64,000 nt of DNA from Humibacter ginsenosidimutans (GTDB taxonomy: Bacteria; Actinomycetota; Actinomycetes; Actinomycetales; Microbacteriaceae), in the NCBI RefSeq assembly GCF_007859675.1, contig NZ_CP042305.1, forward strand, positions 2,046,001-2,110,000. Direction: 5' to 3'. Below the pieces are notes generated by a model, which searched no databases, was not told where the DNA came from, and saw only the letters and a program-made list of their open reading frames with translations. Made by a program: the position numbers and the translations under genes. Shown in pieces: positions 1 through 64,000 of the stretch. Position 1 is the first letter of the stretch, and each line of letters opens with the position of its first letter.

Positions 1-112
1 GACGCGCGGAGCGGGTCACGACCAGGCGCGGACGCGCAGCCGTGCCCACGACCTTCTTGCGAAGGCGCGCGTGCCGGCGGTCGCGTGCCGCTGACTTTGT
101 CTTGACGCTCAT
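1..112 (-). CDS. rplR: 50S ribosomal protein L18, N-terminal part
   Basis: First 37 codons of L18, a 5S rRNA-binding protein of the large subunit; the gene runs off the left edge. The reverse complement starts with ATG at 112 and reads [13 protein letters not shown], then a basic stretch and PRLVVTRS, the usual L18 N-terminus. It begins 2 nt after the rplF stop, as expected in the spc operon, so translation is probably coupled to rplF. Confidence 0.9.
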
Positions 113-114
113 GC

Positions 115-651
115 TTACTTACCAGCCTTTCCGGCCTTGCGGCGGACGACCTCGCCTGCGTAGCGGATGCCCTTGCCCTTGTACGGTTCCGGCTTCTTGA
201 TCTTGCGGATGTTCGCAGCGGTCTCGCCGACGGCCTGCTTGTCGATGCCGGCGACGGTGACCTTGTTGTTGCCCTCGACCGTCAACGTGATGCCCGCGGG
301 GGGCTCGACGAGGACCGGGTGCGAGAAGCCGAGTGCGAACTCGATGGACGAGCCCTTCTGGGCCACGCGGTAACCGGTTCCGACGATCTCAAGGCCCTTG
401 GAGTAGCCCTGGGTCACGCCGATGATCTGGTTGTTGATGAGGGTGCGGGTCAGGCCGTGCAGCGAACGCGAGTTGCGCTCGTCGTCGGGGCGGGTGACGA
501 GCACCTGGTTCTCTTCGAGCTTGACGCTGATCGGCTGGGCCACGGTGAGCGACAGCTCGCCCTTCGGGCCCTTGACCGTCACGTCCTGCCCGTCGACCTT
601 GACGTCGACGCCGGCAGGGATGTCGATGGGGAGTCTTCCGATTCGGGACAT
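115..651 (-). CDS. rplF: 50S ribosomal protein L6
   Basis: 178 residues, full length for L6. It starts [12 protein letters not shown] and ends with the conserved KGKGIRY-GE--RRK-GK region of the second L6 domain, which binds 23S rRNA near the sarcin-ricin loop. It follows rpsH by 4 nt and precedes rplR by 2 nt in the standard spc order. Nothing unusual. Confidence 0.98.
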
Positions 652-655
652 CTTG

Positions 656-1054
656 TTACCACACGTAGGCGAGGACTTCCCCGCCGACGCCCTTCTTCTC
701 GGCCTCGCGGTCCGTGAGCAGACCGGAGGAGGTGGACAGGATGGCGACCCCGAGGCCGCCGAGCACGCGGGGCAGCTCGGTGGACTTCGCGTAAACGCGC
801 AGGCCGGGCTTCGAGACGCGCTTGATGCCGGCGATGGAGCGCTCGCGGTTCGGGCCGAACTTGAGGTTCAGCGTGAGGGTCTGGCCGACCCGGGCGTCTG
901 CGACGGCCCAGTCGGAGATGTAACCCTCGTTCTTGAGGATCTCGGCGATGTGCGCCTTGAGCTTCGAGTTCGGCATCGACACGGTGTCGTGGTACGCCGA
1001 ATTCGCGTTGCGCAGTCTGGTCAGCATGTCTGCGACCGGATCTGTCATGGTCAT
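656..1054 (-). CDS. rpsH: 30S ribosomal protein S8
   Basis: 132 residues, normal for S8, a primary 16S rRNA-binding protein that in well-studied bacteria also represses spc translation. It opens [18 protein letters not shown] and ends with the conserved [22 protein letters not shown] 124-nt gap separates it from rplE upstream; that gap is where a short rpsN is often found, but none fits here. Confidence 0.98.
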
Positions 1055-1142
1055 GGATTGTTTCCTTTGTTCACCTGGTTTCGCTGACCTTTACAAGAAC
1101 AGCGACCATCGATGGTCTGCCGACCGGGTGGCCGGCAGTGGT

Positions 1143-1167
1143 GCCGGGCGGGACGAACCCGCCCGGC
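1143..1167. other. Perfect 10-bp inverted repeat between rplE and rpsH
   Basis: GCCGGGCGGG (1143-1152), a 5-nt loop and CCCGCCCGGC (1158-1167) make a perfect GC-only hairpin 11 nt after the rplE stop. There is no T tract, so a full intrinsic terminator is unlikely. It may be an RNA processing or attenuation site, or a scar where rpsN was lost. Confidence 0.6.
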
Positions 1168-1178
1168 AAGTTGTGCAC

Positions 1179-1778
1179 TCAGTCGTTCGACTTGAACGGG
1201 AAGCCGAGCGCCTTGAGCAGCGCGCGACCCTCGTCATCCGTCTGCGCGGTGGTGACGACGGTGATGTCGAAGCCGCGGACGCGGTCGATCTTGTCCTGGT
1301 CGATCTCGTGGAAGATCGACTGCTCCTGCACGCCGAACGTGTAGTTGCCGTGGCCGTCGAACTGACGGTCGGACAGGCCGCGGAAGTCGCGGATGCGCGG
1401 CAGCGCCAGCGAGAGCAGACGGTCGAGGAACTCCCACGCCCGGTCGCCGCGCAGCGTGACGTGCGCACCGATGGGCTGACCCTCGCGCAGCTTGAACTGC
1501 GCGATGGACTTGCGGGCCTTCGTGACCTGCGGCTTCTGACCGGTGATCTTCGTGAGGTCGGCGATCGCACCGTCGATGATCTTGCCGTCACGGGCAGCAT
1601 CGCCGACACCGCTGTTCACCACGACCTTGACCAGGCCGGGGATCTGGTGAACGTTGCTGTAGCCGAACTGCTCCTTGAGCTGGGCCTGGATCTCGTTCTT
1701 GTACTTCTGCTTGAGGCGCGGCTGGACCCTGTCGTTCGAGGGCGCGCCAGCCTGCGCGGCAGTTGCGGTGTCGGTCAT
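1179..1778 (-). CDS. rplE: 50S ribosomal protein L5
   Basis: 199 residues. L5 binds 5S rRNA and contacts the P-site tRNA. A short variable N-terminal tail precedes [10 protein letters not shown] and QFGY-NVHQ-P-L-K-V-N-GVGDA; the C-terminal part has [17 protein letters not shown]. Its ATG overlaps the rplX stop as TAATG, so the two genes are translationally coupled. Confidence 0.98.
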
Positions 1779-2137
1779 TACAGGTCCTTACCTGACTTCT
1801 TGGCGTAGCGGACGCGGACGGTCTTGGTCACGCCGTCCTTCGTCACCTTCTCCTCGCGGAAGCCCACGCGGGTCGGCTTCTTGGTCTCGGGGTCGACCAG
1901 CGCCACGTTCGACACGTGGATCGGAGCCTCGTGCGTCTCAAGACCACCGGTCTTGGCGCCGCGCTGGGTCTGACCGACCTTCACGTGCTTCGTGACGTAG
2001 TTCACGCCCTCGACGATGACGCGGTTCTGGTCGACGAGCACCTCGATGACCTTGCCCTGCTTGCCGCGGTCTCCGCCGCGGGCCTGGCTCGGACCCGAGA
2101 TGACCTGCACCAGGTCACCCTTCTTGATGTTCGCCAT
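1778..2137 (-). CDS. rplX: 50S ribosomal protein L24
   Basis: 119 residues. L24 is an early-assembly large-subunit protein with a KOW motif. It starts [15 protein letters not shown] and shows the KOW-like segment [10 protein letters not shown]. The gene lies 3 nt downstream of rplN and its stop overlaps the rplE start, in normal spc order. Confidence 0.97.
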
Positions 2138-2140
2138 GGA

Positions 2141-2509
2141 TCAGATCACCTCCGGCGCCAGCGAGATGATCTTCATGAACCTCTTGTCGCGCAGTTCGCG
2201 ACCGACCGGTCCGAAGATGCGGGTGCCACGGGGGTCACCGTCGCTCTTCAGGATCACTGCGGCGTTCTCATCGAACTTGATGTACGAGCCGTCTGCACGG
2301 CGCGTCTGCTTCACGGTGCGGACGATGACCGCCTTGACGACGTCGCCCTTCTTCACGTTGCCGCCGGGGATGGCGTCTTTCACGGTCGCGACGATGACAT
2401 CGCCGAGGCCCGCGTACTTGCGCTTCGAGCCACCGAGAACGCGAATCGTGAGCAACTCCTTGGCGCCGGTGTTGTCGGCAACCTTGAGTCGGGATTCCTG
2501 CTGAATCAC
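2141..2509 (-). CDS. rplN: 50S ribosomal protein L14
   Basis: 122 residues, the standard length. It begins [20 protein letters not shown] and contains the conserved GD-I-ATVK-A-P-G-VKKGDV region and [13 protein letters not shown] near the end. L14 lies at the subunit interface. It is the first spc gene here, 35 nt downstream of rpsQ. Confidence 0.98.
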
Positions 2510-2544
2510 TTCTTACAACTCCTTGTCACAAGCAAGCCAGAGGC

Positions 2545-2877
2545 TTACTTGGCCTTCTCGAGGATCTCGACCAGGCGCCAGCGCTTCGTGGCGCTGTACG
2601 GACGGGTCTCGCTGATGGTGACGAGGTCGCCGATGCCGGCGGTGTTGTTCTCGTCGTGCACCTTCACCTTGTTGGTGCGGCGGATGACCTTGCCGTACAG
2701 CGGGTGCTTCACGCGGTCCTCGACCTCGACGACGATGGTCTTGTCCATCTTGTCGCTGACGACGTAGCCGCGGCGGCCCTTGCGGTAACCGCGAGCCGCG
2801 GCATCCTTCACGTCGTGTTCGGCGTGCTCGTGACCGGCCGGAGCGGCGGTCTCAGCCTGTGCCTTGGTGGCAGCCAT
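2545..2877 (-). CDS. rpsQ: 30S ribosomal protein S17, N-terminally extended
   Basis: 110 residues against roughly 80-90 in many bacteria. About 30 Ala/Glu/His-rich residues precede the core [19 protein letters not shown], which continues through [11 protein letters not shown] and ends with [15 protein letters not shown]17 is a primary 16S rRNA binder. The start ATG shares a base with the rpmC stop. The extension looks like a lineage tail, not a misplaced start. Confidence 0.95.
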
Positions 2878-3196
2878 TACTCCGCCTCCTCCTTCGTCTC
2901 GGCCTCTGCCTCAGCGGCGGCGGCCTTCTTGCTGGTCTTCTTCGCGGCCTTCGCGGGAACCTCGAGCGGAGCCGGGGTCGCACGGATGCCCAGCTCGCGC
3001 TCACGGATGACCGTGTAGATGCGAGCGATGTCGCGCTTGACGGCGCGCAGGCGGCCGTGGCTCTCGAGCTGGCCGGTCGCGGACTGGAAGCGCAGGTTGA
3101 ACAGCTCTTCCTTGGCCTTCTTCAGCTCGTCGACGAGCTTCTCGTCGTCGAACGTGTCGAGCTCGGTGGGGACGAGCTCCTTGGATCCGATAGCCA

Positions 3197-3197
<1 letters not shown>
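2877..3197 (-). CDS. rpmC: 50S ribosomal protein L29 with acidic/Ala-Lys tail
   Basis: 106 residues. The start at 3197 ([16 protein letters not shown]) is chosen because it makes the TAATG overlap with rplP; a longer in-frame opening upstream reads arginine-rich noise inside rplP. The core [26 protein letters not shown] is L29, which sits at the tunnel exit. Residues about 75-106 form an Ala/Lys then Glu-rich tail not found in short L29s. Confidence 0.95.
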
Positions 3198-3616
<419 letters not shown>

Positions 3617-3618
3617 GG

Positions 3619-4380
3619 TTATGCACTGGCTCCTTCTGCCGCGGGGGCCTCGGCCTGCTGCGCGCGGGGCGCACGGCGGGGGCGGTCGCTGCGGTCGGGG
3701 CGGCCGGACTTGGCGGCGGCCTGCTCGCGAGCGAGTTCCTTGTTGGTGATGTCGCCCTTGTAGATCCAGACCTTCACGCCGATGCGGCCGAAGGTGGTCT
3801 TGGCCTCGTAGAAGCCGTAGTCGATGTTCGCGCGCAGCGTGTGCAGCGGCACACGACCCTCGCGGTAGAACTCCGACCGGCTCATCTCCGCGCCGCCGAG
3901 GCGACCGGACACCTGGATGCGCACACCCTTGGCACCGGCGCGCTGGGCACCCTGCAGACCCTTGCGCATCGCACGGCGGAACGCCACGCGGGCGCTCAGC
4001 TGCTCGGCGATGCCCTGGGCGACGAGCTGGGCATCCGCCTCGGGGTTCTTCACCTCGAGGATGTTCAGCTGGATCTGCTTGCCGGTGAGCTTCTCGAGGT
4101 CGGCGCGGATGCGCTCGGCCTCTGCACCACGACGACCGATCACGATGCCCGGGCGCGCGGTGTGGATGTCCACACGCACGCGGTCACGGGTGCGCTCGAT
4201 CTCGATGCGCGAGACGCCGGCACGGTCAAGCTGCGTCTGAAGCAGCTTGCGGATCTTGACGTCCTCGGCGATGTAGTCGGCGTAACGCTGACCGGGCTTC
4301 GTCGAGTCCGAGAACCAACGCGACACGTGGTCCGTCGTGATGCCCAGACGGAAGCCGTACGGGTTGACCTTCTGACCCAT
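3619..4380 (-). CDS. rpsC: 30S ribosomal protein S3
   Basis: 253 residues. It opens [18 protein letters not shown], followed by a KH domain with [11 protein letters not shown] around residue 90, and ends in an Arg/Ala-rich tail as in other actinobacteria. S3 lies at the mRNA entry channel. The start codon shares a base with the rplV stop (TAATG). Confidence 0.98.
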
Positions 4381-4745
4381 TACTTCGTCCCCTCGTCAGG
4401 TGTGGCCAGCACAACGGTGATGTGGCTGGTGCGCTTGTTGATGCGGAACGCACGGCCCTGAGCGCGCGGCTGGAACCGCTTGAGCGTCGTTCCCTCGTCG
4501 ACGAAGGCACGGCTCACATAGAGGTCGCGCTCGTCGAGGTACTGGTTCGTTGCGTCGGCCTTGACCCGGGCATTCGCGATCGCGGATGCCACGAGCTTGT
4601 AGACCGGCTCGCTCGCGCCCTGCGGGGCGAACTTCAGGATGGCCAGGGCCTCCTGCGCCTGCTTGCCGCGGATCAGGTTGACGACGCGACGAGCCTTCTG
4701 AGGCGTAACGCGGATGTGTCGCACGCGTGCGATCGACTCCACCAT
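4380..4745 (-). CDS. rplV: 50S ribosomal protein L22
   Basis: 121 residues. It starts [20 protein letters not shown] and includes the conserved K-LVASA-ANA and the RF-PRAQGRA-RI-KRTSHI-VVL hairpin that lines the exit tunnel and is the usual site of macrolide-resistance changes. It follows rpsS after 26 nt. Confidence 0.98.
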
Positions 4746-4771
4746 GTCTTTCTCCTCCTTATGTCACCGCG

Positions 4772-5053
4772 TCAGCGGCGACGACCCTTCTTGTCGTCCT
4801 TCACGTGTCCCCGGAAGGTGCGGGTCGGGGCGAACTCCCCGAGCTTGTGGCCGACCATCGTCTCGGTGACGAAGACCGGGATGTGCTTGCGTCCGTCGTG
4901 CACGGCGATCGTGTGGCCGAGCATGGCCGGCACGATCATCGAACGACGCGACCACGTCTTGATGACGTTCTTGCTGCCGGACTCGTTCGCGCGAACCACC
5001 TTGGTAAGCAGGTGCTCGTCGACGAAGGGGCCCTTCTTGAGACTGCGAGGCAT
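4772..5053 (-). CDS. rpsS: 30S ribosomal protein S19
   Basis: 93 residues, the standard size. It starts [16 protein letters not shown] and has [46 protein letters not shown]19 is in the 30S head. It lies 13 nt downstream of rplB in normal order. Confidence 0.98.
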
Positions 5054-5066
5054 CTTCTACTAACTC

Positions 5067-5906
<840 letters not shown>

Positions 5907-5923
5907 TGTTGTTCCCTTGCTCC

Positions 5924-6223
5924 TTAGCCGACAGCCGTGAAGATGTCGATGGAACCGGACTTGAGGGTGACGATGGCGCGCTTGGTGTCCTTGCGCTTGC
6001 CGACGCCGTAACGGGTGCGGCGCGTCTTGCCCTGACGGTTCAGAGTGTTGACGGATGCGACCTCGACCTTGAAGATCTTCTCGATCGCGAGCTTGATCTC
6101 GGTCTTGTTCGAGCGGGGGTCGACGAGGAAGGTGTACTTGCCCTCGTCGATGAGCGAGTAGCTCTTCTCGGACACGACCGGGGCGATGATGATGTCGCGC
6201 GGGTCCTTGTTGATGGCGGCCAT
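5924..6223 (-). CDS. rplW: 50S ribosomal protein L23
   Basis: 99 residues. Conserved sequence includes [16 protein letters not shown] and the [25 protein letters not shown] region. L23 forms the docking site for trigger factor and SRP at the tunnel exit. Its ATG overlaps the rplD stop by one base. Confidence 0.98.
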
Positions 6224-6873
6224 TACGCGTTCACCTCTTCCTTCTTCGTCTTGGAAGCGACGAACGAGTCGAACGCACCCTTGGTGAAGACGATGTCGTC
6301 GGAGACGAGCACGTCGTACGCGTTGAGCTGGTCGAACGCGAGCGTGTGCACCGTCGGGATGTTGCGAACGCTCTTCACGCCCGTCTCGTCGCCACGCTCG
6401 GTGACGACGAGCACGTGCTTGGAGGTCGCGATGGTGGTCAGCAGCGCGATGGCATCCTTCGTCGACGGCGCGTCGCCGGCGATCAGGGACTCCACCACGT
6501 GGATGCGCTCGCCACGAGCGCGGTCGCTGAGCGAACCGAGCAGGGCTGCGGCGATCATCTTCTTGGGGGTGCGCTGCGAGTAGTCGCGGGGTGTCGGGCC
6601 GTGCACGATGCCACCACCGGTCATCTGCGGGGCGCGGATCGAACCCTGGCGGGCGCGACCTGTGCCCTTCTGCTTGAACGGCTTACGGCCTGCACCGGAG
6701 ACCTCGCCACGGTTCTTGGTCTTGTGGGTGCCCTGGCGCGCCGCGGCGAGCTGCGCCACGACGACCTGGTGGATCAGCGGAACGTTCACCTGAACGTCGA
6801 AGATCTCCGCGGGCAGCTCGACGGAACCGGTCTTCTTGCCGGTGACGTCGAGAACGTCGATCGAGGTAGCCAT
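6223..6873 (-). CDS. rplD: 50S ribosomal protein L4
   Basis: 216 residues. Features are [41 protein letters not shown] and a typical L4 C-terminal half. L4 binds 23S rRNA and its loop lines the exit tunnel; in enterobacteria it also regulates the S10 operon. It lies 4 nt downstream of rplC. Confidence 0.98.
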
Positions 6874-6877
6874 GTGA

Positions 6878-7537
6878 CTACGCTCCCTTCACTGCGTTGC
6901 GGACGAAGACGATGCGGCCGCGAGCGCCGGGAACCGCGCCCTTGACGAGCAGCAGGCCCTTGCCGGCGTCGACCGAGTGCACCGTGAGGTTCAGCACCGT
7001 GACGCGCTCGGCGCCCATACGGCCGGCCATGCGCATGCCCTTGAACACGCGGCTCGGGGTCGACGATGCGCCGATCGAACCGGGCTTGCGGTGGTTGCGG
7101 TGCGAACCGTGCGAGGCGGAGACGCCCTTGAAGTTGTGGCGCTTCATGACACCGGCGGTGCCCTTACCCTTCGAGGTCCCGACGACGTCGACCTTCTGGC
7201 CGGCCTCGAACGTGGCCTCGACGGTGAGCTCCTGGCCGAGCTCGTACGAGCCGGCATCCGCGGTGCGGATCTCGGTGAGGTGGCGGCGCGGCGTGACGCC
7301 GGCCTTCTCGAAGTGGCCGGTCGCAGGCTTGTTGACCTTGCGCGGGTCGATGGAGCCGCTGGCGATCTGCACGGCGTTGTAGCCGTCGACCTCGGGGGTG
7401 CGCAGCTGGGTCACGACGTTCGGCGTGATCTCGACGACGGTGACAGGGATGAGCTTGTTGTTCTCGTCCCACACCTGCGTCATGCCGAGCTTCTTGCCGA
7501 GCAGGCCCTTGACAGTCTTGGTTTCGGTGTTCGACAT
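6878..7537 (-). CDS. rplC: 50S ribosomal protein L3
   Basis: 219 residues from the ATG at 7537 ([20 protein letters not shown]). The open frame extends further upstream but would overlap rpsJ with arginine-rich noise, so this start, 8 nt after the rpsJ stop, is preferred. The sequence has [14 protein letters not shown] at the N-terminus and the K-HNFKG--ASHGSH--HR-PGSIG core. L3 is an early assembly protein near the peptidyl transferase centre. Confidence 0.97.
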
Positions 7538-7545
7538 CGTGACCC

Positions 7546-7854
7546 CTAGAGCTTGATCTCGATGTTGACGTCGGCGGGCAGGTCGAGACGCATGAGCGAG
7601 TCGACGGCCTTCGGCGTCGGGTCGATGATGTCGATCAGCCGCTTGTGCGTGCGCATCTCGAAGTGCTCGCGGCTGTCCTTGTACTTGTGGGGCGAACGGA
7701 TGACGCACACCACGTTCTTCTCGGTGGGGAGCGGCACCGGCCCGACGACCTGAGCGCCGGCACGGGTCACCGTGTCGACGATCTTGCGCGCCGAGGTGTC
7801 GATGACCTCGTGGTCATACGACTTAAGCCGGATGCGGATCTTCTGTCCCGCCAT
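7546..7854 (-). CDS. rpsJ: 30S ribosomal protein S10
   Basis: 102 residues, the standard length and first gene of the S10 operon. It reads [19 protein letters not shown], then [36 protein letters not shown] purine-rich AGAGAGAG ribosome-binding stretch lies just upstream. Instead of tuf, the next gene upstream is galE, about 500 nt away, so the operon needs its own promoter in that gap. Confidence 0.98.
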
Positions 7855-8354
7855 ATCTGACTCTCTCTCTACTGTTCAGGCGTCGTACGGCAGTCAGAGC
7901 CGCATTGGACGCATCGCGTTCCCGCGCTTTCGCGCTTCCCGCTTTGCCGGCACCACGTGTGTCGCACCGCTGTTCATCTGTCAAGGGCGAGGTGGATGCT
8001 TGTGCTCGCGCCTCGGCATCCCTCGCCTTCAACCGACCCCCGCGCTCGGGCGTGTCGCCCTCGCAAGGCACATGGATGCCCACGGCCATTCGGATGTCGA
8101 TTAAGCTGCGTGCTTCGAGTCGGGCTCGCGCCCTTCTCCGCACTAGTTCTTCTGCCTGCGGCCTAACCTGAACTCCGAGGACTCATCTCGCTGCGGTTTC
8201 CCGCGGAGATTCCGGCCCGTTCGGAGCGGCTATGCACTGCCTGGCAGTGATCCGGCTGACCGCACGCGGACGCGCAGAACCGAAATGTTGAACCCCAAAA
8301 GTTTGCCAGATATCGGGGTTCTCTGCAACTCGGGCGTGTCGCGCTCCCCGCCCC
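7855..8354. other. S10 operon leader / intergenic region
   Basis: 500 nt between the galE stop and rpsJ with no credible gene. It should hold the promoter and leader of the S10 operon on the minus strand. A TTGACA hexamer reads on that strand at 7984-7979 but has no good -10 at 16-18 nt. Short GC palindromes such as CGCGCTTTCGCG (7923-7934) occur. I cannot place the promoter. Confidence 0.5.
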
Positions 8355-9371
8355 TCAGCGCGGCAGGTCGGCGGCAGCGCCGGTCTGCCAGTTCCACTGG
8401 TCTGCGCACGCATCGTTGATCGTGCGCGTCGCACGCCATCCGAGCGCCGATTCCGCGCGCCCGGAATCGGCGACGCTGATTGCCACGTCGCCGGACCGGC
8501 GTGGCGCAGCCTCGCGCGCGATGGGACGGCCCACAACCTGCTCGAACGCGGTGACGAGCTCCAAGACGCTCGTGGCTCGGCCCGTCCCCAGGTTGTAGGC
8601 CCGGAAACCGGGGTCTCGATCGCCGAGGGCCGCCACGTGCCCGCTGGCCAGATCGACGACATGGATGTAGTCGCGCAGCGCCGTGCCATCCGGTGTGTCG
8701 TAGTCGGCTCCGAACACGTGAACACAGGGCAGCGCGCCTGCGGCGACCCGAGAGACGATCGGCATCAGATTGCCCGGCTCCGATTGCGGATCCTCGCCGA
8801 TGAGACCGCTGGGGTGCGCCCCGACCGGGTTGAAGTACCGCAACGCGATCGCCGTCATCCGCGAATCGGCGGCACACACGTCACGCAGCAGTTCCTCGAT
8901 GATCCGCTTGGTCTTGCCATATGGACTGGAGAGTGACAACGGCGTGTTCGCGTCTTCGGAGACGGGCAGCTGGTCGGGTTCGCCGTACACGGTGGCCGAA
9001 CTCGAGAACACGATCGTGGTGATGTCGTTCGCGCGCATTGCCCTGAGAACGCTGACCGCCGCTGCGATGTTGACGCCGTAATAGTCGACCGGCTCGACCA
9101 GCGAGTCGCTGACCGATTTCAGCCCCGCAAGATGGATCACGGCGTCGACCGGAGCATGCGCTCGGATGAACGCGTTCAGTGCATCCTCGTCGCGCACGTC
9201 GCCGATCAGCGCGGGTACCGTGCGGCCCACCAGAGTCTCGACCCGAGACAACGCCTCAGACCGGGCACCGACCAGGCTGTCTGCGATCAGCGGCTCGTGC
9301 CCCGCCTCGGCGAGCGCGACCGCTGTGTGGGTGCCGATGTATCCAGCACCGCCTGTGAGGAGAACACGCAC
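8355..9371 (-). CDS. galE: UDP-glucose 4-epimerase
   Basis: 338 residues from GTG at 9371, full length for GalE, a cytosolic short-chain dehydrogenase-type epimerase interconverting UDP-Glc and UDP-Gal. Visible are the NAD-binding GGAGYIG (7-13), SSSATVYG (123-130) and the catalytic YGKTK pair Tyr151/Lys155; the C-terminus has the family's DYIHVVDLA and YNLGTG. It is the first island gene next to rpsJ and would supply UDP-galactose for the glycan genes. The start has a weak ribosome-binding site; no in-frame ATG is nearby. Confidence 0.95.
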   Translation of the reverse strand: MRVLLTGGAGYIGTHTAVALAEAGHEPLIADSLVGARSEALSRVETLVGRTVPALIGDVRDEDALNAFIRAHAPVDAVIHLAGLKSVSDSLVEPVDYYGVNIAAAVSVLRAMRANDITTIVFSSSATVYGEPDQLPVSEDANTPLSLSSPYGKTKRIIEELLRDVCAADSRMTAIALRYFNPVGAHPSGLIGEDPQSEPGNLMPIVSRVAAGALPCVHVFGADYDTPDGTALRDYIHVVDLASGHVAALGDRDPGFRAYNLGTGRATSVLELVTAFEQVVGRPIAREAAPRRSGDVAISVADSGRAESALGWRATRTINDACADQWNWQTGAAADLPR

Positions 9372-9697
9372 CGACTCATGTTAAAGGAGGACGAACGCAC
9401 GCCACGACGACCACGAGAACGCGGAGCCATCGCAGTCGGGGCTCGGCGACGACCGGTGCGACGTGGCCGGCAGGCACGACGGATTCACCCCGTGCGCCGC
9501 ACCGCGAAACCAGAACCCGCACAGTCTCGACAGGCTCTCGAACATGCTGTCTGCCCCCGTTTGCAGGTAACGAAAGTCCCTGATGATGGCTGATAAAGTT
9601 GCCGCATTCCGGCCCGCGAAAGCTGGTACGCCCCGGTCGGCATGGCTCATGGCTTGCCGGGTACGGTGACAGTCGATGCAATGACGATCAGGTGAGA
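9372..9697. other. Divergent intergenic region, galE / sugar transferase
   Basis: 326 nt between the divergent galE and the sugar-1-P transferase gene, presumably containing promoters for both. A plus-strand AAAGGAGG at 9383-9390 resembles a ribosome-binding site but no start codon follows at a usable distance. An AT-richer patch with TGATAAAG lies around 9589-9597. No gene or clear promoter pair is seen. Confidence 0.4.
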
Positions 9698-11275
9698 ATG
9701 GCGATCAACGAGGGTCTGCACTCACCGAGTGGCCCGCAATCCCCTACCGCGCACACTGCGACTGGAAGGGGATCCCGGAACGCAGAACAGCGCGTTTCGC
9801 GCCACCCGCCGTTCGAAGTGGCGGCCCCGGCGTCGGTGAAGGCTCGGACGTGGACGCGCACGGTCGCCGCACGTCTCGCCGTGACGGATCTGGTCGTCGT
9901 CATCGCCGCCATCGCCGTCGCCCAGGTGGTGCGCTTCGGCTTCGACCCGCAGAGGCTCGTGATCACCGGCGAGCATTCCGTGGGGTTGCCGCCCATCGAC
10001 TACACCATCGTGTCCGTCGTGCTGGCGCTGAGCTGGTTTCTCTCGCTTTCGTTGGCCGGCACGCGCAGCGCTCACGTCGTGGGGACCGGCGCTACCGAGT
10101 ACAAACTGGTGGTCCGTGCGACGGTCGTCTCCTTCGGCTCCGCAGCGATCGTGGGATTCGCGCTCCAGGCCCAGATCGGGCGCTCGTACCTGCTCATCGC
10201 ACTGCCTCTCGGCGTCACCCTGCTGTTGCTGAGCCGCTGGCTCTGGCGGCAGTGGCTCGTCGCCAAGCGCCGACGCGGTGCCATGATGAATCACGCCATC
10301 GTCGTCGGCGACCTGGACAGCGCCAGGCACGTCGTGCAGCAGATTCACGGACTCCCCGGATCGGGCATCTCGATAGTGGGAGCCGCCGTGCAACCTGGAC
10401 ATGACTGCGGCGAATTGGCCGAAGGCGTGCGTGTGCTGGGTGACTGGAATGATCTGCTCCACCACGTCGACGAGTCCGGTGCCGACACCGTGGTCATCAC
10501 CGGATCGCATCCGTTCAAGCCACGGCAGCTCCGCGAATTGGGCTGGGGCCTCGAAGAGCGCCACGTGAGCCTCATCGTCGCGCCGGCGTTGACGGATGTC
10601 GCAGGCCCGCGTATCCACTCCACTCCGGTCGCGGGCCTGCCGCTCATCAGGGTCGACTACCCCGAGCTCACGGGCTCGCGGGCCGTGGCCAAGCGAGCCT
10701 TCGACATCGTCGCCAGTGCCGTCGGCCTCATCGTCAGCTCACCGATCCTTCTGGGCATCGGTATCGCGGTGAGGCTGACCAGCCCCGGTCCCGCGCTCTT
10801 CCGGCAAGAACGCGTCGGGCTGAACGGCGCGACGTTCTCCATGCTCAAGTTCCGCACCATGGCGAGGGACGCCGAGCAGCAGCTGGCTCCGCTCCTTTCT
10901 GCGAACGAAGCCCACGGCGTGCTCTTCAAGATGCGCGACGATCCCAGGGCCACTCGGATCGGCCGTGTGCTGCGGCGCCACAGCTTCGACGAACTGCCCC
11001 AGCTCTGGAATGTGCTGAAGGGTGATATGTCGCTCGTCGGTCCTCGACCGCCGCTGGTGAGCGAAGTGCAGGCGTACGAGCGCTGGGTACATCGTCGCCT
11101 GCTCGTCAAGCCGGGCATCACGGGCCTGTGGCAGGTGAGCGGTCGCAGCGACCTGTCGTGGGAGGACAGCGTGCGCCTCGACCTCTATTACGTCGAGAAC
11201 TGGTCGCTGACGTCGGATCTCATCATCCTCTGGCGCACGACGCGGGCGGTGCTGACCAAAGATGGAGCCTATTGA
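9698..11275 (+). CDS. Polyisoprenyl-phosphate sugar-1-phosphate transferase (WbaP/CpsE type), copy 1
   Basis: 525 residues from ATG 9698 (GTG 9692 is also in frame). The enzyme moves a hexose-1-P from a UDP-sugar to undecaprenyl phosphate, the priming step of glycan assembly. Residues about 60-200 contain four to five membrane segments and a CoA-binding-like domain follows. The C-terminal catalytic region (about 325-525) starts KRAFDIVAS and shows FRQERVG, KFRTM, DELPQLWNV, VGPRPP, PGITGLWQVSGR and RLDLYYVENWS. It is followed by an overlapping PAP2 gene. Sugar specificity cannot be read from sequence; a paralogue is at 38271-39806. Confidence 0.92.
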   Translation: MAINEGLHSPSGPQSPTAHTATGRGSRNAEQRVSRHPPFEVAAPASVKARTWTRTVAARLAVTDLVVVIAAIAVAQVVRFGFDPQRLVITGEHSVGLPPIDYTIVSVVLALSWFLSLSLAGTRSAHVVGTGATEYKLVVRATVVSFGSAAIVGFALQAQIGRSYLLIALPLGVTLLLLSRWLWRQWLVAKRRRGAMMNHAIVVGDLDSARHVVQQIHGLPGSGISIVGAAVQPGHDCGELAEGVRVLGDWNDLLHHVDESGADTVVITGSHPFKPRQLRELGWGLEERHVSLIVAPALTDVAGPRIHSTPVAGLPLIRVDYPELTGSRAVAKRAFDIVASAVGLIVSSPILLGIGIAVRLTSPGPALFRQERVGLNGATFSMLKFRTMARDAEQQLAPLLSANEAHGVLFKMRDDPRATRIGRVLRRHSFDELPQLWNVLKGDMSLVGPRPPLVSEVQAYERWVHRRLLVKPGITGLWQVSGRSDLSWEDSVRLDLYYVENWSLTSDLIILWRTTRAVLTKDGAY

Positions 11276-12137
11276 TAGGGAAGGCTCCTCCTCTCTGCGC
11301 CCTGGTGATCCCGGAGTGTTGCTTCAATCACTGACCCGTTCGATCGGCTGGAGCCTCGCCTTCGCGACGCTGCTGATCGCTGTGTATGCGGCCGCGGTGT
11401 TCACCCGGTGGGGACAGGTGCATCTGGACGTTCGCGGGCTCGGCCTGCCGGCGGCCTCTGCAGCGCTGGTGCCGCTCGCTTGGCTTCGTACGGGCATCCC
11501 GGTCGCGATCGGCGTGGTGGCCGTTGTCGTGACAGTGTTCGGTCTCGCCCGACGGCGATGGCGCGAGGTCGCCACGTGTGCAGTGTGCACCGTCGCCGGC
11601 ATCGCCGCGTGCATACTGCTGCGAGACGTCGTCTTCGTGCGTCCGGCGTACGGTGCCGTCGACGTGGTGAACTCGTTCCCGAGCGTGCACGTCGTCACGA
11701 CGCTCTCGCTGAGCATCATGGTGGTACGTCTGTGGCCGGTCGCGAGCACACGGCGCCCCGTGGCCGCGGCACTGGTCGCTGCCACGATCACGGAAGCACT
11801 CGTCTCCGTGGCGACGTTCGCCCACCGTGCGAGCGACACCGTCGGCGGCGTGCTGCTGGTCGGGGTGTTCGCCTCCGCGTTCGCTCGCGGCCTGGTGCCC
11901 ACCCCCCGCCAGGCGTTGCACTGCACACGCCTCGGCGGGATCATCGGGGGAATCGCGATCGTGGGTGGTGCCGTGATCGCCGTCGCGCCCTTCGGAGTCG
12001 TGCAATATGCGGGCTTCACCATCGCGACCGCAGCGGCAGTCGGCGTGATGAGCGCGATCGTCATGCGGGTAGCGAGCGGAGAGCGGGACGAGCCCGCCCG
12101 CGACCGCTCGCGCGATCTCCTGAACACCCCCACTTAG
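11262..12137 (+). CDS. PAP2-family membrane phosphatase
   Basis: 291 residues if started at ATG 11262, inside the end of the sugar transferase; a GTG near 11317 is an alternative. About seven hydrophobic segments. The phosphatase signature is RP (127-128), SFPSVH (138-143) and HRASD (188-192), with catalytic His143 and His188. Family members dephosphorylate lipid pyrophosphates such as undecaprenyl-PP. Next to a priming transferase it most likely recycles or modifies the polyprenyl carrier. The lysine usual in the first motif is not obvious. Confidence 0.85.
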   Translation: MEPIDREGSSSLRPGDPGVLLQSLTRSIGWSLAFATLLIAVYAAAVFTRWGQVHLDVRGLGLPAASAALVPLAWLRTGIPVAIGVVAVVVTVFGLARRRWREVATCAVCTVAGIAACILLRDVVFVRPAYGAVDVVNSFPSVHVVTTLSLSIMVVRLWPVASTRRPVAAALVAATITEALVSVATFAHRASDTVGGVLLVGVFASAFARGLVPTPRQALHCTRLGGIIGGIAIVGGAVIAVAPFGVVQYAGFTIATAAAVGVMSAIVMRVASGERDEPARDRSRDLLNTPT

Positions 12138-12142
12138 GGGGT
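12126..12142. terminator. Short hairpin at the PAP2 stop codon
   Basis: ACCCCC (12126-12131), a 5-nt loop and GGGGGT (12137-12142) form a 6-bp stem overlapping the PAP2 stop codon. There is no T run, so it is a weak terminator or attenuator candidate before the next gene. Confidence 0.35.
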
Positions 12143-12250
12143 ACCTACGGGCGATGCGTCTTGTGAGAGGCCGGTGCTGCCCGACAGAATGGCCCGTGGT
12201 GCAGGACGCTTGTCGGGTGAGCGTTCCGCCACATAGGGGAATAGACACGT

Positions 12251-13930
12251 ATGAATTCGGGTAAGTACGGCAACTTCGGCGACGGCAACTTCGGCGACGG
12301 CGGACTCGCCGGCAGCGATCTCAACGGAAGCTCGTTCGGAAAGCCATCGGGAATCTCGCGCAGAACAGTCATGAAAGGGGCGGCCTGGAGCGTTCCGGTG
12401 CTGGCCGTATCGGCGGCCGTTCCCGCGTACGCAGCGGTGAGTCCCACCCAGTGTTCGCCCGCGGGAACACTGTTCAACGCACAGTCTCGCGGCATTCTGC
12501 TCAGCGGCACGGTTGCGGGCACGGACCTTGACGATGTGGCGAAGCTCGAAGGAGTGCACGCCACGGCATTCTCGACGAACACGCCGCCGAAGGACGTCCA
12601 GGACACCGAGACGAGCCCGCTCGATGTGACCGCCCTCAGCGCAGTTCAACTGAACCTCACGGGCGTCGGCACCGTGTTGAGCGACATCCTGAGCCTGGTC
12701 TCCGGCAATCAGAGCGTCGGCACCGTGAACCAGTACGCCTACGCACACGAGGATCCGACCGCGCATCCCACCCTGGGTGCATCCGGTGCGGTGACGGACT
12801 CGGGTGCCATCGCCCTGACGACCAGCTCCCAGAACGTGCCCGAGGTCGCCGATCTCAAGCTCAAGACCATCCTCCAGCAGGTCACCGGCAACTCGGCGGT
12901 GACCGCACTGCTCAGCTCGATCACCGACCTCGACCTGCAGGTCGGTGCCGCAGCGGGTCGCGCATCGCTGAGCTCCCTCTGCCTGACACCTCGCCCCAGC
13001 GAGCTGGACCGCGACTATCTCATCGCATACATCAGACTGCTGGTGACCTCGCAGGTCGTCGGCGACCTGCTCAGCGGACTTACGACCGCGGTGCCGAAGT
13101 TGACGATCAGCACGGATGCCGTCTGGGGCTTGTTGGGGCAGGTCCCGCTCCTGGGACCCCTGCTCGAAGCACTCGGCGAAGGCGTGCTGCATGCCTCGCT
13201 CTCGTTCAACATGGACCTGCTGACGGCTGCACCGATACCGAATGTGCCGACCTCCGCGCTGCAGGTCGATCTCGCCAAGGGAACTCTGACCATCGATGTC
13301 GCATCGCTCCTCGGCGGTGCCTACACCGGCGAGATCTCGCCTCTGCTGAACGAACAGAACCCGAACACTCGCCTGTTCATCGACTGGGAGCTCCCCGCCG
13401 ACGCGGCCACTGAGCTGGTGAACAACTGGGTGACCGCCGTCACCGACGTGCTGTACAACGTGATCTCGATCGACATCACGGCGGGCAGTGTGAGCGGCGT
13501 CCTTCCCACCGGGCTGGAGCTCACAGGGACGCTCGGCCAGTTCCTCAACGGCACGGCGACGGTGAAGTTCGTCCTTGCCGGAGTACCGATCACTCTGGCT
13601 GCTGACGTGCTCGCGGGCCTCCTGGCCGGCATCGGCGGCCTGGTCACGGCCGAGATCGCCGCTCTGTTCGCCCCTGGAGGTGCACTGGCGTCTGTGCTGA
13701 CCGCGCTGAACGGGCTGCTGAGCAGCCTGTTCACCGTGCTGCAGGACGTGCTCGTGCTCACTGTCAACGCGCAGAACGCGGCGACGGGCGCGATCCCGGA
13801 CTACTTCCAGCACATCACGCCCACAGGCCGGTACGACGTGGCGGCGTTGAACATCCAGCTCGTCGGACTGCTCAACGTGCTGAGCCTCAACCTCGCACGG
13901 GGGTCGGTCGGCCAGAACGTCGCACGTTAG
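12251..13930 (+). CDS. Tat-exported choice-of-anchor G family protein
   Basis: 559 residues. A Gly/Asn/Phe-rich N-terminal segment precedes a twin-arginine signal (SRRTVMKGAAW, residues 36-46) and hydrophobic core ending AVPAYA, with cleavage near residue 60. The mature part begins with the family's NAQSRG-LLSG---G-DLDD-A-LEGVHA and continues with VNQYA and SGAVTDSGAI. Family members are actinobacterial surface proteins of unknown role that carry various C-terminal anchors; none is visible here (it ends in RGSVGQNVAR). An AGGGGA ribosome-binding site lies upstream. Its signal resembles those at 33633 and 36085. Confidence 0.85.
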   Translation: MNSGKYGNFGDGNFGDGGLAGSDLNGSSFGKPSGISRRTVMKGAAWSVPVLAVSAAVPAYAAVSPTQCSPAGTLFNAQSRGILLSGTVAGTDLDDVAKLEGVHATAFSTNTPPKDVQDTETSPLDVTALSAVQLNLTGVGTVLSDILSLVSGNQSVGTVNQYAYAHEDPTAHPTLGASGAVTDSGAIALTTSSQNVPEVADLKLKTILQQVTGNSAVTALLSSITDLDLQVGAAAGRASLSSLCLTPRPSELDRDYLIAYIRLLVTSQVVGDLLSGLTTAVPKLTISTDAVWGLLGQVPLLGPLLEALGEGVLHASLSFNMDLLTAAPIPNVPTSALQVDLAKGTLTIDVASLLGGAYTGEISPLLNEQNPNTRLFIDWELPADAATELVNNWVTAVTDVLYNVISIDITAGSVSGVLPTGLELTGTLGQFLNGTATVKFVLAGVPITLAADVLAGLLAGIGGLVTAEIAALFAPGGALASVLTALNGLLSSLFTVLQDVLVLTVNAQNAATGAIPDYFQHITPTGRYDVAALNIQLVGLLNVLSLNLARGSVGQNVAR

Positions 13931-13943
13931 CAGTGGCGCTCTC

Positions 13944-13982
13944 CGCGGGGGTGGCTTGGTCAACGGCCGAGCCACCCCCGCG
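13944..13982. terminator. 16-bp hairpin between convergent genes
   Basis: A 16-nt arm (13944-13959, beginning CGCGGGGGTGGCT), a 7-nt loop and a matching arm (13967-13982) pair with only one G-T wobble. It lies 13 nt after the choice-of-anchor G stop and before the convergent kinase gene, so it can serve both strands. No long T tract follows. Confidence 0.7.
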
Positions 13983-14097
13983 TCGTCGGCAGGCGAACCC
14001 GTGGTCGGCAAGAGGATGCCGCTGACGGGCTCCCGGCAACGCGCCACAGCGCCGCCCAAGGAGCGCGTCAGCAGTGAGCACAGGCGAAGCGCGAGAC

Positions 14098-15351
14098 TCA
14101 GACGGCCCTGAGCACGCCGAGTCGGGTCAACTCCTCCACAACAGCGGCGACGGCATCCTCGGGATCGACTCCGGGTGGGGCGCCGTGCGCAGCGACGGCC
14201 GCCACGGTGAGCTCCGCGAGGGTCGCCCCGTCGGCCGCACGCCAGAGGGTAGGGGCGATGCCTGCGAGCAGCCAGAAGTCGCCCGTGCCCAACTCCTCGG
14301 ACGCCTTCAGCAGCGCGAGCCGGTCCGGGTCTCGGAAGGCGAGCACATCGTGGGTGCGAGTCCTCCGGTAGCGAAGCTCGCCCGCCCCCGACGCGGCCAC
14401 AACAGGCTCGCGCCCGCTGTCCGTCGGCGTCGGAGCGGACTCGCCTCCTGGCACTCGAATGCCCTCGGCCAGAGCGGCCTCACGCGCAGCGCCTCGCGAT
14501 CGCGGCAAGCCGACGCCATCGTCTGCCTCGCGTCCCGGAAGGGGCGAGTGCTGCGGGGTTCTGGCGAGCAGCTGATCGAGCACCGCGACCAGCGATTCAG
14601 CATCCCGGTATCGCACCCGCAGCACCCGTGTCTCGACCGCGTGGTTCGCGATCGTCCGCAACGGTGCGGGCATCGTTGTCAGATAGCTCGACTGCATCAC
14701 CAGGTCGGACAGCGCGTCGGCGAGATCGACGGGCTCGACGACGGCGGTGACGTCGGCGTTCTCGGCACGTTCGAGCAGCACAAGGGCGGCCAGCCGAAGC
14801 TGTGACTCCGGCAGCTCCCGCAGATGCAGTTCGGATGGCGACCGCTGCACCTTCGGCGCGTTGACCTCCTCGATGACCGACAGGGGTTTGCGATAGGGCC
14901 AGACCCGGCCCTCCTCATCGACGGCGACGGTCTCGTCCGAGACATAGCCGAGGTGAGAGCCGAGCGCTCGCGCGGCGGTCGTCTTTCCGCGACCCGACGG
15001 CCCCACGAGGGCGACCACACGTCCGTCGGACGATGCGAGGCCGGCGGCGTGCAGCATCCAGAGCCTTCCGCGCTGCCGTTCGATCGCCGCCAGAGTGACA
15101 CGCTGCGACAGCTCCGAGAGCACCGAGGCCGCCTCGGTCCATGGTGCCGCCGTCACCTCGACCGCGTCCGGCCCCGTGCCTTGCTCCCCGCCGTCGCCGG
15201 CATCCGGCCCGGCGGAGAGCTCCGTGCATGACGATGGAACGAGGGCATCGCGCCAAGCGGCCGCCACGGCCTCGCGGGTGGCCTCGTCGAGGTCGTCGCC
15301 GCGGATGCGCACCTTCACGCCCAGCGCGTCTACCAGCACGCTCCACCCCAC
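14098..15351 (-). CDS. HPr-kinase-like ATP-binding protein fused to a PqqD-like domain
   Basis: 417 residues from GTG 15351. The middle is an HprK-type kinase core: P-loop GPSGRGKT (117-124), then LGYVSDETVAVD with the acidic pair at 139-140, as in HprK-related proteins rather than true HPr kinases (no HPr-binding N-domain). After a low-complexity linker (about 270-330), residues about 350-417 look PqqD-like (FWLLAGIAPTLWRAADG, Asp/Glu-rich helix, LTRLGVL). PqqD domains bind leader peptides in RiPP pathways. Nearby are a free PqqD protein, a nucleotidyltransferase and glycosyltransferases. Substrate unknown. Confidence 0.75.
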   Translation of the reverse strand: MGWSVLVDALGVKVRIRGDDLDEATREAVAAAWRDALVPSSCTELSAGPDAGDGGEQGTGPDAVEVTAAPWTEAASVLSELSQRVTLAAIERQRGRLWMLHAAGLASSDGRVVALVGPSGRGKTTAARALGSHLGYVSDETVAVDEEGRVWPYRKPLSVIEEVNAPKVQRSPSELHLRELPESQLRLAALVLLERAENADVTAVVEPVDLADALSDLVMQSSYLTTMPAPLRTIANHAVETRVLRVRYRDAESLVAVLDQLLARTPQHSPLPGREADDGVGLPRSRGAAREAALAEGIRVPGGESAPTPTDSGREPVVAASGAGELRYRRTRTHDVLAFRDPDRLALLKASEELGTGDFWLLAGIAPTLWRAADGATLAELTVAAVAAHGAPPGVDPEDAVAAVVEELTRLGVLRAV

Positions 15352-15357
15352 CGCATC

Positions 15358-15363
15358 AGTCTA
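15358..15363 (-). promoter_or_regulatory. Candidate -10 box for a leaderless kinase transcript
   Basis: TAGACT on the minus strand (15363-15358) fits the actinobacterial TANNNT -10 pattern and ends 6 nt before the GTG start at 15351, so transcription could begin at the start codon. No convincing -35 is seen. Leaderless mRNAs are common in actinobacteria; the assignment is inference. Confidence 0.3.
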
Positions 15364-15553
15364 GGGGGCGCCAGGAAACGGCTGCACCGAGCGTCGAACG
15401 CCTGCACCGCTCACAGTGCCCGCTGCCCTGCCTGGACGATTCGTCGTCGCACGCGAGCCGCTCCCCGCAGACGAGCGCGCAATAGACTCGCTACGCCCAC
15501 CCGCCACGTGTTTCCCACACGACGCCCGCCCGCTGCGAAGGAAGTGCCCCTCC

Positions 15554-16603
15554 GTGCCGCAGAACGCCCGCCTCCGAGCCGTGACCGACGTCGCCATCGC
15601 CACGAACAACGGCGACATCGGCGGCGGCGAAGTCATGATGCTGCGCATCGCGACTGCGCTCCGCGAGCGGGGCATCCGGGTCACCGTCGTCGTCCCGCGT
15701 GCACCTGACGCGGTCGCCCAGGTCGCCATGCACGCGGGCCACACCGTGGCGGTGCTCGACGCGGACGACCGCCCGGAGTGGATGCGCGCGCTGCGACGCT
15801 GGGACGCCCGCCGGCGCACCGGAGTGCTGTGGTGCAACGGACTCGTTCCGGCGGTCGCGACGGCCGGGCATCGCCGCCGTGTCGTGCATCTGCATCAGCG
15901 GCCCACCGGCATCCACCGGCCGCTCTCGGTGATGGCGCGCGCACGGGCATCCGCCGTGCTTGTGCCGTCGCGCAGCATGCTGGCGGAGGTACCGCACGCC
16001 CGGGTACTGCCGAACTGGACGGATCCTCTCCCTGCGACCACCCGCCTTCGCGCCCCGGGCGACCCGTTCGTGGTCGGCTTCCTGGGACGGGTCTCGATGG
16101 ACAAGGGCATCGGCGTGCTGGCGGAGGCGCTGCGGATGCTCGACCAGCGGCATCCCGGAGCATTCCGTCTCGCTCTCGGCGGCGAGTCACGCTTCGTCTC
16201 GGACGCGTCAGTCGCCGCATCGGAGGCGGCGCTCGCGCCGATCGCACCGATCACGGACCGGCTCGGCTGGATCGACCCCGCCGATCTCTTCGATCGCATC
16301 GACCTGCTCGTGGTGCCCTCGGTACAACCGGAGACGTTCGGGCTCGTGGCCGCCGAGGGCATGTCGGCCCGAGTGCCCGTGCTCGTCACGGATGCCGGTG
16401 CCCTGCCCGAGGTGGTCGGCGACGAGCATCCTCTCATCGTGACAGCAGGCGACCCGACGGCGCTCGCCGAGAAGATCGTCGCAGCGAGCGATGGCCGGCT
16501 ACGCGCAGACGTCGACGCCCAGTACGCGCGGTGGCTCACGTGCTTCTCGCCGGACACTGGCGCCCGGCACGTGCGCGAGCTGCTGTCGGAGCTCGCTCCG
16601 TAA
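15554..16603 (+). CDS. GT4-type glycosyltransferase
   Basis: 349 residues from GTG 15554, chosen because AAGGAAG lies 9 nt upstream; GTG 15581 is the alternative. A GT-B retaining glycosyltransferase: N-terminal domain with NNGDIGGGEVMM, and a C-terminal nucleotide-sugar domain with GFLGRVSMDKGI, LGGESRF, and PSVQPETFGLVAAEGMSA containing the EX7E-type glutamates. Cytosolic, probably membrane-associated. It is divergent from the kinase and converges on pqqD/nucleotidyltransferase/wzy. Acceptor unknown. Confidence 0.88.
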   Translation: MPQNARLRAVTDVAIATNNGDIGGGEVMMLRIATALRERGIRVTVVVPRAPDAVAQVAMHAGHTVAVLDADDRPEWMRALRRWDARRRTGVLWCNGLVPAVATAGHRRRVVHLHQRPTGIHRPLSVMARARASAVLVPSRSMLAEVPHARVLPNWTDPLPATTRLRAPGDPFVVGFLGRVSMDKGIGVLAEALRMLDQRHPGAFRLALGGESRFVSDASVAASEAALAPIAPITDRLGWIDPADLFDRIDLLVVPSVQPETFGLVAAEGMSARVPVLVTDAGALPEVVGDEHPLIVTAGDPTALAEKIVAASDGRLRADVDAQYARWLTCFSPDTGARHVRELLSELAP

Positions 16604-16631
16604 CGTCGGACTCGCGCTGTCGCATCGAGCC

Positions 16632-16937
16632 TCAGGCCGTCGCCGTGCCCTCGTCCTGCACGGCCAGCAGGCCCCTCCGCGTGAGGATGTCGAGGAACTC
16701 GGAAACCTCGACACCGTCGAACGCGTCCTGTGCTCCTTCGGCGTCGGCCGCGGCTCGCAGCTCGTCGACGGTCGAGGCACCGTCGGCGAGCAGCACCCAG
16801 ATCAGCCACGCGGTGTCGTTGAGCACGAACGTCTCCCCTGTGGCCAGGTCGGCGACCCAGGCCGTGCGCTCGCGACGTCCGCCGTCCAGAGCATCGATCC
16901 AGGCCAGGTCGTTCCTGATGGCGTACCGGACGGTCAC
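16632..16937 (-). CDS. PqqD-family small protein
   Basis: 101 residues from GTG 16937, overlapping the nucleotidyltransferase stop as GTGA. The family pattern is clear: WVADLATGETFVLNDTAWLIWVLLADG-STVDEL, an acidic stretch and EFLDILTRRGLLAV. PqqD-like proteins are small winged-helix chaperones that present leader peptides to modifying enzymes; stand-alone copies also sit in glycan clusters with HprK-like kinases. No radical-SAM enzyme, protease or precursor peptide is adjacent. Last gene of the minus-strand operon. Confidence 0.85.
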   Translation of the reverse strand: MTVRYAIRNDLAWIDALDGGRRERTAWVADLATGETFVLNDTAWLIWVLLADGASTVDELRAAADAEGAQDAFDGVEVSEFLDILTRRGLLAVQDEGTATA

Positions 16938-17824
16938 GTTGAAGCCCCATCGTCATGCCCGCGAAGGCGGGATGCCAATGCCCGCCCGGCCGAGCCTGCT
17001 GCCTTGCCGACGCGCGCGAACTGCTCGGCCACGACCTCACGGCCGGTCGGTTCGTGACCGAGCCGTATCCGCAGGTGGGTGCGGTTCACACGCGTGGCCC
17101 GAGCCAGCACGCGCATGCGGGCGCGGAATCCCTCCGCCGAGCGGAAACGAGCACGCCACTCTTCCAGCCGATCACCGCCCTCGCGCGACCAGTAGTCCCA
17201 CAAGGCGTAGTCCGGGTCATCGCGATGGAGCTCGAGCTCGCCGATCCCCGCCGCGAACGCCGCTTGTCCCTCCAGCTCCTCGGCGAGCGCCCGCACCTGG
17301 GGCTTCAGCTGCTCGGGGCACTGCTGCCACGTCTCTGACTGGTCGTACCCGTGCGACCGGGCCACGTGCATGGTCTGCACGAGCACTTGTCCGCGCGGCG
17401 AGAGCACGGTGCAGGGCCGGTGCGCGATCGCGAGAACGCCTCGCTCCCGCCACAGCCGGTCGAACACTGTCTCTGGGCTCTCTCGGAATCCGGGGATCCT
17501 GCGGTGCACATCCACCCAGGTCCACGATGGATGCTGGTAGTTGGCCGCGTGGCCGAACGGCGATCCCTCGTCGAAGTCGGAGTACAGCGACCAACCGCGG
17601 GCTCGAAGTGCCCGAACGAACGTCTCCAGCTGTTCCGGGCGCACGAGCACGTCGGCATCGGTGGAATCGTGGACGGCGGCGCGGAAGGCGGCATCCGTCG
17701 GCCCCTTGATGTGCAGGATGTCCACCCTGGCCTCGTCAGCCACAGCCTGCAGCGCTGCATGGGTGAGGTGCACCCTTGCCCAGACCGGAACCGACTGCAC
17801 GGAGTCATTCCCCGCTTCAGCCAC
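16934..17824 (-). CDS. NTP_transf_5-type nucleotidyltransferase
   Basis: 296 residues from GTG 17824, which makes an 8-nt overlap with the wzy-like stop; the longer reading starts inside wzy. The uncharacterised nucleotidyltransferase fold is suggested by ILHIKGPTDAAF and, 13 residues on, STDADVLVRP, whose Asp pair would bind metal. A trp/charged helical C-terminal half follows. Family members travel with HprK-like and PqqD-like genes in polysaccharide clusters; the reaction is unknown. The last codons contain a CCCGC-GAAG-GCGGG palindrome (16958-16971). Confidence 0.75.
   Translation of the reverse strand: MAEAGNDSVQSVPVWARVHLTHAALQAVADEARVDILHIKGPTDAAFRAAVHDSTDADVLVRPEQLETFVRALRARGWSLYSDFDEGSPFGHAANYQHPSWTWVDVHRRIPGFRESPETVFDRLWRERGVLAIAHRPCTVLSPRGQVLVQTMHVARSHGYDQSETWQQCPEQLKPQVRALAEELEGQAAFAAGIGELELHRDDPDYALWDYWSREGGDRLEEWRARFRSAEGFRARMRVLARATRVNRTHLRIRLGHEPTGREVVAEQFARVGKAAGSAGRALASRLRGHDDGAST
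16951..16974. repeat. REP-like palindrome in the 3' end of the nucleotidyltransferase gene
   Basis: CCCGC-GAAG-GCGGG (16958-16971), flanked by ATG and TCATG, resembles interspersed palindromes known in many genomes. Being coding here, it supplies the C-terminal residues. Only one copy is visible in the window. Confidence 0.4.
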
Positions 17825-19079
17825 GAGCGCGGACCCGCGATGACGAGCCGGACGCCGACGTGCCTGCCACGAGCGGCTCGCGATACCACGGCTGTCGTGC
17901 CGGGGGAGCAACGCCCTGATTCTCGACCGAGGAGACGGCGAGGTTCGCAAGTCCCACCCCGAGCACGAGGAATCCGGCGGGGCTCAAGAAGACCTCACCC
18001 AGACGGCTGGCGCAGTAGAAAACGACGAGGGTTGCTGCTGCCACGACGCGAGTGTCGTAGTCGGTGACGCGGATCACTGACGAGCGAGCACGCATCCCGA
18101 AACCCGCCAGTACATAGCAAAGGAGGATACCTACGGCGAAGATGACGCCACCCTCGACGATGAGGTCCTCATAGGAGCTGTTGAAGAACCACGTGGCACC
18201 CTCAAGGTGCACCACACCCTGCGCCAGACCGTCCCCGTACCAGGGCGTGGCAGCGGTCTTCACAAGCGATGCGGCATCGATGCGAGCGCGCAAGGCATCC
18301 GAGCCCGCCCGGTCCGTTGCGATGACGCCGATGCCCTGTGCGATGGTCAAGTTGGCCCAGACGAACGCACCCGTGAGCGCGGCACCGAGCAGTACCTGGA
18401 ACGCGCGCCCCAAGCGCTGCGTGCAGCACAGCCAGATCACCGCGGCGGCATACGCTGCCATGCCCGTCCTTGATCCCGTGTCCACGACAGCAAGCGCTCC
18501 CAGCACGAGTATCCCTGCGCGCAACCAGACGCGCCGCACCACCACGGTCAAGAGGATCGTCCCGACTGCGTAGTAGAGACCGGCGGCATTGGGGTCCTGC
18601 AGAAGGCCCGTCAGGCGCCCGTCGTAGTCATTCGGTGCGAGATGCAGATAGAACAGTCCGACGTTGACGGCGAGACCCAGACCCAGCCCTTTGATGACCG
18701 AGCCGACGTCGATCCTGCCGCTGGCCATGAACGCAGCCGTGAATGCGAGGATGACGATGTTCGCGGCGCGGCGAAGCGGATCGACGCCGTTGTACAAGGT
18801 CTCCAGGGCTGCATAGGCGATCAGCACCAGTGCCAGCCACGGGAACCAGCGCGCCAGGCCCAGCGAGCGTGTCGGGCGACGAAAGGCGGCGACGGCAACG
18901 AGCAGCACCAATGCCAGTTGTGCCGTGGGGATCGAGCCGCCGATGAGGGATATGCGCACAACGACGAATCCCGCGAGCACCGCGTCGACGATGCGGGCCG
19001 AGTGCGGCAACGGCACGAGCCTGCGCGTCGGAGGATGCAGGGCCGCCCGCGATCCTGCTGGACTGATGGCGGTCATCAT
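17817..19079 (-). CDS. Wzy/O-antigen-ligase-like polytopic membrane protein
   Basis: 420 residues with about eleven hydrophobic segments and a periplasm-facing loop at about residues 245-310. The segment GRLTGLLQDPNAAGLYYAVG followed by VVDTGSRTGMAAY matches O-antigen ligase/polymerase family proteins, where such loops carry catalytic Arg and His; polymerisation or ligation of lipid-linked glycan outside the membrane is the expected role. It lies 164 nt after the GT4 gene upstream and overlaps the nucleotidyltransferase by 8 nt. Polymerase versus ligase cannot be decided. Confidence 0.8.
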   Translation of the reverse strand: MMTAISPAGSRAALHPPTRRLVPLPHSARIVDAVLAGFVVVRISLIGGSIPTAQLALVLLVAVAAFRRPTRSLGLARWFPWLALVLIAYAALETLYNGVDPLRRAANIVILAFTAAFMASGRIDVGSVIKGLGLGLAVNVGLFYLHLAPNDYDGRLTGLLQDPNAAGLYYAVGTILLTVVVRRVWLRAGILVLGALAVVDTGSRTGMAAYAAAVIWLCCTQRLGRAFQVLLGAALTGAFVWANLTIAQGIGVIATDRAGSDALRARIDAASLVKTAATPWYGDGLAQGVVHLEGATWFFNSSYEDLIVEGGVIFAVGILLCYVLAGFGMRARSSVIRVTDYDTRVVAAATLVVFYCASRLGEVFLSPAGFLVLGVGLANLAVSSVENQGVAPPARQPWYREPLVAGTSASGSSSRVRARG

Positions 19080-19100
19080 TCCATTATCGAGGAGGTTGTC

Positions 19101-19145
19101 ATGAGCTCAATGTGCGCAGACAGAGCAGCGATCTACATCGAATGA
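19101..19145 (+). other. Candidate 14-residue micro-ORF with strong ribosome-binding site
   Basis: On the plus strand GAGGAGG (19089-19095) lies 5 nt before ATG 19101, opening MSSMCADRAAIYIE and stopping at 19145. It is antisense to the leader of the minus-strand wzy-like gene. No plus-strand gene follows. The ribosome-binding site is excellent but this could be chance; no promoter is evident. Confidence 0.25.
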
Positions 19146-19243
19146 GACATCCGCTCAGATCGCCGTCGTACCAAGACCTCAACAAGGTACAGGAGGCCGT
19201 CAGCCGAACGCAGTGTCCGGACCGCCGAACCGCTCACCGAGTC

Positions 19244-20290
19244 TCATCTGAAGCACACTCGTTCGCGGACGATCGTGGCTACGGCGGACCACATGTGTCG
19301 GGTGGTGTAGCGGGCACCGACCATCTCACGCGCGGCAGCTCCGAGCCTCGTCCGGAGCTGCTCGTTCTGAACCGCCTCTTCCAGCCGAAAGCGTAGTTGA
19401 TCAGCTTGACCAGGCTCACTGAGTAGAGCGGTGCTGCCGTCGTGCAGGTATTCGCTCAGCGCCTGCGAGCGCGTGGCGACCACACAACAGCCGGCAGCTG
19501 ACGCCTCCAAAGCAACACTCTGCCCAGTGGGGTACGCAAGGTCGAAGGTCGGCACGGCCACGACCTGGGCACGGTTCAGCAAGGAGACGTATTCCTCGTA
19601 CGGGACCGGGGCATGCACTGTGACGTTCGAGGGTGCCTGAAGGCCCGCGAGGTTCACCGGTTTGCAGTACAGATCCACTCGCGTCCGCATGCCCTCAACC
19701 GCACGAAAGAGCGTTCGATAATCACGCCCGCGATCAAATCCGACTGACAAGATCGGGATATCGCGCTCACGAGAAGAGGGCGGAGTGGGGAATCGATTCC
19801 ACTCGATACCGAACGGAACGGCCGCGAGCTGGCCTTCTGTAAAACCAGCATCCACGAATATCTCTCGCTGATTCTCACTCAAGAACAAGATCAGGTCGAC
19901 TCCCGCGAAGCGCCTCGCCACTGATCGTCGCTCGGAGGGCGACATTCGCCTGAGCTCTTCGGATAGCCAACACGAGAGCATGACGACAGGATGCGCGTGA
20001 TAAGGAGGAATTCGCAGCTTCTTCAGCTGGAGCGGCGCTAATGCGAACTGTTCGAGCAGGGCCAGAGTCATGTCGGCGCGGGCACCGATGCCACGGACTG
20101 CTTCCTCCCACTTCATTCCCGAGCGATGCTCAACGACATCCCGAATCTTCCGTGCAGCCCTCAAGGCATGTCTCCGAGGAATGTCAAGGGTGAATCCGTG
20201 ATCAGCGAGGCGCCCGACATCGTAGGCGAGCCGCCCATCTACCGGCGTTTCAGCAAGCACGAGAGCGGAGACGGTCGGCTCTGCGGTCAT
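19244..20290 (-). CDS. GT4-type glycosyltransferase
   Basis: 348 residues from ATG 20290, which forms an ATGA overlap with the GT2 gene before it; a longer frame runs into that gene. The C-terminal half is a retaining GT-B domain: ILSVGFDRGRDY, VTVHAPVPYEEYVSLLNRA, then PTGQSVALEASAAGCCVVAT with the conserved acidic residue before the Ala-rich turn. Cytosolic; donor and acceptor unknown. Base composition is lower in GC than the flanking genes. Confidence 0.8.
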   Translation of the reverse strand: MTAEPTVSALVLAETPVDGRLAYDVGRLADHGFTLDIPRRHALRAARKIRDVVEHRSGMKWEEAVRGIGARADMTLALLEQFALAPLQLKKLRIPPYHAHPVVMLSCWLSEELRRMSPSERRSVARRFAGVDLILFLSENQREIFVDAGFTEGQLAAVPFGIEWNRFPTPPSSRERDIPILSVGFDRGRDYRTLFRAVEGMRTRVDLYCKPVNLAGLQAPSNVTVHAPVPYEEYVSLLNRAQVVAVPTFDLAYPTGQSVALEASAAGCCVVATRSQALSEYLHDGSTALLSEPGQADQLRFRLEEAVQNEQLRTRLGAAAREMVGARYTTRHMWSAVATIVRERVCFR

Positions 20291-21174
20291 TCGGCAGAAC
20301 CTGTTCTTCCCGTCGATCGGCGACGTCCCCAGAAGGCGAACGGCGCCCGAATCATCTTTACCACCCTCGGGAATCGAGTGCGAAGGTTCTCGAGCCAACG
20401 GTATCGATGTCGCAGGTCATTGATCTGATCTTGTTGGCTGAAGATGAACCGGAACAGATCTTCAGCATGCTCGACATAGAGACGATGATTGTTGCGCAGC
20501 AGGCGCGCGCTGGTCTCCACGAGCAAGTCTCGATCTTTGGCAAAAGAATCGTTCATCGATCGGCCGGACTGGCGGTAGTGGAAGTAAACCCCGTCAAGAC
20601 GCACTGGATATCCCCCGAGTGCAAGAAGTTTGAGGACGAAATCATGATCTTCTCTACCCCGCTTGAAGAACGGGTCGTATCCACCAACCCTTACCCAATC
20701 GGCTCTGCGGTAGAGGCACGAACAAAAGATCAAATTGTGGACAAGGATTCTCTCCCACGAGAAGTCCGGCAATTCCCACGGACCCGTGCGGGTCCCGAAC
20801 AACTCGGCCCGACTGTACACCAGACGCGCATCCGGCTGTCCAGACAACGCCAACACCGCTTCTTCGACATACCGGGGGTCGATCAGGTCGTCTGCATCCA
20901 GCGGTAGAACGTATTCAGCGTTGCTGGCGGCGATCGCAGCGTTCCGCGCCGCTGACAGACCGCTGTTCTCTTGGCGGATCAACCGCACCCGCGGCTTCTG
21001 TGCGACGCGGACGAGCGCATCCAGCGTCCGAAGATCCGTCGAGCCGTCATCGACGACAATGACGTCGAGGGGTACGTAGGTCTGGGCCAGAGCAGACTCC
21101 ACGGATTCGATGACGACATCGCCAGAGTCGAAGCATGGAACGACGACCGAGACGGAGCCCGACCCACCGCTCAT
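20287..21174 (-). CDS. GT2-type glycosyltransferase
   Basis: 295 residues. GT-A fold: SVVVPCFDSGD at the N-terminus, VDDGST (41-46), ENSGLSAARNAAI, and the metal-binding LDADD (92-96), then GREDHDF as the likely catalytic-base region. Its ATG overlaps the ABC transporter stop (ATGA) and its stop overlaps the next GT4 start. By hand count 20401-20700 is about 52% G+C against about two thirds elsewhere, suggesting later acquisition. Confidence 0.88.
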   Translation of the reverse strand: MSGGSGSVSVVVPCFDSGDVVIESVESALAQTYVPLDVIVVDDGSTDLRTLDALVRVAQKPRVRLIRQENSGLSAARNAAIAASNAEYVLPLDADDLIDPRYVEEAVLALSGQPDARLVYSRAELFGTRTGPWELPDFSWERILVHNLIFCSCLYRRADWVRVGGYDPFFKRGREDHDFVLKLLALGGYPVRLDGVYFHYRQSGRSMNDSFAKDRDLLVETSARLLRNNHRLYVEHAEDLFRFIFSQQDQINDLRHRYRWLENLRTRFPRVVKMIRAPFAFWGRRRSTGRTGSAE

Positions 21175-22982
21175 GCGAGTTCTCCTAGTTCCACCAGACG
21201 TGCAAACGACGGCGTGGACGCACGAACCTCTGTGAACGAGCCCTCGCCCTCCACCGTGCCATCACTCAAGAACACGAGCTTGTCCGCGTCTCGCACCGTA
21301 GAAAGCCTGTGGGCGACGATGATGACAGTGATCTGCCCGTGCAGTGCTCGGAGCGTCTGAGTAATCTGATGCTCGGTTTCGTTGTCGAGTGCTGACGTCG
21401 CCTCATCTAGCACGAGAACGCGTGGTCTTCTGAACAAGGCCCGCGCGAGACCGACCCGCTGACGCTGCCCGCCGGACAGACGCGTACCGCGCTCACCGAC
21501 GATCGTCTTCAATCCATTGGCCAGGCTCCTTACATACGAGTCGAGTTGCGCCATCCGCACGACCTCGTGCAGCAGGGCACGATCAGCGTCGTCGAGGGGC
21601 CTCCCGTAAGTGATGTTCGCTTCGAGAGTGTCGTTCAGAAGGAAGACGTCTTGCGGCACCACGCCCAGGCCCTCGTACCATCGAGCCACATCATCGTTGA
21701 TCGACACCCCTCCGCAGGTGATCTCTCCCGATGTCGGCTGCTGAAGGCCCAGGATGAGGTCTATAACCGTCGACTTTCCCGCGCCGCTTGCACCCACGAT
21801 CGCGGTCGTGGTGTGCTCGGAGATCTTCATGTCGAGATCTCGAAGCACCGGGGCCGGGTCATCCGGGTAGTGAAAGCCGACCGAACGCAGGACGATGTCT
21901 CCGCGGTAGGGTTCGGCGGACCGCGGCGCCTCGCAATGAGCCACGCTCCGATTCAACGTGTCCGCAGCCTCCGTGAGGAGGCCCAGGCTCACGGTCCCAG
22001 AACGCACGGACCCGATATTGGCCGACACCCTGGTCATTGTGGGCAGCCCTCGGAGCGCGGCGGCGGCAAAGATCGCCAGCACCGTAAGCGCATCGGACGC
22101 CGAACCTGTGACGAAGAGGATGGCGGCCATTCCCGCGACCGCAAGGATGAAGATGATCTGCAGTAGATACTTCGGCAGTTCCGACAGCAATGAATACGCC
22201 TGATTCGCACGCGCCGTGCGGATGCGCGCCTCCCCGAAGCCACGCACGAAGCGTTCAGCGCTCGACGAAAGCCGGGCCTCACGGAAACCATCGAGCACTG
22301 GCATGATGTGCGCCCACGCATCAAGGCTCGCTGCAGCCAGCTCTTCGCCCACACGCAGCTGTCTTCGTCGAAGAGACCGCTGGAAGGCCACCATGGCACC
22401 GGCGAAAAGCGCGATGGCGAAAAGCGTGACCAGCGGCGACGCGATCATGAGCACGACACAGATCCCGACGAGGGTCATCGCATCCGAGACGACGGTCACG
22501 GCGTTCAGCAACGTGTTGCTCGCTATGGTCGTCATGTCATTGATGTTCCGATACACATCGGGCAGATTCCTCGAGCGATGGTCGGCGTACGGGGCCAGCG
22601 CATAGCGCCTGAGAAGCTCCGTCGCCGCGTCGGCTCCGATTCGTGTGGTCCGTCCCAAGAGCCACCACCGGAAGAGGATCATGAGCGCACTGCTCACGAT
22701 GAAGAGGAGCGCCACGCACAGCGCAAAGGCCGGGATCAACACAGCGGGATCGTTGGTGCCCAGAATGTCGACAACCACCTTGACGACCGACGATTGACTC
22801 TCCGTCGTCGAGAAAAGCTGCATGAGTGGAACCATTGCTGCAACGCCGATCATGTCGAGCAGCGCCAGCAAAAGCGAGAGCACAGCCGTCGTCACGACCC
22901 AGCGTGCGGGATGCACCCTAGCGAGTTGCAGGAGGACTTTCATGCCGTGTACGGACCGTGAGTCCGCGTTCTCTGTTGCCAT
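21171..22982 (-). CDS. PglK-like ABC exporter (lipid-linked oligosaccharide flippase)
   Basis: 603 residues, a half-transporter with six membrane helices (about 25-330) and an ATPase domain (about 360-600). Visible are Walker A GASGAGKS, the Q-loop region VVPQDVFLLNDT, signature LSGGQRQR, Walker B VLVLDEATSALD and the switch HRLS. The length and arrangement fit type IV exporters such as PglK, which flips undecaprenyl-PP-linked oligosaccharides. Its ATG abuts the GT4 stop directly. No Wzx-type flippase is in the window, so this is the likely exporter of the glycan unit. Confidence 0.85.
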   Translation of the reverse strand: MATENADSRSVHGMKVLLQLARVHPARWVVTTAVLSLLLALLDMIGVAAMVPLMQLFSTTESQSSVVKVVVDILGTNDPAVLIPAFALCVALLFIVSSALMILFRWWLLGRTTRIGADAATELLRRYALAPYADHRSRNLPDVYRNINDMTTIASNTLLNAVTVVSDAMTLVGICVVLMIASPLVTLFAIALFAGAMVAFQRSLRRRQLRVGEELAAASLDAWAHIMPVLDGFREARLSSSAERFVRGFGEARIRTARANQAYSLLSELPKYLLQIIFILAVAGMAAILFVTGSASDALTVLAIFAAAALRGLPTMTRVSANIGSVRSGTVSLGLLTEAADTLNRSVAHCEAPRSAEPYRGDIVLRSVGFHYPDDPAPVLRDLDMKISEHTTTAIVGASGAGKSTVIDLILGLQQPTSGEITCGGVSINDDVARWYEGLGVVPQDVFLLNDTLEANITYGRPLDDADRALLHEVVRMAQLDSYVRSLANGLKTIVGERGTRLSGGQRQRVGLARALFRRPRVLVLDEATSALDNETEHQITQTLRALHGQITVIIVAHRLSTVRDADKLVFLSDGTVEGEGSFTEVRASTPSFARLVELGELA

Positions 22983-24116
22983 TCAGTGGTCTCCTGGTGC
23001 ATCCGCCATCTGTCTGGACGCGGCACCCTTGCCGTAGATCGACGAAAGTGCCGTACACATCTGTCTCACGGTGGTCCCCTTACAGGACTCGGGGCGCGGA
23101 GCCACTGACAGCACCCGTCGTACGATCACAGACGCACTCACTTCTTGCACGAGTGACGCCTCATCGAGGATTTCCCCATTCCCACCGACATCCGCGGCGA
23201 CGACCGCTATCCCATTGGCCCGTGCGTCCAGAAGAGTGTACGAGCAGTTCTCCCACACCGAGAGCTGCACGAGCAGGTCGGCCTCCGCCATGGCAACATC
23301 CGCATCCACGAAGCCCGGGAACGATACTGAATCCGCCAGATCGAGTCGGGCCGCCTGCGCGACCAGTTCGTCCCGCAGCGGTCCTTCCCCGGCGATCGTG
23401 AGCGTGGCATCCGGCCGCTCCATCTTCACCAGGGCGAACGCGTCGATGAGCTTGTCGATGCGCTTCTCTGGGGACAACCGCGACAGCGAGAGGATCCGCA
23501 GGGTGTCCGGTCGTCCCATGCGCGGCTCGACGCCCGGTGGGAGGTCGACGCCGTTCGGGATGACCTCGATGGACTGTCTGACATGCCACTTCGCGATCAT
23601 CGCCTTGCGTGTGGCGTTCGCCACGGCGATCACGCCGTCGAACCGAGGGAACCGCGCCCGGTGTACGAGGGCCATGAGGCGAGCCTGCGTCGTTGAGTCG
23701 TGGTAAACCGCGTCGTCGCCCGCGATGCCGTGCTCGGTGGTGAAGCGCCGGGCGCCACGCGGCAGCCGGGTCCAGGCGTTGATGATATCCGCGTAGGCAA
23801 GATGCGAGTGCACGATATCGGGTCTGAGCGCGCGTGCCGTGAGGGCGAGGGAGCGGCGGGATGCCCGGACGCCCGCGCCCGGACCGAACCGCCCGGCGAC
23901 GACGGCACTCCCCTGGCTCCGCAGCCGTTCGGCCAGCGCCCCCTCGGGACACAGCACGACGACGCGCCATCCCGGGATACCGGTGCGCGTGACATCGAGG
24001 ACGTGCCGGGCCACGCCACCGAGATCGGGCACGGGAACGAGCCAGAGCGCGATGGGCGGGCCCGCCGCTGAGGAACCCTGATCACGCTCATTGAACCGCT
24101 CGTCGCCCTCGCCCAC
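22983..24116 (-). CDS. GT4-type glycosyltransferase, possibly fused in frame to the preceding GT2
   Basis: 377 residues if GTG 24116 is the start. Donor-domain motifs are ALWLVPVPDLGGVARHVLDV near the N-terminus, then VIPNGVDLPPG, LSLSRLSPEKRIDKLI, IAGEGPLRDEL, LVQLSVWENCSYTLLDARANG and VVAADVGGNGEIL. The frame has no stop until 24584 and its upstream part (about 24300-24116) has coding-like codon use, matching the missing C-terminus of the GT2 gene. So either an indel near 24300 separates two genes, or a GT2-GT4 fusion exists. The start is uncertain. Confidence 0.75.
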   Translation of the reverse strand: MGEGDERFNERDQGSSAAGPPIALWLVPVPDLGGVARHVLDVTRTGIPGWRVVVLCPEGALAERLRSQGSAVVAGRFGPGAGVRASRRSLALTARALRPDIVHSHLAYADIINAWTRLPRGARRFTTEHGIAGDDAVYHDSTTQARLMALVHRARFPRFDGVIAVANATRKAMIAKWHVRQSIEVIPNGVDLPPGVEPRMGRPDTLRILSLSRLSPEKRIDKLIDAFALVKMERPDATLTIAGEGPLRDELVAQAARLDLADSVSFPGFVDADVAMAEADLLVQLSVWENCSYTLLDARANGIAVVAADVGGNGEILDEASLVQEVSASVIVRRVLSVAPRPESCKGTTVRQMCTALSSIYGKGAASRQMADAPGDH

Positions 24117-25119
24117 CTGCCGTTCGACCGTGTCGCGGCTCTCCTGCCAGGCGTAGCTGGACAGATATGCCGGTCCGGCACGATATCCGGCCTTGCCTGC
24201 AGCCTCGACACCCAGCGCGATGAGGCGACCGCGCAGCGAGATCGGTGTTCCGGCAGGGGAGTCCGTCGACGGCACGCCCGTACCGGCGGCACCCGGCAGC
24301 CGACCGGAGCGCGAATGTGAATGCGTTGACGCCCGCAGCCCAGAGCCAGGCTCGAAGGGAGCCCCAGACGGCATCCTCGTGACGGACGCCCGGATGCGCT
24401 TTCGCGAACGCCTTGCGGCTGGCCCCCGAGAGGAACGCGCGAGGTATACGATGCTCGGCGTCCGGCGCCGGCCCTCGGTGCTCGATCTCCAACTCGGGAT
24501 CGATGATGATGCGCACCCCGGACTCATGAATGCGGAACCCGAGCTCGCTGTCTTCCCCATAGGAGAAGCGGGTATCGAACCCACCCGCGCGGTCCCACGT
24601 TTCTCGCGTCACCGAGTTATGAGCGGCCCAGTGCATCCAGATCATGTCGTCACGCCGGCGGTACACGCCGGCGAGGTGACGTCGATTGGCCGGGATGCCG
24701 TACGCGCGCGCGTAGGGCGTGTCGGCGAAGACATCCCTGGTCGCACCGATGACTCCCACGGGAGCTTCCGTCGTCGCGTGGTGCTCCACGTGGCGACGCA
24801 CCATGTTCGGTGCCGGGCTGAGGTCGTCATCGCATCGGATCAGCACGGCACCGGCGGCGGCCTCATAGGCATCATTGAGCGTCGCACAGACCCCGCGCCT
24901 CTCCGTCGATGCAACAACGCGCAGCGGCAGTCGATCCCGATATTCGTCGAGGATGTCGCGCGAGCCGTCGGACTCGCCGTCCAACGCGACGACCACTTCC
25001 CATGTGCCTTCGAAGTCCTGACGTGCCAAACGCTCCAGAAGCTCAGGAAGGCGCCGTTCTCCGCGGTACGACGGCACGATGACCGATGCCGCGACGAACA
25101 GCTTGTCGTTCACAGCCAC
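24088..25119 (-). CDS. GT2-type glycosyltransferase with disrupted C-terminus
   Basis: 343 residues as read from GTG 25119, which overlaps the neuB-fusion stop by 10 nt. GT-A motifs: VIVPSYRGE, ALDGESDGS, IRCDDDLSP (DDD at 97-99), WMHWAAHNSVTRE and GEDSELGFRI. After about residue 274 (near 24300) the predicted sequence becomes Arg/Cys-rich noise (AAGCRRYGRA onward), while another frame gives plausible protein (VEAAGKAGYRAGPAYLSSYA) that runs into the GT4 gene. A one-base indel is the simplest reason. Confidence 0.75.
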   Translation of the reverse strand: MAVNDKLFVAASVIVPSYRGERRLPELLERLARQDFEGTWEVVVALDGESDGSRDILDEYRDRLPLRVVASTERRGVCATLNDAYEAAAGAVLIRCDDDLSPAPNMVRRHVEHHATTEAPVGVIGATRDVFADTPYARAYGIPANRRHLAGVYRRRDDMIWMHWAAHNSVTRETWDRAGGFDTRFSYGEDSELGFRIHESGVRIIIDPELEIEHRGPAPDAEHRIPRAFLSGASRKAFAKAHPGVRHEDAVWGSLRAWLWAAGVNAFTFALRSAAGCRRYGRAVDGLPCRNTDLAARSPHRAGCRGCRQGRISCRTGISVQLRLAGEPRHGRTAGGRGRRAVQ

Positions 25120-27356
25120 CGCTCCAGCCGGTCGAGCGCGGTCCAGAATCCCTCGCCGCCGTTGATGTGACCCTGCCAGATCTCCGGGATGAACGAGACG
25201 CCCGGCGCAAGGCGGTCGAGCGCAGATGCGAAGTCGGGCCAGTCGATGTCACCCTCGCCCACCTGCACTCCCTCGCCATCGACGCCCGTGGCATCCACGA
25301 GGTGCAGATGGATGGTGTGCGGCAGCAGCAGTTCGGTCGCCTCGGAGAAGGGGATGCCCAGGAAGTTCGTGGCGAGCTTGGTGTGGGATGCGTCGAAACA
25401 CAGAGCAGTGCCCGTCTCGGCCGCGAACTGGGCCGTGTCGCGCGGGTCGACGAACAGATTGTGGAACTGCTGGCCGCCCATCAGCCACGGATACGGCGGC
25501 AGGGTCTGTGCGGCGAGCCGCACTCCGTCGGTGTCGAGACGGGCGAGGGCATCCGCGATGCGCGCGTACTTCGCAGTGCGCTCGACAGCGGCGATGTGCC
25601 GGTCCTTCGTGAAGCCGCCCATGGTGACGACCATCACCGGATCGTCTCCGCTGATGAACCAGCGGCGCAGCCGGCGGGTCACGTCGACGGTGCGCTGCAC
25701 CTCATGGATCGAGCGCTCCCAAACCTCATCGTCCATCGACGCGAGGTCGACCAGAAAATCACCGGCGAAGAGATCGGGCAGGTGCGTGGTGAACGCAAGG
25801 TCGAGCGGAGCGGAGAAGAACTCGTCCATCTCGACGTCGAGGTCTTTGTACGAGAAGTGGAACTCGAGAAAGTCGGGATTGGACTGCGCGGCGAGCGCTG
25901 CATGGTCGTGATAGCGCACCGGCAGGCCCCACGACCGACGGAACGAGAATGGCCGTCCGGTGGGGGTCTCGTCGTGCAGATCGCCGTCGAAGAAGAAGTC
26001 GCCTTCGGCGAGGCTGCGACGCATGGTGCGGCCGAGCAGGCGCGGCAGCACGTTGGGTTGCAGACCACGACCGGGACTCTTCACCGCCACGTCGTCGCGC
26101 GTGACCATCGCACCGACCGCGATCGGGCGTGCGGCGACGAGAGACTTCGCCAAGGTCACCCGGTTCATCATCTCGCCGGTCGACACCGCGCGCTCGGCAC
26201 GCGTGCCCATGGCGAGCTCGATGTCGCGAATCTGCTCCACCATGACGCCGAACTCGTCGGGCAGCAGCGATACCGTGTGATCGTTGCCCTCCATGGTGCG
26301 GTCGACGGTGAAGTGCTTCTCGACGATGCGCGCGCCGCGAGCGACGGCGACGACGGGAACGTGCCACCCACGCTCATGACCCGAGTAGCCCACGACGCAC
26401 TGGCCGATCTCGGCGAGCCGATCGAGGTAGGCGAGGTTCAGGTCTTTGTAGGGCGCCGGATAGGTCGACTGGCAGTGCAACAGCGCGAACGCGGCCCCCT
26501 GATCATGGAGCAGCGCGACCGTTTCGATGATCTCGCTTTCGCGTGACATACCGGTGCTGAGCACGAGCGGCAGGCCGCGACCCGCGGCGTTCGCGATGAG
26601 CTCGTGATTGGTGAGGTCGGCCGAGGCGATCTTGAGCCCCGACACGCCGTACTCGGCGAGTGCCTGCACGCTGGGGGCATCCCACGGGGTGCACATGACG
26701 TCGATGCCCGCGTCGCGGGCGTGGTCGAACACCTCGAAAAGCGAGTCGGCGGGCAGGGAGAATCTACGCAACAGGTCGAGCGTGTACTGCACGCCGAGGT
26801 CTTCTCCCCCGGTGGCGGCGCCCGGCTGCCGGTACAGCGCATTCAGGTCGCGCAGCTGGAACTTCACCGCGTCGGCGCCTGCCGCCACAGCAAGATCGAC
26901 GAGGTGCTTGGCGAGATCGACCGAGCCGTTGTGGTTGTTGCCGATCTCCGCGATGACGAATGCCGGATTCTCTTCGCCGATCTCGTGCCGGCCAATGCGC
27001 AGCACATCGGCACGGTCGATGGCGATGGCAACCAGGTGACCGCGATCGTCCACCAGAGGAACATGGCTGATGCCGCCCGTCGTAAAGGCGCCACGCACCT
27101 CCGCAGGTGCGGCCGTCGCGGGCATGGTGCGCACCGCAGTGTTCGCGACTCCGCCTGCGGAGACATCCATCGATGCCGTGGGATGCTCGATGATCCAGCG
27201 CCGGAAATCGCCGTCGCTGATCGACCCGGTCAGCACGCCGTGGGCATCCACGCAGAACACGATGCGCTGCTTGTTGGCGTTGATCTTCGCCAGCGCCGTG
27301 AGGACCGGATCCTCCGCGAACACGACGAACGGAGTGAGCTCCCGCTCGATGATCAC
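25110..27356 (-). CDS. CBS - NeuB - SAF - TIM-barrel fusion (nonulosonic acid synthase)
   Basis: 748 residues from GTG 27356 (GTGA overlap with neuA). Order: two CBS repeats (about 1-125, with GSISDGDFRRWI and GISHVPLVDD), a NeuB synthase barrel (about 128-385, with EIGNNHNGS, KFQLR, CTPWD, STGMS, HCQSTYPAP and EKHFT), an SAF/antifreeze-like domain (about 400-460) and an AP-endonuclease-2-type barrel (about 480-748, ending EIWQGHINGGEGFW). NeuB enzymes condense an N-acyl mannosamine-type sugar with PEP. The extra barrel may supply an isomerase or epimerase; the CBS pair suggests nucleotide control. Exact product unknown. Confidence 0.85.
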   Translation of the reverse strand: MIIERELTPFVVFAEDPVLTALAKINANKQRIVFCVDAHGVLTGSISDGDFRRWIIEHPTASMDVSAGGVANTAVRTMPATAAPAEVRGAFTTGGISHVPLVDDRGHLVAIAIDRADVLRIGRHEIGEENPAFVIAEIGNNHNGSVDLAKHLVDLAVAAGADAVKFQLRDLNALYRQPGAATGGEDLGVQYTLDLLRRFSLPADSLFEVFDHARDAGIDVMCTPWDAPSVQALAEYGVSGLKIASADLTNHELIANAAGRGLPLVLSTGMSRESEIIETVALLHDQGAAFALLHCQSTYPAPYKDLNLAYLDRLAEIGQCVVGYSGHERGWHVPVVAVARGARIVEKHFTVDRTMEGNDHTVSLLPDEFGVMVEQIRDIELAMGTRAERAVSTGEMMNRVTLAKSLVAARPIAVGAMVTRDDVAVKSPGRGLQPNVLPRLLGRTMRRSLAEGDFFFDGDLHDETPTGRPFSFRRSWGLPVRYHDHAALAAQSNPDFLEFHFSYKDLDVEMDEFFSAPLDLAFTTHLPDLFAGDFLVDLASMDDEVWERSIHEVQRTVDVTRRLRRWFISGDDPVMVVTMGGFTKDRHIAAVERTAKYARIADALARLDTDGVRLAAQTLPPYPWLMGGQQFHNLFVDPRDTAQFAAETGTALCFDASHTKLATNFLGIPFSEATELLLPHTIHLHLVDATGVDGEGVQVGEGDIDWPDFASALDRLAPGVSFIPEIWQGHINGGEGFWTALDRLERWL

Positions 27357-28057
27357 TGCTCCACTCCCTCATTCAGCTCGGCGAGCACCTGCTCCGCCAC
27401 CCGCAGGTCGACCAGTGTGTCGATGTCGACGCCCTCGCGCTCATCCAGCACGAAAAGTCCCACGCGTCCCCCGATGCGGTTGTTCTGCTGCTCGTAGATC
27501 TCAGTGCGGGTGATGTAGAGCGAGCCGTTCTCGAAATAGTGGTAATCAGCGGCGCCCAGCTCTTGCCGCCGAGGCCGGGCGGCCACGTCGTAGGCGGCGC
27601 GCGCGCCGCCGTCGGGTTCGCCGCCGAGCCGCCAGAAGAACGGGGTCTGCGGCACCACGCCGACCAAGGCATCCACGCCGCCGGCGGCGAACTGCGCGAC
27701 CGCGCGCTCCAGGGTGCCGGGCAAGCGCACCGGCGAGGTGGCCTGCAGCAGCATGACGGCGTCGGGCCGGCGGCCTTCAGCCGTGCGGAAGTCGATGGCG
27801 TGCCTCACCACGGGTTCTGTCGGCGTGGTGTCCTGCGCCAGCTCGGCGGGGCGAAGGAACGGCACGTCGGCCCCGGCCTCGCGAGCGATCTCGGCGAGTG
27901 TCGGGTCGTCGGTGGAGACCAGCACGTCGAGACCGGGTACGGCGAGCGCCCGCTCGATCGTCCAGACCACGAGAGGCTTTCCGGCCACCACGCGCGCGTT
28001 CTTGCCTGGCACGCCCTTGGATCCACCGCGCACGGGGATGACACAGAGCACGTTCAT
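27353..28057 (-). CDS. neuA: Acylneuraminate (nonulosonate) cytidylyltransferase
   Basis: 234 residues from ATG 28057. It opens with the CMP-sialate synthetase signature IPVRGGSKGVPGKNAR and has GKPLVVWTIE, VSTDDP, LLQATSPVR and GVDIDTLVDL. The enzyme activates a nonulosonic acid with CTP. The open frame continues about 1 kb upstream, but that part is a separate gene with an indel; its true stop overlaps this ATG as ATGA. It is coupled to the NeuB fusion by a GTGA overlap. Confidence 0.9.
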   Translation of the reverse strand: MNVLCVIPVRGGSKGVPGKNARVVAGKPLVVWTIERALAVPGLDVLVSTDDPTLAEIAREAGADVPFLRPAELAQDTTPTEPVVRHAIDFRTAEGRRPDAVMLLQATSPVRLPGTLERAVAQFAAGGVDALVGVVPQTPFFWRLGGEPDGGARAAYDVAARPRRQELGAADYHYFENGSLYITRTEIYEQQNNRIGGRVGLFVLDEREGVDIDTLVDLRVAEQVLAELNEGVEQ

Positions 28058-29104
28058 ACCTCTCCGCTCACGACGGCGAGCGCCCGCTCGGCGACCGCAC
28101 GGGCAGGCTCGATCTCGGGCCGCAGGGGGAGCCGGGGTCGGCTCGCCGCCCCAGACAGCCAGCTCGTAGCGCTCCCAGAACTCCTGCACCCAGGCCGGTG
28201 GGCGCAGGCAGGTCACCCACGATGGCACACCGCCCGCCGCCGCCTCCAGCACACCGGTGGAGAAGATGGAGACGACGGGCCGGGGCCGGTCGAGCATGCC
28301 GCCCGCGGGCGCGAAACGGATGCCCCGACGCCGCCACAGCGCATGCTGCAGCCGCGAGATCCGATCGACCTCGGCGGGATGCGGCCGGTACTCCGCACCG
28401 AAACGACGGCAGAATGCAACAGCCGTGCCCCCGCTGATGCGACGTGGCAGCTCGGCTCCGTGCAGTTGGCCCAGGAACACCGGGGTCGCTGCTGCGGCCG
28501 GAGGGGCATCCACGGGGGCGGTGCGGGCGACGTGCCGCGCCGCTTCCCACAGCAGCTGGCTGCCGATCGCGTCGGCGGTCACGTCTGTACGGCCGGAACG
28601 CCAGAAATCGCCATCGCGCTCACTGAACGCAAGCAGATGTGCGCCATGCGGCAGCGGGGGTGCGAAAGGCGTCATCAGTCCGTGCTGCACGACGAGGAAG
28701 CGTGCGCCGAGACGTCGCGACCACTCGTATGCAACCGCGCCGGCAGGCAAGAAGTGACCGCTGGCGACGACGGCACGGATGCCGCCGAGCTCCGTCGGCA
28801 GTTCCGGGACCACCCCGAGCGGGATCGTCCGCCAGGTGCCGGGCAGCAGAGCTGTGGCATTGAACGGGGCCACCACCGCGGCTGGCACGCCACCGAGATG
28901 CTTCAGAGGCACGGTCACCGAGGCGATCGCGGTGGGAGTGGATGCCTCGAGCGCGAACAGCACGACAGGATCGTCCGTGGGCAGATGCAGCGTGAGCCCC
29001 GGCGGAGACGGTCGGCGCAACAGGTCGCGCGCAGCCCGCAGACCGTGCCGACCGCGCTGCCAGCGCTGCCATGCCATGAGGTCGTCAGGAAAGATCAGGC
29101 CCAC
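28054..29104 (-). CDS. Uncharacterised NeuA-linked protein, possible GT-B transferase; frameshifted
   Basis: About 345 residues from GTG 29104 (10-nt overlap with the upstream gene). No firm family. Visible: LHLPTDDPVVLFALE, VVASGHFLPAGAVAYEW, and VVQHGLMTPFAPPLPHG, whose His-Gly turn recalls capsule transferases of the polysialyl/CDP-glycerol type. After about residue 327 the frame is Arg-rich; the next frame reads LRPEIEPARAVAERALAVVSGEV and stops at 28054, overlapping neuA's ATG. A one-base indel around the C5 run at 28116-28124 would explain this. Position suggests transfer of the nonulosonic acid; that is inference. Confidence 0.6.
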
Positions 29105-30078
29105 TGCCGCTGCACCTCCCCCATGCGGTGCGCGAGGGTGTGCTCGGCGAGCGTACGTTCGCGACCGGCGGCACGGATGCGATCAGCCCATGCGGGTTCC
29201 CTCCGAGCATGCTCGACGTGGTCGACCAGTTCGTCGTCGCTGGTGAACACGAGACACTCGGAGCCGACGTCGTAGTGCCGGGCCACGTCGGGCCGGTCGA
29301 TGAGCTGCAGTCCGCCCACTCCAGACGCCTCGAAGGTGCGCATCGAGAAGCCGTCGTGACCGTCGCCGTGCACGTTGAGCGTGGCGAGGCTGCCCGCCAT
29401 CACACCGTAGTAGTCGGCACGTGGCAGATCTCGACGGCCGGGAACGCCGCTGGAACGCCACAGGCCCGTGCGCGCCACGTCCCATGGGTGCCGCGACCAC
29501 TCTCGGCCGTATGCGACCACCGGGATGTCCCGAGCGGCCAGCACACGCAGGCTGTGCACGCGGCCCGGATAGCGCGCACCGACGAAGGTGACCGCCTCGC
29601 TCCGCCGCGCCTGGAACGGGGTGAACGAGTCGTATCCGTCGGGGAGATTCGCCGCCGCGACGCCCGCTGTCCGAAGCGTCTCGACATCGTGCGGGCTGTA
29701 GCTGTGCACCCGCTCGACAGATCGAAGGGTCTCGACCGAATAGCGCATGCGGCTCAACTCGTCGTAGAGCCAGACGGCCGTGCGCGCACCGGATCGAGCC
29801 ACGGCATCCCACCAGGAAGAGCCGAGTGCATCGCCCTTGACGACGAGTACGGCATCGGGCAGCATCCGACGAAGCGCGGCGATCGCTTCGTCGGTGGCGG
29901 CAGACTCGTGCCGGGCGCGCGTGGCGGACACGCGCTGCGCGACCGCGTTGCGCAGGCGCGCGCGCCGGTCGCCCGCGTCGTAGCAGTGCGTCGACACCTC
30001 GTGTCCGTGCACAGCGAGGCCCGCCGCGATCGCTTGCCAGTACCCGTGGAACACCGGGCTCACGACCAGCACCTTCAC
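29095..30078 (-). CDS. CgeB-like glycosyltransferase
   Basis: 327 residues from GTG 30078 (GTGA overlap). The pattern is that of the CgeB/DUF3880-type glycosyltransferases: VLVVSPVFHGYW, VVKGD, WLYDELSRM, VERVHSYSPHDVETL, then ANLPDGYDS and a C-terminal half with TFVGARYPGR, LNVHGDGHDGFSMRTFEASGVGG and RPDVARHYDVGSECLVF. Cytosolic; acceptor unknown. Confidence 0.8.
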   Translation of the reverse strand: MKVLVVSPVFHGYWQAIAAGLAVHGHEVSTHCYDAGDRRARLRNAVAQRVSATRARHESAATDEAIAALRRMLPDAVLVVKGDALGSSWWDAVARSGARTAVWLYDELSRMRYSVETLRSVERVHSYSPHDVETLRTAGVAAANLPDGYDSFTPFQARRSEAVTFVGARYPGRVHSLRVLAARDIPVVAYGREWSRHPWDVARTGLWRSSGVPGRRDLPRADYYGVMAGSLATLNVHGDGHDGFSMRTFEASGVGGLQLIDRPDVARHYDVGSECLVFTSDDELVDHVEHARREPAWADRIRAAGRERTLAEHTLAHRMGEVQRQWA

Positions 30079-31010
30079 GCGCGACCCCGCGATGCCTGGT
30101 CGGTGCGCGCCGGTCGCAGGCAGGCGAGTTCCTGCCGGAACACCGTCACGGGCTCCACACGACGTCCGGCGAGCCGGCGCAGACCATTAGATGCCAGGTT
30201 CACGACGCTCGCGGCCGTCAGCGCAGCCCGCAGACGGCCCGGCCCCTCGTGCCACTTGCGGGCGTAGCGCAGTCGCGCGTGCGTCACCCAGGCCCGGCGC
30301 CGTCCGTCGTCGGAGGAACCACCGCCAGCGTGCACTGCCGTCACGCTGCCGAGGAAGATCGACGGGATGCCGCGTGCCCGCAATCGCCGCTGCAGATCGA
30401 CCTCCTCGCAGTTCATGTGGAACCCCTCGTCGAAACCGCCGACGCTCCGTACCAGTTCAGTGGGCATCAGCAGCACCGCGCCGACGACCCAGTCGACCGG
30501 CACCGTCGCACGGACCACGGCACGCGTGTCGTGGCCGATCGCCTCATGAAGCCTGGGCCGGAACCGTGCAAGCACCGTCAGCCACTCGATCACGTAGTGC
30601 CGGGTACGCGGGAATGTGCGCCCCGCCCATTGATCGTGGCCGTCCGGGCCCGTGAGGTGGCATCCGCACACAGCCGGCATCCATGGGGCGGCGGCACGGC
30701 AGAGGTCCCCGACGAAATCGTCGGGCAGATCCAGGTCGCTGTTGAGCACGAGCACGGCATCGTGCACGGCGGCGAGCATGCCGGTGTTGACGGCGGCCCC
30801 GAAGCCCCCGTTGCGGTCGCGGCGCACCAGCTGCACGCCCTCGAGCTCGGGGAAGGGCTGCGGCGACGCGTCGTCGACGACGATGACCTGCATGATCGGG
30901 GCATCGACCTGCGCCCGCAGCTGCATCACCAACGATTGGGCCGATGCAGGGTCGCCGTAGTGGGGTATGACGATCGAGACGGCATCGATCGCCGTCTCAT
31001 GGTCCGTCAT
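30075..31010 (-). CDS. GT2 (rhamnosyltransferase-like) glycosyltransferase
   Basis: 311 residues. SIVIPHYGD, VVDDAS, DRNGGFGAAVNTGM, LNSDLDLPDDF (metal-binding SDLD near 91-94), and WVVGAVLLMP--L--SVGGFDE-F-MNCEEVDLQRR, the pattern of WbbL-like family 2 transferases. The ATG overlaps the phosphatase stop (ATGA). Adds one sugar to the lipid-linked unit in the cytosol. Confidence 0.88.
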   Translation of the reverse strand: MTDHETAIDAVSIVIPHYGDPASAQSLVMQLRAQVDAPIMQVIVVDDASPQPFPELEGVQLVRRDRNGGFGAAVNTGMLAAVHDAVLVLNSDLDLPDDFVGDLCRAAAPWMPAVCGCHLTGPDGHDQWAGRTFPRTRHYVIEWLTVLARFRPRLHEAIGHDTRAVVRATVPVDWVVGAVLLMPTELVRSVGGFDEGFHMNCEEVDLQRRLRARGIPSIFLGSVTAVHAGGGSSDDGRRRAWVTHARLRYARKWHEGPGRLRAALTAASVVNLASNGLRRLAGRRVEPVTVFRQELACLRPARTDQASRGRA

Positions 31011-31660
31011 CGCTCCCCGCTCCCGGCACTTCCGACAAGAACATGTTCGGCGGAGTGCCGCTGCGATCGGCGGGTGGGCAGCGGCCGAGCCTTGGGCGGC
31101 ATCGCGTCGGCCGAGACCGAGCCGATCATGGGAAGGATGATCCGCAACAGCTCGTCGATCCGTTCCACGGCCGTCTCCGCCGCCTCGACTCCCAACCCAT
31201 AAGGATCCGCGAAGTCGTCCGCCTCGGTGTAGGCCCGCGCGTCAGCCACCAGCGCCTGGATCGCCTGATCGGGGGTCTCTCGGCGTCGCGCGGCCCGCCT
31301 CAGAACTCTGGCCGCTCGGAGCACCGTGAACGTGCGGTTCCGCACAGCGGGCTCCTGCTCCAGCACCCACGAACGATGGGCAGACTCGAATGCGAGGATC
31401 AGCTGCGCGCCACGGAGATCGGCCGGCGTCGCCTGGCGCGCCACGTGCCCGCGCACGGAGATGCTGCGTCTGCGCAGCGCGTCGCCGATCTCGGAGTCGA
31501 TCGGATGTCCGACGAGGGCCCGGACTCCCGCACTGGACACGTCCCACTCCGGCTCGACGTGGGCTGCGTGCCCGGTTCCGATCAGGCGTCGCGCGATGAG
31601 CTCGGCTGCGGCGGACCGAGCGATGTTCGCATGACAGAGCAGAAGCAGCCGTCGCGTCAC
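31007..31660 (-). CDS. Low-molecular-weight protein-tyrosine phosphatase (Wzb-like)
   Basis: 217 residues from GTG 31660, set by the GTGA overlap with the kinase stop. The P-loop is CHANIARS (residues 9-16: Cys, five residues, Arg, Ser) and the general-acid loop is likely FADPYG. These enzymes dephosphorylate the partner BY-kinase and control glycan length and export. The polypeptide is longer than the usual 150 residues, with an Arg-rich insertion after the middle and a C-terminal tail. Directly downstream of the kinase, the usual wzb/wzc pairing. Confidence 0.85.
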   Translation of the reverse strand: MTRRLLLLCHANIARSAAAELIARRLIGTGHAAHVEPEWDVSSAGVRALVGHPIDSEIGDALRRRSISVRGHVARQATPADLRGAQLILAFESAHRSWVLEQEPAVRNRTFTVLRAARVLRRAARRRETPDQAIQALVADARAYTEADDFADPYGLGVEAAETAVERIDELLRIILPMIGSVSADAMPPKARPLPTRRSQRHSAEHVLVGSAGSGER

Positions 31661-33374
31661 TGATCGCCTCGAGGAAGACCGGAGGCACGGCGTCCGCTTC
31701 GACGCGAGGTGAGCTGCGATGGATCGGACGCTTGGTCGGACAACGACGGATCGGGCAGGTCGAGCTCCGTGAAGGGCCACGGTGATTCCTGCTGCGAGTC
31801 GACGGGCTTCGGTTCCACAGGTCCGGCGCTGGGCGACGTCACGGGAGTCGGCGCTGCGGGAGCCGGTGCGACGGGCGCGGGCATCTGCGGCTCGACGAGC
31901 CGAGCCTGCGGCATCCCGGACCGGCCGGCGGCCGCCGTCGCGCGCGCTTGAGCGGCGGTGGCGGGGGAAGCGACTTCATGCGGTGCAGGAACCGGCGTGA
32001 CCTTTTTCGCCGCGTCCCTACGACGCTTGCCGCTCTCGGGACGCGTGTAGTAGCTGCGGTTGTTGTGGTAGTAGCTGTATCCGCCATCACGGTCGTTCAC
32101 GGGCACCTTGTTCAGCACCACGCCGAGCAGCCGGGACTTCGCCTGTTCGAGCAGTCGGCGCGCCGCGGTCACCTCGGCCTTGCGGGTCTGCCCGACCGCC
32201 ACGACGAAGAGCGTGCCGTCGGCGACAGCGCCGACCAGCAGGGCATCCGTCACCGGGAGCACGGGCGGAGCATCCACCACGACGAAGAACCGCTCGCGGA
32301 GCTCGCGCAGCAGCGCTTCGAAGGCGTGCGCACCGAGCATCTCGGAGGGATTCGGCGGCGTTCCGCCTGCCGGCAGCACCATGAGGTTCTCCCGACCAAC
32401 GGTGCGGACGGCCTCCTGCACCGGGACCTGGCCGCTGAGCACCTCGCTCAGCCCGATGGTGCCGTCCATGTCGAACTGACGCGCAACGGACGGTCGCCGA
32501 AGGTCGGCGTCGATGATCAGCGTCGGCTGGCCGGACTCGGCGATGACGGCGGCGAGCCGTGCGGCCACGGTCGACTTGCCCTCGCTCTGGTTGGGACTCG
32601 TCACCACCACGCAGCGCACTTCGCCATCGACGCTCGAGAAGCGCAGTCCGGTGCGCACCTGCCGGAACGACTCGGCAGAGAGCCGATCGAGTTCGCCGCC
32701 CCGCACACCGCCCTTGCCCTTGAACCGTGGCACGCGGCCGAGCACGCCAGTGCCGAGCAGTTCGATCATGTCGGTGCCTGCGCGCACGCGAACGTCGAGT
32801 GCGCGCCGCAGAAGGATCACGATATAGCCGAGGACGAGCCCGGCGAGCGCACCGATCGGAAGGACGAGCTTGGGCTTCGGCGAGACGGGCGTGGAGGGTG
32901 CGGTCGCGTTATCGAGCGGTATGACTTTGAGGTGCGGGGTGTCCGATGCGCCCCCCGCCTTCTGGATCTCGGTGATCACGTCGGCGAGCGCCGAGAGCGC
33001 TCCGTTGGCCAGCCGCGCAGCCCCCTGGGGGAGCTGGCCGTCGCCGTGACCTGGATCATCGTGGTACCGGCTACGAGGCTTGCGTCGAGGTGCCCCCTGA
33101 TGGCGCCCGGGTCGATACCCTCTGTCTTCGCGATGCGGTCGTAAACGGGCGCACTCGAGATCAGCGGCAGATACGATCCGGCCTGCTCGGTGGCTTGATC
33201 TGTGCCGGCGACCACGCTCGATCCGGAGCCGCTGATGAACCCGTTGGAACTGGCCTGGTAGGTCTTCGGCGCAAGCAGCACGTATGCGCCGGCCACGAGC
33301 AGCCCGAACACCACGGCGAGCAGAAGCGTCTTCCAGCCGCGGCGCGTGAGCGTGACGAAGTCGAGCACGGTCAC
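31657..33374 (-). CDS. Wzc-like polysaccharide co-polymerase / tyrosine autokinase, with frameshift
   Basis: About 572 residues if repaired. N-terminal part (GTG/ATG near 33374): membrane segment at about 17-37 and the start of a Wzz domain, read to VTATASSP. The rest is in another frame from ARLANGALSALADVITEI on, with a second membrane segment, Walker A SPNQSEGKST, Walker A' IIDADLRRPSV, Walker B VVVDAPPVLPVTDA, a Tyr cluster (GGYSYYHNNRSYY) and a Pro/Ala-rich tail. Adding one C to the C5 run at 33021-33025 restores one frame. It heads the long glycan operon. Confidence 0.85.
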
Positions 33375-33632
33375 GACGCGATCACCCCCAGAGAATGCGG
33401 TTCACCCGCGTGTGAATGCCGACACGAACACGGGCGTCGGTCATGCACCATCGGCCGTGCGGACAGTCTAACCGGCCCGTCAAAGGCAATCCGCCTGCAG
33501 GGAGAAGACGACGGTGTCCTCCCTGGCGGGTGGGCGATGCCGCCCGCCCGCCAGGGAACTCGCTCGCTTGATGAGGTCGGGAGAAGTCCACTCTTGGTTT
33601 GATCGAATCGGGTGATGCGGTCGAGCCCTGTC
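33375..33632. terminator. Intergenic region with a 17-bp hairpin (33520-33557)
   Basis: TCCCTGGCGGGTGGGCG (33520-33536), loop ATGC, and its complement at 33541-33557 pair over 17 bp with one G-T. It lies 76 nt beyond the stop of the Tat protein gene (minus strand) and before wzc, so it probably ends that transcript. No T run. The wzc promoter must lie between about 33500 and 33380; a TAGACT at about 33468-33463 is a weak -10 candidate. Confidence 0.55.
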
Positions 33633-34514
33633 TCAGACGTACCAGGGGCCGGCGTTCGTGGTGGATTCAGTTGTCGCCGTGCCATCGGAAGGGGCAACCG
33701 ACTCGGGGCTGACAACGTTCTGCTGCTGCACTCCGAACAGTCGGTTGTTCGAGCAGCCGTCGTCGAGCGGGCCCACCCATCCGTTGTTCCGCCAGTGCAT
33801 GTCATTGTTGCTGGTGGTGGGGTAGTTGGCGCTGCCCCCGCAATAGTTGCCGTTGTAGGACCCGCTGCAATTCGACATCTGGGTGCTGTTCAGCGAGTAC
33901 GTGTACGCGTGCGACACCCACAGATCACCGCCGGTGACACACGAATTGGATTTGATCGTGAACTTGTAGTCGGGGGTGAGGTGGAAGACGCCGTTCGAGT
34001 CGACGTCTCCCGCTCCGACCGTCACCGGCCCCGTGAGCTTCGTCACCCAGGGATAGTACGTGTGAGAACCGGGCCCGATGATGGTGCCATAGGTCGCAGC
34101 GTCGCAAACAGGAGCGGACCACTTGCCCGTACCGGTGCCCGACTGGTTCGACACTGTTCCGCTGTTGAACGGCAGCCAGTAGATGTTGATGATGTTGCTG
34201 TAGACCTGGCCGACTGACGCGTTGGGGAAGAGAACTCCGTGGTACGACAAGCCCGAAGACGACGTGTTGTCGATGGTCCAGCTGTAGGTGCCGCTGCTTC
34301 CCGAGCACCTTCCGCACGTGACGGTGCCGTCCGTGTTGCCCCAGCTCGAGAACACCCTCGGGATGTCGGGGCCTGAAGCCGCGGCGATCGGCACTGCGAC
34401 TGCCACCGCTACCGCGGGCACGGCCCAGGCTGCGCCCTTCACCAGAGAACGTCGGGAAAGGTGACTTCCAGGCTTTGGGGCCCGGAAACGGTCACCCGGC
34501 TGATTTTCGGGCAT
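33633..34514 (-). CDS. Tat-exported Cys-rich secreted protein, unknown function
   Basis: 293 residues. The twin-arginine signal SRRSLVKGAAWAVP (about 20-33) is followed by an Ala/Val core and a likely cleavage after AAAS (about residue 47). The mature part is Ser/Thr/Gly/Asn-rich with eight Cys, tryptophans in WGNTDG and WVSHAY, and no family I recognise. Signal residues match the proteins at 12251 and 36085 nearly word for word. The ribosome-binding site AGGAGA lies inside a palindrome at 34520-34534. Confidence 0.75.
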   Translation of the reverse strand: MPENQPGDRFRAPKPGSHLSRRSLVKGAAWAVPAVAVAVAVPIAAASGPDIPRVFSSWGNTDGTVTCGRCSGSSGTYSWTIDNTSSSGLSYHGVLFPNASVGQVYSNIINIYWLPFNSGTVSNQSGTGTGKWSAPVCDAATYGTIIGPGSHTYYPWVTKLTGPVTVGAGDVDSNGVFHLTPDYKFTIKSNSCVTGGDLWVSHAYTYSLNSTQMSNCSGSYNGNYCGGSANYPTTSNNDMHWRNNGWVGPLDDGCSNNRLFGVQQQNVVSPESVAPSDGTATTESTTNAGPWYV

Positions 34515-34841
34515 GCTGTCTCCTGAGTCAGGAGGGCGCTACAAGACACCACGGGCACGGTGCCGTTCGGGTACGCGGGCACAGCGCCGTTCGGGTAGGG
34601 GTGTTGACGCCCAAGCTGATGAGATCCGGCTTGTCGGGGACATCGGAGTCTCACCCCGCACATTCGGGTTGCGGAGCGTTTCTCAGGTTAGCATCCGACT
34701 TGAAGAATTCTCAATCCACGCCTCTGTCACGTGGATCATGCTCGTCCGACGGCTTGTCGAGAGCCGATCTTCGACCGATCTGCCTGAGCCGTCCTCCGCC
34801 CCGGCGACAGTTCGACCCACTCTTCCGACTCGGCTGAGAGC
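34515..34841. repeat. Intergenic region with tandem 22-nt repeats and a palindrome over the ribosome-binding site
   Basis: 327 nt upstream of the Tat protein gene. Two 22-nt direct repeats (34552-34573 and 34576-34597, 20/22 identical, beginning CGGGCAC) lie 40-80 nt before the start. CTCCTGAGTCAGGAG (34520-34534) is a palindrome that contains the ribosome-binding site. Minus-strand TTGAGA and TAACCT, 18 nt apart, around 34715-34686 form a plausible promoter. Confidence 0.5.
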
Positions 34842-35855
34842 TCATCCTTCACCGTGAAGGCTCTCGTCTATCTCGGCGATGAAGTGCTCAATACCTCCGC
34901 TGCCGATGATGGGACCTCCCGCGAGCAGACCGTCGACGCCGAGCAACACCGCGGCGGGCGTCGACCAGTCTTGGATCGAGCCGCTCACATAGCCGTTACT
35001 GTCATGCAACGACTGCGGCTCGTCGTGCTCGATGAGCTCGCTCTCCTCGGGCGTCGAGCGGAGCAGGAAACGGATGTCCACCTCGGGGAGCAACGCCCGC
35101 CAGTCGCCGATTCTCTCGATCACGGGCAGGCAGGCCGAACAGGTGGGCGAGACCGCCAGCAACAGGACGGGCCTCTGCCGGGTCAGGGTGCGCAGATTGT
35201 GCACGGTGCCGTCGGCAGCGGTCACCGGCACGGCCGGCGTTCGGGTGCGAAGGTAATCCAGTTCCTCCCCCGCTTCTCCGGCGTCTCCGAGCCGGGCATC
35301 CGGATGCGGGACGGCGTCGCGCGAGGCCGAGGGCTCCCCGCCCTCCGGCCACAGGATCAGCGCCGCGGTGACCGCCGCAATCAATGCGACGAGCGCAGCG
35401 GTCAGGCCGGCGGACCTCGTGAGCCCGGTCAGCGCACCGCCGAGCGTGGTGGATGCTCCCGTCACTGTCGCCGAGCCGACCGCCACGAGCAGCAGCCAGA
35501 TGTTGCGGAACACCGTGACCCAGGTCACGCGCTTGCGCGCACCGAAGCATGAGCACGATGCGTCGGCCTCCTGCCGCACGGCCCGCAGGACGAGCCACGT
35601 GTAGGCAGCCATCAGCGCGACGGCCACGAGCGAGAGGACCACCCCGGGCACCCCGCCGAACACCGCGACGCAGACCCCCAGCACCAGTTCTCCCCACGGA
35701 TGCAGCCGGAGCAGCCACTGGCGACGGAACATCTTGGGCACGCCGAGCTCGGCCCAACCCTCAAGGCCGTCGGGCGCACGAAGCTTGCCCAGTGCGCTGG
35801 TGACGAGAACGACCGCCAGGGTGAGGGGAAGCACGGTCGAGAGTTCTACCAACAC
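34842..35855 (-). CDS. MauE-like membrane protein fused to a thioredoxin-like domain
   Basis: 337 residues. The N-terminal half has four to five membrane helices and the MauE-type signature SCSCFG (100-105); a linker follows; the C-terminal part (about 200-337) is a thioredoxin fold with a CSAC redox pair (Cys239/Cys242) in AVSPTCSACLPV. Such fusions are thought to move reducing or oxidising equivalents across the membrane. It lies between two genes for Cys-containing exported proteins, so a role in their disulfide state is plausible but unproven. Confidence 0.8.
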   Translation of the reverse strand: MLVELSTVLPLTLAVVLVTSALGKLRAPDGLEGWAELGVPKMFRRQWLLRLHPWGELVLGVCVAVFGGVPGVVLSLVAVALMAAYTWLVLRAVRQEADASCSCFGARKRVTWVTVFRNIWLLLVAVGSATVTGASTTLGGALTGLTRSAGLTAALVALIAAVTAALILWPEGGEPSASRDAVPHPDARLGDAGEAGEELDYLRTRTPAVPVTAADGTVHNLRTLTRQRPVLLLAVSPTCSACLPVIERIGDWRALLPEVDIRFLLRSTPEESELIEHDEPQSLHDSNGYVSGSIQDWSTPAAVLLGVDGLLAGGPIIGSGGIEHFIAEIDESLHGEG

Positions 35856-35882
35856 AGAGCCGATGCTAACCGGGGTGCGAGC

Positions 35883-36020
35883 TCATGCCGCGCCTCGCCT
35901 CTCCCGGACATCGCCGACGGCATCCGGATGTCTGACGATGACGGCGGCGCGACTCCTCGCCGGAGACGGAGCCGTGACCTGGGTCATCGTGGTGCCGGCC
36001 GTAAGGCCGGCTCTGACATG
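35883..36020 (-). pseudogene. Remnant of a Wzz/Wzc-like gene
   Basis: Minus-strand reading gives AGLTAGTTMTQVTAPSPA and stops at 35883, close to ASLVAGTTMIQVTATASS of the wzc gene at 33374. DNA at 35974-35999 matches 33046-33071 at 24 of 26 positions. No start, membrane segment or kinase domain is attached. It looks like a short leftover of a second copy or a duplication. Confidence 0.5.
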
Positions 36021-36041
36021 ATCCCCACCAGCAGCTGGTGG
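35994..36041. terminator. Two adjacent hairpins after the 558-residue Tat protein gene
   Basis: GCCGGCC-GTAA-GGCCGGC (35994-36011, partly in the wzz remnant) and CCACCAGC-A-GCTGGTGG (36025-36041) lie 44-91 nt past the stop at 36085. Together they could end the minus-strand transcript. Neither has a T tract. Confidence 0.45.
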
Positions 36042-36084
36042 CCGCGTGCCATCGCGGCGAGTGACACGCGGCCGACGACACGGA

Positions 36085-37761
36085 CTAACAGCTCGACGGG
36101 AGCTCGATGACGTACGCACCGCCGAAGTAGTTGCTGTTGTGGTAACCCCACACACCGAGATCGGCCGCCTTCGTGGTGAGCGGGATGGACAGTGCAGACG
36201 GGCTGGGCACGTTGTCGAGATTGCCGAACCAGACCCAGACCGTCCCATCGCTCGCAAGGGCGATGTAGGAGCCGTCGGACGAGAATGTCTTCGTTATCGT
36301 CTTGCCGTTCATGCCTGCCACTGACTGGGAGGTGTAGCCGTTCAGCCCGAACATCTCGGTGACAGTCCCGTTCACCACGTACGCACCGCCGAAGTACTGG
36401 CTGTAGCCCCACACGGACACACTCGAGACGTTCTGGGCCCGCCGGGTCCACGACCTGCTGCTGACGCCACCGGCACTGTACGGGTTGTATGTGTACAGGT
36501 CGCCGTTCGTGGTGAGCGCAGCGAGCCCACCGCTACCGGCGCCCACGTACTTGACTCCCGAGACCGCCGACGATCCGGTGCCTCCGGTCCTCACCGTGGC
36601 GAACGTGCCCGGCGGTTGCGACTTGCCGGGAGCGGCGACCACCAGATTGCCAGAGTCTCCGACGACCGCCACCACGCCGGTGTAGTACGACGTCTGGGGT
36701 CCGCTGCTCGGCAGTGCGTCATAGTAGCTCGACATCTGGGTCACGGGACCGGTGACGCCGCTCGGCAGGACAATGAGCGTCGGCGTGATCGCGGCCGAGC
36801 CAGACGTGGCGGTCGGCCAATAGTAGACACCACCGCTCGTCAATGCGTAGCAGTACCCCGCGTGCGCCTGCACATCAGACACAGTGGTCCCCGCAGGGAG
36901 TGTGACACTGAGCACGGTGGGGGTCGCCGTCGGAGTGCTGGCATACCACTGCCAAATCGCCGACTCGCTGGCCGCGACGCCACCCACGGCGGCACTCGAC
37001 GCACCGCCGCTGGTGGTGTTGGTGCTGTAGGTGCTGACGAGCGTCGCCCGAGTCACGGTGGAAAGCTCCGTCGGGCTCACCGTGGAGCCGTTGGCGAAGT
37101 CGGGGCTGGCCGGGACGGTCGTCGGGTTCTCCGCATGGGCGGACCAGTAGAGGACCGTGCCAGAGGCAGAGACGACGGCTGCGTAGGTGGTGCCCCAATT
37201 GTTGCCGGAAATGCCGCCCGTGGTCGCGGCCGCATCGGTGCTGCGCTGGACGATGTTCCTGTCGCTCGCGTCACCGTATTCGTACGAGCCCCAGACCTCG
37301 TCGACCTTGGAGCTTCTCACACCGACGGGGATCACCAGCAGCGCTCCGGTGGAGGCGCAGTCTGTCGTGACCGTCGCGGAGTAGCTGCCTGCAGCCACGC
37401 TGACGACCGTGATCTCAGGAACGTCCGCGTTCCCGCTGCTGTCCGTCTGGACCGAGGCCGAACTCGCACCACCGGCGAAACTGAACCCTGCAGGCAGAGT
37501 GATCGTCACCCACGACACCTTGCTGGTGTTTCGGTCCACGTGCACCGTCCAGGTGCCCGCTGGGATGGTGTCGCACGGCGGGAAGGGACTCGGATTGCCA
37601 ATCACCGACGCAGTGCAGGTTCCGGACGCGGCCGCAAGCGGCACCGTGGCCGCGACGGCGACGGCGGGCACGGCCCACGCGGCGCCCTTCACAAGCGTGC
37701 GGCGCGAGAGCTGCTGGCGTTCGCGGTTCGGAGACGCGGTATCGCTCGTCGTCTCGGGCAT
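36085..37761 (-). CDS. Tat-exported protein with RCC1/propeller-like repeats
   Basis: 558 residues. The signal SRRTLVKGAAWAVP (19-32) and core ending PLAAAS predict cleavage near residue 46. The mature Ser/Thr/Gly/Val-rich chain has recurring units such as YCYALTSGGVYYWP, GLAALTTNGDLYTY and YIALASDGTVWVWFG, resembling RCC1-type beta-propeller blades, plus VWGYSQYFGGAYVVNG and VWGYHNSNYFGGAYVIE near the end. No wall anchor. Function unknown; probably binds something at the surface. A GC hairpin lies in its leader. Confidence 0.7.
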   Translation of the reverse strand: MPETTSDTASPNRERQQLSRRTLVKGAAWAVPAVAVAATVPLAAASGTCTASVIGNPSPFPPCDTIPAGTWTVHVDRNTSKVSWVTITLPAGFSFAGGASSASVQTDSSGNADVPEITVVSVAAGSYSATVTTDCASTGALLVIPVGVRSSKVDEVWGSYEYGDASDRNIVQRSTDAAATTGGISGNNWGTTYAAVVSASGTVLYWSAHAENPTTVPASPDFANGSTVSPTELSTVTRATLVSTYSTNTTSGGASSAAVGGVAASESAIWQWYASTPTATPTVLSVTLPAGTTVSDVQAHAGYCYALTSGGVYYWPTATSGSAAITPTLIVLPSGVTGPVTQMSSYYDALPSSGPQTSYYTGVVAVVGDSGNLVVAAPGKSQPPGTFATVRTGGTGSSAVSGVKYVGAGSGGLAALTTNGDLYTYNPYSAGGVSSRSWTRRAQNVSSVSVWGYSQYFGGAYVVNGTVTEMFGLNGYTSQSVAGMNGKTITKTFSSDGSYIALASDGTVWVWFGNLDNVPSPSALSIPLTTKAADLGVWGYHNSNYFGGAYVIELPSSC

Positions 37762-38270
37762 GTCTCAGCCTCCAGATCGGGGCGCACCGACCCGTCAGAG
37801 ACGGTCGTCCGCTCCCGCCGGGCCGACTCCCCGGCGGGTCAGGGACAACGATTGAAAATCGGGCTGTGCGGTTGTGCTATTCGGGTTAGCGGCTTCCGCA
37901 GGCAGAAGCACGCGGTCACGTTAACACACATCCGCAGAAAGTGATAACGTCTCATATTCTGTCGGCGGTGCACGTTTCCCGCCGGATCGCTCGAGCTCGT
38001 GGCCACCGGTGATTCACCGCGTTCCAGCTCCGTTCCAACGGCCTTCGCCCCCGAACGCGGGTCCTGACAGCCGGCCACCCGGCGGCTACTCTGACGACGC
38101 GAGGCACTGTTCTCGCATGCATCTGGCCACCCTGCCGTTGAGCGCCGAACCTCCGGGCGGCTTGGTGTCCGCTTGTTGCCCGCGATCAGCACTCCTCCCG
38201 TGGTGTCGCACGCCTCTACACGTGCAATCGCGGTCTTTCTGGTGCTCTCTTAGCCCGAACGGAGCTGCCC
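37762..38270. other. Divergent intergenic region with leader hairpin
   Basis: 509 nt between the divergent Tat protein and second sugar transferase genes. CCCGCCGGG (37814-37822), loop, CCCGGCGGG (37830-37838) form a perfect 9-bp stem 53 nt upstream of the Tat protein start. An AT-rich patch (37850-37965) with GTTAACACAC and GTGATAACG probably holds promoters. No gene recognised in the rest. Confidence 0.45.
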
Positions 38271-39806
38271 ATGACCGCTGAGGCACACGACCTGGCCGTC
38301 ACGCTCGCCGCCGGGAACGCGTCTCACGTCGGCCGTCGCCATTCCCCCGAGACAGGCTCCGCAGTGGCTCGGCGCGAACGCTGGAAACGCGCCTATGGAC
38401 GCAGGCTCATCGTTGTGGACCTGGGAGTCGTGGTGCTCGCAGTTGCGCTCGCAGCATGGATCCAGCTCGTATGGATCGCCAATGCGCACCTTTCGGCCAT
38501 CAGCTCTGCGCCCTGGCAGTACACGCGTGTCGCTCTCCTCATGTGCGCGCTGTGGATCGTCATGCTGATGCTGTTCCAGACGCGCGACCACAAGATCGCA
38601 GGGCATGGAACGGCGGAGTACCGAAGAGTCATCAACGCCACTGCGGTCGCCTTCGGTGTCGCAGCCATCGGATTCGTCATCATGCAATCGCAGGGCATCC
38701 GCACCCAGCTGCTCGTCGCACTTCCCGTCGGTTTCGTCGGACTAGTCCTCGGACGCTGGTCATGCAGGCAGTGGTTGGTACGCCGCCGCAACGCGGGCGA
38801 GTACATGTCACGGGCGCTCATCATCGGCAATCACCGTGACACCGAGTACGTCATCAACGCCTTGCGCACTGGCGGTGATCTCGGATACGCGGTGGTCGGC
38901 CTTGTCTTCGATGGTGCGGTTCCAACGCCCGCAGCACCGTCCGTGGCAGGACACGCCGTCCCGACGTTCGACGACGTGAGCCAGGCTGCACACATCGCCG
39001 AGACTCTGGATTGCGATGCCGTGATCGTCGCGAGCACGCGCCCCGATGATCCGGAGTTCGTGAAGCGCCTCGCCTGGCAGCTCGAAGGGGCTGTGGCCGA
39101 GCTTGTACTGTCCAGCCCGCTCGCCGATGTCGCAGGCCCCCGCATGGCGCTGAAGCCCATCGAAGGCCTTCCGCTGATCCAGGTGGAGATCCCGACCTTC
39201 GATGGCGGGCGCTATGTGACCAAACGCCTCATGGACATCATCATCTCGATCGGCGCCCTTATCGCTATCGCGGTGGCCACGCCCTTCATCGCCGTGGCGA
39301 TTCTGGTCGATAGCCGCGGCCCGGTGTTCTACCGTCAGGAGCGCGTCGGGCGTGACGGTGTGCGATTTCGGATGTTCAAGTTCCGGTCGATGATCGCCGA
39401 CGCTCATGACCGGCGCCACGCCCTATTGGTACAGAACGACGGCTCGGGACCCTTATTCAAGTTGAAGGCCGATCCGCGTATCACCCGTGTCGGCAGGTTC
39501 CTGCGCAAGTTCTCTCTCGATGAGCTTCCGCAGTTCTGGAATGTGCTGATCGGCGACATGAGCATCGTCGGCCCACGCCCTCCGCTTCCCGAAGAAGTCG
39601 AGGCGTACGAAGGAAGCGCGCATCGCCGCCTCTACATTCGCCCGGGCATCACCGGTCCGTGGCAAATCAGCGGACGCAGCGACCTCACCTGGGACGAGAG
39701 CGTGCGGCTGGACCTGAGTTACGTCGAGAACTGGTCGGTGCTTTACGACCTCACCATCATGCTGCGCACGCCGCGCGCGATCCTGAGTTCCCGCGGGGCG
39801 TACTGA
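38271..39806 (+). CDS. Polyisoprenyl-phosphate sugar-1-phosphate transferase, copy 2
   Basis: 511 residues. Same architecture as the protein at 9698: four to five membrane helices (about 45-165), a Rossmann-like middle domain ([19 protein letters not shown]), and the catalytic domain from [13 protein letters not shown] with [55 protein letters not shown] and LDLSYVENW. Primes glycan assembly on undecaprenyl phosphate. Two copies in one island suggest two primed glycans or two sugars. Confidence 0.92.
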
Positions 39807-39885
39807 CGAAGCCACCCCTCGCACCGTTGCGCTTCCTACTCCTCGAGCAGAGTTCGATGCCACATGCATTGGATACGGTAAGTCC

Positions 39886-40602
39886 GTGACCGTGTCCGCC
39901 TCGCGCCCCAGAACCCGCGGACTCTATGCGGCGTGGCGCCGGTTTCGGTCCAGCGCATGGTTTCACCTCATACTCGCCCTCGTCGTTTTCGGATTGGTCC
40001 TGGCCTTCATCGCCAAGCCTTATGCGGTGCCGTCCGGCTCCATGGAGAACACGCTGCAGCCGGGCGACCGCATACTCGTGTACCGCCTCGCCTATCTCGG
40101 CAGCCAGCCGCACACCGGAGACGTGGTCGTCTTCGACGCCGACTCTCAGTGGGGCACGTTGCCGCCGGAGAGCCCGCTGAAAGCAGTGCTGCGCTGGTTC
40201 GCATCGATCAGCGGTTTCGGCCCGACTGGCGCTCACACGCTCGTGAAACGAGTCATTGCGGGCCCGGGCCAGACGGTCAGCTGCTGCTCGGCGCACGGGG
40301 CTGTCGTCGTGGACGGGCATCCTTTGGACGAGCCATACATCACCCACAACCTCCCCTTCACACCCGGCACGCTCGACTGCTCGACGACCCCTCGGTCGCA
40401 ACGATGCTTCGGGCCGGTGACCGTGCCCAAGGACTCTTATCTCGTCTTGGGCGACAACCGTGCGAACTCCTCAGACTCGGCCTTCCGCTGCCGAGGGGCG
40501 CCCGTGGGAGACGTCTCGTGCTTCCGCTGGGCGAGACGAAGCGAGATCGTCGGGCGCGTGGTCGCGACCCTCTGGCCGATCGGGCGGTGGCGTGCTTTCT
40601 AG
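39886..40602 (+). CDS. lepB: Signal peptidase I
   Basis: 238 residues from GTG 39886. One N-terminal membrane helix (about 25-44), then PSGSMENTL with catalytic Ser52, GD-ILVYR, and VKRVIAGPG with general-base Lys121; the GDNR-NSSDS box follows. A Cys-containing insertion (CCSAHG, CSTTPRSQRC) is unusual. It cleaves secretory signal peptides outside the membrane and may serve the exported proteins of this island. It follows the sugar transferase and converges on a GT4 gene 8 nt away. Confidence 0.93.
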   Translation: MTVSASRPRTRGLYAAWRRFRSSAWFHLILALVVFGLVLAFIAKPYAVPSGSMENTLQPGDRILVYRLAYLGSQPHTGDVVVFDADSQWGTLPPESPLKAVLRWFASISGFGPTGAHTLVKRVIAGPGQTVSCCSAHGAVVVDGHPLDEPYITHNLPFTPGTLDCSTTPRSQRCFGPVTVPKDSYLVLGDNRANSSDSAFRCRGAPVGDVSCFRWARRSEIVGRVVATLWPIGRWRAF

Positions 40603-40610
40603 ACGCATGC

Positions 40611-41744
40611 TCAGCACCGATCGCGCTCCTCGGCGACCACCGCGCGGAGCCGTTCGATGAAGCGCACCTCGGAGAAGGCGTCGGCGTGGCTCTCGAGAGC
40701 AGCGGCATCCCATGACCGGCCGAGCATCGTCACCACCCCGCCCGCAATGGCGTCGGCGTCTGGGCTCTCGAAGAAGACGCCCGTGCTGGCCGGCACCACC
40801 GTGTCGAGGTAGCCACCGGCGTGCAGCGCCGCCGTGGGCTTTCCGAAACCGGCGGCTTCGAGCGGAGAGAGCCCGAAGTCTTCGTAGGATGCCGCAACCA
40901 GTCCCTCGCAGTTCTGGTACAGCCATGCGAGCTGTGCGTCGCTGACCCGTCCTACAAGTACCGTGTGGCCGACGTTTTCGGCCAGTGCAGCGAGCCGTGC
41001 GCGATCAGGGCCATCCCCGACGATCACGAGTCCCACATCGGGGATCTGCGACACCGCCTGAATGACACGGTCGACGTTCTTATAGGGAAGCAGGCGGGCG
41101 ACACAGAGCACGAAGCGCTCGTCAACACCCGGCACAGCTGCAGCCTCGTCGTCGAGTGCCAATGTCGCCGGCGGCGGCGGGAGCACTTCGGCGTCGATTC
41201 CATAGACGTCGGCCACCGCGTGCTTCACGACCGTGGAGTTGACCAGATAGCGCTGGGCGGAGTGGGCGGCCCGCTGATCCCAGCTGCGCAGTCGCGGCCC
41301 CAAGGCGGTGACAGCCGCCTCGATGGCACGCGAACGCGTCGACGCTCCGTGGTCCGCTGCCCCCGCATACCGATCCGTCTGGTACAGCCAGCGAGCAGGC
41401 GCGTGGCAGTACACGATCTTGCGTCCGTGCGTGGGGAACCCGTGCGCCCATCCGCTCGAGCTCGCGAGAAGCACGTCGGCGTCGATCGGATGCCTCGACA
41501 CCGCGCCCGCGAGCAGAGGGAGCGCCAGGCGATGGTGATGCCGCAGCACGCGCATCCTATTAAGAGGGAGTGCCTCGACGGGAACGTCCGCGAAGTCGGG
41601 GAACGTCGAGGACTGCTCGTACAGCGTCGTATGGAGGGTCGCACCCGTGAAGGCACGGGTCATCGAGAGGGCGACGCGTTCGGCCCCGCCGCGCTGCGTG
41701 AGATAGTCGTGGGCGAGCACGACATCGGGCCTTGAAGAAGGCAT
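40611..41744 (-). CDS. GT4-type glycosyltransferase
   Basis: 377 residues from ATG 41744; TTG 41756 is an in-frame alternative. N-terminal domain: VVLAHDYLTQRGGAERVALSM and YCHAPARWLY. C-terminal donor domain: VLCVARLLPYKNVDRVI, IVGDGPDRARL, VSDAQLAWLYQNC and AASYEDFGLSPLEAAGFGKPT, with the EX7E-type motif. Similar to mannosyl/glucosyl transferases of capsule clusters. It follows the membrane glycosyltransferase gene by about 31 nt. Confidence 0.88.
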   Translation of the reverse strand: MPSSRPDVVLAHDYLTQRGGAERVALSMTRAFTGATLHTTLYEQSSTFPDFADVPVEALPLNRMRVLRHHHRLALPLLAGAVSRHPIDADVLLASSSGWAHGFPTHGRKIVYCHAPARWLYQTDRYAGAADHGASTRSRAIEAAVTALGPRLRSWDQRAAHSAQRYLVNSTVVKHAVADVYGIDAEVLPPPPATLALDDEAAAVPGVDERFVLCVARLLPYKNVDRVIQAVSQIPDVGLVIVGDGPDRARLAALAENVGHTVLVGRVSDAQLAWLYQNCEGLVAASYEDFGLSPLEAAGFGKPTAALHAGGYLDTVVPASTGVFFESPDADAIAGGVVTMLGRSWDAAALESHADAFSEVRFIERLRAVVAEERDRC

Positions 41745-41775
41745 TCTCCCAGTCAACCAGACCCCGGGCCCGTCG

Positions 41776-43473
41776 TTACTTCAGCCGGCAGACTGCGTAT
41801 TGCGAGGCGATGCGGACGGCGTCATCCGCACACACCGCGTGCAACTCCGCAGCGAACGCGGCCTGCCCCGGGTCGCTGAGCTCGGGCGTCCACAACACCG
41901 CCGGAAGCTCGGCGGCGTCCGGTCCCTGCTCGCTCGTGAAGGGGACTCCGCTGAGCAGGATCGCCCCGAGCTGACTGCCCCACGGTGTCGCGAACCTCCG
42001 CACATCGAGGTTGGCGAGCTGCGCCGCCACGTCGCGCTGCTGAGGCAGGGTCTCCCCATAATCGGCTTGGCCCGCCGCCACAACGTGTTTCTGCACGCTC
42101 GTCGCGGCCGCGAGCACGATCACCACGCACGCCAGCGCAGCGACTGCCGCAGACATCCATCGCCACCACCGTAGAGGCGGCAGACCTTGCGCCGGCCTTT
42201 CGTGCGCCTGCGCTGCGCCCGTGCTGACCGCCGGCTGCACACGGCCCGACGCGGTGAGCCAGAGCATCCGCACGCTCAGCACCGCGGCTGCGGCGAAGAT
42301 CGGGATGCTCACCAGCAGCCCCGGCGCCGGGTACCGGATCCAGGTCGGCGTGGTTCGTGACACCGACCACCAGCCGACCCAGACGACGAGGTTCACTCCC
42401 GCGGTGATCAGCAGCAATGTGACCTCCCGGGCAGTCGTGTGCGCCCCCGCACGGCGCACGAGTGCATCGGTGTCGCGACCGGCGCGGTGAGCACGAATCA
42501 CGAGCACCAGTCCGAGAGCGCAGAGCACGATCGCGGCCACGATGACCGCGATGACCACCTGCTCACCGACGAACCAGCTGTTCACCAGCGCGGTCAGCTT
42601 CTGGTCGAGTGTGGTTGCCGCTTGTTGGCCGCCATTGCGCAAGAACCACAGGAACTGGCGCACGTTCAGCACGAATCCGCTCGGCCCCAAGGAGATGAGC
42701 ACCACGAGCCAATACAGAGCTGTGGGGATGACCGCCCAGATGGCGGCCCACACACAACGCATCAGCCGCGCGCGCCACGGTTGCCCAGCTATGAGGAACC
42801 ACGCGTAAACAAGCAGCGCCGGCGCGCTGAGCAACGCCACGAACTTCGTCTGCAGAGCCAGGCCAAGCATCAGGCCCGCGAGCCATGGCCGCTTGCGAAG
42901 AACGACGACCGCCCACGCAAGCAGGGCTGCTGCAGGAAACTCGCCCAGAACATCCACCGGGCCCTGAACGGGTGAGGGCAGCTGGTTCGTGCAGAGCACC
43001 AGGGGCGCCACGATGGCGAACAGCGCACCCCATCGCCCGCCGATGCGACGCCCCACAATCCACAACGCGGCGAGCAGGCCGATGTAGAAGAGGAGCGGAA
43101 CGAGCCGGCCGCCGATCACAGGGTCGATGCCGGTGGCGAGCACAGCAGCGACAGGGAGCAAGACGACAGGGCCGGTCGAGATGCGCACGTCGAACGGTGC
43201 GAGCTGCCCCGAACTGAGCAGACCTGCGCTGGAGTAGCCGTGTCCGGCGAGCAGATTGAGAGGCACTGTGAGGTTGAATGCTTCGTCTTCCCAGAGCCGA
43301 GTCGTGACGAACTCGGGCACGATGACGGCGACCTGTGCCGCGACCACCGCTGCGAAGAGCACCCAGAACAAGACCGTCGCCGCGACCGCAGGCACCCGAA
43401 GGCCACGACCTTCGGGCGCGCTGGAGACGGTTTCGGTCCCGGGCGGAACGAGCGGAAGCTGCTCGCGGCTCAC
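41776..43473 (-). CDS. Polytopic glycosyltransferase (GT39/ArnT-like)
   Basis: 565 residues from GTG 43473 (GTGA overlap with the GT2 gene); longer readings enter that gene. About ten to eleven membrane helices. The first extracytoplasmic loop has TTRLWEDEAFNLTVPL, whose Asp-Glu pair is like the catalytic acidic residue of GT-C enzymes, and PAPGLLVSIP is near the ninth helix. GT-C enzymes take sugar from a polyprenyl-phosphate donor outside the membrane, so the GT2 upstream may make that donor. Confidence 0.78.
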   Translation of the reverse strand: MSREQLPLVPPGTETVSSAPEGRGLRVPAVAATVLFWVLFAAVVAAQVAVIVPEFVTTRLWEDEAFNLTVPLNLLAGHGYSSAGLLSSGQLAPFDVRISTGPVVLLPVAAVLATGIDPVIGGRLVPLLFYIGLLAALWIVGRRIGGRWGALFAIVAPLVLCTNQLPSPVQGPVDVLGEFPAAALLAWAVVVLRKRPWLAGLMLGLALQTKFVALLSAPALLVYAWFLIAGQPWRARLMRCVWAAIWAVIPTALYWLVVLISLGPSGFVLNVRQFLWFLRNGGQQAATTLDQKLTALVNSWFVGEQVVIAVIVAAIVLCALGLVLVIRAHRAGRDTDALVRRAGAHTTAREVTLLLITAGVNLVVWVGWWSVSRTTPTWIRYPAPGLLVSIPIFAAAAVLSVRMLWLTASGRVQPAVSTGAAQAHERPAQGLPPLRWWRWMSAAVAALACVVIVLAAATSVQKHVVAAGQADYGETLPQQRDVAAQLANLDVRRFATPWGSQLGAILLSGVPFTSEQGPDAAELPAVLWTPELSDPGQAAFAAELHAVCADDAVRIASQYAVCRLK

Positions 43474-44258
43474 GCTGTCAGGTCCGCAGGGCGGGCCGGG
43501 GGCACCGGACGAGCGAGCACGTCGTATCGCCACACCTCTCGCGCTGCACGAGCGCTGAACTGCAGCAGCCGCTTGGGTGGCAGCTTCGGCTTCGCCGGGG
43601 CGGCGCCCCACATGGTGCCCGTGCTCGAATCGCCCCGACGAGGGATGCTCCGCACGGGTACGAACGCACGCGTGACGTGGTGCCGCTGCTCGGCGATGGA
43701 GAAGTGCACGTGAGGTACGAGCGCGTCGGAGGGGCAGGCATCCAACAGGCGACGCAGCGTGCCCGCGCGGTACAAGCGAAGCGGCGTGTTGACGTCGGGC
43801 ACGCGACCGCGCGCCAGGACGGCAACCCCGAGCCCGACGGACCCCGTCAGCAGGCGCCGGAACCACGGCTCGTCACGCCCGGTGCGCACGCCGTGCACGA
43901 CCTGCACGTGTTCGAGCGCATCGATGACGCGGGGAAAGTCGTCGCCCACGAACTGTCCGTCGCCGTCGACATGCAGCACGGCATCGGGATGCGTCTCCAG
44001 CCCGGCACGGTAGGCCGCAAGCGCCGTGGGCCCGTGCCCTTGATTCTTCGGGGAGCGCACCACGATCAGTTCGGGCAGCTCGAGAGCGAGGGCGTCGAGC
44101 ACGTCGCCCGTTCCGTCCGTCGACCTGTCGTCGACGACCACGATGCGCAGCCGGTCGGTGTGCGGTCGCACCGCTTCAGCGACTTCGCGCACGAACTCGG
44201 GCAAGCCCTGCGCTTCGTTGTAGGCGGGCATCACCACGGTGAGTGCGGGCAGATGCAT
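43470..44258 (-). CDS. GT2, polyprenyl-phosphate glycosyltransferase-like (DPM1/GtrB type)
   Basis: 262 residues. LTVVMPAYNEAQGL, VVDDRSTDGT, NQGHGPTAL and HVDGDGQF (metal-binding Asp98/Asp100) fit polyprenyl-phosphate mannose/glucose synthases. It lacks the two C-terminal membrane helices of GtrB and so would be a soluble form. The stop is coupled to the GT-C gene. Divergent from gtrA with 91 nt between. Confidence 0.82.
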   Translation of the reverse strand: MHLPALTVVMPAYNEAQGLPEFVREVAEAVRPHTDRLRIVVVDDRSTDGTGDVLDALALELPELIVVRSPKNQGHGPTALAAYRAGLETHPDAVLHVDGDGQFVGDDFPRVIDALEHVQVVHGVRTGRDEPWFRRLLTGSVGLGVAVLARGRVPDVNTPLRLYRAGTLRRLLDACPSDALVPHVHFSIAEQRHHVTRAFVPVRSIPRRGDSSTGTMWGAAPAKPKLPPKRLLQFSARAAREVWRYDVLARPVPPARPADLTA

Positions 44259-44349
44259 CGGCGGACCTTCGGGTGGCTACCCCAGTCAAGGGCGCAGGAT
44301 GCCTTGCGGGGTTAGGGGTGAGCGTTTCTCGTTGTAGCGTAATGCAGTC

Positions 44350-44805
44350 ATGATCACCTCAGAACGCCTGCGTCAAGCGGCCGGCCTCAGCGCACGGTTC
44401 CTCATTGTCGGCGCGCTGAGCACGGTGATCGAGATCGGCCTCTTCAACCTCTTCTTTCTGGCCTTCGGCTGGAGTCCGGTGTGGGCCAAGATCGCCTCGT
44501 CGCTGATCGCGCTCGTGAACGCGTACTTCGGCAATCGGGAGTGGGCGTTCCGGCATCGCGGCAGGCACGGCCGCCTGCGCGAAGCCATTCTCTTTCTCAT
44601 CGTGAACGCGCTCTGCACTGGTCTGGGCGTGGCCATCGTGTGGGCGGGCGAGTGGATGTTCGGCCGCGGTCCGTTGGTCGTCAACATCGTCAACGTGGTG
44701 AGCATCGGCATCGTGGTGCTGGTGCGGTTCGTGCTGTACCACTGGGTGGTGTTCCCCGGGCACAAGGACGCCCGGGTCACTGCCCCTCAGGAAACTCCGG
44801 CGTAG
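44350..44805 (+). CDS. GtrA family membrane protein
   Basis: 151 residues with four membrane helices. Typical are ARFLIVGALSTVIEIGLFNLF, LIALVNAYFGNREWAF and VVLVRFVLYHWVVF. GtrA proteins are proposed flippases for polyprenyl-phosphate sugars. Next to a GtrB-like GT2 and a GT-C membrane enzyme it completes a three-part extracytoplasmic glycosylation module. A TAGCGT (44335-44340) lies 9 nt before the ATG and there is no ribosome-binding site, so the mRNA may be almost leaderless. Confidence 0.88.
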   Translation: MITSERLRQAAGLSARFLIVGALSTVIEIGLFNLFFLAFGWSPVWAKIASSLIALVNAYFGNREWAFRHRGRHGRLREAILFLIVNALCTGLGVAIVWAGEWMFGRGPLVVNIVNVVSIGIVVLVRFVLYHWVVFPGHKDARVTAPQETPA

Positions 44806-44817
44806 CGTCGCCGACGC

Positions 44818-46779
44818 CTACTTGCTGCTCTTCCCGTCCGCCCCGCAGCCCGGCGTCGTGAGGGTGACGGGCGTTGGGTGTGCGAGTGCCGTCGTGTACA
44901 CGCTCAGCGGGCCGTGGCTGCCGGATCCGCCGGTCATCGTGTAGCTCACCGAGAGCTTCTCCCCCGGCGACAGCAGCACGGAGATCTTCGCCACCGGTCG
45001 CCCGAGGTTCTGCCCCGTGTAAGTGGGCTTCACCGCCTGCCCGTTGACCTTGTAGTCGCTCATGGTGCCACCGACCGTGCCGTACAGCGTGACATCGATG
45101 GCCGTGCGGCCGTTGTAGAAGACTCCGATGACGTAGGAGGGGAGCGTGCTCACCGCGTTCGCCGGCGTCTTGTCGTCGAGCACGACCGTGCTGGTGAGCG
45201 TGGGCTTCGACGCCGTGCATCGGTTGCTCGTGACGGTCACCGACGGGTAAAGGTAATAGTCGAGCTTCGCCGCGGTCGTGTCATTGAGAAAGACGCCGAC
45301 GCCGGTGGTCTTGGCATTGGTGGCGGGCAGCGTGCCTGCGAGCGCCGTCGGAGCGATGAGCTTCTGCTCCGCGGCATCCGCGCTCCAGAACAGCAGACGG
45401 TGCTCGGTGACGGCCTGGCTCAGCGCAGTGAGCATCGGCATCGTCTGCAGATTGCCCTTCTCGACCGTGTCGAACACCGATGCCGCCGCGGCAGCGAAGA
45501 AGGCGTCTTGCATCTTCGGATCGCTGTATCGGAAGTACACCTGGCTGAGCAGCAGCTGAACCGCATTGTCGCTGGTGAGCACGTCACCGGTGCTCAGCTT
45601 GATGGGGCCGGTGGCCTTGAGCAGATAGCTGAGCGCCACCGGATCGAATGACATGACGCCGTCGATGGGTGTGCTCGAGTGCTGCTTCCAGAACGCGCTG
45701 ATCAGCCTCGCCGTGGTCGGAAAGTCGGCTGGCGTGGTGGTGTCTTGCATGTAGCGGCCGATCTTCGACCCATAGAGCGCCTCCATCGAGGGGTCGAGCG
45801 CGACGATCGGCTGGGCGAGGCCGTTGTCGAAGTCACTGCTGCTCGCCTGGGCGTCGATCGAGATCGCTCCGTCGGTCACGGTGACCAGAAGCAGAGCCGC
45901 CGGGTTTCCCGCCCAGCCACGCGTCTCGGCGTTGTTCTCGAACAACATCAGGTAGTGCTTGGTGCCATGCTCGCCGAGCGCGGTGGGGAGCACCTTCACG
46001 GCGGTCTGCACACCCCTGAGCTGCGGCGCCAACGAGTCGAGCGCAGACGAGAGCTGCTGCACTCCGGACTTCACCGGCCCGATGAGCCCCGACGTGTCGA
46101 CCGTACGCAGGTCAGCCTGCGCTGCGTCGACGGCCTTCGCCGCACCGTTCACCGTGTTCGTGACCTTGCTGATCGCCTCGACGTTGATGCGACCGTTCTG
46201 CGGCTTGAACGAATCGAGTGAGAGAGCGGATGCCGGCACCGCCGCATTCGCCGCCACCGTGTTCGCCGAGTCTGCGGCGACCCGCACCGCGTGCAGGTTC
46301 GCTCCGATCACAGGCACCCATTCCACGGATCGCCAGAGGATGCCGTCGGTGGCGGAGGCGGCTTTCGACGTGTGCTGCTGCATGGTCTTCGCCGCGCTCT
46401 GAGCACTGGCCGTGTTGCCGGACAGCATCCCCGCCTCGACCTGTTTCGCCAGCGGAATCGCCGCCTCGAGTTCACTCCTGGCCGTCAACGCCTTCGGCAC
46501 CAGCAATGCACCGACGACGACAACCCCGAGCACCACAACGACGATTCCGACCGGCACCCACAGCCTTGCGCTCTTCAGCAGCGGCCGTCGACGCTTGCGG
46601 CGGTGCCCGGTGTCCGGTGTGTCGTCCATTCCGAGGAGCTCGGCGAAGCCATCGGCCGGCTCACGTTCCGTCGGCTCAGGCTCTGCACGCGCACTCTCAG
46701 CAGCCGCACGTTCCGCGCGCTCGCGTTCGGCGCGTTCGCGCTCCCGCAGCTCACGCCGCGATTCGGGGGTGTCGGGCAT
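44818..46779 (-). CDS. DUF4012 membrane-anchored protein
   Basis: 653 residues. A Glu/Arg-rich cytoplasmic tail (1-70), one membrane helix (about 72-95), then a large extracytoplasmic part: helical Ala-rich segment (about 100-270) and the DUF4012 core with LMLFENNAETRGWAGNPAALLLV, and VLTSDNAVQLLLSQVYFRYSDP. Its role is unknown, but the family is usually encoded in actinobacterial exopolysaccharide clusters, and a LytR/CpsA-like role has been guessed. It converges on gtrA with 12 nt between stops. Confidence 0.85.
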   Translation of the reverse strand: MPDTPESRRELRERERAERERAERAAAESARAEPEPTEREPADGFAELLGMDDTPDTGHRRKRRRPLLKSARLWVPVGIVVVVLGVVVVGALLVPKALTARSELEAAIPLAKQVEAGMLSGNTASAQSAAKTMQQHTSKAASATDGILWRSVEWVPVIGANLHAVRVAADSANTVAANAAVPASALSLDSFKPQNGRINVEAISKVTNTVNGAAKAVDAAQADLRTVDTSGLIGPVKSGVQQLSSALDSLAPQLRGVQTAVKVLPTALGEHGTKHYLMLFENNAETRGWAGNPAALLLVTVTDGAISIDAQASSSDFDNGLAQPIVALDPSMEALYGSKIGRYMQDTTTPADFPTTARLISAFWKQHSSTPIDGVMSFDPVALSYLLKATGPIKLSTGDVLTSDNAVQLLLSQVYFRYSDPKMQDAFFAAAAASVFDTVEKGNLQTMPMLTALSQAVTEHRLLFWSADAAEQKLIAPTALAGTLPATNAKTTGVGVFLNDTTAAKLDYYLYPSVTVTSNRCTASKPTLTSTVVLDDKTPANAVSTLPSYVIGVFYNGRTAIDVTLYGTVGGTMSDYKVNGQAVKPTYTGQNLGRPVAKISVLLSPGEKLSVSYTMTGGSGSHGPLSVYTTALAHPTPVTLTTPGCGADGKSSK

Positions 46780-47001
46780 CCGTCAAGTCAATCAGGCACA
46801 GCGAGTTTCAACCTGCGATCTCTCTCGGAGCAGGCGCCGCACGCCGTCCCCATTCATGGGTACATTCGCGCGGCATCCTGTCCAACCGGTGTGTGCAAGG
46901 GCTCGCCTGCTGCCAACTGGGCGGAGCGGGTCATCCCTTCGGCGTGAGTGCGGATCCTCCGCGAGAGGCGGATCGTGACGCACGGATGTGCGGCTCAGCC
47001 G
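46780..47001. other. Intergenic region DUF4012 / 1300-residue adhesin
   Basis: 222 nt with no gene. An imperfect hairpin GTGCGGATCCTCCGC-GAGAG-GCGGATC about 46948-46975 could end the adhesin transcript (minus strand). The DUF4012 promoter should lie near 46780-46900; no clear pair is seen. Confidence 0.35.
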
Positions 47002-50000
47002 CTACCCGAGCTCACCTCGGTTGCGACGGCGCCACCACAGCAGGCTCATCAGTGCCGCGCCGATGACCACCAGCACGCCTCCCCCGCCGACCAACGGCCA
47101 GATGTCGGAGCCGGTGCCGGGAAGGTTGCCGGCCTGCGGCGGAGTGGTTCCGGTCGGAGTGGGCGTGGGTGTCGGGGTGGGCGGTGTGGGCTCCGAGCAG
47201 GCGTCGTCGGAGACGGTGCGGTCGTTCGACAGCGCAGTCGCCTCGTTGTAGAAGCCGCCGCCCTCCTCCGTGCACTTCGTGCTGCCCGAGGTCCACGCGG
47301 AGTCTGCGACCGTGGCGTTCACGGTGACGACGAAGACGTCGCTCGCCGCCGCCGCCAACTCCCGCGTGCTGGTGAGCACCGCATCGGTGCCGCTGAACGT
47401 GCCGCTTGTGGGACCGGTCCAGCTCGCGCTGTTCACCGTGATGCCCGTTCCGAACGAGAGCGAGTCGGTGAGGTCGTATGCAGTCGCCACGTAGGTGCTC
47501 GCGTTGGTGACCGTGATGTCGTAGACGATGGTCCACGAGCCGTCGGCGTTCTGCGTGGTGCTGTGCACGGTCTTGTCGATCGTGACCCCCTGCTGAACGG
47601 CGTCGTTCTCGATGGTGCACGTCACGACCTGCCCCGGGTTCAGCGCGCTGAGCGTGGCGGTGCCCGTCGTGTCGCCGGCCTGCACCGTGGTGGATCCGCC
47701 TGAACTGTCGGTGCAGACCCAGTCCCCCGCCTCGAACTGACTGTCGTCGAAGCCCGAAATCGGTGCCTCGCTCAGGTCGTAGTCGACGCCAGCGGACACC
47801 GCGGTCGGCCCCGCGGAGCCGTTGCCGGTGACGGTCGGCGAGTCACCGCTCGCCGGCGCCCCCGTCAGCGTCCAGTTCGTCGCGGGTACCACTTCGCCGC
47901 CGACCTGTTTGACCAGGCTCAGCGTCGGAGCGACGTCATCGTTCACGAAGCGGCAGACCACGGTCTGGAGCGGGTCGAGACTGACTGTCGCTGCGGAATC
48001 GGCAGTGAAGGGACCGTCGTTGACGCTGCACGTCAAGGCGGTTTGCGTGTAGCCGGAAGGGCCCTGCTCGGAGAGCGCGTAGGTCTGGCCGGGCAGAACG
48101 TTGAACGATTCGCCGACGAGCGAGCCCGTCACGGTCTGCGCCACGACTCCGGAAGGCACTGTGCCGGTCGGCGTTGCGGTCAGCTGCCAGTCGCCCGGCA
48201 CGGCCGACCCGCCGTTGTCGTTGATCACCTGCTTCTCGAGAATGAGGGTCGCGGTCTGGTTCACGGCGGTGCACCGCACGCTGAAGCCGAGCGGCACGCT
48301 CACCCCGCCATTGATACCGTCGCTGTAACCCGCGATGACGTTTCCCTCGGCATCGACCTGCACACACGTCATCGAGCCCGTCGACAGCGGGTTCGACTGC
48401 AGGTTGGTGCGCTCGTCGACCTGCTTGTAGAGCGGATCACCACCGCTCTCTGCGAGCTGATACGTGACGTTAGGAGTCACGGATGCCGACACCCCGCTGT
48501 GTCCGCTCGGCCCCGGAAGCGCGCCGTCAGGGGCGATCCCGGTCAAGGTCCATTCGGAGGGGTCCGCATCACCGCCCTGCACCTGCTTCACGAGCGTGAG
48601 CTTCGTGTCGCAGGTGACGGTGTTGGTCACCGTGACCGTGTTGTGCTCCTGCGTGAGGGTGGCCGTATAGGGCAGCGCGGCATCCGTCGTGGCGCCGTTC
48701 ACCGAGGTGACCTTCGACGAGTCGACCGTGCACAGCGTGGGACCGATGATCGTCGTGTTCTCGTCGATCTGTGCGGTGTCGTTCACCGAATAGCCCGTGC
48801 GCACCACATTCCACGGCTGAGGAGTCGCACCGACGCTTCCTGGACCGGTGAGGGTGGCGCTGGCCAGGAATGCGGCGGGCTGATTCGGATCGGCATATGT
48901 CTGCCCGTTGATGACCCACTGCTTCGACAGCGTGACATCTGCTGTGGGGCTGGCCGCGCGGTTGTAGACCGTACAGCTCACTGCTTGATCGGAGCCCACT
49001 CTGGCCGTGAATCCGAGGCTGCCCGAGTTTCGCACCGTGACCGCCAGTCCGGTGTTCAGGTCCGTGCAGACCGCGTTCATGCCCGACACCTGTTGCAGGG
49101 TGAAGCCGTCTTGCTGTGTCTCCGTCGCTGTGAAGTCGGCACTCGGTGTGCCTCCGGGGAACGCCAGGCCGAACCCGATGGCGCCGGTGCCGGATGCCGT
49201 CTCTCCTGTGCTCGGGGACACGGTCACGCCGTTGTCAGCGCTCGCGTCGAACGTCCATCCGCCTGCCGGTTGGGCTCCGTCGGTCGAGCCGGGAGGCGCT
49301 GTGCTGGGTACGACCTCCTTCACCACGGAGACGGTGCCCGCACAGTTGCCCAGTGCCAGGTTGCGGAGGGCTGTGCCCACTTCGCCGTAGTTGTCGGTCT
49401 GGTAATAGTCGGCCGCAGCCGTGTTCGACCCGTTGTAGGCGACGGGACCCGAGATGGCCGCGAGGTTGAGCGCAGCCGAGGCGCTGGAGACCCCGCTCCC
49501 CACGCCCACTGCGATCACGCGCGTCGTCAGGTCGGACTTGATCTCATTCGCGGAGAAGATGCCGTTCTCCACCTCGCGCGCACGGGTGAAGTTGCCTGGA
49601 CCCTGTTGCGGGTCGTTGTAGTAGGTCGGGCTGCCGTCGGTGATGACGACGACGACGTTGTAGTCGGAGGCGTTCGCCGCCGCCGAGGCGAGACCGCGAT
49701 CCCAGTTCGTGCCGCCGCCCGAGGTCCAGTCCGCATAGAGAGACTGGAAGGCGTTCGCCTGCGCCTGTGTCGTCACCGGCATCAGACCGGGGTAGTTCTG
49801 CGTCGCTCCGCTTGCCGGCGACAGCGTGGAGAAGGAGAACAACGCCATGCTCGACGCCGTGCCGACGAGCGAATCGGTGAACGTGTCGGCAGCGCCCTTC
49901 AGGTCGCCGATGTCATCGCCGACCGACCCGGAGAGGTCGAGCACGAGGGCCACCTTCAGACCGCACTGCTGAATGAGAGTGGGATTCGCCCGTGACTGCT

Positions 50001-50904
50001 GCCAGATGCCGCCCGAGGCCAGCCGGGTCGTGTTGCCGGATCCCAGCATGAACCCGTTGCTGCCGGTCTGCGTCGAGCTGTAGGTCTGACCGCCCAGAAG
50101 AGCGGGAGTCTGGAAGGCGTACGGAGTCGACTGGCTGCCCGTGCCGTCGCCGTTCCCTGTACGCAGTGACGTGTTGGCGACCCAGCCGGTCGGCACGCCT
50201 GTGCTCGCCTGGCGCACCCAGAACTGCTTGTTGCGGTTGGTCCCACCAGGGCCCGTCGCCGTGACGGTGAAGTTGCAGTCGCCGTCTGCGTCCGACACGC
50301 ACGTGAAGAGCGCGGCGCCTCCGGTCTGAGCCGCATACAGGCCCAGGGTGACACCGGCCAGGCTTGTCACGCCCGTGACGCCGCTGCGGTCTCCGCCGAC
50401 CTTGACCGTCACCACCGAGGTCGTCGCCGTGGGGGCGGGCACGACCAGCGGAGTGATCGCCTGTGCCTTGAGCTTCGGGCCCCCGCTCTGCGTCGGCTCG
50501 GGTGTTGAGGGATCTGTCGGGGCGGGCGTGCTCGTCGCCGAGGATGAGCCGGATTCGGTCGGCGTCGCTGACGGCGAATCAGGAGGCGAGCTCGTGGGGC
50601 TCGCGGTCGCATCGTCCGTCGGGGTGGTACTCGAGGGACTCGAGCTCGGCGAATCGGTCGGCGTGCCTGTGGCGGTCGCATCGTTGCCGGACTGCGTTGC
50701 CTGCGCGCCCGTCGATGATGAGCCGTCGTCCGCGTGCGCCGGAAGACTCAGCCCGCCGAACGCGATCGTCACCACGACGGCCGGAGTGATCATCAGAGCG
50801 AGCTTCATCCGCAACGATGGTCTGCCGTCGGCGCCGAGCGACGGCAGAGGACTCGTGCCGCGTCTCGACGAACGCAGAAACCGATCGGACCGCTTCGGCA
50901 TCAC
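47002..50904 (-). CDS. LPXTG-type von Willebrand A adhesin, 1300 residues
   Basis: Signal peptide with a long basic N-region (cleavage near LPAHA-DD, residue 58), a Ser/Thr/Pro-rich stretch (60-140), a VWA domain (about 315-520) with the metal site DLSGS (323-327), Thr and ITDGSP (421-426), then beta-sandwich repeats, including LTLVKQVQGG, LILEKQVIND and LSLVKQVGGE (about 660-1100), a DUF11-like unit (about 1107), a Pro/Thr linker and the sorting signal LPGTG (1261-1265), membrane helix and RRR tail. It is surface-exposed and wall-linked by a sortase not in this window. Likely adhesion or pilus-like function. Confidence 0.88.
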   Translation of the reverse strand: MMPKRSDRFLRSSRRGTSPLPSLGADGRPSLRMKLALMITPAVVVTIAFGGLSLPAHADDGSSSTGAQATQSGNDATATGTPTDSPSSSPSSTTPTDDATASPTSSPPDSPSATPTESGSSSATSTPAPTDPSTPEPTQSGGPKLKAQAITPLVVPAPTATTSVVTVKVGGDRSGVTGVTSLAGVTLGLYAAQTGGAALFTCVSDADGDCNFTVTATGPGGTNRNKQFWVRQASTGVPTGWVANTSLRTGNGDGTGSQSTPYAFQTPALLGGQTYSSTQTGSNGFMLGSGNTTRLASGGIWQQSRANPTLIQQCGLKVALVLDLSGSVGDDIGDLKGAADTFTDSLVGTASSMALFSFSTLSPASGATQNYPGLMPVTTQAQANAFQSLYADWTSGGGTNWDRGLASAAANASDYNVVVVITDGSPTYYNDPQQGPGNFTRAREVENGIFSANEIKSDLTTRVIAVGVGSGVSSASAALNLAAISGPVAYNGSNTAAADYYQTDNYGEVGTALRNLALGNCAGTVSVVKEVVPSTAPPGSTDGAQPAGGWTFDASADNGVTVSPSTGETASGTGAIGFGLAFPGGTPSADFTATETQQDGFTLQQVSGMNAVCTDLNTGLAVTVRNSGSLGFTARVGSDQAVSCTVYNRAASPTADVTLSKQWVINGQTYADPNQPAAFLASATLTGPGSVGATPQPWNVVRTGYSVNDTAQIDENTTIIGPTLCTVDSSKVTSVNGATTDAALPYTATLTQEHNTVTVTNTVTCDTKLTLVKQVQGGDADPSEWTLTGIAPDGALPGPSGHSGVSASVTPNVTYQLAESGGDPLYKQVDERTNLQSNPLSTGSMTCVQVDAEGNVIAGYSDGINGGVSVPLGFSVRCTAVNQTATLILEKQVINDNGGSAVPGDWQLTATPTGTVPSGVVAQTVTGSLVGESFNVLPGQTYALSEQGPSGYTQTALTCSVNDGPFTADSAATVSLDPLQTVVCRFVNDDVAPTLSLVKQVGGEVVPATNWTLTGAPASGDSPTVTGNGSAGPTAVSAGVDYDLSEAPISGFDDSQFEAGDWVCTDSSGGSTTVQAGDTTGTATLSALNPGQVVTCTIENDAVQQGVTIDKTVHSTTQNADGSWTIVYDITVTNASTYVATAYDLTDSLSFGTGITVNSASWTGPTSGTFSGTDAVLTSTRELAAAASDVFVVTVNATVADSAWTSGSTKCTEEGGGFYNEATALSNDRTVSDDACSEPTPPTPTPTPTPTGTTPPQAGNLPGTGSDIWPLVGGGGVLVVIGAALMSLLWWRRRNRGELG

Positions 50905-51096
50905 GAGCCACCCCTCGCCATTCGAGCTGTCACCGTCGCAATCGAACGGGATCCCCTCAACTCGAAATGAATATCCTTCAGCATAGGCGGGTGCTCAGGC
51001 GAACAACAGGTTCCCAAAGGCCTTCGGAGCGCATCAGCGGATGCCCCGCCGCAGCATGTGCTGCAACGGGGCATCCTGGTCGGTTCGGGTCAGCTC
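50905..51096. terminator. Two-part hairpin after the giant adhesin (51039-51076)
   Basis: An outer stem GGATGCCCCG/CGGGGCATCC (51039-51048, 51067-51076) encloses an inner stem GCAGCA/TGCTGC (51051-51056, 51059-51064). It lies about 20 nt past the minus-strand stop at 51097 and is a strong terminator candidate, although without a T run. The rest of the gap holds the promoter side of the 1300-residue adhesin; no boxes are clear. Confidence 0.6.
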
Positions 51097-54000
51097 CTAC
51101 TCGAGCTCACCCTCGTCGCGGCGCCGGCGCCACAGCCAACCCATGAGCGCGGTGCCCACCACGAGCAACCCGCCGGCCCAGCCGAGCAGCGACCAGATGT
51201 TGGAACCCGTATCGGCGAGAGGACTGCCACCGTTGAGGTAGACCGTGGCGCTGGCATCCTCACAGCCCGTCTCGCTCGCGTTGTCCATGTTCTTGAAGCA
51301 CAGCGTCGCCGTGTTCGTGATGCTGGTCGCGGTCGTCGTGGGCCGCACGCTCACCGAGAGGTTGACCGCCGGTGTGCTCGGCGCGCTCAGTGAGATGTCT
51401 CCGAAGAGCGTGCAGTTCAGCGTGCCGCCGTAACCGTTGGCGTCGGTTCCGGTGACCGCGCAGTCCTGCCAGCGCGGGAACGCCGTGGTGCTGGTCTCGA
51501 TCTTGGTGACCTTGATGTCCGACGGGATCGGGTCCTTGATCGTGACCGGGCTCGCGGCGCCCAGGTTGAGGTTGTGCGCTGCCATCGAGTACGTGAACGA
51601 GCCACCCGGTGTGGTGTTCGTCACGCTCGCGGTCTTGGTGAAGCCCACCTGGGTCTCACGGGCGACGGCACAGGCCGCTGTCGCCTCCGGGTAGTTCACG
51701 ATGTAGGTCGCGGTCGGGTTGACCGACACCGTCACCGTGGACTGGTAGCGCCAGGCATCCGTCGCCACATGGGTCGGGTCGTAGACCAGGCCTGCGAAGG
51801 CCGGCACGCTCGGGTCCGGAAGCACCAGGACGCCGTTCACATAGTCCGACTCCTGGATGGGCCGCCAGCCTGGGAACCCGATGCCGATGCCCTGCGGGTT
51901 CACCGCACCACCCGGCCAGAGGATCGAGCCGGAGTCGCCGCTGTGCAGCGTCTTGGTGAGTGATGCCGGATCCGGCGGGAGGTCGGTGCTGGGCACGCCA
52001 CCCTGACCCGGCTGGTTCGCCGTCCAGAGCAGGGTCACCGGATCGCTCGACACGTTGTCGGTCGTCTGGATGTCGTAGTGCAGGTACGGGATGTCCGCCT
52101 TGCACTGCACCCACACGTTGGCGTCGACTGCCTTCTGAGTGACCGTGGCGGTGCCGCAGTCATTCGTCGGGTCGATGTCGTTCGGCATGCTCACGCACGC
52201 CGTGTTCGAGATGTCGGCCGGCGGTGTCACCGGAGCAGGGCCGTCCTCACCGGGCTGCACGATCGGAGCGGTCTCCGTCACCGGGTTGACCTTCACGAAC
52301 AACGTGATCGTGTCGGTCTCACCCAGCCCCATCGAGGCGATCGCGATGGTCACGGTGTTGGTCGTCGCATCGTAGCTCGGCGTCCAGCCGGCCGGGATGT
52401 CGGAGAAGCCGTTCGTGCCCTGCGTGGTGTCGAGCGAGATCTCGCTCGGCAGCGCGTCGGTCACGGTGGATGCTCCGACCGCCTCGTCGCTGTTGTTCGC
52501 CACCTCGAGCGAGTACTCGTACTCACTCGTGGCGCCGGCGTCGTCATCCACCGGACCGGTGAAGTGCTCACCGTCCTGCAGCGCCGACTTGGTGATGCCC
52601 AGGTCGAGGTGCGGTTCGTGGGTCGTGGTCGTGCAGCTCGAGCCGTCCTCCGGGAAGTCGTTCTGCACGTCGCCGGGCGAGTAGACCTCGGCTTCGACCT
52701 CACCGAGGCAGTAGCCGACGGTGCCGGGCTCCATGGTGTTGACCAGGTCGGCGCCGTCCGGTCCCGGATCGGTGCTGTCGACTGTCACCGTGAACGAGAC
52801 TTCAGCGGTGCCGTCTGCGTCGATCGCCGGCAGCGTCCACGTGAGCGTGTGGTCGCCGTCGAACGCCAGGCCATCGGGAAGCGGGGTGTCCAGGGTGGCG
52901 TGGTCGAGCACGCCGCTCAGGTCGTCCGTCTCGGTCTGACCGGCAGGGAGATCTGCATCGGTGTAGTTGTACGCGTGCAGCGTGTACGTGATCTGTCCGC
53001 CGGGCAGCACCTGGTCGTTGTTGTTCGGGTCGTTGCCGGCCGTCACCTCCGACGTCTTCCAGAGCACCAGGTCGGGAGTGTCACTCGTCGTCGAGCAGTT
53101 GTTGTCGCCGACGCAGGTGAAGTTCGGCGGCGGTGTCAGCGCGTTGTAGAGCGACACGCCCCAGGCATCCTTGTTGACCGTGTAGGAGTAGGTCACCACG
53201 AACGACTGCGAGAAGTCGACGCCGGTGTAGCTGTTCAGGTTGAAGAACACACCCTGATCGGCTCCCGCGGAGTTGAGGGAGACGCTCCCACCGTTCGTCA
53301 CAGCGACGTCGCCGTTGTAGGTGGCGTCCCCGAGCCCGGTCAGCGGGTCGATGTTCTCCGCGGAGGCGAACAGCGGCAGCGCCGGCCACGACGTCGTCGG
53401 GTCGTGGGTGATGGTGACCGTGTAGCCGATCGTGTCACCCGGCATCACGCTCAGACCCTTGTCGCTGGTCTTCGCAATCGTCCACTTCGCCGGTGTCGGC
53501 GTGTTCGTGAACGTGCAGGTGACGTTGTCGCCCTCGGTCAGGTCGACCGACGGGTTGTCGACATCGATGCCGTCGATGGTCTGCTTCGTGTTGTTGTCGA
53601 CACAGGTCAGATCAGTCAGCGTGTAACCCTGCGTGCGGTAGGTGCCGTCCGCCAGCTCGCTCAGGTCGTACGTGCCGACCTTCACGCCCTGGTTGACGAT
53701 CGAGTCCGAGCCGCCCGCGCCGGTGACCTTGGTCGGGCCATCGGCCGTCAGGGTCCAGTCGGAGGGCTGGCCCGCACCGGTGAAGTCGCCGCTCGACGCG
53801 ACATCCTTCACCAGGGTCAGCTTCGGCTGGATGGCGGTGTTGGTGATCTCGCACGATGCACTCTGCCCGTTCGCGACGGTCAGCGTGGCGGTGTGCGTCG
53901 TCGGATCGGTTGCTCCGACGCTGCCGCCGGTGCAGGTCCAGGTGCCGGCGACGAAGCCCGCGGGTCCGGACTCACTCAACGTGTACTGGCCCGCGAAGAT

Positions 54001-57000
54001 CGCGACGTTGTTGACGCCACCGGCCGTGGTCGGATCTCCGTTGCCGGAGACCGTGCCCTGACCGGTGATCTTGATCGGGGTCGCCGTCAACGTGAAGTCC
54101 TTCGCGGTGACGTTGCCTCCCGCCTGTGTCTCATCGACGTCCTTCTTCAGCGTGAGGTGCGCCGGCTGGTCCTGGTTGGTGAACGTGCAGTCCACGTTGT
54201 CGCCGACCGCCAGCGTGAAGCTGGGGTTGTCGACGCCGACTCCCGACATGGCCTTCCCATTGTTCGTGCACACCAGGTTGCTGAGCGTGTACGCGGCCGA
54301 GTTGCCCGGGTTCTCGCTCAGCGTGTAGGTGCCGACCGGGGAGACCACATCGGTCACCGATGCGTCGCCGTCCTTGCCCGTCACGCTGGTGTTGCTCGGA
54401 CCGGCCGCCGTCAGCGTCCAAGCCGTCTTGAGCGCGCTGCCGCCGTGCGTGTTGTTCACGGTCTTGTGCAGTGTGATCGTGCCGGACTGCGCGGTGTTGG
54501 TGTACCGGCAGATGACGGTCGTGGCGTCCTTCGGGATGGTCAGGCTCGTACCCTGGTCGTCCGTGCTGCCGAGGGACACGACGTTGTCGCCGTTCTTGCA
54601 TTCGAGGGTCGAGGTGTAGCCGACCGCACCGTGTGTGACCCCCTCTTTCAGGTGCACTGTCGAACCGGTGTACGTGCCGGCGCTCGCTCCACTGTTTCCG
54701 CTGTCGACCTGGTTGCCGCCCACAGCCGTGGACATCCACGGGGTGAAGTACTCTCCACCGGTGATGAGCAGGTTGGCGGTGTCATTCGCGACGCCGTTGA
54801 CCCACGACTTGTACAGCCACACCGTGGCCTTGGTCGCACTGTTCTCGAGCGTGCACGTGACCGTGCTGCCTGCGGTGACGGTCTTCGGGATGTTGAAGCT
54901 TCCGTCAGCGGCGACGGTGACTCCGTTGTCGCAGGTCAGGGTCTGCGTGTAGCTCGCCGCATTGTCGGCGCCGAGCGTCTCGCTTCCCTTCAGCGACGCT
55001 CCGACCGGCACGTTGTCGATCGTTGCGGTCTCGCTCGTCTCTGGTGCTGTCACCGTGCTCGAGTCATCCGACGCCGAACCAGGAGCGGTCTCCGTCAGGT
55101 GCAGCACCGTGGTGTCGCCCGCGTGTGAGTTCTCCCATGCCTTCTGCAGCACCACGTTCACCGTCTTGTTGGCGTTGTGGAACGTGCAGGTCACGTCCTT
55201 GTCGGGCATCGTGAACGAGCCGCCCGTTGGCGTCGCGTTGTCACACGTCAGCGAGCTGGTGTAGCTGCCGCTCGGTCCCGCAGTCGACTCCGCGAGGTTC
55301 ACGGTCGAGCCGACGCCGACGGATGCCGTTGCCTGCTGCGTGCTGGTGAAGTCACCGCCCGTGGTGGTCGCCTTCACCGCCGTTCCGTTGTTGATGCTGA
55401 GGTTGGTCGAGTCACCGGCGATCGAACCGGTCCAGTCCTTCTTCAGCGTGACCGTGTGCGTGTTCTGCGTGTTCGTGATCGTGCAGCTCAGGCCCCCCTG
55501 AGGAACCGTGGCGTTGTATCCACCGGAACCGAGTGCGACAGAACCGCTGCCGCAGTCGATGGTCGCCGCGTAGCTGCCGAGCGGTGATCCGTTGGTGCCT
55601 TTGCCGCCGAGCACTTCGGCGAGGGTCACGACGGTGCCTTGCGGAATCTGCGCAACTGCGGCATGCCCGGCGTCGATGCCGTTGGTGCCGTTGTAGGTCG
55701 AGGTATTGGTTCCCGGCGTGGCGCCGTTCACGATGATCTGCAGCGCCGCCGTGTCACCGTTGACGCCGCCCTGCCAGTTCTTGGTCAAGGTGACCGTAGA
55801 CGCCTTGGGCGTGTTGACATAGGTGCAGGTGACGTCGGAGCCGTCCGTCGGCGCCGTGAATGCGCCGTCCTTCACCGTCACGTTGTTCGAACAGGTGAGG
55901 GTGCCGTTGTACTGGGCGTAGTTGGTCAGGCCCGGCGTCTCGCTGAGAGCCACGGTGCCGCCGCCGATGACCTTCGTGCTGACACTCGCCGACGGCGTGC
56001 TGTCGACCTGGCCGTTCGTTCCCACAGTCGCAGTGGTGCTGGCCGCGGTGCCGAAACCGGCCTGCGGTGCGATCTGCAGGGTCTCGGAGTCACCCGTGGA
56101 GCCGATCTTGACGCCGCCCTGCCACTTCTTCTGCAGGGTCACCGTGCTCTGCTTCGCGGTGTTGGTCACCGTGCACGTCACCCCTCCGGCGACAACGACG
56201 GTCACCGGGTCGTTGTTGGAGTCGACACAGGAGACGGCCTCGTTGTAGCCGCCGCGATTGGTGCCGAGAGTCTCATGTGCACCGATCGTGGTCCCGAGAG
56301 CGACCTGAACCTTGTTCGCCAACACATCGGTCTGCGTGGCCACCACCGAACCGACCGTGCCGCCGACTGTGGAGAGCCCGCTGTACGGGGTGCCGTCGAG
56401 GTAGACCGTCGCGGAGTCGCCACCGATTCCGTTGATCCACGTCTTCTTCAGCGTGACGGATGCGGTGCTCAGTTTGTTCTCCACCTGGCAGCTGACCGAG
56501 GTGGCTGTCTTGGGCACCGTGATCTGGTAAGACCCGTTGACGACGGAAACGGTGATCGATTTGCCGCTCTGGTCCTCGCAGGTGTAGCCGACCGTCTGGT
56601 AGGTGCCCACATTCGTGTGGCCGGCGGCCGGAACGACCTCCGCGATCGTCACGGTGCTGCCGAGAGTGGCGTTCGCTGTCGCCTTCTGGCTCGAGACCTG
56701 CCCCAGGGTTCCGTCGGCGACCGCGATCGCACCCGTTGCCCCTGTGACGCCACTGCCCGAGATCGTGAGACCGGCGGTGTCATTGGCGATCGACGTGTCC
56801 CACAGCTTCGAGAGCGTGATGGGCGCACTGCCGTTGCTGTTGGTGAAGGTGCAGTTCGTGTTCGCCTTCACCTGGAAGGTGTACGACTTCGTGCCGTTGG
56901 AGTCGGTCGTGGTGACCGGCGCTCCTGCACACACGAGGGTGGTCGTGTACGCACCGTCGTTGTTGGCCATCGTCTCGCTGACCGTCACGTCGCTGCCGAT

Positions 57001-60000
57001 CGGCACGCTCACCGTCGCCGGCGTGGTGTCGTTGTAGGTGCCGCCGGCAGCCGGCACGGTCGAGTTGTGCGAGTCGTCGAGCGATCCCGGTCCGTTGATC
57101 GAGATGGTCGACACGTCGCCGCCGATCGCGCCGCTCCAGTTCTTGTACAGGTTCACCGTGGCCGTGCCGTTGGTGTTCGCGATGGTGCAGGTCACGTCCT
57201 GGTTCGGCATCGTGAACGAACCGCTGAACCCGGTTCCACTCGTGGGCGTGCCGCTTGTGCACGACCAGTTCGCGGAGTACGTGCCGCCGTTGGAACTCTG
57301 AAGGGCCTCGGTGATCGCGACGCTCGAGCCGACCGGAACGTTCAGCTCCTTCACGACATTGGTCGTGTCGGTGAAGCTGGGCGTCGACCCGACTGTCGAG
57401 GTGTTCTTCGTGCTGGCGTCGCCGTTGACGGTGAGGTTGGTCTTGTCACCGGGGACACCGTTGATCCACTGCTTCTGCAGCGTCACAGTGTGCGTGGCGT
57501 TGTTGTTGTCGGCCGCGCACGTGACGTTCGCCGCCGGCATCGAGAAGGTCCAGACGCCCGTGCTCGGGTTCTGGAGCGGACTCACCGTCACCGTGCTGCC
57601 GTTCTGGGAGTACGTGCACTTCAGCGACTGGGTGTATGCGGCGCCCGGAGCAGTCAACGCCTCATTCACGGTCATCGCCGTTCCCGATGCGTACCCGGCG
57701 CTCGTTCCGAGCGACTGCGTGCCGCTTCCGGCGGACACCGGCGAGTTGGGCAGCGCCTTCCCGTTGACGGTGAACGCCGCAGAGTCACCGGAGTTCCAGT
57801 TCTCCCACGTCTTGTTGACTGTGACGGTATAGGTCGGGATCTGCTTGTTCTGGAAGACACAGCTCACCGTTGAGGTCGTGGTGGCGGTGAAGGTCACCGA
57901 CGCCTGTCCTGCCGTGTTCTTCACCGTGGTCGGCGTGCCTCCACCGATCGGCGTCAAGGTACAGACCGCGTTGTTGAAGGCGTAGCCGGCCGGTCCGGAT
58001 GAGGTGTTCTCCGAGACCGTCACTGATGCGCTGCCGCTGCTGGGGAACGTGATGTTCGACGAAGCGTAACCGTTCTTGCCCGACGACTGCGCCGTGGTCA
58101 CCGGCGACTGAACCGTCGCACCGGTCGTGCTCGTCGTGACGTTGTACGTCCAGTTGTTGGTGTCGGCCGAGTTGTCGATGACATTGCCACTCGTGTCGAG
58201 AACCTGCTTCTGGATGTTCACCTGGCCGGTGCATCCCTGCGTGGCCAACGTGGTCAGAAGCGCTCCGAAACCGCTGCTCGTCGATGCGTAGTAGTTGGCA
58301 CTCGACGTCGGGTTCGAAGGATCACCGGCGCTGAGACCGGTGACATCGGCGAGGTTCGCTGACCCGCCTGCCGTGGTGCTCAGCCCGATGCCGATGCCGA
58401 TGAGGGCCGACCCCTTCGCCTTGATGGCGTTGGCCGATGCCACTGCCTGCTCCACGTACTGGAAGTACGAGCTCTGCCCATTTCCGCTGTCGTTCGGCGA
58501 GTACGTCGTCGGGGCACCATCGGTCAGGAACAGGACCAGGTCATAGGTCGTCGATGACTTCGCGACGTTGTACAGCCCGTCGTCCCAGTTCGTCGATCCG
58601 TTGGGGCTCAGCCCGCCGATGAAGCTGTTCAGCGAGGCGACATCCGCCGCGTTGCCGAGCGACTTGTTCAGCAGAGGCGTGTTGGCCGTGTCTGCGAAGG
58701 GATAGACCGACATCGTCGACGGCGTGTTCTGCAGACCCGAGACGACCTGCTTCGCGGCGGCGATCAGGTTCGCCTCCTTGCTGTTGTCCGCCATCGAACC
58801 GGACTGATCGAGAACCAGTGCGATGTTCAGGCCGCACTTCTGGGGAATGCTGTTGTCGTCGAGACCGACCGCCATCGTGCCGCTGAAGTCGTTGCCGCTG
58901 TGCAGTGCGTCGGCGTATGTTCCGTTGGCGCTCCACGTGCCGCTGGTCGGGCCGGGCACGTTCTGCGTGCCACCCGAGTTCAGCGTCGTGGTCTGGAACT
59001 GGTACGTGGTCGAGTTCACGGTGCTCGAGGTGCCGTACGACATGGTCGTGAGCGGGAACCAGCCCGAGGGCGTGCTGACCTCGGAGACGTTCCACTTGTA
59101 ACCGGCGGGAACGGAGATCGTGCAGGTGCCTGCTGTGGTCGTGCAGGTGAAGGTGCCGGGGTTGCCCGTCGTTGCGACGGCCTGGAACTTCGTGCCGTCA
59201 GGCGCGTTGCCTGCGTTCGTGCCCGCGGTGCGGGTGCCGCTCGCGTGAATGACGATCGAGGCAGGCGCCTTGTAGGTCTGCGTGAAGGTACACGCGGCTG
59301 AACGTCCGGTGCTTGACCCGAACGTCACGGTGAACGGCGCCGTCGTCGTGAAGCTCGTTCCGCCTCCACCGCTGGTCCTGCAGGTGAACGTGGTCGCGTA
59401 GTTCAGCTGGATTGCTGCCGTCGCCGTCGCCGTCAGTGTGTACGTGTTGCTCTGCGGAACGTTGTGGGAGTCGCCCGAGTTGAAATCGTAAGTGTTGTTT
59501 CCCTGAGTGGCCACCAGGGTCCAGTCACCGACGCCCGCCGTGCCGCCGCCGGTGTTGACGACCGTATTGGTGACCGTCAGCGCCGCGCAGTTGGTCGTAC
59601 AGTCCGCGGTCGCGGCGAGCGGAGTGATGGCGTTCTGTGTGCTCTGGAGCGACTGGGTCTTCAGACTCGAGGTCTGCGATGGCGACGGGCTCGGAGACGG
59701 CGAGCTGCTCGGCGTCGATGACGACGTGTCCGTCGGCGTGCTCGACGACGTGTCGCTCGGCGTCGACGACGAGGTGTCCGTCGGCGTGCTCGATGGCGTG
59801 TCCGTCGGGGTCGAGCTCGACGTGTCCGTCGGCGTGGGGTTCACGTCGGCCGCATACGCCGGCAGGCTCAGGCCGCCGACGGCGACGCCGATCGCAAGCA
59901 CGGGCGCGGTGACGAAGGCGAGGAACGCCTGACGTCGATTCCAATACCCGGGTTCCCGAGTGCGGCGGTGCCGAGACCGCCCCTTCTCCTCGTTGGTCTT

Positions 60001-60039
60001 GCGAAGGAACGGATTCCGCCGGTCACGCATCAGAGCCAC
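51097..60039 (-). CDS. Giant wall-anchored von Willebrand A adhesin, 2980 residues
   Basis: Signal peptide (cleavage near LPAYA-AD, residue 63), a Thr/Ser/Pro/Asp repeat region (66-135), an Ig-like part (150-390), a VWA domain (402-600) with DQSGS (411-415) and LTDGAP (505-510), thirteen repeats of about 110 residues (737-2180), four DUF11-like units starting near 2184, 2322, 2477 and 2797, and a C-terminal LADTG (2941-2945) with membrane helix and RRRR tail. LADTG fits the LAXTG motif of class E sortases. Intact over 8.9 kb. Probably a long stalk presenting the VWA head for adhesion. Confidence 0.88.
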   Translation of the reverse strand: MALMRDRRNPFLRKTNEEKGRSRHRRTREPGYWNRRQAFLAFVTAPVLAIGVAVGGLSLPAYAADVNPTPTDTSSSTPTDTPSSTPTDTSSSTPSDTSSSTPTDTSSSTPSSSPSPSPSPSQTSSLKTQSLQSTQNAITPLAATADCTTNCAALTVTNTVVNTGGGTAGVGDWTLVATQGNNTYDFNSGDSHNVPQSNTYTLTATATAAIQLNYATTFTCRTSGGGGTSFTTTAPFTVTFGSSTGRSAACTFTQTYKAPASIVIHASGTRTAGTNAGNAPDGTKFQAVATTGNPGTFTCTTTAGTCTISVPAGYKWNVSEVSTPSGWFPLTTMSYGTSSTVNSTTYQFQTTTLNSGGTQNVPGPTSGTWSANGTYADALHSGNDFSGTMAVGLDDNSIPQKCGLNIALVLDQSGSMADNSKEANLIAAAKQVVSGLQNTPSTMSVYPFADTANTPLLNKSLGNAADVASLNSFIGGLSPNGSTNWDDGLYNVAKSSTTYDLVLFLTDGAPTTYSPNDSGNGQSSYFQYVEQAVASANAIKAKGSALIGIGIGLSTTAGGSANLADVTGLSAGDPSNPTSSANYYASTSSGFGALLTTLATQGCTGQVNIQKQVLDTSGNVIDNSADTNNWTYNVTTSTTGATVQSPVTTAQSSGKNGYASSNITFPSSGSASVTVSENTSSGPAGYAFNNAVCTLTPIGGGTPTTVKNTAGQASVTFTATTTSTVSCVFQNKQIPTYTVTVNKTWENWNSGDSAAFTVNGKALPNSPVSAGSGTQSLGTSAGYASGTAMTVNEALTAPGAAYTQSLKCTYSQNGSTVTVSPLQNPSTGVWTFSMPAANVTCAADNNNATHTVTLQKQWINGVPGDKTNLTVNGDASTKNTSTVGSTPSFTDTTNVVKELNVPVGSSVAITEALQSSNGGTYSANWSCTSGTPTSGTGFSGSFTMPNQDVTCTIANTNGTATVNLYKNWSGAIGGDVSTISINGPGSLDDSHNSTVPAAGGTYNDTTPATVSVPIGSDVTVSETMANNDGAYTTTLVCAGAPVTTTDSNGTKSYTFQVKANTNCTFTNSNGSAPITLSKLWDTSIANDTAGLTISGSGVTGATGAIAVADGTLGQVSSQKATANATLGSTVTIAEVVPAAGHTNVGTYQTVGYTCEDQSGKSITVSVVNGSYQITVPKTATSVSCQVENKLSTASVTLKKTWINGIGGDSATVYLDGTPYSGLSTVGGTVGSVVATQTDVLANKVQVALGTTIGAHETLGTNRGGYNEAVSCVDSNNDPVTVVVAGGVTCTVTNTAKQSTVTLQKKWQGGVKIGSTGDSETLQIAPQAGFGTAASTTATVGTNGQVDSTPSASVSTKVIGGGTVALSETPGLTNYAQYNGTLTCSNNVTVKDGAFTAPTDGSDVTCTYVNTPKASTVTLTKNWQGGVNGDTAALQIIVNGATPGTNTSTYNGTNGIDAGHAAVAQIPQGTVVTLAEVLGGKGTNGSPLGSYAATIDCGSGSVALGSGGYNATVPQGGLSCTITNTQNTHTVTLKKDWTGSIAGDSTNLSINNGTAVKATTTGGDFTSTQQATASVGVGSTVNLAESTAGPSGSYTSSLTCDNATPTGGSFTMPDKDVTCTFHNANKTVNVVLQKAWENSHAGDTTVLHLTETAPGSASDDSSTVTAPETSETATIDNVPVGASLKGSETLGADNAASYTQTLTCDNGVTVAADGSFNIPKTVTAGSTVTCTLENSATKATVWLYKSWVNGVANDTANLLITGGEYFTPWMSTAVGGNQVDSGNSGASAGTYTGSTVHLKEGVTHGAVGYTSTLECKNGDNVVSLGSTDDQGTSLTIPKDATTVICRYTNTAQSGTITLHKTVNNTHGGSALKTAWTLTAAGPSNTSVTGKDGDASVTDVVSPVGTYTLSENPGNSAAYTLSNLVCTNNGKAMSGVGVDNPSFTLAVGDNVDCTFTNQDQPAHLTLKKDVDETQAGGNVTAKDFTLTATPIKITGQGTVSGNGDPTTAGGVNNVAIFAGQYTLSESGPAGFVAGTWTCTGGSVGATDPTTHTATLTVANGQSASCEITNTAIQPKLTLVKDVASSGDFTGAGQPSDWTLTADGPTKVTGAGGSDSIVNQGVKVGTYDLSELADGTYRTQGYTLTDLTCVDNNTKQTIDGIDVDNPSVDLTEGDNVTCTFTNTPTPAKWTIAKTSDKGLSVMPGDTIGYTVTITHDPTTSWPALPLFASAENIDPLTGLGDATYNGDVAVTNGGSVSLNSAGADQGVFFNLNSYTGVDFSQSFVVTYSYTVNKDAWGVSLYNALTPPPNFTCVGDNNCSTTSDTPDLVLWKTSEVTAGNDPNNNDQVLPGGQITYTLHAYNYTDADLPAGQTETDDLSGVLDHATLDTPLPDGLAFDGDHTLTWTLPAIDADGTAEVSFTVTVDSTDPGPDGADLVNTMEPGTVGYCLGEVEAEVYSPGDVQNDFPEDGSSCTTTTHEPHLDLGITKSALQDGEHFTGPVDDDAGATSEYEYSLEVANNSDEAVGASTVTDALPSEISLDTTQGTNGFSDIPAGWTPSYDATTNTVTIAIASMGLGETDTITLFVKVNPVTETAPIVQPGEDGPAPVTPPADISNTACVSMPNDIDPTNDCGTATVTQKAVDANVWVQCKADIPYLHYDIQTTDNVSSDPVTLLWTANQPGQGGVPSTDLPPDPASLTKTLHSGDSGSILWPGGAVNPQGIGIGFPGWRPIQESDYVNGVLVLPDPSVPAFAGLVYDPTHVATDAWRYQSTVTVSVNPTATYIVNYPEATAACAVARETQVGFTKTASVTNTTPGGSFTYSMAAHNLNLGAASPVTIKDPIPSDIKVTKIETSTTAFPRWQDCAVTGTDANGYGGTLNCTLFGDISLSAPSTPAVNLSVSVRPTTTATSITNTATLCFKNMDNASETGCEDASATVYLNGGSPLADTGSNIWSLLGWAGGLLVVGTALMGWLWRRRRDEGELE
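53494..57831 (-). repeat. Thirteen tandem ~110-residue domain repeats in the giant adhesin
   Basis: Repeats begin near residues 737, 850, 959, 1072, 1193, 1299, 1414, 1528, 1627, 1738, 1852, 1960 and 2072. The first ten open with a T-V-L-K-W pattern followed by G-GD; the last three open L-K-V. Each has a Lys in the first strand, a Glu in a central L-E motif, a Cys before the last third, a Cys near the end and a terminal N-T. DNA copies are diverged, so recent expansion is not evident. Confidence 0.8.
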
Positions 60040-60210
60040 CTTGATTGATCGGGACTCGCCTCGACCCCACCGTCGGGACGCCGTCGGTATATAACACGAC
60101 GATTCCTCACACTATGCAGGTCCCTAGTACAAAAGTGAGTTGTAATCAAATCTTGATCATCTGAGCGGTCCCCAGTGCGGGGGGCAGAAGACGAGCCGCT
60201 CCGCGCGCAC
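60040..60210 (-). promoter_or_regulatory. AT-rich upstream region of the giant adhesin
   Basis: About 170 nt, clearly AT-richer than its surroundings. TATATA at 60093-60088 on the minus strand is a good -10 candidate, giving a leader of about 45 nt; the -35 position reads CATAGT or similar and is weak. Further upstream is TTTTGTACTAGG. The AT content suggests silencing or activator control. Confidence 0.4.
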
Positions 60211-60245
60211 TAAAAAGGGGTCGGGCCCGAAGGCCCGACCCCTTT
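60211..60245 (-). terminator. Intrinsic terminator of tuf
   Basis: On the minus strand AAAGGGGTCGGGCC, loop TTCG and GGCCCGACCCCTTT form a perfect 14-bp stem (60245-60214) continued by a T run to 60211, about 20 nt past the tuf stop. The cUUCGg tetraloop is very stable. It separates the str operon from the surface island. Confidence 0.95.
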
Positions 60246-60264
60246 CGAGATCGAAGTAGGGAGA

Positions 60265-61458
60265 CTACTTGATGATCTTGGTGACCGTACCGGCACCCAC
60301 GGTGCGTCCACCCTCGCGGATGGCGAAGCCGAGGCCCTCCTCCATGGCGATGGGCTGGATCAGCTCGACCGTCATGTCGGTGGTGTCGCCGGGCATGACC
60401 ATCTCGGTGCCCTCGGGCAGCGTGATGACGCCGGTGACGTCGGTGGTGCGGAAGTAGAACTGCGGGCGGTAGTTCGAGAAGAACGGGTTGTGACGTCCAC
60501 CCTCGTCCTTGGACAGGATGTACGCGGTGCCCTCGAAGTTCGTGTGCGGCGTGACCGAACCCGGCTGCACGACGACCTGGCCGCGCTCGACATCCTCGCG
60601 CTTGGTGCCACGAAGAAGCAGACCACAGTTCTCACCGGCCCACGCCTCGTCGAGCTGCTTGTGGAACATCTCGATACCCGTGACCGTGGTCTTCTGCGTC
60701 GGGCGGATGCCGACGATCTCGACCTCGGAGTTGATCTTCAGCGTGCCGCGCTCGGCGCGACCCGTGACGACCGTGCCACGACCGGTGATGGTGAAGACGT
60801 CCTCGATGGGCATGAGGAACGGCTTGTCCTTGTCACGCACCGGGTCGGGGATGGAGTCGTCGACGGCGTCCATGAGGTCGAGGATGGACTGCGTCCACTT
60901 CTCGTCGCCCTCGAGAGCCTTCAGGCCCGAGACGCGGATGACCGGGGCGTTGTCGCCGTCGAAGTCCTGGCTCGACAGGAGGTCGCGAACCTCGAGCTCG
61001 ACGAGCTCCAGGATCTCCTCGTCGTCGACCATGTCGGCCTTGTTCAGCGCGACGAGCAGGTAGGGGACGCCGACCTGCTTGGCGAGCAGAACGTGCTCAC
61101 GAGTCTGAGCCATCGGGCCGTCGGTCGCCGCGACCACGAGGATCGCGCCGTCCATCTGAGCGGCACCGGTGATCATGTTCTTGATGTAGTCAGCGTGGCC
61201 CGGGGCGTCGACGTGTGCGTAGTGACGTTTCGGGGTCTCGTACTCGACGTGCGAGATGTTGATGGTGATGCCGCGCTGGCGCTCCTCGGGAGCCGAGTCG
61301 ATCGACGAGAAGTCGCGCACGACGTTGACATCCGACGGGTACTTGTCCGCGAGCACCTTGGAGATAGCTGCGGTGAGCGTCGTCTTGCCGTGGTCGACGT
61401 GACCGATCGTTCCGATGTTCACGTGCGGCTTGGTCCGCTCGAACTTGGCCTTAGCCAC
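60265..61458 (-). CDS. tuf: Elongation factor Tu
   Basis: 397 residues from GTG 61458, with GGAGGA upstream. G motifs are GHVDHGKT (19-26), DAPGH, and NKADM; the C-terminal part has the usual GRGTVVTGR and MVMPGD. EF-Tu delivers aminoacyl-tRNA to the ribosome. It lies 176 nt after fusA, with a hairpin and palindrome in between, and ends at a strong terminator, so rpsJ is not co-transcribed. Confidence 0.98.
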
Positions 61459-61553
61459 TGTGGGTCCTCCTCAGGACTCTCGTGTAGAAGCTGCGGGCGG
61501 CTTCGACCGACCGGACATTCTACGGGGATCTTTTCTATGTTACGTGATCTTTC

Positions 61554-61584
61554 GGGTGAGCCGAACCGTGGGTCCGGCTCACCC
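61554..61584. other. 10-bp hairpin in the fusA-tuf gap
   Basis: GGGTGAGCCG (61554-61563) and CGGCTCACCC (61575-61584) form a perfect stem with an 11-nt loop, 96 nt upstream of the tuf start. Without a T tract on the minus strand it may only attenuate or protect the fusA mRNA. A TAGAAT downstream of it, near 61523-61518, is a possible tuf -10. Confidence 0.5.
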
Positions 61585-61590
61585 GGGTCT

Positions 61591-61623
61591 GGTTTCGAGA
61601 CGCCGCTTCGCGGCTCCTCAACC
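61591..61623. repeat. REP-like interrupted palindrome GGTT...AACC
   Basis: GGTTTCGAGACGCCGC-TTC-GCGGCTCCTCAACC (written in two arms) resembles an intergenic palindrome often met in Microbacteriaceae genomes near gene ends. It lies 12 nt beyond the fusA stop. Inner stem GCCGC/GCGGC 61602-61614. Recognition as a family repeat is from memory. Confidence 0.5.
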
Positions 61624-61634
61624 AGCAGAGGGCG

Positions 61635-63749
61635 TTACTCGCCCTTGGCCTTCTGGATGATCTCGTCGGCGACAGCCTTCGGGACCTCCGCGTAGCTCTC
61701 GAACGACATGGAGTAGACGGCGCGACCGGAGGTCTTCGAACGAAGGTCACCGATGTAGCCGAACATCTCCGACAGCGGAACGTGAGCGCGCACGACCTTG
61801 ACGCCCTGGGCATCCTCCATGGCCTGGATCTGGCCGCGGCGGGAGTTCAGGTCGCCGATGACGTCGCCCATGTACTCCTCGGGCGTGCGCACCTCGACGG
61901 CCATCAGCGGCTCGAGGATGACCGGGTTGGCCTTGCGAGCGGCCTCCTTGTACGCCATCGAACCGGCGATCTTGAACGCCATCTCGGAGGAGTCCACCTC
62001 GTGGTAGGCGCCGTCGAGCAGGATGGCCTTGACACCCACGGTCGGGTAGCCGGCGAGAACGCCGACCTGCATGGCATCCTGGATGCCCGCGTCGACCGAG
62101 GGGATGTACTCGCGAGGAACGCGGCCACCCGTGACCTTGTTCTCGAACTCGTATGTCGTCTCCGCCGTGACCTCGAGAGGCTCGAGCGAGATCTGCACCT
62201 TCGCGAACTGGCCGGATCCACCGGTCTGCTTCTTGTGGGTGTAGTCCAGCTTCTCGACCACCTTGCGGATGGTCTCACGGTAGGCCACCTGCGGCTTGCC
62301 GACGTTGGCCTCGACCTTGAACTCGCGCTTCATGCGGTCGACGAGGATGTCGAGGTGAAGCTCGCCCATGCCGCCGATGACGGTCTGGCCGGTCTCCTGG
62401 TCGAGCTCGACGCGGAACGTCGGGTCTTCTTCGGCCAGCTTCTGAATGGCCGTGCCCAGCTTCTCCTGGTCGGCCTTCGTCTTCGGCTCGATGGCGACCT
62501 TCAGCACCGGCTCCGGGAACGTCATGGACTCGAGCACGATCTGGTCGTGCGGGTCGCACAGCGTGTCACCGGTGGTGGTGTCCTTCAGGCCGATGACCGC
62601 GTAGATGTGGCCGGCGGTGACGGAGTCGACCGGGATCTCCTTGTTGGCGTGCATCTGGAAGATCTTTCCGATGCGCTCCTTCTTCTGCTTGGTCGAGTTG
62701 ATGACCTGCGCGCCGGAGTCGAGATGACCCGAGTAGACGCGGATGTAGGTCAGGCGACCGAAGAAGGGGTGCACAGCGATCTTCGAGACCAGCGCGGAGA
62801 ACGGCTCGGTGGCATCCGCGTGACGCTCCAGCACCTTCTCGGGGTCGCGAACGTCGTGACCCTGAACGGCGGGAACGTCGAGCGGGCTCGGCAGGAAGTC
62901 GACGACCGCGTCGAGCATGGGCTGCACGCCACGGTTCTTGAACGCCGAGCCGCACAGCACCGGGTAGATCTCGTTGTTGACCGTGAGCTTGCGGATCGCC
63001 GCCTTGATCTCGGGAACCGTGATCTCCTCGCCGCCGAAGAACTTCTCCAGCAGCGCGTCGTCGGTCTCGGCGACGGTCTCGAGCAGAGCGGCGCGGTACT
63101 CCTCGGCCTTCTCCTTGAGGTCGGCCGGGATCTCCTCGATCTCGTAGTGGGCGCCCATGGTGACATCACCCTTGGCGTCGCCCGGCCACACCAGCGCGCG
63201 CATCTCGATCAGGTCGACGACACCGACGAAGTCGTTCTCGCTGCCGATCGGAAGCTGCAGCACCAGCGGCTTGGCGCCGAGGCGGTTGATGATGGTGTCG
63301 ACCGTGAAGTAGAAGTCGGCGCCGAGCTTGTCCATCTTGTTGACGAAGCAGATGCGCGGAACGTTGTACTTGTCGGCCTGACGCCACACGGTCTCGGACT
63401 GGGGCTCGACGCCCTCCTTGCCGTCGAAGACGGCGACGGCGCCGTCGAGGATGCGCAGCGAGCGCTCGACCTCGACGGTGAAGTCCACGTGACCGGGCGT
63501 GTCGATGATGTTGATCTGGTTCTTGTTCCAGAAACAGGTGACCGCGGCGGACGTGATGGTGATGCCGCGCTCCTTCTCCTGCTCCATCCAGTCGGTCGTC
63601 GAAGCACCGTCGTGCGTCTCACCGATCTTGTGGTTGACGCCCGTGTAGAACAGGATGCGCTCGGTCGTGGTGGTCTTACCGGCATCGATGTGCGCCATGA
63701 TGCCGATGTTGCGGACCTTGTTCAGGTCTGTGAGCACGTCTTGTGCCAC
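61635..63749 (-). CDS. fusA: Elongation factor G
   Basis: 704 residues from GTG 63749. GTPase motifs AHIDAGKTT (19-27), DTPGHVDF and NKMDK, domain IV with GSGQFAKV and domain V typical of EF-G. Drives translocation. A GGAGGAATCC ribosome-binding stretch precedes the start. Separated from rpsG by 191 nt with a hairpin, in str-operon order. Confidence 0.98.
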
Positions 63750-63894
63750 GGGGATTCCTCCGGAGAAAGATTGGTGTGATTGCCGTACCGGCTCAGCCGG
63801 CGCACGGGGCGGGGTATGGTGTCCAGCCGCCTCGCGCGTCCAACGAATACAACCCGAAACGGGCTGCGAATGTTCCGTACGACCGGGCGGCAGC

Positions 63895-63925
63895 CGCAGT
63901 GCCGGCCCTGCGGCCGGACACTGCG
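63895..63925. other. Hairpin between rpsG and fusA
   Basis: CGCAGTGCCGGCC, loop CTGC and GGCCGGACACTGCG pair over 13 bp with one bulged A, 16 nt after the rpsG stop. No T run; probably an attenuator or RNA-processing site. Between it and fusA, TTGGAC and CATACC on the minus strand about 19 nt apart form a weak promoter candidate. Confidence 0.45.
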
Positions 63926-63940
63926 ACTACCAACGAGCTG

Positions 63941-64000
63941 CTACCAGCGGTAGTGAGCGAACGCGCGGTTCGACTCGGCCATCTTGTGCGTGTCCTCGCG
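63941..64000 (-). CDS. rpsG: 30S ribosomal protein S7, C-terminal end
   Basis: The last 19 codons and stop: reverse complement reads REDTHKMAESNRAFAHYRW, the conserved S7 C-terminus. The remainder lies beyond the right edge. S7 organises the 3' domain of 16S rRNA and borders the E site. Normal str-operon position upstream of fusA. Confidence 0.93.
   Translation of the reverse strand, partial: REDTHKMAESNRAFAHYRW

Follow-up and report, generated by a model that had tools for sequence, protein, structure and literature searches.

The window (the whole 64,000-nucleotide stretch of Humibacter ginsenosidimutans DNA analyzed here) contains, at 14098..19079, the gene set reported in a preliminary description: an HprK-like kinase, a stand-alone PqqD protein, an NTP_transf_5 nucleotidyltransferase, a GT4 glycosyltransferase, and a Wzy/ligase. 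Exopolysaccharide (EPS) control genes, a signal peptidase, and three candidate substrates with twin-arginine (Tat) signals lie outside that interval (Table 1).

Table 1. Features of the window, with strand and the basis of each assignment.
Feature	Position	Strand	Basis and remarks
Candidate substrate 1, Tat-type choice-of-anchor G protein	12251..13930	+	leader SRRTVMKGAAWSVPVLAVSAAVPAYAAVS; NF033766
HprK/PEPCK-fold kinase with one C-terminal RRE domain (RRE1)	14098..15351	-	AlphaFold, Foldseek, conserved residues
RRE1 domain of the kinase, residues 320-417	14098..14394	-	separate structure model, hhalign
Free PqqD/RRE protein	16632..16937	-	PF05402, RRE2 model
NTP_transf_5 (PF14907) protein	16934..17950	-	start uncertain; coding-score start 17773
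MsbA-like ABC transporter (context gene)	21171..22982	-	TIGR02203
LMW tyrosine phosphatase and Wzz/BYK (two ORFs here), EPS control genes	31007..33374	-	Pfam, clusters
Candidate substrate 2, Tat-type protein	33633..34514	-	leader SRRSLVKGAAWAVPAVAVAVAVPIAAAS; Ser at W+17
Candidate substrate 3, Tat-type protein	36085..37761	-	leader SRRTLVKGAAWAVPAVAVAATVPLAAAS; Ser at W+17
Signal peptidase I, distinct subfamily, candidate leader peptidase	39886..40602	+	start uncertain; PF10502, TIGR02227

The AlphaFold model of the kinase (pLDDT 87.4) matches PEPCK (2.0e-6) and the HPr kinase 3tqf (5.8e-5) in a Foldseek list that is full of PEPCK entries and says nothing about other families. Residues H101, the P-loop K123, D139, and E140 are invariant across 115 aligned kinase rows, and the modelled HprK/PEPCK fold with its conserved His, P-loop Lys, and Asp points to an HPr kinase-like Ser kinase. 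Modelled alone, the C-terminal domain (pLDDT 92.0) has RREs as its best structural matches, aligns with the free PqqD family in hhalign (94%, E 1.5e-7), and is predicted to adopt the RRE winged helix fold. The module idea could have failed on the fold of this domain; instead, the kinase does carry its own PqqD-like domain, as had been proposed. The stand-alone PqqD protein is likewise confirmed, and both PqqD parts are RRE-like. It scores 30.0 bits against PF05402 (gathering score 23.4) and 28.0 bits (E 1.2e-7) against a model of RRE2, a second C-terminal RRE that many relatives carry as part of the kinase, and judging by sequence it is the equivalent of that domain. Among 109 distinct loci (112 loci, of which the named L181, L229, and L236 coincide with family loci), RRE2 is fused in 24, free in 38, never both, and not found in the stretch examined round the kinase in 47. 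The RRE2 columns match the lasso RRE TbiB1 (2.8e-5), PbaB1 (1.4e-4), and LppB (0.014), with the cleft residues F83 (52/52), L87 (51/52), and L41 (49/52) kept. PbaB1 is the reader of a W-x-x-P-x-L leader (PMC13381572).

The nucleotidyltransferase (43.3 bits against PF14907, cut-off 31.2) is present in 27 of 30 kinase-positive genomes of the family, not being found in the other three, versus 6 of 269 kinase-negative ones. The genes therefore co-occur elsewhere, a second point on which the module idea could have failed, and kinase, PqqD, and NTP_transf_5 protein stand as one module. The glycan-export setting is also borne out. The commonest kinase neighbors are EPS control genes, with the LMW phosphatase and Wzz/BYK each in 28 of 33 stretches (in the window, LMWPc scores above its Pfam cut-off, and Wzz and GNVR slightly below theirs), and an EPS sugar transferase is near the kinase in 23 of 33. 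The GT4 and Wzy genes, previously counted as module parts, appear to be generic EPS genes, with clusters in 15 and 5 of the 33 stretches. The cluster of the MsbA-like transporter (TIGR02203, 266.6 bits against a cut-off of 602) occurs in only 9.

The preliminary description saw no precursor and proposed a peptide or carrier as the modified partner. Three proteins of the window carry an RRE-type motif within a Tat signal, and the missing substrates are most likely not peptides or carriers but whole exported proteins with a signal of the form RR-x7-W-x-x-P-x-[IVL]...P-x-A-x-A-S. The element W-x-x-P-x-[IVL] is the RRE-bound motif of lasso and LPP leaders (PMC13381572). Candidates 1, 2, and 3, each itself a row of the leader model, match it with E values of 2.2e-15, 8.2e-16, and 4.8e-16, respectively, and are the only leaders found in this genome, all inside this locus. 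Candidate 1 scores 146.9 bits against NF033766 and has its Ser at W+18 instead of +17; a Pfam scan assigns candidates 2 and 3 to no family. Judged by sequence, 113 unique leaders (130 model matches minus 3 without RR..[WY]..P and 14 duplicates) combine twin Arg, an uncharged h-region, and an A-x-A site, as expected of Tat signals. The last conserved position is a Ser at or past the predicted cut, located at W+17 in 102 of the 113 and in 27 of 30 additional leaders (a count that excludes four rows lacking an uncharged h-region, which represent three distinct genes and by eye have Ser at W+17 too); conservation counts for W, P, and Ser are partly conditioned on the search, because leader model A1 itself contains these residues. 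In a small regex control set, Ser occupies +1 in 17 of 29 W-x-x-P signals versus 0 of 13 other RR signals. Four genomes encode at least 25 candidate substrates each.

The leaders track the kinase. Model A1 matches 30 of 30 kinase-positive versus 8 of 269 kinase-negative genomes among 299 of the family (Fisher 3e-34), and leaders occur in all 15 of the kinase-positive genomes from which the model has no row. Across the 12 genera containing both states, leaders are present in 23/23 kinase-positive versus 2/40 kinase-negative genomes (p 3e-15), the latter being congeners picked from perhaps incomplete listings; this mixed-genus comparison allows for kinship, and the other statistics are phylogeny-uncorrected. 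At the level of the order, leaders occur in 43 of 49 kinase-positive versus 7 of 209 kinase-negative genomes. Searched at E 0.5, four of the six leaderless kinase-positive genomes give matches, all of them unconvincing (E 0.02 to 0.5). A chance motif match is unlikely in view of the order survey and of the family test on genomes outside the model. A generic actinobacterial Tat signal is rejected by the phylum survey, in which 196 of 198 genomes have no match and the two with leaders are both kinase-positive. Of 80 named loci, 51 have a leader gene in the flanks examined (at most 10 kb on each side of the kinase), including 42 of the 57 loci with complete flanks, and the remaining 29 have none there; leaders encoded elsewhere in the genome, far away from the kinase, track it as well. 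In three genomes of one genus, the NTP protein, free RRE, kinase, and 5 to 7 leader genes follow one another on one strand.

Leaders without this kinase occur in eight family genomes (three strong) and seven order genomes (five strong). A divergent kinase in the eight (G085, G165, G199, and five marginal cases) was rejected after a TIGR04352 search gave short, weak matches in three; the match in G085 is a different HprK-like protein, with a free RRE and an ABC transporter within 10 kb, as in a lasso-type cluster. Of G309, G370, G383, G395, G399, G509, and G515, three (G370, G395, and G509) were followed up, and the stretches round their leaders hold no kinase match at E 1e-4.

A peptidase, reported as not seen, is present in the window as a signal peptidase I (PF10502, 118.1 bits, 39898-40602; TIGR02227, 110 bits against a cut-off of 47, 39994-40602) whose SGSM and VKRVIA stretches fit a Ser/Lys dyad. 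Its subfamily is linked to the module, occurring in 19 of 29 kinase-positive genomes (missing from 10) versus 0 of 40 congeneric kinase-negative ones. Against the archaeal-type model, the window peptidase gives no match at E 1e-3, and a relative scores 20.5 of 51.85.

Taken together, these data make it moderately probable that the RREs, kinase, and NTP_transf_5 protein modify Tat-leader proteins before Tat export and signal peptidase I cleavage. The PqqD-type RREs, one fused to the kinase and one free, would grip W-x-x-P-x-[IVL] within the Tat signal in the cytoplasm; the HprK-type kinase would place a phosphate on the conserved Ser at W+17, just beyond the predicted A-x-A site; and the NTP_transf_5 protein would transfer a sugar or nucleotide-sugar onto that phosphate. 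The tagged protein would then exit via Tat and be cut by signal peptidase I, often of the dedicated subfamily, leaving the modified Ser as, or near, the mature N-terminus. Speculatively, this Ser may tie an otherwise anchorless protein to exopolysaccharide or the envelope. Precedents include an LPP kinase that phosphorylates a Ser 18 residues past the motif Tyr (by our count) followed by SpI cleavage (PMC13381572), and PsmN, reported to place a hexose on phospho-Ser (PMC9266682); deletion of LppN had no visible effect in the test host (PMC13381572). Two details of the RREs count against this reading: the Phe that divides the RRE binding cleft is absent from RRE1 on a reading of alignments, and where PbaB1 has its hydrophobic Trp pocket, the free RRE of the window has Thr/Ala/Glu/Ala. 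It is a tentative and somewhat doubtful extension that the module forms an N-terminal sorting system of Actinomycetota, in which the Tat signal serves as a RiPP leader and surface proteins, up to dozens in a genome, are tagged on an N-terminal Ser and tied to EPS, as the Gram-positive N-terminal counterpart of PEP-CTERM/exosortase.

Tat chaperones cover the signal h-region, which is where the motif lies, and the same leader-kinase co-occurrence would be expected if the RREs proofread Tat signals and the kinase phosphorylated the leader only as an export timer, the mature protein keeping nothing. Such a gate is unlikely, as the kinase is accompanied by the NTP_transf_5 protein and by a distinct signal peptidase subfamily, and the last conserved position, the Ser, is at or past the predicted cut. 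It is distinctly improbable that the system is an ordinary LPP- or lasso-like RiPP pathway acting on a still unseen short peptide, with Tat proteins merely accompanying the locus. The enzyme set is that of Bacillota LPP (PMC13381572), and very short ORFs fell outside the clustering (gene calls of at least 30 codons, blastp E 1e-6), but leaders far from the kinase still track it and bear the RRE motif. Furthermore, just three small clusters (median at most 200 aa) span several genera, namely the LMW phosphatase in 28 stretches, PqqD in 11, and a Tat-leader family in 7; the remaining small clusters, partly identified, each occur in no more than 8 of the 33 stretches, most of these being syntenic and from few genera, and ten clusters scanned with Pfam include no cyclase or B2 peptidase. 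Modification of an EPS glycan or lipid carrier by the kinase and NTP protein, with Tat proteins as EPS-associated cargo (near the original proposal), suits the EPS neighborhood counts given above and is very improbable, because 35 of the 40 kinase-negative congeners have the EPS sugar transferase and only 2 of the 40 have leaders (the leaders thus follow the kinase, not EPS), and RRE domains are peptide binders (PMC13381572).

RiPP enzymes are known as makers of small peptide products. If they read Tat signals, a whole class of actinobacterial exported proteins (e.g., in Microbacterium and Agromyces) would bear a new N-terminal modification, and many database kinases labelled 'PqqD family peptide modification chaperone' would gain a function. 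What LPP-type nucleotidyltransferases add, and onto what, would become testable on secreted proteins, and the short motif could be used for finding substrates.

The label 'unassigned' holds insofar as no paper uniting kinase, RRE, NTP protein, and Tat leaders was found in the open-licence PMC literature; it is weakened by a distant NCBIfam 'HPr-rel-A system' and by LPP in Bacillota, which has the same parts (PMC13381572). HPr-rel-A (TIGR04352 HprK_rel_A, TIGR04353 PqqD_rel_X) shares an HprK-related kinase and a small PqqD chaperone, with scores here far below the curated cut-offs (21.1 of 200 bits and 24.1 of 35 bits, respectively). The linear polyphosphorylated peptides (LPP; LppA/K/B/S/D/N), published in 2026, share the HprK-like kinase, the discrete RRE, an NTP transferase, a signal-peptidase-type leader peptidase, a polysaccharide locus, an MsbA-like pump (in this window, its cluster occurring in only 9 of the 33 stretches), and a [Y/W]xxP leader with Ser 17-18 residues downstream (PMC13381572). 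Unlike LPP, the present system has whole Tat-type proteins as candidate substrates, their W-type motif lies inside the Tat signal, an RRE is fused to the kinase, the peptidase is of bacterial rather than archaeal type (SipW-like, Ser/His/Asp), and the hosts are Actinomycetota, whereas LPP is stated to be restricted to Bacillota; that paper mentions neither Tat nor twin-arginine (PMC13381572). The leaders here read RR...WxxPxI...PxAxAS and not YxxPxVLxHQxIxFETxxS as in LPP, other gene calls below 230 aa having been scanned for [YW]xxPx[VLIFA] within the N-terminal 60 residues only. The paeninodin/pseudomycoidin lasso systems (PadeK/PsmK, PsmN) share an HprK-like Ser kinase with a nucleotidyltransferase-like protein (PMC9266682) and a WxxPxL leader, read there by PbaB1 (PMC13381572). 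Their Ser is at the C-terminus (PMC9266682) and not at a signal cleavage site as here, where no short lasso-like precursor was seen and no lasso enzyme (macrolactam cyclase, B2 peptidase) is among the identified clusters. DUF2063/DUF2282 systems also pair an RRE partner with precursors bearing an export signal (theirs Sec), but their authors saw no specific RRE motif (PMC12710340). PEP-CTERM/EpsH is similar in that a single sorting motif, found by phylogenetic profiling, is carried by many diverse exported proteins with a tie to EPS, and differs in its C-terminal tag, EpsH membrane protein, and outer-membrane hosts (PMC1569441), compared with the N-terminal Tat signal, kinase/RRE enzymes, and Actinomycetota hosts found here.

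The genes named in the preliminary description (kinase, PqqD, NTP_transf_5, GT4 and Wzy-like) were all found in the window, where the NTP_transf_5 gene overlaps the free PqqD gene by 4 nt. They are not one operon, since the GT4 gene lies on the other strand between the kinase and PqqD. An exopolysaccharide (EPS) cluster of ~38 kb surrounds the module. Ribosomal-protein genes flank it at one end; at the other end come two very large proteins of surface type (1300 and 2980 codons, LPxTG-like C-termini), followed by the adjoining tuf/fusA. The two Wzz/BYK ORFs of the window share a 4-nt overlap; most related stretches have this cluster as a single ORF of roughly 450-580 codons. A membrane protein with CxxC in a C-terminal part that appears thioredoxin-like lies between two Tat-leader genes, and its cluster occurs in 5/33 stretches.

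Features of the locus (window positions)
Feature	Position	Strand	Remark
EPS cluster	8.4-46.8 kb		
HprK-like kinase	14098-15351	(-)	
GT4 gene	15416-16603	opposite to kinase and PqqD	
Free PqqD protein	16632-16937	(-)	
Wzy-like protein	17817-19079	(-)	
Wzz/BYK	31657-33374	(-)	ORFs 33374-32976 and 32979-31657
Membrane protein, CxxC	34842-35855	(-)	
Signal peptidase I	ending 40602	(+)	bacterial type
Two surface-type proteins	47002-60039	(-)	

The window was compared with 32 stretches (26 to 60 kb; 31 around the kinase, one around an NTP gene) from 29 other family genomes. Common clusters in these 33 stretches were Wzz/BYK and LMW tyrosine phosphatase (28 each), EPS sugar transferase (23), NTP_transf_5 (19), signal peptidase I (13) and free PqqD (11, excluding the window's own, which falls outside that cluster). 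In one genus (L072, L082, L084, L088, L092), the kinase locus is syntenic and adjoins thymidine kinase and malate:quinone oxidoreductase, NTP_transf_5 is absent from the kinase stretch, and the signal peptidase is elsewhere. On a contig labelled Stenotrophomonas maltophilia (L160), which is possibly mis-binned, lies a kinase locus of actinobacterial type (47% identity).

Inspection of small unassigned genes revealed a recurrent N-terminus, a Tat signal in which Trp and Pro occupy set positions. The profile model A1, built from 28 such leaders (36 columns), has invariant RR, W, P(+3) and P(+12), with A at -2, -1, +14 and +16 and S at +17 reaching 90% or more. Among 113 unique leaders, W+5 is I/V/L in 106, W+12 is P in 108, and W+17, the last conserved position, is S in 102 and T in 3; Ser is kept in 27 of 30 additional leaders (order genomes and G085). 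All these counts are partly conditioned on the search because its model contains the same residues. The mature parts are short, with a median of 163 aa, and most of these proteins have no evident anchor, since only 1/113 ends in LPxTG and 6/113 in a hydrophobic C-terminus.

The leaders track the kinase. At E < 1e-20 (numerous hits at E 1e-3 are P-loop matches), the kinase is present in 30/299 family genomes, and leaders (E <= 1e-3) occur in 38: 30/30 kinase-positive and 8/269 kinase-negative, five of the latter being single marginal matches (5.8e-4 to 9.9e-4) and three strong (G085, G165, G199). Fifteen kinase-positive genomes supplied A1 rows; the remaining 15 all match too, the weakest (G214) at 1.9e-4. 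Within 12 genera showing both states, leaders occur in 23/23 kinase-positive versus 2/40 selected kinase-negative genomes, and 35 of those 40 possess the EPS sugar transferase, so the leader follows the kinase rather than EPS. The order (258 genomes, including A1 donors G000 and G258) gave 49 with kinase, 50 with leader, 43 with both, 6 with kinase alone and 7 with leader alone. Across the phylum (198 genomes), leaders occur in two genomes, the same two with a full kinase match; none was found in five more with short, weak kinase matches. G085, which lacks this kinase family, has a different HprK-like protein (L132, 9470-10510 (+) and 14638-14964 (-)), with a free RRE and an ABC transporter close by, as in a lasso-type cluster.

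Physical linkage was scored by models up to 10 kb each side of the 80 named kinase loci (of 146), mostly from Microbacterium but also from Agromyces, Leucobacter, Pseudoclavibacter, Compostimonas, Cryobacterium, Arthrobacter, Paenarthrobacter, Tessaracoccus and others. A leader gene lies near the kinase in 51/80 (42/57 with complete flanks), NTP_transf_5 in 47 and signal peptidase in 41. By our estimate chance would give ~10/80 with a leader, assuming 25 leaders per 4 Mb; at least 25 per genome occur in only 4/38 leader-positive family genomes. In one genus of another family (G325, G408, G539), a single strand carries, in order, NTP, the free RRE gene, the kinase and then 5 to 7 leader genes. 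The three leaders found in the window's genome are all at this locus, and a second scan (39 of 54 candidates scored) returned the same three.

Among 69 genomes searched, the subfamily of the window's signal peptidase I stands apart: it scores 194-262 bits in 19/29 kinase-positive genomes, is missing from the other 10, and occurs in 0/40 congeneric kinase-negative ones. The next score, 114 bits, is seen in nearly all genomes and therefore presumably marks the housekeeping enzyme. In five genomes of one genus the subfamily peptidase is distant from the kinase or on a separate contig, so the association is more than neighbourhood.

The second RRE (RRE2) is sequence-related to TbiB1, PbaB1 and LppB; PbaB1 binds WxxPxL, and most discrete lasso RREs are described as binding [Y/W]-x-x-P-x-[LVIAFY], a motif also reported in PQQ and LPP leaders (PMC13381572). 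The comparison of RRE2 covered 52 sequences: 40 tails out of 93 and 12 free proteins, one of which is the window's. All 52 keep the cleft Phe, 51 keep L87, 49 keep L41, and 39 have Asp where LppB has D70; the first pocket, bulky in PbaB1, mostly has small residues, and the window's RRE2 diverges more. The Tat leader is likely bound by the RRE, and the Ser at W+17/+18 is fairly likely phosphorylated. Sugar transfer is plausible, PsmN being reported to transfer hexose to phospho-Ser, possibly with a host enzyme contributing (PMC9266682); attachment to EPS is a guess.

The direct precedent is LPP, whose loci are located in capsule clusters: as described, LppB is the leader-binding RRE, LppK adds several phosphates to one Ser, the signal-peptidase-like LppS requires LppB for cutting, and LppN had no visible effect in the test host (PMC13381572). 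By analogy, the present module may work like LPP. By our count from the published numbering the phosphorylated LPP Ser lies 18 residues past the motif Tyr (PMC13381572), whereas here it lies 17 past the Trp, immediately behind the predicted A-x-A site. The module is nevertheless not LPP, as peptidase type, leader and phylum all differ, and the cut-off of HPr-rel-A excludes it. What is new is an RRE motif within an export signal, with whole proteins, often many per genome, as candidate substrates.
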